The notes below the pieces were generated by a model. It made no database searches. It had not been told where the DNA came from and saw nothing but the letters and a program-made list of their open reading frames with translations. Position numbers and translations under genes: made by a program. DNA of 46,712 nt from Novosphingobium sp. 28-62-57 (lineage in GTDB: Bacteria; Pseudomonadota; Alphaproteobacteria; Sphingomonadales; Sphingomonadaceae): the NCBI GenBank assembly GCA_002256985.1, contig NCGO01000019.1, positions 1 through 46,712 of the forward strand, given 5' to 3'. Positions 1-46,712 of the stretch are shown in pieces. The number at the start of each line of letters is the position of its first letter. Position 1 is the first letter of the stretch.

Positions 1-98
1 GCCCTTGGAAGGGCAACCAGCCCTCCCCGCGGGCGCCTTGGCCCGATATGTTCGTCATTTCGACGCCTCGACGGTGTGGTTTATGAGTTTACGGCCTA
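1..98. other. left-edge spacer before the precursor peptide
   Basis: No gene is visible here. The first 14 bases form an imperfect palindrome (GCCCTT at 1-6, AAGGGC at 9-14) that could belong to a terminator of an off-window gene. A short reading frame opens at ATG 83 and closes after eight further codons, and it overlaps the GTG start at 99 in another frame. No clear Shine-Dalgarno was found before 99. Confidence 0.4.
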
Positions 99-257
99 GT
101 GACCGACCGTAACTCGACCGCCAACACCGCCAATGGCCGCCGCGCCTATGCCCGTCCGTCTTTGACCATTTATGGCTCGGTTCGTGAACTGACCGGCGCG
201 ATGAGCGGAACTGGCACGGACAACAATCTTGAGCAGATGAATGCTGTAAACCCCTGA
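99..257 (+). CDS. lasso-peptide-type precursor (RiPP leader plus short core)
   Basis: This 52-codon gene was read directly from the bases. It has the lasso leader signature Y-x2-P-x-L-x3-G at residues 17-26 (YARPSLTIYG), followed by SVRELT; this is the part bound by the RRE (B1) protein in known lasso systems. The putative core after Thr32 is rich in Gly, Ser and Thr and has Asp41. If Thr sits at -2, Ala34 to Asp41 gives an 8-residue ring; if Gly33 is first, the ring is 9. The tail would be 11 residues ending in Pro. GTG at 99 is the only start after an in-frame stop at 84-86. The next gene starts 36 bases downstream. Family assignment rests on the motif and the neighbours; product and ring are inferred. 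The C-terminus is not Ser, so the C-terminal phosphorylation known for some lasso kinases would not apply. Confidence 0.62.
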   Translation: MTDRNSTANTANGRRAYARPSLTIYGSVRELTGAMSGTGTDNNLEQMNAVNP

Positions 258-293
258 TTTGCTAACAGGGTACCGGCAGGATTTTCATCTTAC

Positions 294-1406
294 ATGAGTA
301 CCCTGTCCGAGCATTTCGGTTACCTGACTGATACGCGCAGGGCTGCGTTTTACGAGCAGGCCATTGCCAACGTATTGCAGGAAAACGATACAGTTGCTGA
401 TCTCGGCTGTGGCTTCGGCATTTTCGGACTTCTGTGTCTGAATGCCGGAGCTTCAAGCGTTTGGGGCATAGATGCAACTGACGCCATCGATATTGCCCGC
501 GAAACTGCCGTAAAGGCTGGTTTTGCAGACAACTATCATTGCATTGCGTCTTCGACGTATCGCACGGAATTGCCCGAACGGGTCGATTTGCTTATTTGCG
601 ATCACGTCGGTTATTTCGGCATAGATTACGGCATCGTGCGCCTTATGGCCGATGCTCGCCGCCGGTTCCTGAAGCCCGGCAGCCGGATGATCCCGGAACG
701 CATTGACCTTTTCCTCGCCGGAATTCGGTCTGACAAATGCCGCAAACTGCTGGATCGTTGGGATGCCAACACTGTGCCCGCGCTCTACGCTTGGCTCAGG
801 ACGTATGCGGTCAACACCAAACACGTCGTCGATTTCGTGCCCGCCGATATCGCCACTGCGCCGGTTCAGGTTGGCACGCTCGCGCTTGGCGAGGATATGC
901 CCGAAACCCTTGGTTTCAAGGCGTCTCTGACCATCGACGAGGACGGCACGCTCGATGGCATTGGCGGATGGTTCGAATGTGAATTGGGCGGCGGCGTGCG
1001 GATGACCAATTCGCCCTTGGCCCGCCATGCGATACGCCGGCATCAGATATTCCTCGGCTTCGACGCGCCGATGGACGTTGCAGCAGGCGATATTGTCGAG
1101 GTTTCGGTCAAGCTGAACCATCGCAACAATGTGGTTGCGTGGAGTGCACGCGATCCGCGCACGGGCCGTATGCTGCGCTATTCGACCTGGGCATCCATGC
1201 CCATGTCCAGAAGTGAACGCCTGAAGCACAGCCTTGCGCCGCGTATCGTCAATTTTTTGAGATCGACCTTGCGTGTCGCACCGTCACGTGCACGCTTTTG
1301 CCGCAAGTTTCCAGATGTTATGCCCGTAACATTTTCAGCAACCAGATCATGCCGCTGGTCTGGACCTATGAAGGCACACTTGTGTTGCATGCCAGCTGCG
1401 TCGTGA
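294..1406 (+). CDS. PRMT-like class I SAM-dependent methyltransferase
   Basis: A Rossmann methyltransferase of the protein-arginine-methyltransferase type. SAM motif I is VADLGCGFG at about residues 33-41, the acidic end of strand 2 is GIDATD near 59-64, and an ICDHVGYFG segment lies where PRMTs carry their double-E loop. A PGSRMIP segment and a beta-barrel-like second half follow. Such enzymes occur in RiPP clusters, and position after the precursor suggests peptide methylation, which is inferred. Translation probably starts at ATG 294, with AGGA about 12 bases upstream. The last 60 or so residues (from about 1215) no longer look like the family: they run out of frame over the kinase coding sequence and end in a Cys- and Ser-rich tail. 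The native C-terminus may have been lost in a deletion. Confidence 0.7.
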   Translation: MSTLSEHFGYLTDTRRAAFYEQAIANVLQENDTVADLGCGFGIFGLLCLNAGASSVWGIDATDAIDIARETAVKAGFADNYHCIASSTYRTELPERVDLLICDHVGYFGIDYGIVRLMADARRRFLKPGSRMIPERIDLFLAGIRSDKCRKLLDRWDANTVPALYAWLRTYAVNTKHVVDFVPADIATAPVQVGTLALGEDMPETLGFKASLTIDEDGTLDGIGGWFECELGGGVRMTNSPLARHAIRRHQIFLGFDAPMDVAAGDIVEVSVKLNHRNNVVAWSARDPRTGRMLRYSTWASMPMSRSERLKHSLAPRIVNFLRSTLRVAPSRARFCRKFPDVMPVTFSATRSCRWSGPMKAHLCCMPAAS

Positions 1407-1972
1407 TCGATGGTGGCGCTTATGGCTTTATGGGACCAAGCGGTCGGGGCAAATCGACCCTTGCCGCGGCCTTTGCCAGCCATGGCCATGCCTTTCTGAC
1501 CGATGACGGCATGCTGATCGAGCGTGAAGGCGCGGGCCTGCAGGTCCGTCCCTACCTCGCCTCGGTTCGCCTCCTGCCCGATAGCCAGGCGGCGTTGTTT
1601 GGCGATCAGGATGTCGCCGAACCCGATGATGGGGAATGGACACCCAAATCGCGCATCGTCGCCAATGCCCATATGCCGCACGCTGCCACACCAGCGCCGC
1701 TAAAGGCCATCTACGTCCTCGAAAATGATGGCGCACACACAGCGACCTTCCAGCGGCTTACCGCCGTGGAAAGCCTCGACGCGCTGTTGCAGAACTCCTT
1801 TCTGCTCGATTCGCAGGATAAGCCCCGCGTCCGTAAGCACTTTCGCACGATGGCCGAACTCGCCGAGAGCTTCCCGATGTTCAGGCTGGATTATCCCCGC
1901 GATCTCTCTCGCCTCCCAGATACCATCTCCGCAATCGTATCGCATGCCCGAACCACAGGATGCCAGCCATGA
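1298..1972 (+). CDS. HPr-kinase-like (lasso-cluster type) kinase, 5'-truncated
   Basis: The protein has a P-loop GPSGRGKST just after the strand LVLHASCVV, then FLTDDG (Walker-B-like), SVRLLPD and a LDYPRDLSRLPD C-terminal block. This order is that of HprK-related kinases found in lasso and other RiPP clusters, not of PTS HPr kinase, since no HPr or EI gene is nearby. TTG 1298 is the first start codon in this frame; ATG 1349 would be too late. Kinase-like coding continues upstream in frame to about 1253 (FFEIDLACRTV) but meets a stop at 1214 with no start in between, so roughly 60-80 N-terminal residues of the usual protein are missing. The reading frame overlaps the methyltransferase by 109 bases. 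It is probably a decayed gene, though a minimal kinase core is still present. Confidence 0.6.
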   Translation: MPQVSRCYARNIFSNQIMPLVWTYEGTLVLHASCVVIDGGAYGFMGPSGRGKSTLAAAFASHGHAFLTDDGMLIEREGAGLQVRPYLASVRLLPDSQAALFGDQDVAEPDDGEWTPKSRIVANAHMPHAATPAPLKAIYVLENDGAHTATFQRLTAVESLDALLQNSFLLDSQDKPRVRKHFRTMAELAESFPMFRLDYPRDLSRLPDTISAIVSHARTTGCQP

Positions 1973-1985
1973 CACTTGCTCAGAA

Positions 1986-2318
1986 CTACTCGCTTTGCAT
2001 CTGCGTGAAGGGTGGCCAATCGTGCACGATCAGGCGGCCAAATTTGCGCACTTCATGCAGTTCAAGGCTTTCGCGCGGGATCGCGGCAACAATTTCGCGG
2101 ATCTCGGCCAGCCGAGCGGCATCAAGAAACCCCGAAACGTGTTTCACTTCATAAGCCGGATCGGCCTTGAACACAGCCATGGCCGCCTCAAACTCTTTGA
2201 GTCGATGCGGCACAACCCGGGCAATGATGTTTCGCGCTTCAAAATACTGGCCGAGCCAGATCGAATCGTACCAATCCAGCGACGGTAGAGCATCAGCGGT
2301 TTCTTGCATTTCGTCCAA
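1986..2318 (-). CDS. hypothetical protein, probably truncated at its C-terminus
   Basis: A 110-residue reading frame faces the kinase gene, with 13 bases between their stop codons. It is hydrophilic and well formed (LDWYDSIWLGQYFEARNII near the start, KFGRLIVHDWPPF near the end), with sphingomonad-like codon use and nothing like a shadow of another gene. It resembles the N-terminal half of longer hypothetical proteins that I associate, from memory only, with cupin or 2OG-oxygenase-like folds; none of the metal-binding His/Asp residues is present here. It ends abruptly at TAG just beside the kinase stop, which fits loss of the 3' half in a rearrangement. Function unknown. Confidence 0.45.
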   Translation of the reverse strand: MDEMQETADALPSLDWYDSIWLGQYFEARNIIARVVPHRLKEFEAAMAVFKADPAYEVKHVSGFLDAARLAEIREIVAAIPRESLELHEVRKFGRLIVHDWPPFTQMQSE

Positions 2319-2451
2319 TTGGCATCAGTCATTGCCAGCGTTACGCGGATTGACCGACCGTCGCCATGACCTGAATTCCCGCGCTGCAGCATTCGCGGCG
2401 CATGATAAGGGCACCTCGCAACCAGAAGTCGGAATTGGCCTTGCATTTTTA

Positions 2452-2464
2452 TGCTGCAATGCGG
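2452..2464. promoter_or_regulatory. TGC-rich motif upstream of rfbA
   Basis: TGCTGCAATGCGG lies 65 bases before the rfbA start. The identical 13-mer occurs at 22743-22755, 25 bases before the acetyltransferase gene of the same cluster. Half-sites CTGC and GCGG around a 3-base spacer recall the TGC-rich sites of PhaR-type regulators, but that link is a guess. The rest of the 210-base spacer holds no gene. Confidence 0.3.
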
Positions 2465-2528
2465 AAAAGCCGTTCAGCCGCTCCCGGGCGGCAGGCTTCG
2501 TTTGCGGGCACCTTGGAGAGCTGTACAT

Positions 2529-3434
2529 ATGACTCAACCGGCAAATTCATCTGGCCGCAAGGGCATCATTCTCGCCGGGGGATCGGGCACGCGGCTCTAC
2601 CCGCTTACACGCGGCGTTTCGAAGCAACTGATGCCGGTGTTCGACAAACCGATGATCTATTACCCGCTCAGCACGCTGATGCTGGCGGGCATCCGTGATA
2701 TCCTGATCATCACCACGCCTGAGGATTCCGCCCAATTCCATCGCGTGCTGGGCGATGGGTCCGACTTCGGCATATCGCTGACCTATGCGGTCCAGCCAAA
2801 GCCCGAAGGCCTTGCCCAAGCCTTTCATATCGGGGCCGATTTTGTCGGCGGTAATCCTAGCGCGCTGGTGCTGGGCGATAACATCTTCTACGGTCACGGC
2901 CTGCCCGAACTGCTGCAGAACGCTAACGAGCGCCGCAGCGGCGCCAGCGTCTTTGCCTATCGCGTCAACAATCCCGAGGCCTATGGCGTGGTGGCGTTCG
3001 ATGCCGATGGCACGGCCAGCTCCATCGAGGAAAAGCCTGCCGCGCCCAAATCGAACTACGCGGTCACGGGCCTGTACTTCTACGATGAAACGGTGGTTGA
3101 CCGCGCCCGCGACCTTAAGCCTTCGCCGCGCGGTGAGCTGGAAATCACCGACCTCAACCGGCTCTATATGGACGAGGGGCAACTCTCGGTCGAAATCATG
3201 GGCCGCGGCTTTGCCTGGCTCGATACCGGCACGCATGGCTCTTTGCTGGATGCGGCCACCTATGTGCGCATTACCGAAGAGCGGCAGGGCCTGAAGATCT
3301 GCTGCCCCGAAGAAATTGCATGGCGGCAAGGTTTTATCACAGATACCGAACTGGAAGCCATTGCTCAGCCCTTGCGCAAATCGGGCTACGGCGAATACCT
3401 GCTGCAGTTGCTGGCACAGGGGGGCAGGCTGTGA
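2529..3434 (+). CDS. rfbA: glucose-1-phosphate thymidylyltransferase
   Basis: First enzyme of dTDP-L-rhamnose synthesis: glucose-1-phosphate and dTTP give dTDP-glucose. The nucleotide-binding signature [11 protein letters not shown] is at residues 17-27, followed by [12 protein letters not shown], and [11 protein letters not shown] near 115-125 holds the metal-binding Asp. Later blocks [20 protein letters not shown] and WLDTGTH are also typical. The 301-residue length fits the family. ATG 2529 is chosen because GGAGAG sits 9 bases upstream at 2514-2519 and the protein then begins just before the Rossmann strand. Its stop overlaps the GTG of rfbC by four bases, so it heads a tightly coupled A-C-D-B operon. 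Confidence 0.95.
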
Positions 3435-3976
3435 ACATCGTTGAATGCAACATCCCCGGACCGCTGATCATCGAACCGCGCGTCTTTGGCGATGAGCGCG
3501 GTTTTTTCCTCGAAACATGGAATGCGGCGGCGTTTGCTGCGGCGGGGCTGGACCTCACGTTCGTGCAGGACAACCACAGCCGCTCGCAAAAAGGCGTGCT
3601 GCGCGGCATGCACTTTCAGAACCCGGGGCCGCAGGGCAAACTGGTGCGCGTGGTGCGCGGTGCAGTGTTCGATGCCGTGGTCGATCTACGCCGTTCTTCG
3701 CCCACTTTCGGCCAATGGGCCGGCGTCACACTCTCGGCCGAGAACAAGCGCATGTTCTGGGTGCCCGAGGGGTTTGCGCATGGCTTCCTGACGCTCGAAG
3801 ACGATACCGATTTTCTCTACAAATGCACCGCGCCTTATGCGCCGCAGCATGAAGCCAGCCTTGCCTGGGATGATCCTGCCGTTGGCATCGAATGGCCGCT
3901 GGCCGGGCTGGATATCAAGCTGTCAGCCAAGGATGCCACAGGCGTGCCACTGGCCGATGTAAAGGCGTTTGCATGA
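3431..3976 (+). CDS. rfbC: dTDP-4-dehydrorhamnose 3,5-epimerase
   Basis: Cupin-fold epimerase acting on dTDP-4-keto-6-deoxyglucose. The catalytic pair His61 (LRGMHFQ) and Tyr130 (DFLYKCT) are both present, with FVQDNHSRS near residue 45-53 and [10 protein letters not shown] near 113-122. The GTG start at 3431 overlaps the rfbA stop (GTGA) and gives 181 residues, the usual length; upstream starts lie inside rfbA and would add unrelated residues. The stop overlaps the rfbD ATG in an ATGA arrangement, which favours translational coupling. Confidence 0.95.
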
Positions 3977-4833
3977 AAAAGGCGCTGGTTACAGGCGTCA
4001 ACGGCCAGTTGGGCAAGGCTCTGCTGGCCGCGCGTCCAGCAGGCTGGGAGTGCGTTGCCGTGGATCGGGCCACACTCGATCTCACCGATACCGATGCCAT
4101 CGCGCGGATGGTGGATCAGGCCCAACCCGATCTTGTGCTCAATGCTGCAGCCTATACCGCCGTTGACCGCGCGGAAAGCGAGCCTGATCTGGCGATGGCG
4201 GTGAATGCTGCCGCACCCGGCGCATTCGCCCGCGCGCTGGCCGGATCGGCCGCCCGATTGGTGCAGGTGTCTACAGACTTCGTGTTCGATGGCACCAGCG
4301 GGTGTGGCTATCGCCCTGATGACGCCCGAAACCCGCAATCGGTCTATGGCCAGACCAAGGCTGCGGGCGAAGATGCGGCTGGGGCGGGCGCGATCATCGT
4401 GCGGACCAGTTGGGTCCATGCTGCAGGTGGTGCCAACTTTGTGCGCACCATGCTGCGCCTGATGCGTGAGCGCGATGAACTGCGTGTGGTGGCCGATCAG
4501 ATCGGCTCCCCCACTTGGGCTGCCGGGCTTGCACAAACCTTGTGGGGGCTTGCTGCAAAGAACCAGCCGGGGATCTATCATCACCGCGACGCCGGTGTTG
4601 CCTCGTGGTATGATTTTGCTGTGGCCATTGCGGAAGAAGGCCATGCGCTGGGCCTTTTGTCGCGCATCCCCGCAATTACGCCGATTGCCACTGCCGATTA
4701 CCCAACGCCTGCAAAGCGCCCCGCATTTTCGGTGCTCGACGTATCGTCCACCCGCACGTTGCTGGGTGATGCGCATGTTCACTGGCGCACCCATCTCAAG
4801 ACCATGCTGACAGAGGAATCGACTCTTGGCTAA
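3973..4833 (+). CDS. rfbD: dTDP-4-dehydrorhamnose reductase
   Basis: Last step to dTDP-L-rhamnose, an NADPH-dependent short-chain reductase. It shows the glycine-rich GVNGQLG at residues 8-14, NAAAYTAVDRAE, VSTDFVFDG and the YGQTK catalytic Tyr/Lys pair near 124-128, then RTSWV. At 286 residues it has the normal size. The start ATG overlaps the rfbC stop by four bases and the end overlaps the TTG of rfbB by eight bases. Confidence 0.95.
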   Translation: MKKALVTGVNGQLGKALLAARPAGWECVAVDRATLDLTDTDAIARMVDQAQPDLVLNAAAYTAVDRAESEPDLAMAVNAAAPGAFARALAGSAARLVQVSTDFVFDGTSGCGYRPDDARNPQSVYGQTKAAGEDAAGAGAIIVRTSWVHAAGGANFVRTMLRLMRERDELRVVADQIGSPTWAAGLAQTLWGLAAKNQPGIYHHRDAGVASWYDFAVAIAEEGHALGLLSRIPAITPIATADYPTPAKRPAFSVLDVSSTRTLLGDAHVHWRTHLKTMLTEESTLG

Positions 4834-5887
4834 CCTGCTTGTCACCGGCGGCGCCGGCTTCATCGGCGGAAACTTTGTCCATTACTGGGCCAAGCAGCAC
4901 CCGGATGACACGATCATCGTGCTCGATTGCCTGACTTACGCTGGCAACCGCTCGACCATCGCCGATGTGGCACAGGCCGAGCTAGTCGTGGGTGACATCC
5001 GCGATACCGATCTGGTTGAAACCCTGCTGCGCACGCGCGTTGTGGCAACTCTGGTCCATTTTGCTGCAGAGAGCCATGTTGATCGCTCGATCACCGGGCC
5101 CGATGCGTTTATCGATACCAATATCCTGGGCACGAACAGCCTGCTGAAGGCTGCGCGCAAGGTGTGGCTGGACGAAGGCTCGGGCCGCGACCATCGCTTT
5201 CACCATATCTCGACCGATGAAGTATATGGCTCGCTCGGCCCCCATGACCCGGCCTTTGCGGAAACAACCCAATACCAGCCGAATTCGCCCTATTCGGCAT
5301 CAAAGGCTGCGTCCGATCATCTGGTGCGGGCCTATCACCATACTTATGGGCTGAATGTCACCACTACCAATTGCTCGAACAACTATGGCCCCTATCATTA
5401 CCCCGAAAAGCTGATCCCGCTGTTCATTCTCAATGCCCTGTCGGGCAGGCCACTGCCGATCTACGGCGATGGCATGAACGTGCGCGACTGGCTCTATGTC
5501 GAAGATCATTGCCGCGGGATCGAAGCGGCGCTGCTCAATGGCCAGCCGGGTGAAACCTACAACATTGGCGGCGGCGAGGAACTGCCGAACATGGCCGTGA
5601 TCGACCGGATCTGCGCCGAAGTCGACCGCGCCTTTGCCGAGATCGACGGCCTTGCCGCACGCTACCCCGATGCCCCTGCGGCCAAGGGTCGCGCAACCAG
5701 CGAACTCAAGACATTCGTTGAAGACCGCAAGGGCCACGATCGCCGCTATGCTATCGACGAGACGAAGGCGCGCGCAGAGCTTGGCTATGTGCCGCAGCAT
5801 GATTTCGAAAATGGCCTGCGCAATACCTTGCGCTGGTATTTGGAGAATGAGGCCTGGTGGCAGCCGCTGGTAAAGCGACCAGGGTAA
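4826..5887 (+). CDS. rfbB: dTDP-glucose 4,6-dehydratase
   Basis: Extended SDR enzyme converting dTDP-glucose to the 4-keto-6-deoxy sugar. Residues 8-14 are GGAGFIG, the active-site T130-D131-E132 lies in STDEVYG, and Y156-x3-K160 is in YSASK. NCSNNYGPYHYPEKLIP and GDGMNVRDWLYVEDH are diagnostic for RmlB. The start is TTG 4826, inside the end of rfbD, preceded by AGAGGA about ten bases upstream; no ATG or GTG gives a complete Rossmann strand. With rfbA, rfbC and rfbD it completes the rhamnose pathway in the uncommon order A-C-D-B. Confidence 0.95.
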   Translation: MANLLVTGGAGFIGGNFVHYWAKQHPDDTIIVLDCLTYAGNRSTIADVAQAELVVGDIRDTDLVETLLRTRVVATLVHFAAESHVDRSITGPDAFIDTNILGTNSLLKAARKVWLDEGSGRDHRFHHISTDEVYGSLGPHDPAFAETTQYQPNSPYSASKAASDHLVRAYHHTYGLNVTTTNCSNNYGPYHYPEKLIPLFILNALSGRPLPIYGDGMNVRDWLYVEDHCRGIEAALLNGQPGETYNIGGGEELPNMAVIDRICAEVDRAFAEIDGLAARYPDAPAAKGRATSELKTFVEDRKGHDRRYAIDETKARAELGYVPQHDFENGLRNTLRWYLENEAWWQPLVKRPG

Positions 5888-5891
5888 GCAC

Positions 5892-6674
5892 ATGCGCTGG
5901 CGTCGTCTCGCTGGCATGGGTGCTGCCATTCTGGTGCTTGCCGGCGGAACAGGTATCGCCACGGGCGAACTGCCACGCTGGACCATTGGCGGGACGCAGA
6001 TGGTGTTGCCGACCGCGCTCGAACCCCTGTCTGCCAGTCCGATTGTTTTGCCGGCAACAGGAGCGATCCTGTTTGTGGGGGACAGCAACACCGCGGGTTC
6101 GCGCGTGGGGGGCGGGCGTTTTGCCTATCCGGCCACATTCCTTGCCGCGCTGCCCGTGGGGCAGACGGTGCGTGTTCACGCATTTGGCGGTGCTACTGTC
6201 GGCGATGTGCTTTCTCGCCCGCTGCCCGAAGGCGCGGTTGCGCTGGCTTTCGTGATGCTGGGCACAAATGACGCTGCACCGCGCGCTTGGCTTTCTGCCA
6301 AGCGCCGGATTCCGCTGGAGACCTATCGCACCAATCTGGCTGAACTGGTGCAGAGGTTGCAAGCAAAGGGCGCGCGGGTCGTCATCCTTGCGCCGCCGCC
6401 AATGGGCAGCCGCGCCATGCAGCGGCGGCTTGATCCTTACCGTCTTGCCGCAAAACAGGTGGCGCTGGCCTGTTCGTGCTTGTTCCGCGATTCTGCCGGG
6501 GCCTTCATGTCGAAACCTGATGCCAACTGGCTGCAGCGCGATGCGATGCATCTGGCGCCAGAGGCCCAGCAGCAACTGGGCCTCTGGCTCGCAGATCAGA
6601 CGACCAATGCGTCAGCGGCGGAGAGTTCGAGCACCGGAAAGCCCAACCCGGCGTCAGCCTCGCAGCCATCATAA
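5892..6674 (+). CDS. exported SGNH/GDSL hydrolase
   Basis: A 260-residue esterase-type protein with an N-terminal hydrophobic segment (about residues 8-24) that could be a signal peptide or anchor. SGNH blocks are FVGDSNTAG near 60 (nucleophile Ser), a Gly in FGGATVGD, MLGTND (Asn), and DAMHL near 216-219 (Asp and His). It likely removes or moves acyl groups on a glycan in the periplasm; substrate not visible. It starts four bases after rfbB, so it is probably in the same transcript. Its last 79 bases overlap the 3' end of the oppositely oriented fibre gene; in that stretch its tail is a low-complexity Ser/Ala/Asn segment. Confidence 0.8.
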   Translation: MRWRRLAGMGAAILVLAGGTGIATGELPRWTIGGTQMVLPTALEPLSASPIVLPATGAILFVGDSNTAGSRVGGGRFAYPATFLAALPVGQTVRVHAFGGATVGDVLSRPLPEGAVALAFVMLGTNDAAPRAWLSAKRRIPLETYRTNLAELVQRLQAKGARVVILAPPPMGSRAMQRRLDPYRLAAKQVALACSCLFRDSAGAFMSKPDANWLQRDAMHLAPEAQQQLGLWLADQTTNASAAESSSTGKPNPASASQPS

Positions 6675-9600
6675 AGGCTGCCCTTGTAGTGCGCGGTCAG
6701 TTCCTCTGACGTGCCATAGCTGAACGGGCCGCCACGCAGATAGCTCACTCTGGCCCCGGCAGGCCACGCACCGCTCGCAAGCGACAAGGTTACAGTGTCA
6801 GGCGCAGTGATCGTGGCTACGATGCCGCTGCGCAACCATGTGGAACCGCCGTTCAGCGAGTATTCGAAGCCTGCCACCGCGCGCCCGTCCTGCGTTCGTA
6901 GCGCACCACCGTTGGGCAATATGGCCTTGATCGACAACGACGTCCGGTCTGCCGCAACACTGGCACTGGCCTTGTCCAGCCAGGCATTGCCCGGCGATGG
7001 GCTCAGGCCCCGCGCGCGCAGATAGGTCTCGCCAATACGGATGCCCAGCCGGATCACCCCTTCGGGCACGACCTGGCTCTCGTGCGGACCGCCTAGGTTC
7101 ACATTGGGGCCGCTTGGTGTGCCCGCCGCCAGATTATCGATCGCCATGTCGGTCACCGCCGGACCTACTGCACTGATCGCCGGGTTGGCCGCCGCCCATT
7201 GCAGTTGCGCAGCCTGAGCAGCGTTGCGCGCCAGACCGAAATCATCGGCTGTGGTCGGTCCGGCGTTGGTCGCTGTCGCCCTTGTCGGCAGGCAGATGCC
7301 CAGCTTGTAACCGGGGGCGTTGATCGTCCCGTCAAACAGCCGGTAATTGCCTGTCAGGCTGCCGGTGCCATGCACCACACCATCCAGCAACGCGGGATAA
7401 CTTCCCGAGTCAGACGTATACCATTGCCATATTGGCACGCGATCGGTTCCGGCCAATCCTGCCATCTCCACATCCAGCGCCCATTGGCGAGGTCCGGTCG
7501 TGTCCCGTATCCAGTCAAGCGCGCTGGACCCGGGAATGCAGGTATCGATCACGCACAGCGCCTGGCCCGCTCCGAAGGGTTCGATGCGCGATGCAATCGC
7601 TGTGACGCCGTTGAAGGCGTTTGTCATTTCCGGTTCGATCACGAACAGTTGCGGACGGCTGGCCGTGCTGAACCGCCTTACCGGAGCGGTGACCGTATCG
7701 GCCGGATCGGTTCGGCTCCCGATAAATCCGCAGAATGATGCCAGACCCGAAGGCACCTGCGTCATCCCGCTGGCATAAAGCATGATATCACACTGGCTTT
7801 GCCCGATCACACTCAGCTTATGCCCACAGCCTACGCGGCTGTTCATGCGGAACACCAGATCAGGTTCGCTCTCGGACCAGAACTCCAAATAACCCCAGCC
7901 GGGGAAGGGCGGGAGCCAGAGAGTTATCGACATCACAGGTCCGGTGCCGTCGCACACGAATGGCGGTACCAGTTCCTCACTCTGTTGAGAGACCACGCGC
8001 GCAAACAGTGCGCCTGACAGTCCTGCGCTTGTCCCGCGCAACTTGATCGCGGCCTGCGCTTCACCATCCTTGGGACAGGCGACATAGCCGTCTGGCAAAC
8101 GGTCAATCTGCAGGAATTTGCCCGGCTGGTGGCTGCTTGTCCCAGCCGCGGAAATCGTGCCATGGATGGTGCCGCCCAGCGTCGCGTCGCCCGGCGCAAA
8201 CGCCGCCAGCGCAGTGGCAGGATCCGCTGTGTGGCGATAATCCCGCAGCAGACGAAACGCCGTTGCCTCAGGCAGGCTCTCAACAATGTCTGCGCCTTCC
8301 GCAATGGACTGCCATGCAGCATCACTGCCTGCAGTGCCAAGCACGAAGCCGTGGAAGGCTACTGCCCCATCAAAAGCGCCAGCCGGAGCCGTCAAAACGC
8401 CCAGTTCTCCCGACGTGGATGCTGAATCGCCCAGCAGCACATGGGTGCCAGCCAAGGCGTTGAGTTGCGCGTTGGTGCTTGATTGGCTGGTGCCGGCAAT
8501 CTTTGCCGCGCCATTGGCATAGCTGCTGATCGCGTACCCTCCCGCGCCATCGCACGAAATCACGATCAGTTGCCACCGGCTGCTGCGCAATTGCACGTCA
8601 ACCGAAAGGTCGATGGTATCCCCGCTCGATCCTCGGGCGCGCCAGCGGAATTCATCATGGCGTGCGGTATCAAAATGATCATCGCCATAATGCACCAGGT
8701 TGAACGTCGCACCTCCCCCGCTCATGCCATTGCCGATCACGCGAGCTTCGCGGTTCAGATTGGTGCGCTCGTGCGGCACCTGAAGCATGATGAAGAAGGC
8801 ACTCGGGGTATCAAATTTCAGCAGCGGCGATGAAGCAACATTTGCGCTCGGATAGGCAATGTTCCCGGCGCGGCCTTGATATTGCCGGTTGAACGCGGGG
8901 AACTGCACCCCACCAAACGATGACGCTTCAACAAGCGCAGAGGGGCTGCCCAGCGCAATCGGCTGGGCTGTTTCCGATCCTGCAGCTTCGGTCTCGCCAC
9001 GCAGATTGCCCAGCCGGTCAAAAGCGATCACAGGCGCCCGGCGCGTGGCGTGCAGTGTGCCGCGAATGGTGAAATCGCCCGCCTCGCTGCCAATAAAGCT
9101 CTGCTCGCGCGTACTGCCCACAAAAGACCGCAGCCCAATAGCAGCGCCAATGGCCCCATCCTGCAAATGGTTGTCGCGCAGCAGGTCCGTGTTTGCCTGC
9201 GTGCCAGGCCATGCCACGTCTGTGAACGAATTGTTGGCCACAAGGCACCAGGCATCGCCCGTGAACGACTGGTCACCGCGCAGGCCAAGCGCTTGTGATG
9301 CAAGGCTGTTGTGCGCGATCACCACGTGGCTTTTGGCGTTGGCCAGCTGGCTGCTGATATAAGTGAAGTTGGTGTAGAGATCGATCAGGGTCTTGTTGTG
9401 GAAGGCATTGTTGAAGAACAGGAAATCGCGTGCACCAGTGGTCCCTGTCAGGAAGATGTTCTGGGTGACCAGTTCTGTCGCGATGTTGTTGGCGACCACG
9501 CAGTTTTCGACAACGCGTCCTGCGTTCTGCTGGTACCAGTCGCTATGCACGTCAAACTGGGTAACAATCTCCAGCTCCACATTCCTGACATTTTGCGCGG

Positions 9601-11020
9601 TGAAGGCCTGGCCTGCCGTCCCCGCCAGCGCGCAGCCTGTCGCGCGCCGCGCATCGTCCAGCACTGTCGCCTCAAAGCCAACACCCAGCCCGTTGAGCCA
9701 GCCTGCCACATCACTCACGCGATAGTTGCCGCTCGCCTCCATCGCCTCTGATGTGCCGACCACAAATGTCGCACTATTGGCGCCCCAGCGCGCGGTAAAC
9801 GTGCGCGTGGTTGCTTCATTGGCACCGGCCAGTTCAAGCGTCGCAGTGGCTTCCGGCCCGGTATAGGTCACGCGCATCGAGGGCACATCCTGCGCCCAGA
9901 AAGATGAATCCCAGTCAGTGGTGCGCGTATGCACAACGCAGGCCGAATCGCTCAGCACGTCATGATAGCCGTTCTGCAGCCAGCAGTTCCGCACCAGCGT
10001 CGCGCCGTTCATGATATTCGGCATTCCGTCGGTCATGCATTCGGTAAACCACGCGGCATTGCGTACGAACTGCGAGAGCTTGCGCGGCGCGCTGCGCCAC
10101 ATGTCGTCGCGGCCGGCGGAATTGATGATGGCCACGCCATCCATCCAGTGCTGCCGCCCCGCCGGGTCTTCCTGAAAAAGGCTTGAAATGTAACGCGCAT
10201 CAATGGTGATGTTGCTGCCACTGAAGCGCAGTCCGTCAAAGCGGGTGCGCATTACAGACGCCGCCTCAGTGGTAAATCCGCTCTTGGCGATCACCACAGG
10301 CTGCTCGGCCCGGATCGTGCAGTAACCGGCAGGGGTGTAGCTGCTGGAAGGCCCTTGGCCGATATCGATCGTTCCGCCGCCACGGATGGTAATGAGCGGA
10401 TTTGCAGCGCCGACCGACGCAAGATAGGCAAGCGCCGCGCCTACCGAAGGATACCGGCTTCCCGCAATCGCAGGCAACCCTTGCTCGATCGTCAGCGCAT
10501 GATCATGCAGGTTTCGGGTGGGGTAAAAGCTGATCGGACCAATCACCCGGCTTTGCATGGCAGGGTCAAGCGGGATCGCTTCAAAATAGACATGCGCATG
10601 GCCACTGCGGCCATCGTTGGCCAGTTGCGCCCACCAGCCAAAGCAGGTTCGGCTCGTCCCATTGACGTCCCGGTATGTGCGCCAGGTCGGCTCGGTGATC
10701 ATGCTCTGGCTGCCCTCGCAATGCACCATCACGCCTGCCAGCCCCATGGTCGGCAACAGCGATCCACCGTTGTTCGCGCCTGCGATCACGCCCACGAACA
10801 GACTGCCGGAATAAAACTGGTTCGAAGGAACGACCAACCGCATCGCCGGTTTTGCCGTCAGGCGTTGCGGATCAACCGGTGCCGCACTTGCTGTAAATCC
10901 GCTTCCGGCTGCGCCATTCCAAGCGGATGAGGGCTTGATTCTGATTGGTAAAGGCCCGGTCTCGCGCCGTCCGGGCCTGCGTCTGCTGATCCGGCCAAAG
11001 CCAAAGCCAAAGCCCGCCAT
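6596..11020 (-). CDS. giant beta-helix/lectin/esterase protein, probable head-spike fibre
   Basis: A 1474-residue protein. After a short Gly/Arg-rich start there is a region of about residues 190-700 with the short repeated strands and Asn/Asp turns of a right-handed parallel beta-helix. A LamG or concanavalin-like stretch lies at about 700-880. A carbohydrate-esterase domain of the sialate O-acetylesterase (SASA) type follows: GQSQ near 1075 as nucleophile block, IDTCIPGSSALDW, a W-Q-W near 1198, and GGPHES near 1310 giving the His. A Tyr/Gly-rich beta domain closes it. The start ATG overlaps the stop of the upstream spike-base gene (ATGA), so the two are coupled. No signal peptide is visible, as expected for a virion-type fibre rather than a secreted enzyme. 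It would bind and de-esterify a surface polysaccharide; that role is inferred from domains and from its partner. Confidence 0.72.
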   Translation of the reverse strand: MAGFGFGFGRISRRRPGRRETGPLPIRIKPSSAWNGAAGSGFTASAAPVDPQRLTAKPAMRLVVPSNQFYSGSLFVGVIAGANNGGSLLPTMGLAGVMVHCEGSQSMITEPTWRTYRDVNGTSRTCFGWWAQLANDGRSGHAHVYFEAIPLDPAMQSRVIGPISFYPTRNLHDHALTIEQGLPAIAGSRYPSVGAALAYLASVGAANPLITIRGGGTIDIGQGPSSSYTPAGYCTIRAEQPVVIAKSGFTTEAASVMRTRFDGLRFSGSNITIDARYISSLFQEDPAGRQHWMDGVAIINSAGRDDMWRSAPRKLSQFVRNAAWFTECMTDGMPNIMNGATLVRNCWLQNGYHDVLSDSACVVHTRTTDWDSSFWAQDVPSMRVTYTGPEATATLELAGANEATTRTFTARWGANSATFVVGTSEAMEASGNYRVSDVAGWLNGLGVGFEATVLDDARRATGCALAGTAGQAFTAQNVRNVELEIVTQFDVHSDWYQQNAGRVVENCVVANNIATELVTQNIFLTGTTGARDFLFFNNAFHNKTLIDLYTNFTYISSQLANAKSHVVIAHNSLASQALGLRGDQSFTGDAWCLVANNSFTDVAWPGTQANTDLLRDNHLQDGAIGAAIGLRSFVGSTREQSFIGSEAGDFTIRGTLHATRRAPVIAFDRLGNLRGETEAAGSETAQPIALGSPSALVEASSFGGVQFPAFNRQYQGRAGNIAYPSANVASSPLLKFDTPSAFFIMLQVPHERTNLNREARVIGNGMSGGGATFNLVHYGDDHFDTARHDEFRWRARGSSGDTIDLSVDVQLRSSRWQLIVISCDGAGGYAISSYANGAAKIAGTSQSSTNAQLNALAGTHVLLGDSASTSGELGVLTAPAGAFDGAVAFHGFVLGTAGSDAAWQSIAEGADIVESLPEATAFRLLRDYRHTADPATALAAFAPGDATLGGTIHGTISAAGTSSHQPGKFLQIDRLPDGYVACPKDGEAQAAIKLRGTSAGLSGALFARVVSQQSEELVPPFVCDGTGPVMSITLWLPPFPGWGYLEFWSESEPDLVFRMNSRVGCGHKLSVIGQSQCDIMLYASGMTQVPSGLASFCGFIGSRTDPADTVTAPVRRFSTASRPQLFVIEPEMTNAFNGVTAIASRIEPFGAGQALCVIDTCIPGSSALDWIRDTTGPRQWALDVEMAGLAGTDRVPIWQWYTSDSGSYPALLDGVVHGTGSLTGNYRLFDGTINAPGYKLGICLPTRATATNAGPTTADDFGLARNAAQAAQLQWAAANPAISAVGPAVTDMAIDNLAAGTPSGPNVNLGGPHESQVVPEGVIRLGIRIGETYLRARGLSPSPGNAWLDKASASVAADRTSLSIKAILPNGGALRTQDGRAVAGFEYSLNGGSTWLRSGIVATITAPDTVTLSLASGAWPAGARVSYLRGGPFSYGTSEELTAHYKGSLYDGCEADAGLGFPVLELSAADALVV

Positions 11021-11289
11021 CAGACCAGACCGATCAGATCAGCAGCACTCGTTCCCGTCGCGAGCACCTGGCGTGTGCGAACATCCAGCAGTGACCCGGG
11101 AGCAAGATTGACGAACGTGACCGGCTGCGACCCCCGCAGCGGAAGCAGCCGAACATCACCTCCTTGGCCGATGAAGATCGCCTTGGTGGCTTGGGCCAGA
11201 TTTTCCGTATCGCTTGGCGTGATGACAAAGCAGTCCTCAGCCGGAGACGTCAGGCTATTGGCCGCACCAGCAAAAAAGTCGTTCTCCAT
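11020..11289 (-). CDS. spike base protein, RCAP_rcc01079 family
   Basis: An 89-residue protein resembling the small family named after R. capsulatus rcc01079 (GhsA), which forms the base of head spikes on the gene transfer agent and helps it bind capsule. Shared traits are an N-terminal segment ending in ITPSD, LAQATKAIFIG, a GGDV turn, the PVTFVNLAPGSLL strand pair and RQVLATGTSA near the end. ATG at 11289 is chosen because GGAG precedes it by about seven bases; an upstream ATG would add 11 residues with no ribosome site. Its stop overlaps the start of the giant fibre gene. No other GTA or phage gene is in the window. Confidence 0.75.
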   Translation of the reverse strand: MENDFFAGAANSLTSPAEDCFVITPSDTENLAQATKAIFIGQGGDVRLLPLRGSQPVTFVNLAPGSLLDVRTRQVLATGTSAADLIGLV

Positions 11290-11602
11290 ACACACTCCGC
11301 CAAATGAACAAAAGAAGAACATTGGGCTATCATGAGCGTTGTTTTGTAGGAAAGCTGAATCTTAAATGATGCTGAAATTGCCTCTGATGTGTTCTGCTTG
11401 GCGATAAATTTGCTCTAATGTCATAGTTTTCCTGCAATTTTGTCGCAGTGAAACAACGCAGCAGCAAAGCTATGCTGCAGTTGCGAATGTCAGGAATCAC
11501 CACTATGGACATATGCCTAAGGGTTTATATCCCGACTCAGGATCGTGTATGCACACGCCAGCCGCCAAGGCTGGGGCAACCCGCAAGATGAAGAAGGACC
11601 AG
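11290..11602. promoter_or_regulatory. divergent promoter region between spike base and ACP genes
   Basis: About 310 bases with no convincing gene, noticeably more AT-rich than the flanks between 11330 and 11480. It must carry promoters for the minus-strand spike pair and the plus-strand ACP operon. A CGCAGCAGC...GCTGCAG stretch near 11457-11477 is TGC-rich like the motifs before rfbA and the acetyltransferase. I could not fix -35/-10 boxes with confidence. Confidence 0.45.
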
Positions 11603-11845
11603 ATGGAACGTTCCGAAATCACCGAGCAGCTGACCGAAATCATGATCGATGTGTTCGATCTCGATGAACTAGATTATCGCGATGATCTCAGCGCTGCCGA
11701 TATCGAGGAATGGGACAGCCTGTCCAACATCCGCTTCATGGTCTCGGTCGAAAAGGCCTTCGGTTTTCGCCTGTCCAACAGCGAAATCGAAAGCCTCGAT
11801 AACGTCGGCGAAATGGTGGATTTGATCCAGCAAAAGCTCGCTTGA
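11603..11845 (+). CDS. acyl carrier protein
   Basis: An 80-residue acidic four-helix carrier. The phosphopantetheine attachment Ser39 lies in EEWDSLSNIRF, the typical D-S-L site. ATG 11603 has AAGAAGGA about five bases upstream and gives a standard ACP length; earlier starts would add a basic, non-conserved extension. It is not the fatty-acid ACP: no fab genes adjoin it, and the next gene is FkbH, which in polyketide pathways loads glycerate onto a dedicated ACP. It should carry a glyceryl or derived C3 acyl group here. Confidence 0.88.
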   Translation: MERSEITEQLTEIMIDVFDLDELDYRDDLSAADIEEWDSLSNIRFMVSVEKAFGFRLSNSEIESLDNVGEMVDLIQQKLA

Positions 11846-11885
11846 TCGTGGGTAGGCGCCGCCAGTTGCAAAGGGCCGCGTAATC

Positions 11886-13802
11886 ATGTCCGATGTGCTT
11901 GCACTGCCTTGGCTCCTTCCGGCTCCGGCAGATTTCCGCGCCCGCGTCCGCGCCCTCAAGGCGGCTGACGCGGTAACTGCGGCTGATGTCGTAGCGCTCG
12001 CGGCCTACGGGTTGGATCTCTCCCAGCTGGGTTCGCTCGGAAAAATCGTCGATGCCCGGCGCGACGATCTGGGTGCCGAAGGCCGCTTGCGCCCGGTCCT
12101 GCTCGGCATTGCGGCTACCCACACGCTCGATCTCGTGGCTGAGGCGCTGCCTGCCACAGCGCTGCGCCACGGCTTGCTGGTCGATACCGTGCAAACCGAT
12201 TACGGCCAGCTGGCGCAGGCGGTGCTTGATCCGGCGTCCTCGCTCGCCACGGCAAAGCCAGATTTCGTGCTGCTGGCGCTCGATGCCGGTGCCCTTGGCC
12301 TTGCCCGGCCGCAGTTCGAGGCAGAGGCTGCCGAAGCCGCAGTTCAGTCCGCGCTCGATTACGTCGCGTCGCTGCGCGATGGCGTTCGCGCCAACATCGG
12401 CGCTGGCGTCGTTCTCCACACGCTGGCCACGCCTGCGGAAAGCCTGTTCGGCAGCTATGATGCGCGCGTTCCCGGCTCGGTCCGCTGGCTGATCGCCCGC
12501 TTCAATCAGCGCCTTGCCCAGGAAATCGCGGGCGATGCGGATCTCTTGCTTGATATGGCGGCCCTTGCCGAAACGGTTGGCCTCGCCCGCTGGCATGATC
12601 CGCTGCGCTGGCACGATGCCAAAATGCCCTGCGCACTCGATGCCATTCCACTTTATGCCGATCATCTGAGCCGCCTGCTGGCCGCCGCACGCGGCCTTTC
12701 GCGCAAGTGTCTTGTGCTCGATCTCGACAATACGCTGTGGGGCGGGATCATTGGCGATGATGGCGTTGATGGCATCAAGCTGGGCCAGGGCTCGGCCCGG
12801 GGCGAAGCTCACCTTGCGGTCCAATCCTTGGCGCTCGATCTGCGCCGTCGCGGCATCATCCTTGCCGTCTGTTCCAAGAACGAAGAGGCCGCCGCGCTCA
12901 TTCCGTTCCGCGAACACGATGAGATGGTGCTGAAGGAAGACCATATCTCCGTCTTCGTCGCCAACTGGACCGACAAGGCCACCAACCTCAAGGCCATCGC
13001 GCAGGCCCTTAACATCGGCACCGACGCGCTCGTCTTCCTTGATGACAACCCGGCCGAGCGCGAACGCGTGCGGCAGGAGCTGCCCGAAGTTGCCGTGCCC
13101 GAAGTGGGCGATGAACCGTCGGATTATGTCCGCCTGCTCTCGCTCGCCGGATACTTCGAAGCTGTCGCCTTCAACGATGAAGACCGCAAGCGCGCCGATA
13201 TGTATCAGGCTAACGCCCAGCGCGCCTCGGCACTGCAAAAAGTCGGCAATCTCGACGAATACCTTGCCTCGCTCGACATGGAATGCACCATTGCGCCGTT
13301 CGATGACCTTGGCCGCGCACGCATTGCCCAGCTGATCAACAAGTCGAACCAGTTCAATCTGACCACGCGCCGCTACACCGAAGCCGATGTCGCCGCGATT
13401 CAGGCTGACCCGGCAAAGTTCACGATGCAGGTCCGTCTGGTCGATCGCTTTGGTGACAACGGCATGATCTCGGTCGTCATCTTCGACCGGGGCGAACAGG
13501 CATGGCACTGTGACACTTGGCTAATGAGCTGCCGTGTCCTCGGGCGCCGCGTCGAAGAAGCGGTGCTCGCGCACGTGGCGCAAGCCGCAAAGTCTGCAGG
13601 GGCCGCGCGCCTGACCGGCGAATACATCCCCACGCCCAAGAACGTGCTGGTCGAAAAGCACTTCGAAAAGCTCGGCTTTGCCCAAATCGGTGATCGCGAA
13701 GGCGGCGGTACGCAGTGGGCGCTCGATCTGGCTTCCTACGCATCGCCAGACCTGCCGATGCAGATCGACGCCAAGACCGCCGGCCAAACCGTACCTGCCT
13801 GA
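11886..13802 (+). CDS. FkbH-family HAD phosphatase/glyceryl-ACP synthase
   Basis: A 638-residue protein of the FkbH (HAD-IIIC) family. FkbH enzymes convert 1,3-bisphosphoglycerate into glyceryl-S-ACP. The HAD nucleophile motif DLDNTLWGG starts at D279, with D281 as general acid; VCSKNEE gives motif II and FLDDNPAERE the distal acidic residues. About 270 N-terminal residues form the SGNH-like N-domain of long FkbH proteins. A GNAT-like C-terminal part includes NKSNQFNLTTRRY and TWLMSCRVLGR. It follows the ACP by 40 bases. The ACP and MBOAT neighbours point to polysaccharide decoration rather than polyketide extension; that use is inferred. Confidence 0.88.
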   Translation: MSDVLALPWLLPAPADFRARVRALKAADAVTAADVVALAAYGLDLSQLGSLGKIVDARRDDLGAEGRLRPVLLGIAATHTLDLVAEALPATALRHGLLVDTVQTDYGQLAQAVLDPASSLATAKPDFVLLALDAGALGLARPQFEAEAAEAAVQSALDYVASLRDGVRANIGAGVVLHTLATPAESLFGSYDARVPGSVRWLIARFNQRLAQEIAGDADLLLDMAALAETVGLARWHDPLRWHDAKMPCALDAIPLYADHLSRLLAAARGLSRKCLVLDLDNTLWGGIIGDDGVDGIKLGQGSARGEAHLAVQSLALDLRRRGIILAVCSKNEEAAALIPFREHDEMVLKEDHISVFVANWTDKATNLKAIAQALNIGTDALVFLDDNPAERERVRQELPEVAVPEVGDEPSDYVRLLSLAGYFEAVAFNDEDRKRADMYQANAQRASALQKVGNLDEYLASLDMECTIAPFDDLGRARIAQLINKSNQFNLTTRRYTEADVAAIQADPAKFTMQVRLVDRFGDNGMISVVIFDRGEQAWHCDTWLMSCRVLGRRVEEAVLAHVAQAAKSAGAARLTGEYIPTPKNVLVEKHFEKLGFAQIGDREGGGTQWALDLASYASPDLPMQIDAKTAGQTVPA

Positions 13803-13842
13803 ACTTTTGCCAGCCTTAGCCTATGAAGGACGAGACTTCCTG

Positions 13843-14778
13843 ATGAACACCGAGTTCCAGCAGCTTCTCGAAGGACGTCCCGCACTGCAAAAGCTCGTGC
13901 AGCTTGTGGTCGATGTCTGGCCTGAGCATGAGTCATTCCTGCTGACCAGCTTCAAATCGCGCACTCCTGATCTGCTCGATACGAGCGATGCGATGGCCGA
14001 TGTTGTGCTGCGCCTTGCTGCGGGCCGCGAAGTGCAGGTGGCCAAGGACTATGTCTGGTTGTGCGAACAGATCCGCGAAGAGGAAATCAACTTCGCGCGG
14101 ACCGATGCCTATCGCTACTCAACTTTCGCCGAGACCAACGCCAACGTCTATTCCGACGATGCGTTCATGGAACGCTACATGCACGGCCTGCTCTACAGCC
14201 ACGTGCTGTGGTACATGCACGTCTCCAGCTTGCACTTTTTCCGCCAGCGCCTCGGCGCGCGGGTCAAGCCCGGCGGCAAGGTCATGGAAGTCGGCTCTGG
14301 CCACGGCTTGCTGATCTATCTGACCCTCACCGAACTCGGTATGGCCGAAGCCGTGGCATGGGACATCAGCGAAATCTCGCTGGCGCAAACGCGCCATGCC
14401 CTTGAATCGCTCGGCACCGCAGACCGCGCACGTTACGCCATTCAGGACATGCACAAAGTGCAGCCCGATGCCGAAAAGTTCGATCTGATCATTCTGAGCC
14501 ACCTGCTCGAACATTTGGAAGATCCGGTCGATGCGCTGCAAAAGCTGCGTCATGCCGTGGCCAAGGGCGGTTACCTGTTCGTCAATGTGCCGCTCAATGC
14601 GCCGATGCCCGATCACCTGCAATTGTGGCGTGATCCGGCAGATGTGATCAAGCTGCTCGAAGATGGCGGCTTCCGCACGCTGGAAATTGCCTCGCACACC
14701 ACGCAGGCCCTGCCACTGCCCAAGGCGCTCAAGCGCAAGATCGCGGTGACCTGTTCGGTCATAGCCGAACCCGCCTGA
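13843..14778 (+). CDS. class I SAM-dependent methyltransferase
   Basis: A 311-residue protein. About 130 mostly helical residues precede SAM motif I, EVGSGHG at 149-155. DISEISLAQ follows as the acidic strand-2 end, then LIILSHLLEHLEDP (motif near the active site) and GGYLFVNVPLN. FkbH/ACP clusters often carry an O-methyltransferase that acts on the ACP-bound hydroxy acid (glycerate to methoxy forms in known polyketide pathways), and this is the most likely job; a sugar O-methyltransferase is the alternative. The start at ATG 13843 has GGA about 13 bases upstream; starts further up overlap FkbH. Confidence 0.78.
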   Translation: MNTEFQQLLEGRPALQKLVQLVVDVWPEHESFLLTSFKSRTPDLLDTSDAMADVVLRLAAGREVQVAKDYVWLCEQIREEEINFARTDAYRYSTFAETNANVYSDDAFMERYMHGLLYSHVLWYMHVSSLHFFRQRLGARVKPGGKVMEVGSGHGLLIYLTLTELGMAEAVAWDISEISLAQTRHALESLGTADRARYAIQDMHKVQPDAEKFDLIILSHLLEHLEDPVDALQKLRHAVAKGGYLFVNVPLNAPMPDHLQLWRDPADVIKLLEDGGFRTLEIASHTTQALPLPKALKRKIAVTCSVIAEPA

Positions 14779-14796
14779 TAGGGCGCGGGGGGCAAA

Positions 14797-16350
14797 GTGC
14801 AGTTCAATTCGGCTGAATACATACTGGTTTTCCTGCCGCTGCTGCTGCTGGCCTATCACGGGCTTGCGGCGCGGCTCGGCACGGCTTTTCGGCAACTGCT
14901 GTTGATTGCTGCCACGCTGGTATTCTATGCTTGGGGCGGGCCAAAGTTCGTGCCGCTGCTGCTGGGCAGCATGGTGCTCAACTATGCCGCAGCTCAGATA
15001 ATCCAGCGCACCGCCACCACGCCCGCACGCCAGCATGTGCTGCTGTTGCTGGCGGTCGCTGCAAACGTGATCTTCCTCGGCTACTTCAAGTACCTGAACT
15101 TCCTGGCTGACATCTGGACCGATCTGGCCGGCGGCACCTTGCGGGTGGAAAACATCGCGCTGCCGCTGGGCATATCCTTCTTCACGTTCCAGCAGATCGG
15201 CTTTCTGGTCGAAGTCAGCCGCGGTCGTCAGCCTGCCGGAAAGCCGCTCGATTACGCCAGCTTCGTGCTGTTCTTCCCGCAGATTCTGGCAGGTCCCATC
15301 ACCCAATATGCCGAAATCGTGCCCCATCTGCGCACCCGCTTGGCGCGCGGCACTGTGGCACCCGCCATCCAGATCGGGCTGGCGCTCTTTGCCATCGGCC
15401 TGTTCAAGAAAACGGTCATCGCCGATACCCTGTCGCTCTATGCTGCGCCAAGCTTTGCTGCGGCGCGCGAAGGCGGAGCGCTGGGACTGCTCGATACGTG
15501 GATGGCCGCTTTTGCCTATACCGCGCAGGTCTACTTCGATTTCTCCGGCTATTCGGATATGGCCATCGGCACCGCGCGGATGTTCGGCCTGATCCTGCCG
15601 CTCAATTTCCACTCGCCCCTGCGTGCGCAGAGCGTGGTGGAAATCTGGCGCCGCTGGCATGTCACGCTGGGCCGCTGGATTCAGGCCTATGTGTTCCAGC
15701 CCATCTCCATCCCGCTTGCCCGCCGCGCCGCGATGGCGGGTTATGGCAAGTGGGGCACGCACGCGCTGTCGGTCGTTGCGCCCACGATGATATCCATGCT
15801 GATCGTCGGCGTCTGGCACGGGGCCGGGTGGACTTTTGTGGTGTTCGGGCTGATGCAGGGCACCTACATGTCGGTCAACGAGACCTGGACCGCGCTGCGC
15901 CGCAAAGCGCGCAAGGGCCGCAAGGGGCCGCGCGCAAGCTGGAAGATCGCCCTTTCCCGCACGGCGACGACGCTGGCCTTCGTCCTGTCGATCATACCCT
16001 TCGGGCAACCGACACTCGCCGCCGCCAATCGCATGTTCGCAGCCATGGTCGGTGCGGGCGATGGCCTGCTGGTCACCTCAGCAGACTGGCCGCTTGGTGC
16101 AGGTGCGGCCTTCGGGATCGTGGCGCTATGCTATGGTGCCCTGTTTGTTGTGCCCAATTCGCACCAGATCATGGACCGGTTCGAACCGGTGCTCGAATGG
16201 TCCACCCGCTGGCGCAAACTTGATCCTTCCGGTACGCGGCTGGTCTGGCAGATGACCCCCGGCTGGGCCGTGGCCACCGGCGCCACGCTGTTCCTCGGCT
16301 TTGCCTTCATCATGCGTGGCACCGCCACGTTCATCTACTTCAACTTCTGA
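14797..16350 (+). CDS. MBOAT O-acyltransferase, AlgI-like
   Basis: A 517-residue multi-pass membrane protein of the AlgI/PatA/DltB type, which moves acyl groups across the inner membrane to periplasmic glycans. It begins with NSAEYILVFLPLLLLAYH as AlgI proteins do, has GISFFTFQQIGFLVE and VYFDFSGYSDMAIG, and the invariant His341 in WHGAGW. The start is GTG 14797 after a G-rich ribosome site. Its stop and the ATG of the next gene share a base (TGATG), so the pair is co-translated. The upstream ACP suggests the donor could be an acyl-ACP, as D-alanyl carriers serve DltB. Confidence 0.92.
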   Translation: MQFNSAEYILVFLPLLLLAYHGLAARLGTAFRQLLLIAATLVFYAWGGPKFVPLLLGSMVLNYAAAQIIQRTATTPARQHVLLLLAVAANVIFLGYFKYLNFLADIWTDLAGGTLRVENIALPLGISFFTFQQIGFLVEVSRGRQPAGKPLDYASFVLFFPQILAGPITQYAEIVPHLRTRLARGTVAPAIQIGLALFAIGLFKKTVIADTLSLYAAPSFAAAREGGALGLLDTWMAAFAYTAQVYFDFSGYSDMAIGTARMFGLILPLNFHSPLRAQSVVEIWRRWHVTLGRWIQAYVFQPISIPLARRAAMAGYGKWGTHALSVVAPTMISMLIVGVWHGAGWTFVVFGLMQGTYMSVNETWTALRRKARKGRKGPRASWKIALSRTATTLAFVLSIIPFGQPTLAAANRMFAAMVGAGDGLLVTSADWPLGAGAAFGIVALCYGALFVVPNSHQIMDRFEPVLEWSTRWRKLDPSGTRLVWQMTPGWAVATGATLFLGFAFIMRGTATFIYFNF

Positions 16351-17417
16351 TGGTGCCGCCCGTGAGCCTTGACGCGCCAACAACGCCACCGCCTCCAGCG
16401 CCCGCCTCGTGGACGCAAATCGCGCTCGTCCTGCTGACATTCGCGGCGCTCAGCATCGGCTCGGCGTTTCTGCCGCACGATCCCTATGTCCGCTATCAGC
16501 AGTTGACCGAGACGATCCAGTTCCCCGCCGTCTGGGGCTACGAACGTATCGTCTTCGATCCAGCACCCATCGATGTCGCCGTGGTCGGCAATTCGCGCCT
16601 CCAGGCCGCAATCAGTGCGCCACAACTCTCGCAGGAATTGTCGCAAAGCCTTGGCCGCCCGGTCACCGTTGCCAATCTGTCGATGCCGCAGGAAGGTCGC
16701 AACGCGCATTATGCCATCGTGCGCAACCTGCTGGAACATCGGCCAGAGGTGAAGCTGATCATCCTGTCCGCCATCGAACAGATGCCGCGCGAAGGCCACC
16801 CGGCATTCCGCAGCATTGCCGAGGCGGGTGACCTCGCCACTGCACCCCTGCTGATAAACCGCGATTTCCTGAAAGATGCCGCGCAGATCCCGTTCCGTCA
16901 GATGTCGCTGTTCGTGCAGACGCAGATGCCTGCGCCCTTCGGCGTCACCCGCCAGTTCCGCAAGCAGGAATACTTCGGCACCGGCTATGACAGCACGTTC
17001 AGCTTCCGCAGCCCCACCGGCAACTTCGTGGATCGCGACTCGATCGTGCCCGCCGCAGACCTGCTTCCGCCCGCCCGCGCCCGCGCAGAATCGATCACGC
17101 CGCCGCTCTTGCCCGCCAGCGCTGCAGACATGGAATTCACGGTCGAACGCGTCTACACCCGCAAGATCGCCGAAATGGCGCGCGCCAAAGGCGTGCGCGT
17201 GGCGTTCCTCTATGCGCCGATCTATCACTATCCGCTGCCCTTGAAGGATCAGTCGTTCTACGAAGCCATCGGCCCGGTGCTGCAGGAAAAGTTCCTGTCC
17301 GCCCATCCTGATTGGTATTCGGACTATGGCCATCTCAACCGGCGCGGCGCGGTTCAATCCACCACTGCGCTGGGCACCTTTATCGCCGCGCAAGGCCTTC
17401 TGAAGGAAGCGGAATAG
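16350..17417 (+). CDS. AlgJ/DltD-like membrane-anchored SGNH protein
   Basis: A 355-residue protein with a Pro-rich start, one membrane segment at about residues 23-42 and a periplasmic SGNH-type domain. VVGNSRLQ puts the likely nucleophile Ser at 82, and D325-x2-H328 in SDYGHLNRRGA gives the other two residues. This is the arrangement in AlgJ/AlgX, PatB and DltD partners of MBOAT proteins, which complete acyl transfer to the polymer. The sequence is divergent from those proteins, so this rests on motif order and on coupling to the MBOAT gene. Confidence 0.72.
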   Translation: MVPPVSLDAPTTPPPPAPASWTQIALVLLTFAALSIGSAFLPHDPYVRYQQLTETIQFPAVWGYERIVFDPAPIDVAVVGNSRLQAAISAPQLSQELSQSLGRPVTVANLSMPQEGRNAHYAIVRNLLEHRPEVKLIILSAIEQMPREGHPAFRSIAEAGDLATAPLLINRDFLKDAAQIPFRQMSLFVQTQMPAPFGVTRQFRKQEYFGTGYDSTFSFRSPTGNFVDRDSIVPAADLLPPARARAESITPPLLPASAADMEFTVERVYTRKIAEMARAKGVRVAFLYAPIYHYPLPLKDQSFYEAIGPVLQEKFLSAHPDWYSDYGHLNRRGAVQSTTALGTFIAAQGLLKEAE

Positions 17418-17419
17418 CC

Positions 17420-17824
17420 ATGTTCAGCCGCTACAAGCTCCACCACGTCGGCGTGGTCATGCCCTCGATCGAAGATGCCGAGGCGCACATGCAACTGTTC
17501 GGCCTGACCGAGGATTATCGCGGCTATGTCGATCCGTGGCACTGCTGGTGCATCTTCGCCACGCCCGGCGATGGCGGCACGGCGGTGGAACTGGTCGTGG
17601 CCGATGAAGGCCCGCTGCTGAAGTTCAACAAGGGCATCGGCGGCGTCCACCACTTCGCCTACGAGATCGAGGACTTCGCCGAAGTCGCCAAATGGTGCGC
17701 GGCCAATGACTTGCGCCTGCTCGAACCCGAACCGATCAAGGGCGCGGGCGATTTCTGGTGCAATTTCATCCACCCGGTGTCCACCCGCGGCATCCAGATC
17801 GAATTCGTCCAACCATGGAAATGA
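17420..17824 (+). CDS. VOC-superfamily protein, methylmalonyl-CoA-epimerase-like
   Basis: A 134-residue vicinal-oxygen-chelate protein with two beta-alpha-beta-beta-beta units: LHHVGVVMPS near the start supplies the first His, GGVHHFAYEIEDF the second, and IQIEFVQPW the closing Glu. The layout is closest to methylmalonyl-CoA epimerase or glyoxalase-like proteins. It begins two bases after the stop of the SGNH gene, with GGAAG upstream, so it belongs to the ACP-FkbH-MBOAT operon. It may isomerise or dehydrate the thioester-bound C3 acid; nothing in the sequence fixes the substrate. Confidence 0.78.
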   Translation: MFSRYKLHHVGVVMPSIEDAEAHMQLFGLTEDYRGYVDPWHCWCIFATPGDGGTAVELVVADEGPLLKFNKGIGGVHHFAYEIEDFAEVAKWCAANDLRLLEPEPIKGAGDFWCNFIHPVSTRGIQIEFVQPWK

Positions 17825-17878
17825 GGGCTCAGCGCTCTCGCATCTGTGCAATCACTTCGCAAACCTAGAGGACTGGCT

Positions 17879-18976
17879 ATGGAAACAGCTTCATCGACGC
17901 CGGGACGTTTGCCCGACACGCTCGGCTTGCGTTTCGCTGCGCGGACGACGGGTGGATTTGATTATCTGCGCATCGTTCTGGCAGTCGCTGTAGTCTACTG
18001 GCACACATGGGCTGTCGTGCTGGCCGGGATTGATAATCCGCCGCTGTGGATCCAAATATCCGCCCGCGCCATCCTTCCGGTCTTTTTCGGATTGAGCGGC
18101 TATCTGGTCGCCTCAAGCCTTGAGCGCACCGCCCATCTGCCGATCTTCCTGTACATGCGGTTCTTGCGCATTTTCCCGGCTCTGGTCGTCGAAACCATTC
18201 TCTCGGCGCTCCTGCTTGGCACGCTGATTACAACCCTGCCGTTGAGCGAGTACTTCACCCATCCTGTGTTCCTCGATTACTTCAACAACCTCTACGGCAA
18301 TGTCCGGTACTATCTGCCGGGTGTGTTTGAAAATCAGCCCTATACCAAGGTCAACGCCAGCATCTGGACCGTTCCGTTCGAGTTGGAATGCTATGTCGCG
18401 CTGTCGGCGCTCTATCTTTTCGGCCTGTTCCGCAACAAGTGGGTGCTGCTGGCGTCGGTCCTTGCGGTAGGTGCGCTTTTCGCATGGCAATTGCGCGATC
18501 TCCCCGATGCCGAAGGCCTCGTCATGCCGGGCCGGGTGCTCGTGATGGGCTTCCTGTTCGGCAACGTGATCTACAAATTCCGCGAAAGCCTGCCCGCGGG
18601 GGCTTTGGTCGGCGCGGTCATGACCGTGCTGACGATGTTCCTGATGCGCCACTCGCTCAGCATGATCCCGGCGGCCTTTACGGCTGCCTATGCCGCCGCT
18701 GCCTTGGGTTCGACGAACCCGTGGCGCGCGCCGATCATCTTCAATGGCGATTACAGCTATGGCGTCTATCTCTATGCCTTCCCGATCCAGCAACTCGTGT
18801 ACTGGCTGTTCGAATCGCGCTCGTTGGCGTTCAATTTCTTCTGCTCGATGCTGCTCATATCGCTGTGGGCGGCGTTCTCCTGGCACTGTGTTGAAAAGCC
18901 GACGCTCAAGCTCAAGCGCATCTTTGAAAAGAAAAAGCCGGTCAAAGTGCCGGAGGGCGCGGCTCCGGCAGGCTGA
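17879..18976 (+). CDS. acyltransferase 3 family membrane protein
   Basis: About ten hydrophobic segments over 365 residues, of the OafA/NodX type that O-acetylates surface sugars. FDYLRIVLAVAVVYWHTW gives the conserved R and H of helix 1, FFGLSGYLVASSLER and FLRIFPAL follow, and SIWTVPFELECY holds the conserved Glu. ATG 17879 is preceded by AGAGGA at 17868-17873; a start further upstream lacks such a site. It ends in a Lys-rich cytoplasmic tail. It resembles the second acyltransferase at 21422-22537, which has the same SIWT-x3-E block. Confidence 0.88.
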   Translation: METASSTPGRLPDTLGLRFAARTTGGFDYLRIVLAVAVVYWHTWAVVLAGIDNPPLWIQISARAILPVFFGLSGYLVASSLERTAHLPIFLYMRFLRIFPALVVETILSALLLGTLITTLPLSEYFTHPVFLDYFNNLYGNVRYYLPGVFENQPYTKVNASIWTVPFELECYVALSALYLFGLFRNKWVLLASVLAVGALFAWQLRDLPDAEGLVMPGRVLVMGFLFGNVIYKFRESLPAGALVGAVMTVLTMFLMRHSLSMIPAAFTAAYAAAALGSTNPWRAPIIFNGDYSYGVYLYAFPIQQLVYWLFESRSLAFNFFCSMLLISLWAAFSWHCVEKPTLKLKRIFEKKKPVKVPEGAAPAG

Positions 18977-19086
18977 CGCATCGCGAAAAAACCTTACGCC
19001 GCAGTGCAGCAAAACCTTGTTACAGCGGCCTAAGTCCAATATTCTGCAGCTGATCCCTCCTATCCTGACTCCAAGAGGCAATACCC

Positions 19087-19923
19087 ATGAGCGTCCTTGA
19101 ACTTCATGACCGCGGAGGGCTCTACGCTTTTGACGAAGCGCAGTGCGCCGAAGCGGGAAAGCAGCTGGCGGAACGCTACCAGTCTGCAGATCCGTTCCCG
19201 CACATCGCCATCGATGATTTCGTGCCCAAATCCGCGCTGCACGAACTGCTGGCCGAATTCCCCGGCAGCGACGGCCACGAATTCTACGACCGCGATCAGG
19301 AACGCTTCAAATATCAGTATCACCCGCAGGAATGCGGCCCGCGCGTGCGCAATCTGCTGGCGGAATTGAACAGCCAGGCCTTCCTGTCGTTCCTGTCGGC
19401 GATGACCGGGATCAAGGGGTTGATTTCCGATCCCTATTATCTGGGTGGTGGCCTGCATGAAACCAAGCGCGGCGGCCATCTTGGCGTTCACGCCGATTTC
19501 AATGTGCACAACAAGATGAAGCTGCAGCGCCGCCTCAACTTGCTGATCTATCTCAACGATGATTGGGACGAAGCGTGGGGCGGTCAGCTTGAACTGTGGG
19601 ACCGCGAGATGAAGGGCTGCACCACAAAGGTCGCCCCGCTGATCGGCCGCGCCGTGGTGTTCAACACCGATCTCGATAGCTTCCACGGCCACCCCGATCC
19701 GCTGGAATGCCCGCCCGAACGCTCACGCCGCTCGATCGCCACGTATTACTACACCGCCCCGCCCGAAGGCATCGCCAGCCTGCCAAAGCGCACCACCGTG
19801 TTCAAGGAGCGCCCCGGCACGACCGACCGGCCAGACTGGAAAGTGCGCGCGCAGCATTTCTGGAAGGACTGGGCACCGCCTGCCGTGCAGCGCATGATGT
19901 CGTCTTCGGCGGCTGCGGATTGA
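19087..19923 (+). CDS. 2OG-Fe(II) oxygenase (prolyl-4-hydroxylase-like)
   Basis: A 278-residue double-stranded beta-helix oxygenase. The iron site reads H135-x-D137 (GVHADF), with a distal His at about 200 in DSFHGHP, and R-x-S in SRRSIATYYY for 2-oxoglutarate binding. LNLLIYLNDDWDEAWGGQLELW is a signature stretch of the family. AGAGG lies about eight bases before the start. In polysaccharide clusters such proteins may hydroxylate a lipid, sugar substituent or acyl group; the target is unknown. It lies between the acyltransferase and the polymerase and is transcribed with them. Confidence 0.85.
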   Translation: MSVLELHDRGGLYAFDEAQCAEAGKQLAERYQSADPFPHIAIDDFVPKSALHELLAEFPGSDGHEFYDRDQERFKYQYHPQECGPRVRNLLAELNSQAFLSFLSAMTGIKGLISDPYYLGGGLHETKRGGHLGVHADFNVHNKMKLQRRLNLLIYLNDDWDEAWGGQLELWDREMKGCTTKVAPLIGRAVVFNTDLDSFHGHPDPLECPPERSRRSIATYYYTAPPEGIASLPKRTTVFKERPGTTDRPDWKVRAQHFWKDWAPPAVQRMMSSSAAAD

Positions 19924-20017
19924 TCAAACCCGAAGCGCGCAGCCCACTGTTGCCGCCGCGAACCATTCAACGCGGCAACAGTGGCCAGCGGCGCAAATCT
20001 GCTTTATCAGGTGTTTG

Positions 20018-21418
20018 ATGACCACAGCCACGCCCACCGCTGATCCCGCCGCAGGCCCGCTGTCGCCACCGTCGGGAAGCACTGGCCAACCCGCCGCGCG
20101 CGTGCGCCTTTCTGCGGTGGAACGGCGTGCGGCGTGGGCGCGGCACCGCCGGGAAATGACCCGGCTGATCACGGCCAAGGCGGACTGGGTGCCGGTCCTG
20201 ATCTTCGCCTCGATCCTGATGACGCCAGAGGCGCGCATCGATCTTGGCGGGTTTCAGCTTTATCCCTATCGCTTGGCGCTGCTTGCGGCACTGCCGATGA
20301 TGCTGGTCAGGCTGGCCAAGCGCCCCGTGCGGCTGGGCCCGGCCGATCTGCTGATCACCGCGTCATCTATGATGATGTTGATCGCGATGGCCTTGCGTTA
20401 CCCGCTTGACGTTGCGCTGAAGACAGGCGGCGGGGTTACGATGGATGCGCTGCTTGCCTATTTTGCAGGGCGGATTTTCTTCCGCTCGTCGCTGGATGTG
20501 CGGCGCTTTCTCTACAGGATTTCACCGCTCCTGCTGGGTGTCGCCATCGTCATGGCACTCGAAAGCGTCAGCCACCGCTATTTGCTGCGGCCCTTTGTCG
20601 GCGCGGTCACCGGCTTTTCCCCTGATGCGGCGCTCGCCCGCATGTATGAAATTCGCCTGGGCCTGTTGCGCGCAACGGGGCCGTTCCTGCATCCGATTGC
20701 GGCAGGCTTGTTCTTTGGCTCGCTGGTGCCCTTGTTCTACTCAGCCGATCTTCCCAAATGGCGCTGGCTGGGGCTGCTAGGGTGTTTGGGCGGCGTCTTT
20801 GGGTGGAGCTCGGCGGGCATTGTCGCCATTTCAGCGGGTCTGGGTCTGGGCCTGTATGATTCCTTCCAGCGGCGCTATCGCGTCGGCTGGGGGTCACTGC
20901 TTCTGGCCCTCCTGTTCGGGGCCGTGCTGATTGAAGCGCTTTCGGGCGGCGGATTCGTCAAATTCGTAATCCGCTATGCGGCGCTAAATCCGCAGACGGG
21001 TTATTTCCGCCTGCTGATCTGGGAATATGGCTGGGCGAACGTGGCCAAATCGCCGTGGATCGGGATTGGCTACTTTGAATCATACGAACGCCCGGTCTGG
21101 ATGCGCAGCGACAGCGTCGACAATTACTGGCTGTTGCAGGCGCTACGCTATGGCTTGCCGAGCATGGCCATGCTGCTGGTCGGCGTGTTTCTGATCATTT
21201 TCAAACTCGGCGTCTCTCGCCAAGGTCAGGAACTGGGCTCGTTGAATGGGCGGCGCATGGCAACCGGGCTGTGCATTTCCTTGGCCACAACGGTGGTATC
21301 GCTGCTCACCTCATCACCATGGGGGGCCGACATGGCATGGCTGACGGTGGTGTTTGGCATGGCCGCTGGCCTTGCCGACAAGTCCGAACCGCCTCGCTCT
21401 CGCGCTGCAATCCGATAG
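20018..21418 (+). CDS. O-antigen polymerase-like membrane protein (Wzy)
   Basis: A 466-residue integral membrane protein with a 60-residue cytosolic N-terminus rich in Ala, Pro and Arg, about ten to twelve hydrophobic segments and a large loop between them. PFLHPIAAGLFFGSLVPL and SPWIGIGYFESYERP near residues 345-360 resemble the O-antigen ligase/polymerase superfamily, where the long periplasmic loop carries the active residues. The family is poorly conserved, so ligase and polymerase cannot be told apart; the context favours a Wzy polymerase. The start is ATG 20018; a TTG just before it is less likely. Confidence 0.75.
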   Translation: MTTATPTADPAAGPLSPPSGSTGQPAARVRLSAVERRAAWARHRREMTRLITAKADWVPVLIFASILMTPEARIDLGGFQLYPYRLALLAALPMMLVRLAKRPVRLGPADLLITASSMMMLIAMALRYPLDVALKTGGGVTMDALLAYFAGRIFFRSSLDVRRFLYRISPLLLGVAIVMALESVSHRYLLRPFVGAVTGFSPDAALARMYEIRLGLLRATGPFLHPIAAGLFFGSLVPLFYSADLPKWRWLGLLGCLGGVFGWSSAGIVAISAGLGLGLYDSFQRRYRVGWGSLLLALLFGAVLIEALSGGGFVKFVIRYAALNPQTGYFRLLIWEYGWANVAKSPWIGIGYFESYERPVWMRSDSVDNYWLLQALRYGLPSMAMLLVGVFLIIFKLGVSRQGQELGSLNGRRMATGLCISLATTVVSLLTSSPWGADMAWLTVVFGMAAGLADKSEPPRSRAAIR

Positions 21419-21421
21419 GCG

Positions 21422-22537
21422 CTACTGCCGTTTGCGCTGTTTCAGCGTCAATGCAGGTTTCTCGATCAGCAGCCACGAGGCCCGGCCAAGCATTAAGGCC
21501 AGCGGGATAGCCAATGCCGTGTTGATCAGCCAGTGGACGGAACTTCCCTGCCCTACTGGCCACAGCAACTGCTGGATCGGCCAACCGTAAATGTAAACGC
21601 CATAAGAAACATCACCGCGCGCGGTCAGTGCGCGAAAGCCGTTCGGCGCAAGATAGCCGAACGCAATGACGCTGTACGAGCCGAAAAATGCTGCAGCTTC
21701 GACAAACCAGTCCGTGTTGATAAATAGCGCTGGCAAGAGCAGCGATGCCCACGCCAGCCGCCCGTCAAGTGGAATGCGGTGCCGGTAAAGGTAGATCAGC
21801 ATGCCCGCACCAAAGAAGCGAAACATGCGGGCGATGGCCACAATGTAGTATTCGGCCCCGCTCACGCCGTTGGCATTTGGCCAGTATCGCACAATCAGAA
21901 AGCTCGCCAACCATCCTGCGATCACAACTGGACGCACCAGTTTGGGCACCAGCAGCACCATTGCCGCGATGATATAGCATGCGACTTCGAACTTCAGGGT
22001 CCAGATGCTTTCGTTGACCGTTTGGAGCGTGTTGCTTTCGAAAACGCCCGGCAGGTGTAGCGCCATCGGCAAAAACGCAATGTTGCGGAAGTAGAGCCAG
22101 GTTTCCCCGCTTTGAAAATAGGAGCTCAGCGGCACTGCCGTGACAATCGGCCCGACGACGAGCACAAGCACACTGATCGCCACGATGAGCGCGGGCATGA
22201 TCCGCAGCGCACGATTGCGCACAAAATCCCATTTGTTGCGTGTTCGTTCAAAGCTTGCCGAAATGAACAGCCCACTGATCACGAAAAACACGCCAACCGC
22301 CAGACTGCCAATGGTGATCTGGCCACCACTTGCCCAAAACAAGGGTTCACTGTCATAAACGCCGGAGGTCAGCAGGAAGGAATGCGATGCGATGACCGAG
22401 ATTGCTGCAATCAGGCGCAGGGAATCAAAGGAATTATGGCGCGCTGCCGGGCCTTCCATGCGCAGGCCGATGGTTTCTCCGGCGGCCTTTCCCTGAATTA
22501 GCGCATCGCCGGAGGGGGGCATAACATCTTTGTGCAT
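21422..22537 (-). CDS. acyltransferase 3 family membrane protein
   Basis: A second OafA-type acyltransferase of 371 residues, on the opposite strand and ending 3 bases from the stop of the polymerase gene. Conserved blocks are NSFDSLRLIAAISVIASHSF (helix 1 with R and H), FFVISGLFISASFERTR, LRIMPAL and SIWTLKFEVACY. ATG 22537 is chosen since GGGGAG stands just upstream; an earlier start would add 13 residues without a ribosome site. The 35-residue hydrophilic N-terminus is longer than usual. It likely acetylates another position of the same glycan. Confidence 0.88.
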   Translation of the reverse strand: MHKDVMPPSGDALIQGKAAGETIGLRMEGPAARHNSFDSLRLIAAISVIASHSFLLTSGVYDSEPLFWASGGQITIGSLAVGVFFVISGLFISASFERTRNKWDFVRNRALRIMPALIVAISVLVLVVGPIVTAVPLSSYFQSGETWLYFRNIAFLPMALHLPGVFESNTLQTVNESIWTLKFEVACYIIAAMVLLVPKLVRPVVIAGWLASFLIVRYWPNANGVSGAEYYIVAIARMFRFFGAGMLIYLYRHRIPLDGRLAWASLLLPALFINTDWFVEAAAFFGSYSVIAFGYLAPNGFRALTARGDVSYGVYIYGWPIQQLLWPVGQGSSVHWLINTALAIPLALMLGRASWLLIEKPALTLKQRKRQ

Positions 22538-22742
22538 GGGCTCCCCTTGCAGCGCACTGATCTTTCGCACCCGCACAATCCTGACGCAGAAAACTGGACA
22601 ATGCCGTTGCGGCGGTGCAGGTTCTATCTATGGAACTGCCTAAGTGCAATCACCTGCTGCAGAGGGATTTAACATGGTTTGCTGCATCATTCCCGTCTGC
22701 CGGACCTTGTGCAGCGTTCTGGCATGGCAGTGATGTCAAACG

Positions 22743-22755
22743 TGCTGCAATGCGG
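22743..22755. promoter_or_regulatory. second copy of the TGC-rich motif
   Basis: This is an exact copy of the 13-mer found before rfbA, here 25 bases before the acetyltransferase gene and inside the divergent 242-base spacer 22538-22779. The same spacer has further TGC-rich pieces near 22600-22620 and 22650-22665. It may be a shared operator of the polysaccharide genes; chance recurrence is not excluded. Confidence 0.3.
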
Positions 22756-22779
22756 TAAATCGGCTTTGATGAGGCGGAA

Positions 22780-23280
22780 ATGAACCTGAACAAACTCTCC
22801 AAGCTGCGGAACTTTCTGGTCTCGCTGCGGCGGCGCTTCTTTACGCGCGTGTTTGGGATGGACATTCACCCAACCGTGCAGATGTCGCTCTCTGCCAAGC
22901 TCGACATGACCTTTCCCAAGGGTATCCACGTCGGTGAATACACCTACTTGGCCTTTGAATCGCGCATTCTCTCGCACGATCGCACGCGCGGGTTGTACCT
23001 GCACACGCGGATCGGGCGGAACTGCTTTATCGGGGGGCGCAGCATGATCCTCCCGGGCGTCACCATCGGGGACAATTGCGTGATCGGTGCGGGCAGCATC
23101 GTCACCCGCGATGTGCCGCCGAATTCGATTGTCGCAGGCAATCCCGCCAAGGTGATTCGCTCGGAAATCGAAGTCGGTCATTACGGCCGCTTTGTCGGCG
23201 CCGATGAACGGGAACGTGCGCTGCGCGCCACCGATCCTGACGCCGGAGCCTTGCCCGACAAGTTCCTCGGCAAAAATTGA
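22780..23280 (+). CDS. hexapeptide-repeat acetyltransferase (WcaF/LbH type)
   Basis: A 166-residue left-handed beta-helix O-acetyltransferase. Hexapeptide turns run from about residue 30 to 130, including [31 protein letters not shown], followed by the closing [13 protein letters not shown]. The N-terminus is a short basic helix. A GAGG site lies eight bases before ATG 22780. The end of the gene is 16 bases from the glycosyltransferase start, so they form a pair, probably transcribed from the spacer with the TGC-rich motif. The acceptor sugar is not visible. Confidence 0.85.
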
Positions 23281-23296
23281 ACATCAGGCCGCACCC

Positions 23297-24298
23297 ATGA
23301 GCGACGCAACAATGGATCCCACCATCACCAATGGCGTGCCCGGCCAACCGCCGCTGGTCTCGATCATGCTGGTCAACTGGAACACGCGCGAAATGACGCT
23401 TGAGTGCTTGCGCACCGTCTATGCGCAAACCCGCGAAGTGCCGTTCGAAGTGATCGTGGTCGACAATGGTTCGCACGATGGCTCGGCTCAGGCGATTGCG
23501 GCCGAATTCCCGCAGGCCGTGCTGATGGCCGAAACCGAAAACCACGGTTTTGCCATCGCCACCAACATTTCGGTCGAGCGCGCGCGCGGGCGCTATGTCC
23601 TCCTGCTCAACACCGATACCCTCGTGCTCGATGGGGCCATCGACCGGCTGCTCGCCTTTGCGCAAAGGCGGCCAGATGCAAAGATCTGGGGAGGGCGCAC
23701 TCTGTTTGAGGACCGGACGCTCAATCCCACGTCCTGCTGGGGGCGCATCACGCCGTGGAGTGTCACCTGCATGGCCACCGGCCTTGCCAAGGCCGCAAAG
23801 AACGCGGCCGTCCTCAATCCCGAAGGATACGGGGGCTGGGACCGCTCGACCGAGCGGGAGGTCGATATCATTCAGGGTTCGTTCTTCCTGATCGAAAAGG
23901 CCTTTTGGGATGAACTGGGCGGTTTTGACCGCGCATTCTTCATGTATGGCGAAGAAGCCGATCTGTGTGCCCGTGCGCGCCTCCGCGGCGCGCGCCCTCG
24001 CATGACGCCAGAGGCCACCATCGTGCATTTCGGCGGGCGCAGTACCAAGGTTTTTGCGAACAAGATCGTCTATGTGCTGGGCAGCCGTATCGGCATGATC
24101 AACCGCTATTTCCCGCGCGGCTGGAAATGGTACGGCAGAGCGATGACCCTGTTCTGGGCCGGTTGGCGCGCGTTCGTCTATCGCATCGCCTCTCGCATCT
24201 CTCCCCGCCATCGCGAAGCCGCCGAACAGTGGACCAACGCATGGCGCCGCCGCAACGAATGGCGCAATGGGCCAGTGCCGCGTGCGGTAAAGAATTGA
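23297..24298 (+). CDS. family 2 glycosyltransferase, rhamnosyltransferase-like
   Basis: A 333-residue GT-A enzyme. VSIMLVNWNTREMTLECLRTV and VIVVDNGSHDGS open the nucleotide-sugar fold, LLLNTDTLVLDG holds the metal-binding site, and GGFDRAFFMYGEEADLCARA contains the catalytic ED-type motif. The layout is that of WbbL-like rhamnosyltransferases, which would use the dTDP-L-rhamnose made by rfbACDB; the donor is inferred. It is the only glycosyltransferase in the cluster as seen here. A basic amphipathic C-terminal part may sit on the membrane. Confidence 0.88.
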   Translation: MSDATMDPTITNGVPGQPPLVSIMLVNWNTREMTLECLRTVYAQTREVPFEVIVVDNGSHDGSAQAIAAEFPQAVLMAETENHGFAIATNISVERARGRYVLLLNTDTLVLDGAIDRLLAFAQRRPDAKIWGGRTLFEDRTLNPTSCWGRITPWSVTCMATGLAKAAKNAAVLNPEGYGGWDRSTEREVDIIQGSFFLIEKAFWDELGGFDRAFFMYGEEADLCARARLRGARPRMTPEATIVHFGGRSTKVFANKIVYVLGSRIGMINRYFPRGWKWYGRAMTLFWAGWRAFVYRIASRISPRHREAAEQWTNAWRRRNEWRNGPVPRAVKN

Positions 24299-24375
24299 TT
24301 GCACACGCTATAGGCCGATTGGACCAGCATCGCTCATGCCTGCGCCCAGCGGCTTTTGCCGCGTAATCAGGTGAT

Positions 24376-24406
24376 CCCCCCGCCTCGTTTTACGAAAAGC
24401 GGGGGG
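24376..24406. terminator. hairpin between convergent glycosyltransferase and terC genes
   Basis: CCCCCCGC at 24376-24383 pairs with GCGGGGGG at 24399-24406, with an inner TCGT/ACGA pair. It stands between two convergent genes and likely acts in both directions, although neither side has a strong T run. Confidence 0.6.
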
Positions 24407-24416
24407 AGGGGGAGCG

Positions 24417-25445
24417 TCAGTTCACCGTGCCCTGAGCAATCGGTTCTTCCGAGTCGTGAAGCGGCACGCCGCGCGTTTTCCATAGCGAGTAGGCACCGCC
24501 GCCGCCGATGATGGCAAAAGTGATGCCAAGGCTCAGCACCGGGGGGAACTTGGCCCCGCCGAGCAGGAAGTCGGTGACGAAGATCTTCGACCCGATGAAC
24601 ACCAGCACCGCCGCCAGCGCATACTTGAGGTAAGCGAACCGGTCGATCATCGCTGCCAGCGCAAAGTAGAGCGCACGCAGGCCCAGGATGGCCATGATGT
24701 TCGAGGTATAGACGATGAAGGTATCGGTCGTGATCGCAAAGATTGCGGGCACCGAATCGACCGCGAAGACAAGATCAGCCAGGTTGATTACCACCAGCGC
24801 CAGGAACAGCGGGGTGGCCGCGCGCACCATCTTGCCGGTCTTTTCGTCGGGCACTTTCACGAAGAAGTGCTGATCGTGCAGTTCCTTGGTCACGCGCATG
24901 TGGCGGCTGATCCAGCGCACCACCGGGTTGTTGCCGATGTCCGGATCATGATCGTTGGCAAAGAACATCTTGATGCCGGTGAACACCAGAAACGCGGCGA
25001 AGATATAGAGCACCCAATAGGCCTGTTCGACCAGCGCCGCACCGCCTGCAATCATCGCACCGCGCAGGAAAATCACGGCAATGATGCCCCACAGCAAGGC
25101 GCGATACTGGTACTTGGGCGGGATGGCAAAGAAGGTGAAAATCAGGCTGATCACAAAGACATTGTCGATCGACAGCGCCTTTTCAATGAAGAAGCCGGTG
25201 TAGTACTGCATCCCAAAGTCTGCGCCCTTCGCGGCCCAGACCCACGCGCCAAACAGCAGCGCGATGGTGATGTAGAACGCGGTCAGCCGCAGCGATTCCC
25301 CGATCCCCATGGCCTTGTCCTCCTTGTGGAGGACGCCAAGATCAAACGCGGTCAGCGCCACAACGAGGGCCATGAAGGCCAGCCAGAACCAGGCGGGCGT
25401 GCCCAGCCAATCAGACATCAGCCAGTCTGCAAAAAGGAATTCCAT
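24417..25445 (-). CDS. TerC/Alx family integral membrane protein
   Basis: A 342-residue TerC protein with about nine membrane segments, belonging to the Alx-like branch linked to manganese export and alkaline or redox stress. Signature stretches are KALSIDNVFVISLIFTFF (with the conserved Asp-Asn pair) and NLADLVFAVDSVPAIFAITTD (the paired acidic site). A soluble loop of about 45 residues lies between them. A GGAGA site precedes the ATG. No yybP-ykoY riboswitch was recognised upstream; instead a 15-bp hairpin sits just before the ribosome site. Confidence 0.92.
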   Translation of the reverse strand: MEFLFADWLMSDWLGTPAWFWLAFMALVVALTAFDLGVLHKEDKAMGIGESLRLTAFYITIALLFGAWVWAAKGADFGMQYYTGFFIEKALSIDNVFVISLIFTFFAIPPKYQYRALLWGIIAVIFLRGAMIAGGAALVEQAYWVLYIFAAFLVFTGIKMFFANDHDPDIGNNPVVRWISRHMRVTKELHDQHFFVKVPDEKTGKMVRAATPLFLALVVINLADLVFAVDSVPAIFAITTDTFIVYTSNIMAILGLRALYFALAAMIDRFAYLKYALAAVLVFIGSKIFVTDFLLGGAKFPPVLSLGITFAIIGGGGAYSLWKTRGVPLHDSEEPIAQGTVN

Positions 25446-25459
25446 TTATCGTCTCCAAA

Positions 25460-25495
25460 CCGCGCTGCCGTCCGAATGCCCGGACGGCAGCGCGG
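25460..25495. promoter_or_regulatory. perfect 15-bp hairpin just upstream of terC
   Basis: Arms 25460-25474 and 25481-25495 are perfect reverse complements around a 6-base loop. The hairpin lies between the DUF465-like gene and terC, its foot only about a dozen bases from the terC start and next to the GGAG site. It could terminate the upstream transcript, stabilise mRNA or gate terC translation. Confidence 0.6.
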
Positions 25496-25506
25496 GTTCC
25501 CCAATG

Positions 25507-25683
25507 TCAGTGTAATGCCAGCGCGCGGGCTTCGGGACGGCGCAGGAACAGGCCGGCAAGGCGCGCCTTGACCACGGCCTTAAGGCGGGCGAGGCGCAGC
25601 ACATCAAACGGATCGCGCGCCATGCGCAGCGCCGCATCCAGCTTCTGGTGGCGTTCGAGCAGATGAAAGTAACGGTCGGACAT
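25507..25683 (-). CDS. small DUF465 (YdcH-like) protein
   Basis: A 58-residue protein read directly from the minus strand. It is basic and helical (MSDRYFHLLERHQKLDAAL at the start, LARLKAVVKARLAGLF in the middle) like the two-helix DUF465 family: the first helix with H-x-K-L-D and the second with the R-L-K-x-x-V-K pattern. It lies 60 bases upstream of terC on the same strand. Role unknown. Its length, the clean ATG and family resemblance support it despite its size. Confidence 0.65.
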   Translation of the reverse strand: MSDRYFHLLERHQKLDAALRMARDPFDVLRLARLKAVVKARLAGLFLRRPEARALALH

Positions 25684-25974
25684 CAGGATAACCCTTCGAA
25701 AGCAGTGGCGTTCGATCGGGGATGCCGCGCGTTGGACCTGTGGTCAGGAACAGGGGAAAAGACCCGGACCCAAAACATCGGCATCACCCGATGCGGTCCG
25801 ACATCACGAAGCGCTTTTCCTGATAAGGCAAAAGCGCCGCGCCAGAGGGGCCCGGTCCGCGCGAGTTATTTGGAGCGATTCGGTCTGGAATGCAAGGGGG
25901 TTGTTGCGCGGGCGGTGTGTGCATCCTTCGACAGCCCTAGGACGAGCGGGAGAGCATGAACTTTCACTCTTCAC

Positions 25975-26068
25975 TTCGTCATCCTGAACTTGTTTCAGGA
26001 TCCATTTTGCCAAGTAACCAGCCGCCTTTCGTGAGAAATGGATGCTGAAACGAGTTCAGCATGACGAA
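25975..26068. repeat. composite palindromic repeat (REP/BIME-like), type A
   Basis: Arms 25975-26007 and 26036-26068 match as reverse complements at 30 of 33 positions, around a 28-base centre. Each arm contains its own small hairpin (TCCTGAAC...GTTTCAGGA and TGCTGAAA...TTCAGCA), and arm differences keep the hairpin paired. Related elements occur at 31148-31260 and elsewhere in the window. Confidence 0.75.
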
Positions 26069-26166
26069 ATGCGATCACAGCAGACATCCCCCAGCCGCTC
26101 ATGCTGAGCCTGTCGAAGCATCCGATGCCAAACCTACCGAAATCACCTTGCTGGCCTCTCCCGATC

Positions 26167-26185
26167 TGATATTAATATGATATCA
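26167..26185. promoter_or_regulatory. AT-rich TGATAT/TGATATCA site before the SPFH gene
   Basis: TGATAT at 26167-26172 is repeated as the perfect 8-bp palindrome TGATATCA at 26178-26185, 11 bases (one helical turn) later; the outer arms also read as an inverted repeat. In GC-rich DNA this is conspicuous. It lies 17 bases before the start codon, and a RHH DNA-binding protein is encoded just after the SPFH gene, making an autoregulatory operator plausible. Confidence 0.5.
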
Positions 26186-26202
26186 AATTAAAGGGGGTTC
26201 CA

Positions 26203-27111
26203 ATGGCTGATTCGCGGACACATTCGGCAAGCAAGGAAACCGGGGCCTGGGCGGCCAACGGCTATGCCATGCTCATTCTGCTCATCGTGTTGCTGGTGCT
26301 AACCGCGGCGCGCATTCTGGGCTTTGCTGGCAGCGATCCGGGTGCATCCGAAGTGCTGTGGTTCCTGTCCACGATCTTCATCGGCCCGGTGCTGATCGTG
26401 CTGATTGCATCGGGGTTCTACATGATCCAGCCCAATCAGGCCGCCGCCATCGGGCTGTTCGGGGCCTATCGCGGCACGGACCGGAACCATGGCCTGCGCT
26501 GGGTCTGGCCATGGATGACCAAGACCAAGATTTCGGTCCGCGCCAACAATGTGGTGTCCGAAAAGCTTAAGGTGAACGATCTGCGCGGCAACCCGATCGA
26601 GATTGCGGCCAACGTGGTGTGGCGCGTGTCTGATACCGCGCAGGCGCTGTTCGATGTGGACGATTACAAGGCCTTCGTCTTCGTGCAGATCGAGAGCGCG
26701 GTGCGTTCCATCGGCTCGCGCTATCCTTATGACGATATCGAGCATCAGGAAGTGACGCTGCGCAGCCACCACGATCAGATCAACGCCGAACTGCGCACCG
26801 AACTGAACGCGCGGCTGGTGCTGGCAGGCATCACGGTGGACGAATGCGGGCTGACGCACCTTGCCTATGCCCCTGAAATTGCAGGCGCGATGCTGCGCCG
26901 CCAGCAGGCCGAAGCGGTGATTTCTGCGCGCAAGAAGCTGGTGGAAGGTGCGGTGTCGATGGTCGAAATGGCGCTGACCCAGCTTTCGGAAAAGAACGTG
27001 GTCGAACTGGACGACGAGCGCCGCGCCGCGATGGTTTCAAACCTGATGGTCGTGCTGTGTGGCGAGCGTGATGCGCAGCCGGTGGTTAACGCCGGCAGCC
27101 TGTACCAGTAA
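26203..27111 (+). CDS. SPFH/Band-7 domain membrane protein
   Basis: A 302-residue protein with two membrane segments near residues 22-42 and 52-72, then an SPFH domain from about 75 to 230 ([20 protein letters not shown] at its entry, [13 protein letters not shown] and [19 protein letters not shown] inside) and a helical tail with [24 protein letters not shown]. It is of the alphaproteobacterial kind that forms membrane scaffolds of unknown task. GGGGG precedes the ATG. A RHH protein gene follows by nine bases, a pairing I have seen repeatedly in sphingomonads. Confidence 0.9.
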
Positions 27112-27120
27112 GGCAGGTCC

Positions 27121-27345
27121 GTGGCAGCCACACCCAAGAAGGCTTTCCCGCTGCGCATCGATCCGGCGCTGTTCGCCGCGATCGAGCGCAGCGCGGCGGC
27201 TGACTTGCGCTCTGCCAATGTCCAGATCGAAGTGCTGCTGCGCGAGGCGCTGGCGCGGCGCGGCGTGAAGCTGGCGGCCGCAGAGCCAGTGCGGCGGGGG
27301 CGTCCGCCGAAGGACGGTGAGAGCGGGGGCACGACCGCAGACTGA
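27121..27345 (+). CDS. small ribbon-helix-helix (Arc-type) DNA-binding protein
   Basis: A 74-residue protein starting at GTG 27121. [37 protein letters not shown] follows the RHH plan: a short beta strand (PLRID) and two helices with the S-x-N-x-Q-I-E turn. A basic, disordered tail with RRGRPPKD follows. It may repress its own operon through the TGATATCA site upstream of the SPFH gene. No toxin is encoded next to it, so it is not evidently an antitoxin. Confidence 0.72.
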
Positions 27346-27429
27346 CCTGTTCGTTGGGTCACCCCATGGAACGCAAGGGCCTGTCAATCATTTCGCGCTA
27401 TCCCGGTTCGGTTAACGCCGGGAGCGGAT

Positions 27430-28431
27430 ATGAGAATGAAGAACCCCTTTGCCCTTCGTGTGCGCCGCCATAATGGCCAGCGCCTTGCTACGCTGATGCT
27501 GGGCGTGGCGGTGGTCGCGGCCATTCCGGCCAGCGCTTTGCTTGCGCAAGGCCAGGGTCAGCGCATGCCCTACAAGGTGATCGAAACCGGGCGCAGCTTT
27601 GCGGCGTTGCAGGAGGCGGTCAATTCCATCGGCGAGGGATCGGGCACTGTGCAGATCGAACCCGGCGTCTATCGCGATTGTGCAGTGCAGGGCGCAGGCG
27701 ATGTGGGCTTTGTGGCGCAAGTGCCGGGGCAGACCGTGTTCGATGGCGCAGCCTGCGAAGGCAAGGCCACGCTGGTGGTGCGCGGGCGCTCTACGCGGGT
27801 GGAGGGCCTGATTTTCCAGAACGTGCGCGTGCCCGATGCCAATGGCGCAGGCATCCGGCTGGAGCGCGGGAACCTTACCGTGCGGCAATCGTGGTTCCGC
27901 GATAGCGAGCAGGGCATCCTTTCGGCCAATGATCCGACCGGCGCAGTGCTGATTGAGCAATCCACCTTCACGCGCCTTGGCCGCTGCGACCGCGGGCTTT
28001 CCTGCGCGCATTCGATCTATCTTGGCGATTACGGTAGCCTGACGGTGCGCCGCACACGGTTTGAGGCTGGGCGCGGCGGGCACTATGTGAAAACCCGCGC
28101 CGCACGCGTGGATATCTCGCAATCCAGCTTTGACGATAGCGCGGGCAAGACCACCAATTACATGATCGACCTGTCGGCAGGAGCTGCCGGGCGGATCGTG
28201 GACAATGCCTTCGTGCAAGGCGCGGACAAGGAAAACCACAGCGCCTTCATCGCCGTGGCGGCAGAGGGCAGGGCCAACAGCTCATCCGGCCTGCTGGTCA
28301 GCGGCAACGACGCGCGCTTTGCCCCCGGTGTGCCATGGGGCTCCGTGTTCGTGGCCGATTGGTCGGGCGATACGCTGTCCATCGGCACCAACGCACTGGG
28401 CAAGGGCCTGACGAAGTTCGAGAAGCGTTGA
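27430..28431 (+). CDS. exported right-handed parallel beta-helix protein
   Basis: A 333-residue protein with a basic start and hydrophobic run (about residues 17-39) ending in ALLAQG, so probably a signal peptide. From residue 55 on, repeated turns such as TVQIEPGVYRD, TLVVRGRSTRVEGLIFQNV and LTVRQSWFRDSEQGI form a beta-helix of the pectate-lyase-like or carbohydrate-binding class. No catalytic Ca or Asp set could be identified, so enzyme activity is uncertain. It stands alone, 84 bases after the RHH gene. Confidence 0.75.
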   Translation: MRMKNPFALRVRRHNGQRLATLMLGVAVVAAIPASALLAQGQGQRMPYKVIETGRSFAALQEAVNSIGEGSGTVQIEPGVYRDCAVQGAGDVGFVAQVPGQTVFDGAACEGKATLVVRGRSTRVEGLIFQNVRVPDANGAGIRLERGNLTVRQSWFRDSEQGILSANDPTGAVLIEQSTFTRLGRCDRGLSCAHSIYLGDYGSLTVRRTRFEAGRGGHYVKTRAARVDISQSSFDDSAGKTTNYMIDLSAGAAGRIVDNAFVQGADKENHSAFIAVAAEGRANSSSGLLVSGNDARFAPGVPWGSVFVADWSGDTLSIGTNALGKGLTKFEKR

Positions 28432-28461
28432 GGGATTTCACCATCAAACCAATTCCCAAAA

Positions 28462-28539
28462 CCCGCTCATGCTGAGCTTGTCGAAGCATCTGGGGCGACC
28501 GTTATGCGGGCACCCTTCGACAAGCTCAGGGTGAGCGGG
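28462..28539. repeat. composite palindromic repeat, type B
   Basis: CCCGCTCATGCTGAGCTTG begins one arm, and the reverse-complement-like AAGCTCAGGGTGAGCGGG ends the other. Both arms share the core CTTGTCGAAG/CTTCGACAAG. It fills the space between the beta-helix gene and ribA. Half copies occur at 26095-26123 and 32789-32820. Confidence 0.75.
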
Positions 28540-28562
28540 TCATTTTTGGGGTCTCGCCCGCG

Positions 28563-29642
28563 TTACCGCAGCAAATGCCCCGTCCGGTCCCGCTTGGTTT
28601 CCAGATAGCGCTCGTTGTGCGGGTTGGCTGGCAATTGATGGGCAACCCGCTCCACCACATTCAACCCCAAACCTTGCAGCGTGGCCACCTTCTGCGGGTT
28701 GTTGGTCAGCAGGCGCAGCGATGAAATGCCCAGCAGATCGAGCATCCGCGCGGCCACCGGAAAATCGCGCGCTTCACTGGGCAGGCCAAGCCGCTCGTTG
28801 GCGTCCACCGTGTCAAAGCCCTGATCCTGCAATTCATAGGCGCGCAGCTTGTTGATCAGGCCAATCCCGCGCCCCTCCTGCCGCAGGTAGAGCAGCACGC
28901 CCCAGCCGCCTGCTTCGGCCTCCTGCGCCATCTGGCCAAGCGCGGCGTCCAGTTGCGGGCCGCAATCGCATTTGAGGCTGCCCAACACATCACCGGTCAG
29001 GCATTCGCTGTGCAGGCGCACGAGCGGCGTGCGTTCGCTGGTCTGCGTGCCAAGGACGAGCGCGACATGTTCGCGCAAGTCATCCCGCGCGCGGAAGGCG
29101 ATGATTTCGGCATGCTCGCAGGCGTGGACTGGCAGGCGGGCGCGGGCCTGGATCGTCAGGTTGAGCGGGTCCTTGAACGCGACGAGATCGGCGCTGGAAA
29201 CTTCGGCGGCGATGTCTACCCCGGTGGAGATCATGAACGCAGGCAGGATGCCCGCCAGCCGCGCCATGTCCATCGCGGCGGTGGCAGCATCATAGGCTTC
29301 GATCGGATCGGCCTTGAACGGGCCGCGCAAGGGGTTGCGCAAATCTTCGGCGGGATCAGCCAGCTTGCGCGCGGCAGAGAGGCTGAACGGCTCCGCACCG
29401 TGGATCATCACCGGAGCTTCGGGCACGGCGGCATCGCGCTGGTTGGCCAGCTTCAGCGTGGCGGCGCGGGCGGCGGAGATGAGCAAGCGCGCGGCGTAGA
29501 TGCCGGGCTGGACGAAGGCGGTTTCGGCAGGGAGCAGATCGAGTGCGCCATCAGTGCCCGTCACGCGGATCGCCCAGCCGTGGCGCAGCGCGTCGAGCGC
29601 CCTTGCGACGCTTCTCGAGTCTGCGTTCTGGGATTCGCTCAC
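28563..29642 (-). CDS. ribA: GTP cyclohydrolase II with degenerate RibB-like N-domain
   Basis: Riboflavin pathway entry enzyme, converting GTP to a pyrimidine triphosphate product plus formate. The zinc site is C214, C225 and C227 with the family's spacing, followed by YLRQEGRGIGL and the catalytic RLL-x-NNP region. The first ~185 residues occupy the place of DHBP synthase (RibB), but its acidic catalytic motif and DLTNE-type block are absent, so only RibA activity is expected. The start is GTG 29642, overlapping the xthA stop (GTGA); earlier starts lie inside xthA. It forms a coupled pair with xthA. Confidence 0.88.
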   Translation of the reverse strand: MSESQNADSRSVARALDALRHGWAIRVTGTDGALDLLPAETAFVQPGIYAARLLISAARAATLKLANQRDAAVPEAPVMIHGAEPFSLSAARKLADPAEDLRNPLRGPFKADPIEAYDAATAAMDMARLAGILPAFMISTGVDIAAEVSSADLVAFKDPLNLTIQARARLPVHACEHAEIIAFRARDDLREHVALVLGTQTSERTPLVRLHSECLTGDVLGSLKCDCGPQLDAALGQMAQEAEAGGWGVLLYLRQEGRGIGLINKLRAYELQDQGFDTVDANERLGLPSEARDFPVAARMLDLLGISSLRLLTNNPQKVATLQGLGLNVVERVAHQLPANPHNERYLETKRDRTGHLLR

Positions 29643-30430
29643 AGATCCAGCTCGGTGATCAGCGGGATGTGGTCGGAAGGCTGCTCCCACAGCCTCGTTT
29701 CCTCCACGAAGCGGTGCGAGCGCGTCTGCGCCGCAGCTTCAGGCGAGGCCCACATGTGGTCCAGCCGCCGCCCCTGATCCTTCGCGCGCCAATACGAGCG
29801 GTAGGACCACCACGAATAGTTGCGCTCCGGCGCAGGGATATGCTTGCGGCCAAGGTCCACCCAGCCATGCGCATCGGCAAAGCGCTGCAGCGTTTCCACC
29901 TCAATCGGGGTGTGGCTGACGACCTTGAGCAGCGCCTTGTGATCGTAAACGTCGCACTCCAGCGGGGCGATGTTGAAATCGCCGGTGATCAGCGTCGGGC
30001 GCTCGATCTTCTCGGCCCAGCGCGTCATGCGCTCAAGGAAATCGAGCTTCTGGCCGAACTTCGGGTTCACCTCGCGGTCGGCCACATCGCCGCCTGCGGG
30101 AATATAGACGTTCTCGATAATCAGCCCGTTACCCGGCCCCAGCAGTTCAACGCCAATATGCCGCGCCTCGCCATTGTCCTGCCAGTCATGCTTGCTGAAA
30201 TCGCGGAACGGAATGCGGCTGACCGTGGCGACGCCATGATAGCCCTTCTGCCCGTGCACCGCGCGGTGGGTATAGCCAAGCTTCTCGAACACCTCGTGCG
30301 GAAACAGGTTCTCCGGCGTCTTGATCTCCTGCAGGCACAGCACATCGGGCGCCTCCTGCAACAAAAAGCGTTCGACCTGATCGGCCCGGAGGCGGACCGA
30401 ATTGATGTTCCATGTGGCAACCGAGATCAT
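29639..30430 (-). CDS. xthA: exodeoxyribonuclease III
   Basis: A 263-residue AP endonuclease/3'-5' exonuclease of base-excision repair. It shows ATWNINSVRLR near the start (Asn), CLQEIK (metal Glu34), TLITGDFNIAP with the Asp-x-Asn pair near 150, and the closing SDHIPLI with the catalytic His. YSWWSYR and RLDHMWAS are typical of the XthA branch. The stop overlaps the ribA GTG, so the two genes are co-transcribed. Confidence 0.95.
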   Translation of the reverse strand: MISVATWNINSVRLRADQVERFLLQEAPDVLCLQEIKTPENLFPHEVFEKLGYTHRAVHGQKGYHGVATVSRIPFRDFSKHDWQDNGEARHIGVELLGPGNGLIIENVYIPAGGDVADREVNPKFGQKLDFLERMTRWAEKIERPTLITGDFNIAPLECDVYDHKALLKVVSHTPIEVETLQRFADAHGWVDLGRKHIPAPERNYSWWSYRSYWRAKDQGRRLDHMWASPEAAAQTRSHRFVEETRLWEQPSDHIPLITELDL

Positions 30431-30502
30431 GCGCTTGGCTTTAGGGTTGCGGGGGGGCGATGGCTAGATGGGATGTGGGGTGGGTTCACTAGTCCTTAGG
30501 CG

Positions 30503-31054
30503 CTAAGGCTTTGCCGGAGCCGGATCGCTGGGGCCATCCTGAAAGATAAGCTCACTGAACTTGAATTGCCCTGTCGAGCAGAACACCATAGCTTTGCTGC
30601 CGGACAGCGGCGGAAACTCAAAGTCAGCCTCGTTGCCATCCACGATGAAACTTCCCTTGCCGCTCCCGTCCACGGTCAGTCGGAACGAGATAGCGGCCTT
30701 GGCAGAGACTTGGCCAAAGCCAAACTTTTGAAGCTTGCCCTCAACTTGTTTGTTCAGGACTACGTCGAAGAAGGCGGCCTTTGGCGATGCCGCTACGAAC
30801 TGGAAGCCCAGCATGTTCTTTGTGTTGGGATCAGCAATCCGGACACCGGCGACAGGCAGGTTGTTCCCGGATCGCATCTCGCGAACTTGGACCACCCCTT
30901 GCAGACTTACTGATGGCTGCTCAAAGTCTTGTGTGACCGACGAGAAATGATCAGCAGGTACGTCGCAGTCGAATGCGAGCGGCGCTGCAGCCAAAGCGGC
31001 AGCGGAGTGCAAGGTGATGCCGACCGCAAAGCTGGTAAGGAAGGCTCTGATCAT
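30503..31054 (-). CDS. exported hypothetical protein
   Basis: A 183-residue protein with a signal peptide (hydrophobic residues about 3-22, cleavage near ALAA-AP). The rest is mostly short beta strands with one Cys near each end (FDCDVPA and MVFCST), which could form a disulfide in the periplasm. It ends in a Pro/Ala-rich tail. No family was recognised. It is transcribed toward xthA but with a 72-base gap, so its link to that pair is weak. Confidence 0.65.
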   Translation of the reverse strand: MIRAFLTSFAVGITLHSAAALAAAPLAFDCDVPADHFSSVTQDFEQPSVSLQGVVQVREMRSGNNLPVAGVRIADPNTKNMLGFQFVAASPKAAFFDVVLNKQVEGKLQKFGFGQVSAKAAISFRLTVDGSGKGSFIVDGNEADFEFPPLSGSKAMVFCSTGQFKFSELIFQDGPSDPAPAKP

Positions 31055-31147
31055 CTCGCGCTCGCTGTGTTGCTACGCACGAGATAGACTATGTGGGCTG
31101 TGGCCGCGACGCCCTTGTGGTCGCATTGTTCAAGGAGTCCATTCAGG

Positions 31148-31260
31148 TTCGTCATGCTGAACCTGTTTAGCTGCGCTGGCCTGCGGCTCAGCATCCACTA
31201 TTCGGCTTCAAGCGGATGTGGATGGTGGGAGATGGACCCTGAAGCAAGTTCAGGGTGACG
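31148..31260. repeat. composite palindromic repeat, type A
   Basis: The left half TTCGTCATGCTGAACCTG at 31148 mirrors a right half that ends CTTCAGGG-like GTTCAGGGTGACG near 31260, with hairpins in each half. It matches the element at 25975-26068 in plan but has a longer, diverged centre. It occupies most of the spacer between a hypothetical gene and the HigBA-linked gene. Confidence 0.65.
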
Positions 31261-31272
31261 GAGGCAAGCATG

Positions 31273-31641
31273 TTACGGCTGATGATCTTCGCGTCTCGAA
31301 TGTTGGATATATCGGCGGAAGTCATCCTCATCGTGGACATTGGCCATCAGGCCGAAGCGTTCCTCCAGATAGTGCATGACGTTGAACGCTTCCTCCGTGC
31401 TGCCAACAAACACGTTGCTCAAGGCCAGGAGGGGACTGCCATTGTGATTGAGAATTTTCTCAATCCGCACATCGCCTAACGCTGACCTGATTTCTTCGCG
31501 CCCGGCGTCGCCAAAGGCAACTCTTTCTCCCTCTGTCAGCGGTAAAGGCACGCTCATATTGCCGCAGATGTGGCCAACTGAACTGTCCCTCGCGAATAGC
31601 GATAAATCTACATATGCAACGGTTACAGGTGCGCTTTCCAA
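31273..31641 (-). CDS. hypothetical protein downstream of higBA
   Basis: A 122-residue acidic protein of unknown family. Its best start is TTG 31641: GGAG lies eight bases upstream, 14 bases after the higA stop, whereas longer versions begin inside higA. Visible features are a His/Cys pair (HICGNM) near residue 24-28, an acidic stretch GREEIRSALGDVRIEKIL and a C-terminal helix EAFNVMHYLEERFGL. The tight spacing suggests it is a third gene of the higBA operon. It might be a modulator or chaperone of that module, or an unrelated passenger. Confidence 0.5.
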   Translation of the reverse strand: MESAPVTVAYVDLSLFARDSSVGHICGNMSVPLPLTEGERVAFGDAGREEIRSALGDVRIEKILNHNGSPLLALSNVFVGSTEEAFNVMHYLEERFGLMANVHDEDDFRRYIQHSRREDHQP

Positions 31642-31654
31642 ATAAATCGCTCCT

Positions 31655-31939
31655 TCAAGCCGCTTCCTGCAATCGCCGAACGACCGGCTGCACATGCTGG
31701 CGCGCACGCCATAGGTCATAGTTCGCCTGCATCGCCAGCCACGCGCGCGCGGTGCTTGCGCCTGCCTGCTCCAGCCGCAAGGCCAGATCTGGGCTGATCC
31801 CGGCCTTGCCGTTCAGCACGCGCGAGAGGGCGACGCGCGACATGGCGAGGCGGCTGGCAGCTTCGGTGACGGACAGGTTCAGCGCTTCGATCACTTCATC
31901 GCGAAGCAGTTCGCCGGGATGGGGAGGGTTGTGCATCAT
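31655..31939 (-). CDS. higA: HigA-type antitoxin
   Basis: A 94-residue XRE-family helix-turn-helix antitoxin. It begins MMHNPPHPGELL as HigA proteins do; VTEAASRLAMSRVALSRVLNGKAGISPDLALRLEQA is the HTH. The internal ATG 31939 is chosen because GAGG stands eight bases before it; the ATG at 31945 is too close to that site. It lies ten bases after higB and would repress the operon and neutralise HigB. The C-terminal LRRLQEAA-like helix may bind the toxin. Confidence 0.9.
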   Translation of the reverse strand: MMHNPPHPGELLRDEVIEALNLSVTEAASRLAMSRVALSRVLNGKAGISPDLALRLEQAGASTARAWLAMQANYDLWRARQHVQPVVRRLQEAA

Positions 31940-31949
31940 GGTCATGACC

Positions 31950-32228
31950 TCAATGGTAATCCTGATAATCGACGAGTTCGGCGTCGGTCCCGACAAACCG
32001 GAACGTAATGCGCCAGTTGCCATTGACCCAGACCGACCAATGCCCCTTCAGATCGCCCTTCAGCGGGTGCAGCTTGAAGGACGGCAAATTCATGTCCTCT
32101 GGTCCTGCTGCAACTTCGAGCAGGCCCAAAATGTTTCGGATTTTCTTGACATGCGAAGCCTGAATGCCGCGGGTCGTGCCGGTGATGTAAAAGGCTTCAA
32201 GCCCTTTGTGCCGGAATCCGATAATCAT
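31950..32228 (-). CDS. higB: HigB-type toxin (RelE superfamily mRNA interferase)
   Basis: A 92-residue RelE-fold toxin that cuts mRNA on the ribosome. Signature parts are GFRHKGLEAFY at the start, KIRNILGLLEVA, LPSFKLHPLKGDLKGHWSV and the WRITFRFVGTDAELVDYQDYH end, with the basic residues and Arg typical of the active site. The order toxin before antitoxin is characteristic of higBA and not of relBE. Its start overlaps nothing, and a 121-base spacer lies upstream. Confidence 0.92.
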   Translation of the reverse strand: MIIGFRHKGLEAFYITGTTRGIQASHVKKIRNILGLLEVAAGPEDMNLPSFKLHPLKGDLKGHWSVWVNGNWRITFRFVGTDAELVDYQDYH

Positions 32229-32349
32229 GTGTGATTGTATCGTGTATCGTTACGCGATGCAAGTAGAGCTTGGTTCACTTTGGTGCCATGCAGGGCAAGA
32301 AATACTGGGCAGGTTTCGAGGGTGGTGCCCTCCAACTGCAGCCAAGCGC

Positions 32350-32730
32350 TCAGCGCTGCTTGATGGCAGAAAAGACAACGCCAGCCACACCCACGCCGAC
32401 CAGCGTGGCGCCAAGGTCGTGGGGGTCAAAGACAAGGCGTTTGCTCGACATCTGGAATAGCTCCCACGCGATCAGGCCGGTGCCGCTGATGGCGGCGCTG
32501 ATGCGGAAAGCGCGCCGGGCGGCGGCTGGTCGTGCGTCCTTGTTCTGGTCGGCCCAGACGCTCAACAAAACGAAGGTGATGGCGATGGCGGCGGCGAAAT
32601 TGGGCAGGACGCCGAGCAGGTAATCGCGCGTGGGTTCAGGTGGGAGCGCCTTGTCGCGCAGCCCGTGGACAATGGCGAGCAACGCCAGTGCGGCGATCCC
32701 TGCGAGGCCGTAGCGTGTCGACGATCCCAT
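32350..32730 (-). CDS. hypothetical small membrane protein
   Basis: A 126-residue protein with three or four hydrophobic segments (near residues 8-22, 41-58, 75-92 and 108-120) and a short polar loop rich in Arg and Lys between them. A GGGGGG site precedes the ATG. No family was recognised. It lies downstream, on the same strand, of the terminator/antiterminator-like element at 32855-32894, which could control it. Confidence 0.55.
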   Translation of the reverse strand: MGSSTRYGLAGIAALALLAIVHGLRDKALPPEPTRDYLLGVLPNFAAAIAITFVLLSVWADQNKDARPAAARRAFRISAAISGTGLIAWELFQMSSKRLVFDPHDLGATLVGVGVAGVVFSAIKQR

Positions 32731-33188
32731 TTTGCGCCCCCCAATCAGGATGCCGAAAATGCCTTATGTCCTTGATGCTTGCAACGTGGGCATCCTTCGA
32801 CAGGCTCAGGATGAGCGGGGATTGGGCCAAGTCTGGCGTGGAGGAGGGAATCGCAAAAAAACAAAACCCCCGGACCGGGGGCATTGGTCCGAGGGTTCCA
32901 TTCGCGTTCGTCACGCTTGACGGGGAGGTTACTAGGAGACTGGCAACAGGGGGGAAACCTGTCTCAACCGCCGCGTCGAGAACCGTTCTAGGGCCCGGAC
33001 GATTGCCCCCCGATGAACGGTTATGACAGGCTTGTCGCAACTTGTCGCAAGGGGCGAACATGTGGCTGGCAAGGTGGTTTGTGGGCGCGATGAATGGTGG
33101 CACCTGGCGGTGGCTCCGTTCAGAAACGCGCCCTTACCACGAATCGTTACCCGGCCCACATGCGGGTTGCGCCTCAGGTGCCGCCGGT
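32731..33188. other. spacer with palindrome half, terminator and direct repeat
   Basis: In this 458-base spacer I see no gene. It contains a type B palindrome half at 32789-32820, a strong minus-strand terminator at 32855-32881, a tandem exact copy of the 10-mer CTTGTCGCAA at 33031-33050 (possible promoter or operator on the minus strand), and the 3' side of the agmatine deiminase gene. A long minus-strand frame across it is likely spurious. Confidence 0.5.
32855..32881 (-). terminator. intrinsic terminator on the minus strand
   Basis: CCCCCGG at 32867-32873 and CCGGGGG at 32875-32881 form a 7-bp stem; on the minus strand it is followed by a U-rich run (12 bases with one G) at 32866-32855. 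GGTCCGAGG at 32886-32894 could pair instead with 32868-32876, giving an antiterminator fold. It lies over 300 bases past the agmatine deiminase stop and about 125 bases before the membrane protein gene. Confidence 0.7.
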
Positions 33189-34181
33189 TCAGATTGCGTT
33201 CGCAGGCATCTGCTGGCTCGCACAGTGGAACCCGCCCCCGCCTGCCAGCACCGCATCGCCCATCAGGCCCACGGTCGCCCGGTCCGGGAACAGTTCCGCA
33301 ATCGCCGCCACACCATCATCATCATGCGGTGATCCAAATATCGGTACCACCACCAGATGGCTGGTAATCACAAAGTTCATGTAGCTTGCCGGCTGCACCA
33401 CACCGGCCCATTCGATCAGCCCCGGCGAAGGCACTTCTGCCACCTCAACCCCGGCGTCCAGCGCCCGCGCCTTCGCATCGGCATAGATCACCGCATTGGG
33501 ATCACCCGGCCCGGTCGCGCGCGGCAAGGCCAGCCGGTTCGGCCCGACAAACCGCGCCAGATTGTCGACATGCCCGTCGGTATGATCGTTGATCAACCCA
33601 TCGCCGAGCCACAAGACACGGGTCTGTCCCAGATCACGCAGCAACCGCGCTTCCAGATCGGCGCGCGACAGGTGCGGATTGCGGTTGGGGTTCAGCAGGC
33701 ACTGCTCGGTCGTCGCCACCAACCCGGTGCCATCGCCATCCAGCGCCCCGCCTTCGAGTATCCAGTCCGCCTTCGCACCGGCTTCCAGCCCTGCAGAGGC
33801 CGCCAGATCCGCGCCAATCTCCTGATCGCCCGGCATCAGGTACTTCTCGCCCCAACCGTTAAACCCGAACAGTCGTGCCCGCCGTTCACCCGCGTCATTC
33901 AGCACCACCAGCGGCCCGGTATCGCGCAACCACACATCGCCATACGTCCGCCGTTCCAGCGTAACGCTCGCCGAAACCAAAGACCGCGCCCGCGCCTCGT
34001 TGGCCGCATCGCGCACCACCAGTCGCACTTCCTGCCCGCTATCGGCCACTGCGCTGGCAAAGGCTGCAATCTGCTCCTGCGCCTTATCGATCAGGCCAGA
34101 CCATTCCTCCGCCAGATGCGGAAACCCCACCCACAGCCAGTCCTGCGGGTGCCACTCTGGCGGCATGCGGAAATGCGTCAT
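33189..34181 (-). CDS. aguA: agmatine deiminase
   Basis: A 330-residue peptidyl-arginine-deiminase-like enzyme hydrolysing agmatine to N-carbamoylputrescine on the way to putrescine. Typical pieces are the opening MPPEWHPQDWLWVGFPH, TYGDVWLRDTGP, GGALDGDG, NDHTDGHVDNLARF with the catalytic His, and GGGGFHCASQQMP with nucleophile Cys320. It is preceded by an M28 peptidase gene 14 bases upstream on the same strand, so both are probably one transcript. Confidence 0.93.
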   Translation of the reverse strand: MTHFRMPPEWHPQDWLWVGFPHLAEEWSGLIDKAQEQIAAFASAVADSGQEVRLVVRDAANEARARSLVSASVTLERRTYGDVWLRDTGPLVVLNDAGERRARLFGFNGWGEKYLMPGDQEIGADLAASAGLEAGAKADWILEGGALDGDGTGLVATTEQCLLNPNRNPHLSRADLEARLLRDLGQTRVLWLGDGLINDHTDGHVDNLARFVGPNRLALPRATGPGDPNAVIYADAKARALDAGVEVAEVPSPGLIEWAGVVQPASYMNFVITSHLVVVPIFGSPHDDDGVAAIAELFPDRATVGLMGDAVLAGGGGFHCASQQMPANAI

Positions 34182-34195
34182 CAGCTTAAAAACCT

Positions 34196-35887
34196 CTACT
34201 TCACCCCCGCCCGGCTCTGGTCCCGGATCGCGCGAAATTCATCGCCTGCGTTCCAGTTCGGCCAATCAGCCCCATCGGCCAGCGGACGCCCCAGCCGGTA
34301 ATAGAGGTCCACTTCCTGCACAATCCCGCGCATGTCCCAGTTGTCAGAATATTCATCGCTCGGCTGGTGATAGCGGTTCACCACATAGTCCTCGGCAAGC
34401 GCCTTGCCCGCCGCAACGCCGCCGTCGGCCAGATCGGTGCCGCGCTTCACATAGAACATCGGCACCCCGCGCTTGGCCAGGCTGAAGTGGTCCGAGCGGT
34501 AGTAATAGCCCTTTTCCGAACTATCCTCCGGCCCGGTCTTCAGTTGCAATTCGCCCGCCACTTTGGCCAGCAGCGCCGAAAGTTCAGACTTGTTACCCCC
34601 CGTCACCGCCACATCGCGTGCCACGCCGCCGGGATAGAGCGCGTCGATATTGACCCCGCCCACCGTCTGCGCCAGTGGGAACACCGGGTTGCGCGCGTAA
34701 TATTCAGAGCCCAGCAGCCCCGATTCCTCCAGCGTCCACGCCAGATAGACCTGTGTACGCCGCGCAGGCCCTGCCGCCTTGTTCATCTCCGCCAGCGCCA
34801 CCAGCGCCGCCATCCCGGTGCCATTGTCCACCGCGCCATTGCAGATGTCGTCGCCACTCGCATCAGGCTTGCACCGCCCCAGATGGTCCCAATGCGCTGA
34901 ATAGAGCACATATTCATCGGGCGCTTCCGTCCCCGGCTGCATCCCCACCACGTTGCGCGAAGTAGACCGCGTGATCGCCGACTTGAACGAAAGGCTCGCC
35001 TTCAACCCCAATGGCACCGGCTTGAATCCCTTCTGCCCCGCCGCCGCCGTCATCGCCGCCAGGTCCTTGCCCGCAGCCTTGAACATGCTCTGCGCCGCAG
35101 CTTTCTGAATCCAGCTGTTGAACGCGGTCTGGTCCGCCGCATCGTTGGGTGTGGCGACGAAATGCTGATCGCCCGACCAGCTCGATTCCACCACGTTCCA
35201 GCCATAAGCCGCCGGGAACGTGTCATGCACCAGAATCGCGCCCACAGCCCCCTGCCGCGCCGCTTCTTCGAACTTGTAAGTCCAGCGCCCGTAATAGGTC
35301 ATGCGCCGCCCTTTGAACGGCCCGTCCTCGCTCTCCATCGCAAAGTCAGGATCGTTGACGAGGATCACCGCCACTTTCCCCTTCATGTCGACGCCCGCGT
35401 AATCGTTCCAGCCCAGTTCCGGCGCATTCACGCCATAGCCAACGAACACCAGTTCCGCGTCCTTCACCACCGTTTCGGGCACCACGCGATAACTGCCCGC
35501 CACGAAGTCCTTGCCGTGCGCAAAGGCCAGCATCTTTCCGCCGCCGGTGATGCTGAGCGGCGAAAAGCCCGAACCCCGCATCGAAACCGTCGGCACGTCC
35601 TGAAACCAGGATTTTTGACCATCTTGGCCCTTGTTCCCCGGCTCCAACCCCGCCGCCATGAACCGCGCCACGATCACATCCAGCGTCGCGGCCTCCTCGG
35701 CACTGGCTGGCCCACGCCCCGCCAGCTCATCAGCCGACAAGGTCTTGATCACCTCACGCATCAGCGCCTCGTCCACCGGCGGGACCACCTTCCCGGCATC
35801 CATGGCACGAGCCGTGCCCGATAGCGCTAGCGCCGAAGCCGAAAGCACACCAAAAGCCCCGCGCCCAAACGCCCTGAAAATGGTCAT
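34196..35887 (-). CDS. exported M28-family zinc aminopeptidase
   Basis: A 563-residue protein. The signal peptide (MTIFRAFGRGAFGVLSASALALS) ends near TARA. A PA-like domain follows at about 130-280 (GYGVNAPELGWNDYAGVDMKGKV). The M28 catalytic domain has YSAHWDHLG (His and Asp), GAVDNGTGMAAL, LEESGLLGSEYY (Glu pair), NIDAL and YRSDHFSLAKRG (last His). ATG 35887 is preceded by GGGAG; an upstream start would hide the signal peptide. It acts in the periplasm on peptides. Confidence 0.9.
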   Translation of the reverse strand: MTIFRAFGRGAFGVLSASALALSGTARAMDAGKVVPPVDEALMREVIKTLSADELAGRGPASAEEAATLDVIVARFMAAGLEPGNKGQDGQKSWFQDVPTVSMRGSGFSPLSITGGGKMLAFAHGKDFVAGSYRVVPETVVKDAELVFVGYGVNAPELGWNDYAGVDMKGKVAVILVNDPDFAMESEDGPFKGRRMTYYGRWTYKFEEAARQGAVGAILVHDTFPAAYGWNVVESSWSGDQHFVATPNDAADQTAFNSWIQKAAAQSMFKAAGKDLAAMTAAAGQKGFKPVPLGLKASLSFKSAITRSTSRNVVGMQPGTEAPDEYVLYSAHWDHLGRCKPDASGDDICNGAVDNGTGMAALVALAEMNKAAGPARRTQVYLAWTLEESGLLGSEYYARNPVFPLAQTVGGVNIDALYPGGVARDVAVTGGNKSELSALLAKVAGELQLKTGPEDSSEKGYYYRSDHFSLAKRGVPMFYVKRGTDLADGGVAAGKALAEDYVVNRYHQPSDEYSDNWDMRGIVQEVDLYYRLGRPLADGADWPNWNAGDEFRAIRDQSRAGVK

Positions 35888-35969
35888 CGGAAATCTCCCG
35901 GAAAATACCGCCCCTTGCTGACAGACCCGCCCCACCATCGCAAGCAGGCTTGAGGCTGCCCGTTTAGTA

Positions 35970-35992
35970 AAAATAGTTCTTGAAACTATTTT
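35970..35992. promoter_or_regulatory. operator-like palindrome of the vapBC-type module
   Basis: AAAATAGTT at 35970-35978 and AACTATTTT at 35984-35992 are perfect 9-bp inverted arms around a 5-base centre. A related half (GATAGTATAACTAG) lies at about 35995-36008. The site is 42 bases upstream of the antitoxin start, where TA modules carry their autoregulatory operator. Confidence 0.6.
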
Positions 35993-36034
35993 AAGATAGT
36001 ATAACTAGTTCTTGGCATCCAACAGGAGCTTGCC

Positions 36035-36505
36035 GTGGGCGTTTATGAACCGCTGACCCGCTATCTTGATGACCTTGGCGTTGACCACTGGAGTGCCAAC
36101 TTCGCCGAAATCGAACGTATTATTCGCCGCGCCTTGCCGGCCAGCGCCTATAAGCATCGCCCGTGGTGGGCCAATCAGGCCGATGGCAACCACAGCCAAT
36201 CAAAGGCATGGCGCGACGCCGGATGGGAAACGCGCGAGGTTGATCTTGCGCACCGCACAGTCAACTTTGTCCGTGCAGGGCGTCCAAAGACATCATCGCC
36301 ATCTTCTGTCAGACTCCGTGCGACTCCATCCACAGAAGCCTTGTGGGATCGCGCCGCCCAGATGACCGATGAAACTGATCGGGAACGCCTGCTGCAGATG
36401 GCGCTGAATGCCTTGATCCAGCGTGAAGCCGCTCACCAGCTTGCACGGCTCGGCGCCACGATGCCTGATCTCGTTGTGCCGCAGCGGGATCGTCCGGCGG
36501 CGTGA
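36035..36505 (+). CDS. VapB-type antitoxin fused to a DUF7662-like N-domain
   Basis: A 156-residue protein. Residues 1-80 (YEPLTRYLDDL, FAEIERIIRRALPASAYKHRPWW, AWRDAGWETREVDLAHRTVNFVR) resemble DUF7662, a small domain known from unrelated proteins. Residues about 105-145 (DRERLLQMALNALIQREAAHQLARLG) have the helical toxin-binding end of VapB antitoxins of this group. The usual RHH DNA-binding N-terminus is missing. The start is GTG 36035, seven bases after AGGAG. The stop overlaps the toxin start by four bases. The pairing and overlap support an antitoxin role; DNA binding by the new N-domain is inferred. Confidence 0.7.
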   Translation: MGVYEPLTRYLDDLGVDHWSANFAEIERIIRRALPASAYKHRPWWANQADGNHSQSKAWRDAGWETREVDLAHRTVNFVRAGRPKTSSPSSVRLRATPSTEALWDRAAQMTDETDRERLLQMALNALIQREAAHQLARLGATMPDLVVPQRDRPAA

Positions 36506-36873
36506 TCCTTGTCGACACCTCGGTATGGATCGACATGTTCCGCTCCGCCGATGCCGACCTCGCCTTGCTCCTTGCTGAAGGCAGGGTATTGCAGCACCCT
36601 TTCGTCACTGGCGAGCTGGCCATGGGCAATTTGCGCCAGTGGCGGCGGACGGTCGATCTGCTGTCCAGCCTCCCTGCTGCGCCGCTGGTTGACGTGTCCG
36701 ACGTGCTCGATTTCGTTGAGAGGAATGCTCTTGCGGGAACAGGAATCGGCCTGATCGATACGTACTTGTTGGCTACTGCCACGGTGGCGGGCGTGCACCT
36801 GTGGACACGGGATCAGCGGCTTTTCGCCCACGCTGCGCGTCTCGGTCTGATGTGGCAACCCGCAAAGCCTTGA
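36502..36873 (+). CDS. vapC: VapC-family PIN-domain toxin
   Basis: A 123-residue PIN ribonuclease. The four acidic residues appear in MILVDTSVWIDMF (Asp), VTGELAMGNL (Glu), GIGLIDTYLLA (Asp) and LWTRDQRLF (Asp). The start, GTG at 36502, overlaps the antitoxin stop. VapC toxins cut tRNA or rRNA; the target here is unknown. It ends 20 bases before the glnE start, so read-through into glnE is possible. Confidence 0.92.
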   Translation: MILVDTSVWIDMFRSADADLALLLAEGRVLQHPFVTGELAMGNLRQWRRTVDLLSSLPAAPLVDVSDVLDFVERNALAGTGIGLIDTYLLATATVAGVHLWTRDQRLFAHAARLGLMWQPAKP

Positions 36874-36893
36874 TACACCGTCCAGCAAGGGGC

Positions 36894-39617
36894 ATGGCTG
36901 CCGACATAATGCCAGATTTCAGCCATGCCCTCGTTCGTGCCCGCGCCCACGCGCCGTTCCTGTCGCGCGCGCTGGATCGCCTGCCCGATCTCGAAGCACT
37001 GCTGGCGGCAGGCAATGTGGAGCAGGGCTTGGCTCTTGCCCTTGCCGCCGGTGAAGGCATCGACGATATCGCCATTGCTCTACGTCGAGAGCGGCTGGCG
37101 CTCGCGCTGGTCATTGCCATTGGCGATCTTGCCGGGGCCTTCCCGCTTGCCCGCGTGATTACCGAGCTGTCCGCTTTTGCCGATCGGTCGCTTGATGCCG
37201 CCATCGCCGCCGCTATCCGCCGCCGTACGCCCGATGCGCCGTCGGTCGGCTTTTCCGCCATTGCGCTGGGCAAACACGGCGCGCAGGAGCTGAACTATTC
37301 GTCGGATATCGATCCGATCCTGCTCTACGATCCCGAAACTTTGCCCCGGCGTGAGCGCGATGACCCCGCCGAAGCGGCGCAGCGCATTGCCCGCACGATC
37401 ATGCAGATCATGTCCGAGGTTACCGACGAGGGCTATGTCTTCCGCGTCGATCTGCGCCTGCGGCCCGCGTCCGAAGTCAGCCCGCTGGCCCTGCCTTTCG
37501 AAGCGGCGATAACGCATTACGAATCCAGCGCTCTGGCGTGGGAACGCGCTGCCTATATCCGCGCGCGCGCCGCATCGGGGGACATTGCTGCGGGCCAAGC
37601 CTTCCTCGACACGATCCGCCCGTTCGTATGGCGGCGAAGCCTTGATTTCGGCGCGATTGCCGAGATTGGGCGGCTGACCACGCGCATCCGCGATCACTAT
37701 TCATCGGGCCAGGCCATCGGCCCCGGCTATGACCTGAAGCGCGGGCGCGGCGGCATTCGCGAGGTCGAATTTTTCGCGCAAACCCATCAGCTTATCCATG
37801 GTGGCCGCAACCCCGCACTGCGCCTGCGCGGCACCCGCGCCAGCCTTGATGCGCTGGCCGAAGCGGGCATTATCAGCACCGAGGATGCAGCGGTCATGGG
37901 CCAAAGCTACGATCGGCTGCGCACGCTCGAACACCGGTTGCAAATGGTGGGGGACCAACAGACGCATTCGCTGCCGCAAGACGCGCAAGCGCTTGATGCG
38001 GCGGCGAAGCTTGATGGCATAGCGTCCGGCGCTGATCTGGTGGCGGAACTGACCTCCATTTCCGAAGCGGTCGGCAGCCGGTTCGATACGCTGATTGCCA
38101 CGTATGCCCCAACAGGCGCGGTTGTGGTGGAGGCAAGCCCGCTCGGGCTCGAGCTTGAAACGCTCGGCTTTGAACAGGCCGATGCGCTGGCTGAGCGTAT
38201 TACCGCATGGGAAGGCGGGCAATACCGCTGCTTGCGCTCTGCCGAAGCGCGCGATGCCTTTGCGCGTATCCGCCCGCACCTGTTGCGTGCGCTGGCACAG
38301 GCCCCGGATCCCGAACGGGCGCTCTTGCGGTGGGAACACTTGCTGGCCGGATTGCCCAGCGCCATCAACGTGTTCCGCCTGCTCGATGCGCGTCCGGGCC
38401 TGCTCGCGCTGGTGATGCGCATTCTGGCCCATGCACCGGTGCTGGCCGATGAACTGGCCCGCCGTTCAGACTTGCTCGACACGTTGATAGACCGCTCAGC
38501 CTTCGATCTGCCCGGCAGTGTTGCCGAAATCGCCGCTGAACTTGCGCGTGGTGAAGCCGGTGACGATTATCAGCGTCTGCTCGACAATGTGCGTGTCCGC
38601 GTGGGCGAAATGCGCTTTGCTTTGGGCGTGCAACTCATTGAAGGCTCGAGTGAAACAGGAGGGCGTGATCCGCTCGAGGTAGCGGCCGCGCTCAGCCGCG
38701 TGGCCGAAGCTGCCATCGAAGTGCTGGGGCGCGCGGCGATTGACGAATTCATGCTGAACCACGGCGTCGTGCCCGGCAGCGATCTCGCGATTCTGGGCCT
38801 TGGCCGCCTTGGCGGCGCGGCGCTCACGCATGCTTCGGATCTCGATCTGGTGTTCCTGTTCAGCGGGGATCATGCCGCTGAATCCGATGGCCGCCGCCCG
38901 CTCGGTGCCACGCTCTATTACAACCGCCTTGCCCAGCGCGTGATTGCCGCGCTTTCGGTGCCGACGGCGGCAGGCGCCTTGTTTGAGGTGGACACGCGGC
39001 TGCGCCCCTCTGGCGCACAGGGTCCGATCTCGGTCAGCCTGGAAAGTTTCGAACGGTATCAATGCGATGATGCTTGGACGTGGGAGCATATGGCCCTGTG
39101 CCGCGCCCGCCCGCTGTTCGGCACGGCGGCGGATCGCGCGGCCTTGTCCACGATCATCGCCCGCGTGCAGGATACGCCCCGCGCCGAGGCCAAACTGCGC
39201 AGCGAAGTGCTTGAAATGCGGGGCACAATGGCGGAGCATAAACCGCCCAAGGGACCGCTTGATGTAAAGCTCGCGCGCGGGGGGCTGGTGGATATCGAAT
39301 TCATGGTCCACTTCCTGCAGTTGCGCGATCATGTGGCGCGCACGCCGGATTTGGGGCAGGCGGTGCAAATTCTTGAAGAACAAGCGCTTCTTCCCAATGG
39401 CATCCGCGCAGCGCACGATCTGTTGGCGCGCTTGCTGGTCGTGGTGCGGCTGGTTGCCCCTGATGGCATGTTCCCGCCGCCCGCCAGCCGCAGCATCGTG
39501 GCGCGGGCCTGCGGGTTGGAAAGCTGGGATGCACTGCTCGATGTAGTGCAGCAGGCGCGGCATTGCGTGGCGCTGGCTTGGGGCCAAGTGTTTGATATTA
39601 AGCTGGAGATTGACTGA
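36894..39617 (+). CDS. glnE: glutamine synthetase adenylyltransferase/deadenylylase
   Basis: A 907-residue bifunctional enzyme that adenylylates and deadenylylates GlnA in response to PII. Two nucleotidyltransferase domains are visible: the first with GKHGAQELNYSSDIDPILLYD near residue 125-145, the second with GLGRLGGAALTHASDLDLVFLF near 645-665, each with the paired Asp. The central helical linker carries RGRGGIREVEFFAQTHQL and the end has KLARGGLVDIEFMVHFLQL. ATG 36894 has AAGGGG a few bases upstream; ATG 36909 is an alternative. The stop overlaps the bcp start (TGATG). Confidence 0.93.
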   Translation: MAADIMPDFSHALVRARAHAPFLSRALDRLPDLEALLAAGNVEQGLALALAAGEGIDDIAIALRRERLALALVIAIGDLAGAFPLARVITELSAFADRSLDAAIAAAIRRRTPDAPSVGFSAIALGKHGAQELNYSSDIDPILLYDPETLPRRERDDPAEAAQRIARTIMQIMSEVTDEGYVFRVDLRLRPASEVSPLALPFEAAITHYESSALAWERAAYIRARAASGDIAAGQAFLDTIRPFVWRRSLDFGAIAEIGRLTTRIRDHYSSGQAIGPGYDLKRGRGGIREVEFFAQTHQLIHGGRNPALRLRGTRASLDALAEAGIISTEDAAVMGQSYDRLRTLEHRLQMVGDQQTHSLPQDAQALDAAAKLDGIASGADLVAELTSISEAVGSRFDTLIATYAPTGAVVVEASPLGLELETLGFEQADALAERITAWEGGQYRCLRSAEARDAFARIRPHLLRALAQAPDPERALLRWEHLLAGLPSAINVFRLLDARPGLLALVMRILAHAPVLADELARRSDLLDTLIDRSAFDLPGSVAEIAAELARGEAGDDYQRLLDNVRVRVGEMRFALGVQLIEGSSETGGRDPLEVAAALSRVAEAAIEVLGRAAIDEFMLNHGVVPGSDLAILGLGRLGGAALTHASDLDLVFLFSGDHAAESDGRRPLGATLYYNRLAQRVIAALSVPTAAGALFEVDTRLRPSGAQGPISVSLESFERYQCDDAWTWEHMALCRARPLFGTAADRAALSTIIARVQDTPRAEAKLRSEVLEMRGTMAEHKPPKGPLDVKLARGGLVDIEFMVHFLQLRDHVARTPDLGQAVQILEEQALLPNGIRAAHDLLARLLVVVRLVAPDGMFPPPASRSIVARACGLESWDALLDVVQQARHCVALAWGQVFDIKLEID

Positions 39618-40090
39618 TGAGCGAGCGGATTGGAGTGGGCGAAGCGTTCCCGGATATCGCCATGGAAACGCCCGATGGCGGCAGCGTCAAGGCTTCGGAC
39701 TTTGCCGGGCAAAAACTGGTCGTGTTCTTCTACCCGAAGGACGACACGCCCGGCTGCACCACCGAGAACAAAGACTTTTCAAGCCTCTATGCCGATTTTC
39801 AGGCGGCAGGTGTGGCCGTGATCGGCGTGAGCAAGGACCCGCCGAAAAAGCACGTCAAGTTTGCCGAAAAGCATGGCCTCACCGCCCCGCTGGCGTCGGA
39901 CGCGGAAACGGGTGGCGTTTCCGATGCGCTGGGCATCTGGACTGAAAAATCGATGTACGGCAAGACTTACATGGGCATGGAGCGCACGACCTATCTGATT
40001 GGGGCAGACGGCAAAATCGCGCAAATCTGGAACAAGGTGAAGGTCAAGGGCCATGCTGACGAAGTGCTCGCAGCGGCAAAGGCCCTGTGA
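39617..40090 (+). CDS. bcp: peroxiredoxin, Bcp/PrxQ family
   Basis: A 157-residue thiol peroxidase. The peroxidatic Cys47 is in FYPKDDTPGCTTE, the family hallmark. The resolving Cys usually found five residues later (CTxExC) is replaced by Lys52, and no other Cys is present, so it should work as a 1-Cys peroxiredoxin needing an external thiol. VIGVSKDPPKKHVKFAEKHGL and ERTTYLIGADGKI are normal. It is translationally coupled to glnE. Confidence 0.93.
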   Translation: MSERIGVGEAFPDIAMETPDGGSVKASDFAGQKLVVFFYPKDDTPGCTTENKDFSSLYADFQAAGVAVIGVSKDPPKKHVKFAEKHGLTAPLASDAETGGVSDALGIWTEKSMYGKTYMGMERTTYLIGADGKIAQIWNKVKVKGHADEVLAAAKAL

Positions 40091-40111
40091 TCGTCAGTGT
40101 GATTTCTGAAG

Positions 40112-40139
40112 TGCACCTAGATGCACCTAACTGCACCTA
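40112..40139. repeat. three tandem copies of TGCACCTA, period 10
   Basis: TGCACCTA begins at 40112, 40122 and 40132, each separated by two variable bases. The array fills most of the 56-base gap between bcp and the DUF455 gene and ends seven bases before its ATG, where a ribosome site would be expected. It may be a regulatory array or a replication slip. Confidence 0.7.
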
Positions 40140-40146
40140 AGCGCCG

Positions 40147-40944
40147 ATGAACCGCCCTTCGGTCGCCTCGGCGATCCGCAAAACCATGCTCACCGCCGAC
40201 CCGTTCGCCAAGGTCATGCAGACCCGCGATCTGGTTCGGCGGTGGCGTGGGGGAGAGCTGGCGTTCGCTTTCGATATGGCAATGCCCGATACTCCGGCGC
40301 GCCCGCAAAAGCCCGAGCTGCTCGCACCTGCAGCAATGCCCAAACGCGGGCGCGGGTCGGCGCATGGCCGCCTCGCGTTGCTCCATGCGCTGGCGCATAT
40401 CGAGTTCGTGGCGATCGACCTCGCGCTGGATGCGGCTGGGCGCTTCGGCGCTGAAATGGGACGGGAATTTGTGGACGATTGGCTGTCGGTCGCCGCTGAT
40501 GAAGCCATGCACTTCGGCCTGCTCTCGCGCCGGTTGCGGACGCTGGGCAGCTGCTATGGCGCGATGCCTGCGCACGATGGCTTTTGGGACGCGGCGCGCG
40601 AGACGGCGCACGATGTTGCAGCGCGGCTGGCCATCATACCGATGGTGCTCGAGGCCCGCGCGTTGGACGTCACGCCGATGACCGTAGCCAGGTTTGTGTC
40701 GGCAGGTGATGAGCGCTCGGCGCGCATCTTGCAAAGAATCGTTGACGACGAAATTCGGCATGTGCGCTTCGGCACAAAGCATTTCAGCGCGGTGTGTGAC
40801 AAGCGTGGCGAATCCCCCACGGTCGCATGGAAAACATTGGTCCAGCGCCATTTCAAAGGCAGCGTTAAGCCGCCGTTCAACGACTCGGCGCGTCGATCAG
40901 CCGGTTTGTCGCGCGAAATGATGGCAGGGGTTGCCACCCTGTGA
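40147..40944 (+). CDS. DUF455 ferritin-like protein
   Basis: A 265-residue DUF455 protein with a ferritin-like helical bundle. Metal-ligand candidates are ALAHIEFVAIDLALD (E and H), DEAMHFGLLSRRL (E-x2-H) and IVDDEIRHVRFG (E-x2-H), evenly spaced as in di-iron carboxylate proteins. RPQKPELLAPAAMPKR is the usual lead-in. Its job is unknown; oxygenase or oxidase activity is suggested by the fold. It follows bcp by 56 bases with the tandem repeat between. Confidence 0.85.
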   Translation: MNRPSVASAIRKTMLTADPFAKVMQTRDLVRRWRGGELAFAFDMAMPDTPARPQKPELLAPAAMPKRGRGSAHGRLALLHALAHIEFVAIDLALDAAGRFGAEMGREFVDDWLSVAADEAMHFGLLSRRLRTLGSCYGAMPAHDGFWDAARETAHDVAARLAIIPMVLEARALDVTPMTVARFVSAGDERSARILQRIVDDEIRHVRFGTKHFSAVCDKRGESPTVAWKTLVQRHFKGSVKPPFNDSARRSAGLSREMMAGVATL

Positions 40945-41132
40945 TGTGCCTCACATACCTCAATGCACGAGATGGCGGGGGGTTCCGACCAACTCTGATA
41001 CTTCCCAAGGCGGCGGGTTTTTATCCTGCCTGCTGCCACAAAACGGGTTCGCTCCGGGGGTTTAGAGCGCACCGATCCAGCAGGCCAAAAAGGCCGGATC
41101 GGGACGCATAAGAAAAGGTCGTACAGGTCGTA

Positions 41133-41852
41133 ATGTTGTTTAACATCAAAACCTTCAAGACAGCCTTCAGCGCCGCCCTGGCAGTTGTTGCTTTCACTTC
41201 CACCCCGGCATTTGCCAACAGCGCCGCTTCGGCTGACATCGCCGCCCCGCTTCGCGCTGCCGAAGCTGCGAAGGCCGGTATATCGGCTGATCGTGGTGAC
41301 GAAGAATTCCGCCGCTTGTTCGCCAGCTGGCAGCAGCTTGACAACGGCATCCTGCCTTCTGCCAATTCCGCCTCCACGGCCCGCCGCACGGGTGTTTCGA
41401 TCCCATCGCTGGTGCCGGTTTCGGCGTCGCGCCTGTCGAGCGGTTATGGCATGCGCAATCACCCCGTGCTGGGCGGTCGCCGCGGCCACAAGGGCATCGA
41501 TCTTGCCGCTCCCACCGGAACGCCGATCCGCGCCACCGCTGATGGCGTGGTGGAAATGGCCGATTGGTTCGGTGGCTATGGCCTTTATGTTCAGCTTGAT
41601 CACGGCGCGGCAATGGAAACCCGCTATGGCCACATGTCGCGCATCGCCGTGGCGCAGGGCCAGCAGGTCCGCAAGGGTGATGTGATCGGTTATGTCGGCT
41701 CCACCGGCCGCTCCACCGGTCCGCACCTGCACTATGAAGTCCGCGTTTCCGGCGAAGCGGTAAACCCGCTGCCCTACATGCAGGGCAAGGGCGCAGATCT
41801 TTATGCTGCAAATGATCATGCCCATGACGATGTGGGTGGCCCTGAAGACTGA
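41133..41852 (+). CDS. exported M23-family metallopeptidase
   Basis: A 239-residue LytM-type protein. The signal peptide ends near AFANS (residue 28). The M23 domain starts at about 97: LSSGYGMRNHPVLGGRRGHKGIDL supplies His and Asp zinc ligands, YGHMSRI the third-position His, and HLHYEVR the last. All catalytic residues are present, so it should be active on peptidoglycan cross-links. The C-terminus is His/Asp-rich. A strong terminator follows 40 bases later. A nested inverted repeat (GATCC/GGATC around GGCC/GGCC) is at 41074-41100 in its leader. Confidence 0.9.
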   Translation: MLFNIKTFKTAFSAALAVVAFTSTPAFANSAASADIAAPLRAAEAAKAGISADRGDEEFRRLFASWQQLDNGILPSANSASTARRTGVSIPSLVPVSASRLSSGYGMRNHPVLGGRRGHKGIDLAAPTGTPIRATADGVVEMADWFGGYGLYVQLDHGAAMETRYGHMSRIAVAQGQQVRKGDVIGYVGSTGRSTGPHLHYEVRVSGEAVNPLPYMQGKGADLYAANDHAHDDVGGPED

Positions 41853-41892
41853 TCTGGGCTAACAACGCAATTGCATCTTGGAGAGGATGCCG

Positions 41893-41924
41893 AAAAGGGC
41901 GCTGGAAACAGCGCCCTTTTCTAT
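41893..41924 (+). terminator. intrinsic terminator after the M23 gene
   Basis: A 12-bp stem (41893-41904 with 41909-41920) closes a GAAA tetraloop and ends in a TTTT-C-TATTT run. It terminates plus-strand transcription after the peptidase. Confidence 0.88.
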
Positions 41925-41988
41925 TTGGGGCTCCCGGCTGCATCCATTGCAATTGCGGCTCAAGCATCGGATTTAACGCAGAAGATTT

Positions 41989-42150
41989 TCGCGCAGAGGC
42001 GCAGAGGCACAGGGAGACTTGGCGCTTGGCCGCAAGGTCATGAGTGCCGATTGTCTGGCGCAAAAAATGCAACGTCCGCCGTGCTTGAGACGGCTTTGCC
42101 GCCCCCCTCTCTGCGCCCCCCCCTCTCTGCGCCTCTGCGCCTCTGCGCGA
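41989..42150. repeat. 162-base element with perfect 20-bp terminal inverted repeats
   Basis: The segments 41989-42008 and 42131-42150 are exact reverse complements, each built of two GCGCAGAG-type units. More CTCTCTGCG units precede the right arm at about 42107-42130. The centre encodes nothing recognisable. The CGCAGAGGCGCAG motif recurs in intergenic repeats of many bacteria. Confidence 0.75.
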
Positions 42151-42339
42151 CCCTTTTTCTCTTCCTTAAAAGAAGGCAACGGGCCAGTGCTCGCCGCTGT
42201 GCCATCGGCTGCATTATTGCGGTTGCCACATCGGGCCGGGAATATTGCAGCGCAATGCAGGTCAAGACTTGTTTTTCTCTGGCCGCTGTGTGTTACCAAA
42301 CTGCCTGATGGCCAAGCCCTCAAGGGGAGCAATGCAACG

Positions 42340-43050
42340 ATGTCCAAGAAGCTTTATGCCGATGCCGCCGCCGCGCTTGACGGGCTGCTGCGCGATGGTC
42401 TGCTGATCGCCTGTGGCGGGTTCGGCCTGTGCGGAATCCCTGAGCGCCTGCTCGATGCGGTGCGCGATAGCGGCGTGAAGGATCTGACCTTTGCTTCCAA
42501 CAATGCCGGGATCGATAACGAGGGCATCGGCAAACTGCTGCGCACGCGGCAAGTGAAGAAGATGATTGCCAGCTATGTTGGCGAGAACAAGGAGTTTGAA
42601 CGGCAATATCTGGCGGGCGAACTGGAAGTGGAATTCAGCCCCCAAGGCACACTGGCCGAACGCATGCGCGCAGGCGGCGCGGGCATTCCGGGCTTCTATA
42701 CCAAGACCGGCGTCGGCACGCTGGTGGCCGAGGGCAAGGAAACCAAGGTTTTCGACGGACAGGAATACGTGCTGGAACGCGGCATCTTTGCCGATCTGGC
42801 GCTGGTAAAGGCCTGGAAAGCCGACGAAACCGGCAATGTCGTGTTCCGCAAGACCGCGCGCAACTTCAATGTGCCTGCCGCCACCTGCGGCAAAGTGTGC
42901 ATCGTGGAAGTGGAAGAGATCGTGCCCGCTGGCAGCCTTGATCCTGACAGCATCCACCTGCCCGGCGTCTATGTCCAGCGCATGATCGTGGGCGCGCCCT
43001 ATGACAAGAAAATCGAATTCCGCACCGTGCGGGACCGCGAAGTGGCATGA
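42340..43050 (+). CDS. scoA: succinyl-CoA:3-ketoacid CoA-transferase subunit A
   Basis: A 236-residue alpha subunit that moves CoA from succinyl-CoA to acetoacetate. LIACGGFGLCGIPERLL near the start, LTFASNNAGIDNEGIGKLL, ELEVEFSPQGTLAERMRAGGAGIPGFYT and the closing PGVYVQRMIVG are diagnostic. ATG 42340 is preceded by GGGGAG; upstream starts lie in repeat DNA. The last codons overlap the lipoprotein gene by four bases, so translation is coupled to it instead of directly to scoB. Confidence 0.93.
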   Translation: MSKKLYADAAAALDGLLRDGLLIACGGFGLCGIPERLLDAVRDSGVKDLTFASNNAGIDNEGIGKLLRTRQVKKMIASYVGENKEFERQYLAGELEVEFSPQGTLAERMRAGGAGIPGFYTKTGVGTLVAEGKETKVFDGQEYVLERGIFADLALVKAWKADETGNVVFRKTARNFNVPAATCGKVCIVEVEEIVPAGSLDPDSIHLPGVYVQRMIVGAPYDKKIEFRTVRDREVA

Positions 43051-44009
43051 AGCACGACCGGCGACCACTGACCGCGGTGATCGCGCTGGCCTTGCTCGCC
43101 ACGCAGCTGGGCGGGTGCGTGGCCGCAGCGCTCGTTCCGCTGGCCGCGGGCGGGACGCTGACCGGAAAGCAACTGCTGGGCCGCAAAACCAAGAGGCCGA
43201 AAGTTGCAGCACAAGCACCGGTCAAGCCGGTTGTGATTGTCGGACAAGGCGCGCCTGGAGCAGCGCCGGCTCCCACTCCTCCGGCCCCTGCGCCCTCGGC
43301 CAGCGCCCCGGCCAGCGCCCCGGCCATCCCCGCTGCAATCCCTGCTGAAAGTGCTGCACCGTCTCCCGCGCTGGCTCTTGCCGAAGGACCCGAAACGACC
43401 CTGCCAGCGTCTGCCGCACCCATTGCGCCCGCCCGTGGCCCAGCAGGGGAAGATGGCTATGCCGCGATGGCCGCCTTCGTGCTGTCCGCAGCCGATCCGG
43501 CCAAGGCTAATCCGACACGCAGATCGGCTCTGCTCGATCAGGCATCGCTGGCATCGGTGCCAAAGACCATGATGTGCGAGGATCAGCGGGGCGCGCTGCT
43601 GATCGATCTGGATATCGGGGCCGACCCGTTCGATCTGAACGATCCGCCAAGCCCTGCACCGGGCCTTGCCGAATATCTGCGCGCGATCCGCGGCACCGGC
43701 ACGGCGGTAGTATGGATTGCCAGCCTGCCCGAAGCATCCGCCAAGCAATTGGGCACGGTCCTGAAGGCGACTGGCCTTGATCCGCTGGGCATCGATCCGG
43801 TGATGCTGCTGCGCCGCAATGAAACGCGCAAGCAGCAGATCCTGCTGCGTGCCGATGCCGATTGGTGCGTGCTGGCCATCGCCGGGGACCGCAAGGCTGA
43901 TTTTGACGAAGTGTTTGATTATCTGCGCAATCCCGATGGCCCGGTGGCGGTGGCGCTGGAACAGAATATCGGCGCTGGATGGTTTCTGGTGCCACCCCCG
44001 ATCAAATAA
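43047..44009 (+). CDS. lipoprotein with HAD-like domain, between scoA and scoB
   Basis: A 320-residue protein. The N-terminus is a lipoprotein signal peptide with lipobox QLGGC (Cys24), followed by a Pro/Ala-rich linker at about 60-130 and a C-terminal domain. This domain has ALLIDLDIGADPF (HAD motif I-like Asp-x-Asp), WIASLPEAS and DRKADFDEVFDYL, so it resembles HAD phosphatases, but the usual catalytic spacing is loose and activity is uncertain. Its start overlaps scoA (ATGA) and it ends 33 bases before scoB. A surface protein inside a CoA-transferase operon is unusual. Confidence 0.7.
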   Translation: MKHDRRPLTAVIALALLATQLGGCVAAALVPLAAGGTLTGKQLLGRKTKRPKVAAQAPVKPVVIVGQGAPGAAPAPTPPAPAPSASAPASAPAIPAAIPAESAAPSPALALAEGPETTLPASAAPIAPARGPAGEDGYAAMAAFVLSAADPAKANPTRRSALLDQASLASVPKTMMCEDQRGALLIDLDIGADPFDLNDPPSPAPGLAEYLRAIRGTGTAVVWIASLPEASAKQLGTVLKATGLDPLGIDPVMLLRRNETRKQQILLRADADWCVLAIAGDRKADFDEVFDYLRNPDGPVAVALEQNIGAGWFLVPPPIK

Positions 44010-44042
44010 TGCCCCTTTGAAATTTGCAGGAAGACCAAGACC

Positions 44043-44705
44043 ATGACCACGCATGACGGGCTGAAAGCAGGCTGGAGCCGCGACGAAATGGCCGCACGCG
44101 CCGCGCGCGAATTGCAGGATGGCTTTTATGTGAACCTGGGCATCGGCATCCCCACGCTGGTGGCCAATCACGTGCCCGAAGGCATGACGGTGACGCTGCA
44201 ATCGGAAAACGGCATGCTGGGTATCGGGCCTTTCCCCTACGCGGGCGAGGAAGACGCTGATCTGATCAACGCGGGCAAGCAGACCATCAGCGAACTGCCG
44301 CATTCCGCCTATTTTGACAGCGCACAGTCCTTTGCGATGATCCGGGGCGGCAAGATCGATCTGACCGTGCTGGGCGCGATGGAAGTGGCCGAGAACGGCG
44401 ACATCGCCAACTGGATGATCCCCGGCAAGATGATCAAGGGCATGGGCGGGGCGATGGACCTTGTCGCGGGCGTGAAAAAGATCATCGTGGTGATGGAGCA
44501 TGTGGCCAAGGATGGCAGCCCCAAGTTCATCTCCGCCTGCACGCTGCCGCTGACCGGGCGCGGCGTGGTGGACATGATCGTGACCGATATCGCCGTGTTC
44601 CAGCGGGCTGATCATGCTTCGCCTTTCCGCCTGATCGAATGCGCACCGGGCGTGACGCCCGCCGATGTGCGCGCCAAGACAACCGCGCACTACGTTGATT
44701 TGTAA
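44043..44705 (+). CDS. scoB: succinyl-CoA:3-ketoacid CoA-transferase subunit B
   Basis: A 220-residue beta subunit carrying the catalytic Glu55 in [11 protein letters not shown], to which CoA is transiently bound. [33 protein letters not shown] and [10 protein letters not shown] are typical. AGGA lies about 11 bases before ATG 44043. With scoA, it degrades or makes acetoacetate from ketone or PHB metabolism. The gpx gene follows after 12 bases. Confidence 0.95.
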
Positions 44706-44717
44706 GGAGTCTCCGCG

Positions 44718-45266
44718 ATGGCCACTGATCTGACCGCAATTCCGCTAAACCGCATCGATGGCACCCCCGACACGCTTGGCAACCATGCGGGCAAAGTCCT
44801 GCTGGTGGTCAACGTGGCCTCAAAGTGCGGGCTGACCCCGCAGTATGAAGGGCTCGAAGCGCTGTACAAGGCCAAGGCCGACAGCGGTTTTGAAGTGCTG
44901 GGCTTTCCCGCCAACGACTTCGGCGCGCAGGAACCGGGCAGCCACGAGGAAATCGCTGAGTTCTGCAAGCTCAACTATGGCGTCTCGTTCCCGCTGTTTG
45001 CCAAGGCCGACGTGACCGGCCCGGCCAAGCAGCCGCTCTATGCCGCGCTGACGCAGGCAGCGCCCACCAAGCAGGGCCCGGCCGCAGAGTTTCGCGAGCA
45101 GCTCAAGGGCTATGGCATGACGCCCACCGAAGATCCCGAAGTGCTGTGGAACTTCGAGAAGTTCCTGATTGGTCGGGATGGCAACGTCACCGCGCGCTTT
45201 GCGCCGGGTGTGGCGCCCAATGATCCGGCGCTGCTGGCGGCGATTGAGGCGGAGCTGGCGAAGTAA
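44718..45266 (+). CDS. glutathione peroxidase-like thiol peroxidase
   Basis: A 182-residue Gpx-family protein. The peroxidatic Cys37 is in NVASKCGLTPQY, and WNFEKFL holds the Trp and Asn of the active tetrad. In the usual FPxNQFGxQEPG block this protein has FPANDFGAQEPG, so the Gln of the tetrad is Asp67 and the alternative Cys is Ala65. It is likely thioredoxin- or glutathione-dependent; this variant appears in other bacteria from memory. Ribosome site AAGGAG lies eight bases before the ATG. Confidence 0.9.
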   Translation: MATDLTAIPLNRIDGTPDTLGNHAGKVLLVVNVASKCGLTPQYEGLEALYKAKADSGFEVLGFPANDFGAQEPGSHEEIAEFCKLNYGVSFPLFAKADVTGPAKQPLYAALTQAAPTKQGPAAEFREQLKGYGMTPTEDPEVLWNFEKFLIGRDGNVTARFAPGVAPNDPALLAAIEAELAK

Positions 45267-45317
45267 ACGTCGAACGCTGGGAGTTGGACGTACCGCCTCT
45301 CGGAAATACCACACTCT

Positions 45318-45403
45318 CATCATCCCGGGCTTGACCCGGGATCCCGCTGCCTTCTCAACGCCGCGAACAAGCGGGACCCCGGGGCAAGCCCGGGGTGACG
45401 GGG
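45318..45403. repeat. composite palindromic repeat, type C
   Basis: Two GC-rich hairpins, CCCGGGCTTGACCCGGG and CCCCGGGGCAAGCCCGGGG-like, point toward each other with GATCCCGCT and AGCGGGACC as inverted borders at 45340-45348 and 45370-45378. It fills the gap between gpx and the GST gene and may act as a bidirectional terminator or mRNA-stability element. Confidence 0.75.
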
Positions 45404-45447
45404 TGAGGTGGCAAAGCTTCCACCGAGATCACAAAGGTTCACACCCC

Positions 45448-46131
45448 ATGAGCTACACCCTGATCACCGCCAACCGGAACTATTCAAGCTGGTCCTTGCG
45501 CCCGTGGGTGCTGATGAAGGCGCTGGGCATTGCTTTTGCGGACCGGATCGAGCCGTTTACCAAGCCTTCGAATTACGAAGAATTCCGCGCCTTTTCGCCA
45601 ACGGGGCAGGTGCCGGTGCTGATCGATGGCGAGCGGACCGTGTGGGATTCGCTGGGCATCACGCTCTATCTGGCCGAGCGGCATGCGGGCGTGTGGCCCG
45701 CCGATGAGGCCGCGCGGGCCTTTGCCCTATGCACGGTGGCCGAGATGCACGGCGGCTTTTCCGCCTTGCGCAACGATTGCACGATGAATGTCGGCGTGCG
45801 GGTAAAGCCCCGCCCGATGCGCGATGCACTGCTGCGCGACGTGGCCCGCGTGCGCGAGATTTTCGAAGAAGGGCTGGCGCGCTTTGGCGGGCCGTGGCTG
45901 GCAGGCGAGGCTTTCACCGCGATCGATGCGTTCTTTGCGCCGGTGGCATTCCGCATCCGCACTTATGGGCTGGACGTGGGAGCAGGACAGGCGTGGGTTG
46001 ATCATGTGCTGGCCCATCCGGCCATGCTGCAGTGGGAGGCCGAGGCGCTGGACGAGGCATGGCGCGAGGAAGGCCACGAGGCTGAACTGGCCGAATGCGG
46101 TGTGATTTTGGAAGATTACCGGCGGGCTTGA
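45448..46131 (+). CDS. glutathione S-transferase family protein
   Basis: A 227-residue GST. The thioredoxin-like N-domain reads TLITANRNYSSWSLRPWVLMKALG (Ser/Arg at the glutathione site), FSPTGQVPVLIDG (cis-Pro strand) and VWDSLGITLYLAE (Ser for the gamma-glutamyl group). The all-helical C-domain has FTAIDAFFAPVAFRIRTYG. This subtype is common in proteobacteria but its substrate is unknown. The start ATG 45448 has AAGG upstream; it is separated from gpx by a repeat. Confidence 0.88.
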   Translation: MSYTLITANRNYSSWSLRPWVLMKALGIAFADRIEPFTKPSNYEEFRAFSPTGQVPVLIDGERTVWDSLGITLYLAERHAGVWPADEAARAFALCTVAEMHGGFSALRNDCTMNVGVRVKPRPMRDALLRDVARVREIFEEGLARFGGPWLAGEAFTAIDAFFAPVAFRIRTYGLDVGAGQAWVDHVLAHPAMLQWEAEALDEAWREEGHEAELAECGVILEDYRRA

Positions 46132-46216
46132 TCCGGTTCATGGTGGGCAGACGCCGCAACTTCCAGGGGACTGAAAGCGCCGTTCGCCGCCCTGTGTATT
46201 CACGCAGCCCAAGTGC

Positions 46217-46248
46217 AAAAAAGAAAGGCTGGTCCGAAGACCAGCCTT
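46217..46248 (-). terminator. intrinsic terminator for etfA transcription
   Basis: AAGGCTGGTC at 46225-46234 pairs with GACCAGCCTT at 46239-46248. On the minus strand the loop is UUCG and a U-rich run follows (46224-46217), a classic strong terminator. On the plus strand no T run follows. Confidence 0.85.
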
Positions 46249-46422
46249 GGAAAGTTTGGGAGAGGATGCCTGAAAGGCCTGCTATATGTGCGGTTTTGAT
46301 AGTGATTCCGCAAGTGCGAAGGATGGGGTTGCAGTTGCATGAAATGCAACTTTGTCACAAAACGGTGTGATAGATAGCTCAAGCGTTCAACCATTCAAAC
46401 GGTAAACCTTGATTAACCCATT

Positions 46423-46450
46423 TGGCGTGTTTCCCCGGGGAAACACGCCA
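46423..46450. repeat. 28-bp perfect palindrome past the etfA stop
   Basis: TGGCGTGTTTCCCC is followed directly by its exact reverse complement. It lies 28 bases past the etfA stop and has no U run on either side. It may be an mRNA end stabiliser or a protein-binding site. Confidence 0.6.
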
Positions 46451-46477
46451 CGATGGTTGTGGGCTGTGGCTGTGGGC

Positions 46478-46712
46478 TCACAGCTTGCCGGTCAGTTCCG
46501 GGACGAGCGTGAACAGATCACCGACGAGGCCGATGTCGGCGACCTGGAAGATCGGGGCGTCTTCGTCCTTGTTGATGGCGATGATGGTTTTGCTGTCCTT
46601 CATGCCCGCAAGATGCTGGATCGCGCCCGAGATGCCGACCGCGATGTAGACTTCGGGGGCGACGATCTTGCCGGTCTGGCCGACCTGGTAGTCGTTGGGC
46701 ACGTAGCCTGCG
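46478..46712 (-). CDS. etfA: electron transfer flavoprotein alpha subunit, C-terminal part
   Basis: Only the last 78 residues are inside the window; the gene runs off the right edge in frame. It contains the FAD-binding stretch [27 protein letters not shown] and the closing [20 protein letters not shown], both diagnostic of EtfA. EtfAB passes electrons from acyl-CoA dehydrogenases to ETF-ubiquinone oxidoreductase. etfB would be expected just beyond the edge. Transcription probably ends at the terminator at 46217-46248. Confidence 0.93.

Follow-up and report, generated by a model that had tools for sequence, protein, structure and literature searches.

The closest described counterpart of the locus analyzed here is the Dlt system (DltA-DltB-DltC-DltX-DltD), responsible for the D-alanylation of teichoic acids in Gram-positive bacteria, in which the adenylating enzyme DltA draws on an amino acid and ATP, the carrier protein DltC is encoded next to the MBOAT protein DltB, and a separate protein, DltX, provides the shuttle tyrosine of an FxYxxF motif, alongside the SGNH partner DltD. 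Among Gram-negative bacteria, the PatA/PatB and AlgI/AlgJ O-acetylation systems modify envelope polymers by means of an SGNH protein and an MBOAT with a C-terminally fused FxYxxF, the published acyl-shuttle motif; the PatA donor is acetyl-CoA, and pathways of these types employ no carrier protein (PMC12148441). FkbH proteins, in turn, load carrier proteins by a chemistry described for PKS/NRPS assembly lines (PMC8949500), such as those for vioprolide and suomilide, at times with O-methylation of the glycerate. For the suomilide clusters, the proposed role of an MBOAT is a separate step, acylation of the sugar on the peptide (PMC10143770, PMC13122637).

We analyzed a window of 46,712 nucleotides from Novosphingobium sp. 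28-62-57 (GCA_002256985.1, contig NCGO01000019.1, positions 1 to 46,712, forward strand). As anticipated in the original prediction, it contains an operon of six genes at 11603..17824, all at the expected coordinates on the + strand and nearly touching, which encode, in order, an ACP, FkbH, a methyltransferase, an MBOAT, an SGNH protein and a VOC protein, separated by 40, 40, 18, -1 and 2 bp; the six-gene set is seen again in relatives. Compared with PKS/NRPS loading systems, the operon shares the combination of FkbH and a carrier protein, but it lacks any PKS/NRPS module, and the carrier instead adjoins a pair of membrane acyltransferases. Compared with Dlt, it shares the carrier next to the MBOAT, the catalytic histidines, the shuttle tyrosine in FxYxxF and the SGNH partner, but it lies in a Gram-negative exopolysaccharide locus, its shuttle tyrosine is fused to the MBOAT, and it includes an optional methyltransferase and VOC protein. 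We consider it likely that this operon is a Gram-negative, Dlt-like, carrier-fed acylation system that takes an acyl group through the membrane to an exported surface polysaccharide.

From the parts, their linkage, motifs and predicted folds, we infer the chemical steps, the acyl group and the acceptor as follows. FkbH would attach a three-carbon acid by a thioester bond to its dedicated ACP, which has the role of DltC; the acid is most likely D-glycerate drawn from 1,3-bisphosphoglycerate. Two optional steps might precede transfer: O-methylation by the methyltransferase, of either the acyl group or the glycan, and a reaction of the VOC protein at the alpha carbon of the ACP-bound acyl group, such as epimerisation. 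The acyl-ACP would then dock at the cytoplasmic face of the MBOAT (in the role of DltB), on the helix that follows the first catalytic histidine, as DltC does on DltB, and the MBOAT would pass the acyl group to its own Tyr514 in the C-terminal FxYxxF motif, in place of DltX. Finally, the DltD-like SGNH protein would accept it on Ser82 and form an ester on the exopolysaccharide, probably a rhamnose-containing one, or on its lipid-linked repeat unit.

The 80-aa ACP (11603..11845, + strand; PF00550, 26.3 bits) has its phosphopantetheine serine, Ser39, in EWDSLSN (codon 11717-11719), and the WDS core is conserved in all 20 aligned ACPs from family-level loci, the window included. FkbH (638 aa, 11886..13802, + strand), of the HAD-IIIC glyceryl transferase/phosphatase family, matches TIGR01686 with 308.6 bits, above the cut-off of 146.65, and PF21211 with 54.7 bits. 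The DxDxT motif is intact, and Asp279 and Asp281 (DLDNTLWGG) as well as Cys549 are invariant in an alignment of 19 FkbHs; the one solved relative detected by sequence at E ≤ 0.01, 3slr, is uncharacterised. A scan of nine operon proteins found no AMP-binding ligase of the DltA type, and on gene content FkbH is the protein that occupies the place of DltA in the operon, so that the acyl group would come from an acyl phosphate, in contrast to the amino acid and ATP used in Dlt. The host genome (39 contigs, tool-estimated completeness 100) encodes a single FkbH and a single MBOAT. Genome-wide profile searches yielded no match to the NRPS condensation domain PF00668 and, for the ketosynthase PF00109, one full-length match (a 447-aa frame) along with 6 short partial ones; thus, in agreement with the original prediction, no PKS/NRPS partner was found in this genome.

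The gene-neighborhood survey proposed with that prediction revealed a recurrent FkbH-ACP-MBOAT linkage. Across 80 genomes, an MBOAT lies within 5 kb of 32 of the 118 FkbH matches, against about 0.4 expected under random placement in 4-Mb genomes, an estimate that ignores a possible shared preference of FkbH and MBOAT for polysaccharide loci; the adjacency may reflect merely that both favor such loci. The other 86 matches have no MBOAT within 5 kb. Among the 34 FkbH-MBOAT loci fetched, 33 include an ACP match, five of these weak (28-35 bits). In the family sample, an MBOAT is located near FkbH in 16 of 28 FkbH-bearing genomes (counting the host's own), and 12 of the 27 FkbH-bearing relatives lack a nearby MBOAT. 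Related gene sets occur in many other Gram-negative bacteria.

The methyltransferase and the VOC protein bear on the identity of the transferred acid. The former, a class I SAM enzyme of 311 aa (13843..14778, + strand; PF13489, 60.6 bits), with the acyl group or the glycan as its possible substrate for O-methylation, yielded a model of pLDDT 93.4; small-molecule methyltransferases and the PKS O-methyltransferase StiD are among the Foldseek matches of this model. The latter, 134 aa (17420..17824, + strand; PF13669, 60 bits), resembles methylmalonyl-CoA epimerases and glyoxalases, scoring 56.9 bits against the epimerase profile TIGR03081, below its cut-off of 114.95. His9, Glu57, His77/His78 and Glu128, invariant in 11 VOC proteins, are likely metal ligands, a role that we assume for them, and the invariant Val37 stands opposite a glutamate of 3oa4 that is presumably catalytic; a function as an acyl-ACP epimerase converting D- to L-glyceryl-ACP is speculative. 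It is a possibility to be taken seriously, if not one we would expect, that both enzymes are obligate and that the Dlt-like system transfers another acid, such as an O-methylglyceryl group or a rearranged acid. Both are encoded in the window and, among 20 further family-level MBOAT loci, in 5 (L033, L035, L036, L040 and L044), the methyltransferase family is found beside FkbH in 10 of the 34 wider loci, and carrier-bound O-methylglycerate, loaded by FkbH, has been proposed for the suomilide and varlaxin NRPS (PMC10143770, PMC13122637). However, half of the family-level MBOAT-bearing loci (10 of 20) encode the VOC protein, and only 1 of the 34 wider ones gives a strong match to it; of the near relatives with 91% identical FkbH, L034 lacks the VOC protein and L032 lacks both, and in other relatives (L039, L042 and L043) the methyltransferase alone is missing. 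Neither enzyme is therefore needed by these cassettes in general, and we assign both to tailoring, outside the core.

In the preferred reading, the membrane pair transfers an FkbH-derived acyl group from the ACP. The SGNH candidate (355 aa, 16350..17417, + strand) matches neither Pfam (the DltD family included) nor NCBIfam at E ≤ 0.001. It combines an N-terminal helix (residues 21-39) with Ser82, Asp325 and His328, which are invariant in an alignment of 13, and its AlphaFold model (pLDDT 90.0) retrieved DltD in all five Foldseek matches at E ≤ 0.001, although with modest TM scores of about 0.4, making DltD its only significant solved fold relative. Of 20 family-level MBOAT loci, 13 encode this family; among the 34 wider loci it was detected in just 2, as weak and partial matches, and a Pfam scan of ten neighboring ORFs left 6 of the 10 without a match.

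For the MBOAT (517 aa, 14797..16350, + strand; PF03062, 76.6 bits), a sequence search of solved structures gave DltB alone at E ≤ 0.01 (8jem/6bug, E 7e-34), and its His288 and His341 align with His289 and His336 of DltB, positions counted on the alignment of the two proteins. The score of this MBOAT against the DltB profile TIGR04091, 188.7 bits, is far below the cut-off of 375. We compared MBOATs encoded near FkbH ("linked") with a comparison set ("unlinked"), which we take to be of the AlgI type. The motif Y-x-P-L-G-G, which lies behind the first catalytic histidine, is retained in 38 of 40 unlinked MBOATs and found in 2 of 51 linked ones, the window MBOAT being among those without it; one of the two linked exceptions, L083, is the sole fetched locus with no ACP match. 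The MBOAT tree requires 7 changes between the two labels, compared to 29.5 when labels are shuffled, and the window protein belongs to a linked-only clade of 31 rows (SH-aLRT 89). With phylogenetic control, few independent pairs are left for the association of motif and linkage: about 4 agree with it, 0 disagree and 2 are undecided (p = 0.125). The motif probably occupies the position where DltB binds DltC and, as we infer, marks the use of acetyl-CoA; from the alignment, MBOAT residues 295-309 are the probable carrier-docking segment, aligning, in our mapping, with DltB residues whose spacing resembles that of the residues in contact with DltC (PMC9338922).

These comparisons also bear on ordinary O-acetylation, in which the MBOAT-SGNH pair would use acetyl-CoA as AlgI/AlgJ or PatA/PatB do, and FkbH-ACP would serve a separate product or be a passenger. 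Several polymers are acetylated by MBOAT-SGNH pairs (PMC12148441), acetyl has been reported on sanxan (PMC9104527), and linked and unlinked MBOATs are alike in two respects: in 11 tested proteins, DltB-profile scores (155-189 bits for linked, 146-176 for five unlinked) do not separate the groups, and the FxYxxF ending, in the window FIYFNF at residues 512-517 (Tyr514 codon, 16336-16338), is shared by 39 of 40 unlinked MBOATs and is thus unspecific. We nevertheless find this explanation quite unlikely, given the linkage far beyond random placement in many families, the near-universal ACP, the near-universal absence of Y-x-P-L-G-G from linked MBOATs, and a host genome without a PKS or NRPS able to use the ACP. 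For the membrane pair, originally labelled AlgI/AlgJ-like, the name Dlt-like is the better one with regard to partners and SGNH fold, although the DltB-profile score of its MBOAT is like those of unlinked MBOATs. That FkbH-ACP instead supplies a secreted small molecule, or an amino sugar N-acylated while still a nucleotide sugar, with no exported O-ester, agrees with the known place of FkbH in assembly lines (PMC8949500) and is compatible with the sequence as carrier-fed sugar N-acylation, but it is highly improbable considering the absence of PKS/NRPS from the host, the lack of matches to Pfam N-acyltransferase families among nine operon proteins scanned, and an MBOAT that has a DltD-like partner and, at its C-terminus, a shuttle tyrosine of the export type.

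Genetic evidence on a relative of the operon comes from sanxan. In a genome that we identified as Sphingomonas sanxanigenens NX02, an FkbH-ACP-MBOAT-SGNH-VOC cassette, without the methyltransferase, adjoins ssZ, ssS and rml, and its MBOAT, judged by gene order and a length of 521 aa, matches ssI. A mutant in ssI (NX02_28110) is sanxan-negative and was complemented; the gene was published as an "alginate O-acetylation protein" of unclear mechanism, and in the main text of that study, FkbH, a carrier protein and a glyoxalase all go unmentioned (PMC5399355). A review places acetyl on the glucose of sanxan and does not name glycerate, though four acyltransferases are required (PMC9104527). Together with the linkage, the docking-helix motif, FxYxxF, the DltD-like fold and the missing PKS/NRPS, the ssI genetics support the core of the original prediction, namely, acylation of a polysaccharide by the MBOAT from an FkbH-charged ACP, and we regard that prediction as partly supported overall. 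Gellan (L-glyceryl) and welan (glyceryl) are likewise sphingomonad exopolysaccharides bearing glycerate esters; an ssI homologue was undetected in their producers (PMC5399355, Table 1), so that another enzyme possibly acts there, and any link between the cassette and the L-glycerate of gellan is conjectural.

A broader extension, which we advance as doubtful, is that such cassettes are spread widely in Pseudomonadota as a hitherto unrecognised class of MBOAT-SGNH systems fed by a carrier, turning a glycolytic acyl phosphate, via FkbH and a dedicated ACP, into glycerate esters on exported polysaccharides; in one branch, the VOC protein would epimerise D- to L-glyceryl-ACP by way of an enediolate bound to its metal, following the chemistry of glyoxalases, and so supply L-glyceryl of the sphingan type. 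If the Dlt-like reading is true, carrier-fed systems would have a second branch, in Gram-negative bacteria, charged by a family known from PKS/NRPS chemistry; ssI, the acyltransferase required for sanxan production, would gain a mechanism; surface esters would be widened to hydroxy acids drawn from glycolysis; and a tool would be at hand for altering acyl groups on gums used in food and industry.

The surroundings of the operon are consistent with an exopolysaccharide locus. Upstream are the dTDP-rhamnose genes (2451..5887, + strand), comprising rmlA (2451-3434), rmlB (4826-5887), with PF00483 and PF16363 matches within the set, and rmlC-like (3320-3976) and rmlD-like (3892-4833) ORFs matching those of L043; rml genes are also close to the cassette in L032, L033, L035 and L043, and L039 has one such gene. 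Three more + strand genes follow the VOC gene after gaps of 21, 110 and 91 bp. The first, encoding an AT3 acyltransferase (17846..18976; PF01757), likely shares the cassette transcript, outside the core, and could possibly add further acyl decoration; the third encodes a Wzy_C/O-antigen ligase family protein (20015..21418; PF04932, 34.3 bits). Between them, a 2OG-Fe(II) oxygenase-like gene (19087..19923; PF13640) is kept beside the cassette in close relatives, its product being 90-94% identical in L032-L034 and 57% identical in L041.

The six cassette genes of the original prediction, encoding an ACP, FkbH, a methyltransferase, an MBOAT, an SGNH protein and a VOC protein, are present at 11603–17824 (+), all on a single strand and spaced by 40, 40, 18, −1 and 2 bp. 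On the evidence of gene neighborhoods, the FkbH-ACP-MBOAT cassette is well supported as a genetic unit. Judging from sequences and structural models, it likely represents a Dlt-like, carrier-fed acylation system, in which FkbH would load the ACP, and the MBOAT, together with a DltD-like SGNH protein, would acylate an exported polysaccharide, a chemistry that we infer. Motifs and predicted folds back this reading in part.

The cassette lies in an exopolysaccharide locus, with dTDP-rhamnose genes on its 5' side (rmlA and rmlB by Pfam; rmlC-like and rmlD-like ORFs of the window were assigned through matches in a related locus, L043) and, on its 3' side, genes for an AT3 acyltransferase, a 2OG oxygenase, a Wzy_C protein, a second AT3 protein and a GT2 glycosyltransferase. 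An additional GDSL/SGNH hydrolase (5892–6674, +), directly 3' of rmlB, may remove acyl groups from the same polymer or add them. The stretch that separates the rml genes from the cassette encodes, on the opposite strand, a 1474-aa protein without a Pfam match (6596–11020, −); cassette-adjoining homologues are about 70% identical in L032 and L033, whereas those of L035 and L039 are shorter or partial (36–42%). The 2OG-Fe(II) oxygenase-like protein directly 3' of the cassette (19087–19923, +) is 90–94% identical in close relatives, where it likewise follows the cassette, and 57% identical in L041, where it is encoded nearby. One FkbH and one MBOAT were found in the genome. A PKS or NRPS partner elsewhere, named in the original prediction as an observation that would speak against it, was searched for in the genome and not found; no NRPS condensation domain was detected there, and the ketosynthase matches comprised a single full-length one, in a 447-aa frame whose length matches that of a free-standing fatty-acid enzyme, and six short partial ones.

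A survey of FkbH neighborhoods for MBOATs, which had been proposed as a check, revealed recurrent linkage. Across 80 FkbH-bearing genomes we found at least 118 FkbH and at least 114 MBOAT matches, which are lower bounds because the searches scored few best candidates per genome, and the MBOAT search left out nine FkbH-bearing genomes. At least 32 FkbH genes, in 29 of the 80 genomes, had an MBOAT within 5 kb, against about 0.4 if the genes were placed at random in 4-Mb genomes, a ratio that a shared preference for polysaccharide loci could inflate. FkbH itself occurred in 28 of 249 genomes of the family sample, the genome under study included (E<=1e-30), and in 35 of 385 and 58 of 398 genomes at the class and phylum levels, respectively. 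Among the 27 family relatives with FkbH, an MBOAT homologue was nearby in 15 and not in 12, ten of which carry a distant FkbH (28–35% identity). These distant loci (L056–L065), from ten Sphingomonadaceae genomes, occupy other contexts with no nearby MBOAT match, and some share conserved neighbors (L056 with L057, L062 with L063). The FkbH matches of two genomes, G227 and G171, each contain one in-frame TGA.

The frequencies of the cassette members differ. The 20 family-level MBOAT loci, which take in the named relatives L032–L036 and split contigs, encode the SGNH family in 13 cases, the methyltransferase in 11 and VOC in 10. The wider set of 34 loci (32 with an MBOAT within 5 kb and 2 at about 6 kb) yielded an ACP match in 33, five of them weak, the cassette-family methyltransferase in 10, and VOC in 4, with a strong match in one (L073, 194 bits). 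Given these frequencies, we assign FkbH, ACP and MBOAT to the predicted core, and the methyltransferase and VOC protein to tailoring.

Comparison of linked MBOATs (encoded within 5 kb of FkbH) with unlinked ones points to the carrier protein as the probable acyl source of the MBOAT. The unlinked set consisted of 40 proteins, all from FkbH-bearing genomes, taken from at least 82 matches not within 5 kb of FkbH and mostly higher scoring among these; the MBOAT set did not include L041, L046 and L066 (shortened or split contigs) or L100 and L101, whose MBOATs lie beyond the 5-kb limit. In a tree of 49 linked and 40 unlinked sequences, from which entries no longer than 380 aa (L076, L097_5651) were also omitted, the linked MBOATs clustered, with 7 label changes compared to 29.5 in shuffles, and one 31-row clade (SH-aLRT 89), including the MBOAT of the window, contained linked members only. 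A Y-x-P-L-G-G motif a few residues past the first catalytic histidine, a pattern drawn up after inspection of the alignment, occurs in 38 of 40 unlinked and 2 of 51 linked MBOATs, one of the latter belonging to L083, the sole locus without a detected ACP; the looser [LMA]GG anywhere in this segment gave 38 of 40 and 4 of 51. When phylogeny was controlled, about 4 pairs agreed with the association between motif and linkage, 0 disagreed and 2 were undecided (p = 0.125, not significant). The segment itself is longer in linked MBOATs (median 46 residues in the clade vs 33 in the unlinked set). The modelled DltC contacts reported for Lactobacillus plantarum DltB are Met298, Val301, Phe302, Met305 and Arg313 (PMC9338922). 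Met302, Val305, Ile306 and Met309 of S. thermophilus DltB have the same spacing and fall within the segment past the first histidine, and we infer that they would lie opposite residues 301, 304, 305 and 308 of the window MBOAT. DltB profile scores, tried as a discriminator, did not separate linked from unlinked MBOATs; hence, what we propose for the MBOAT is an interface and a set of partners resembling those of Dlt, and not identity with DltB.

The transfer step has a parallel in PatA, an MBOAT with an SGNH partner, where the acyl group is reported to be taken on the tyrosine of a C-terminal FxYxxF; this tyrosine belongs to the MBOAT's own C-terminus in PatA, whereas it is supplied by DltX in the Dlt system (PMC12148441). 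The window MBOAT ends in FIYFNF (Tyr514), and 28 of the 31 clade members end in FxYxxF, the other three being near variants (29 of 31 if an internal match in L093 is included). Because 39 of 40 unlinked MBOATs carry it too, this ending would support acyl export and not carrier feeding, and its presence there also fits ordinary O-acetylation, in which the MBOAT-SGNH pair would use acetyl-CoA and FkbH-ACP would make a separate product or be a passenger. The cassette SGNH family, seen only weakly and in 2 of the 34 wider loci, points the same way and is a tentative partner at most beyond the family level; nevertheless, we consider ordinary O-acetylation unlikely. The window SGNH protein has no sequence match in Pfam, NCBIfam or solved chains, and a fold search with its model (pLDDT 90.0) at E<=0.001 retrieved DltD only (five chains, TM about 0.4). 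Ser82, Asp325 and His328 are kept in all 13 aligned SGNH members. Ten ORFs adjacent to MBOATs, from ten loci, two of them family-level, included six with no Pfam match at E<=0.05 and one DUF1574 above the cut-off (L079), the rest giving sub-threshold GDSL, lipoxygenase and DUF1574/DltD matches. L041, L042 and L046 encode a second SGNH-like protein between FkbH and MBOAT, where the methyltransferase otherwise sits.

One homologous cassette appears to be tied to a published phenotype. In genome G057 it resides on a 6,205,897-base contig, in a neighborhood matching the sanxan region of Sphingomonas sanxanigenens NX02 (PMC5399355 Table 1). The lengths of the MBOAT (521 aa; ssI 521), of a 482-aa protein (ssS 482) and of the rml proteins (297 for rmlD, 356 for rmlB, 186 for rmlC, 288 aa for rmlA) agree, as do the order rmlC-B-D-A and the three ORFs (ACP, FkbH, SASA-type esterase) between ssI and the AT3 protein, an interval in accord with NX02 accession numbers 57204 and 57208; on these grounds we take G057 to be NX02, with the AT3 protein not exactly matching ssZ (372 aa) in length. 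The ssI mutant of NX02 is reported as sanxan-negative and complemented, the main text calling the acylation mechanism unclear and naming neither FkbH nor a carrier protein (PMC5399355). The promonan gene prmO is another sphingomonad acyltransferase reported as needed for polymer production (PMC11340318). A review places sanxan acetyl on glucose (PMC9104527), and the open-licence literature, as far as accessible, neither states nor excludes glycerate in sanxan. A link to gellan, which carries L-glycerate, was rejected, ssI being listed as not detected in gellan and welan producers (PMC5399355 Table 1), so that gellan may serve as an analogy only; the accessible open-licence literature yielded no gene assignment for its glyceryltransferase. 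In the same literature, FkbH was found with an MBOAT in an NRPS context only, and among the papers listed none, judged by title and opening of the abstract, dealt with a polysaccharide system built on FkbH, ACP and MBOAT, in line with the original prediction, for which no characterized system of this composition was known. Within one Sphingomonadaceae genus, represented by 201 genomes, an NX02-type MBOAT query had a match at E<=1e-20 in 43, and in eight of these the match reached E<1e-90.

FkbH retains HAD aspartates 279 and 281 and cysteine 549 in all 19 aligned sequences. The nearest named relatives belong to Novosphingobium, namely, N. jiangmenense (FkbH identity 91%) and N. meiothermophilum (90%). 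Because L032 (N. jiangmenense) and L034 (a Novosphingobium MAG) have FkbH 91% identical to that of the window yet MBOATs only 44–46% identical, the predicted loading genes are separable from the transfer genes. VOC is absent from both loci and the methyltransferase from L032; L033 (N. meiothermophilum) has both, with a 45% identical MBOAT. Across 11603–19923, FkbH and the 2OG protein (and ACP where present) are 90–94% identical to those of L032, L033 and L034; MBOAT and SGNH are only 38–49% identical among these loci and the window, a pattern reminiscent of the swapping of a serotype module, here of the transfer block. By fold, the methyltransferase has matches among small-molecule and PKS O-methyltransferases, which form a broad superfamily. 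Similar to methylmalonyl-CoA epimerase, the VOC protein nonetheless scores below the family cut-off; four likely metal ligands are kept, but an invariant valine lies opposite a glutamate of 3oa4. Glyoxalase I yields alpha-hydroxyacyl thioesters via a metal-bound enediolate and, since glyceryl-ACP would be a thioester of this type, a role as glyceryl-ACP epimerase is a chemically plausible guess by analogy.
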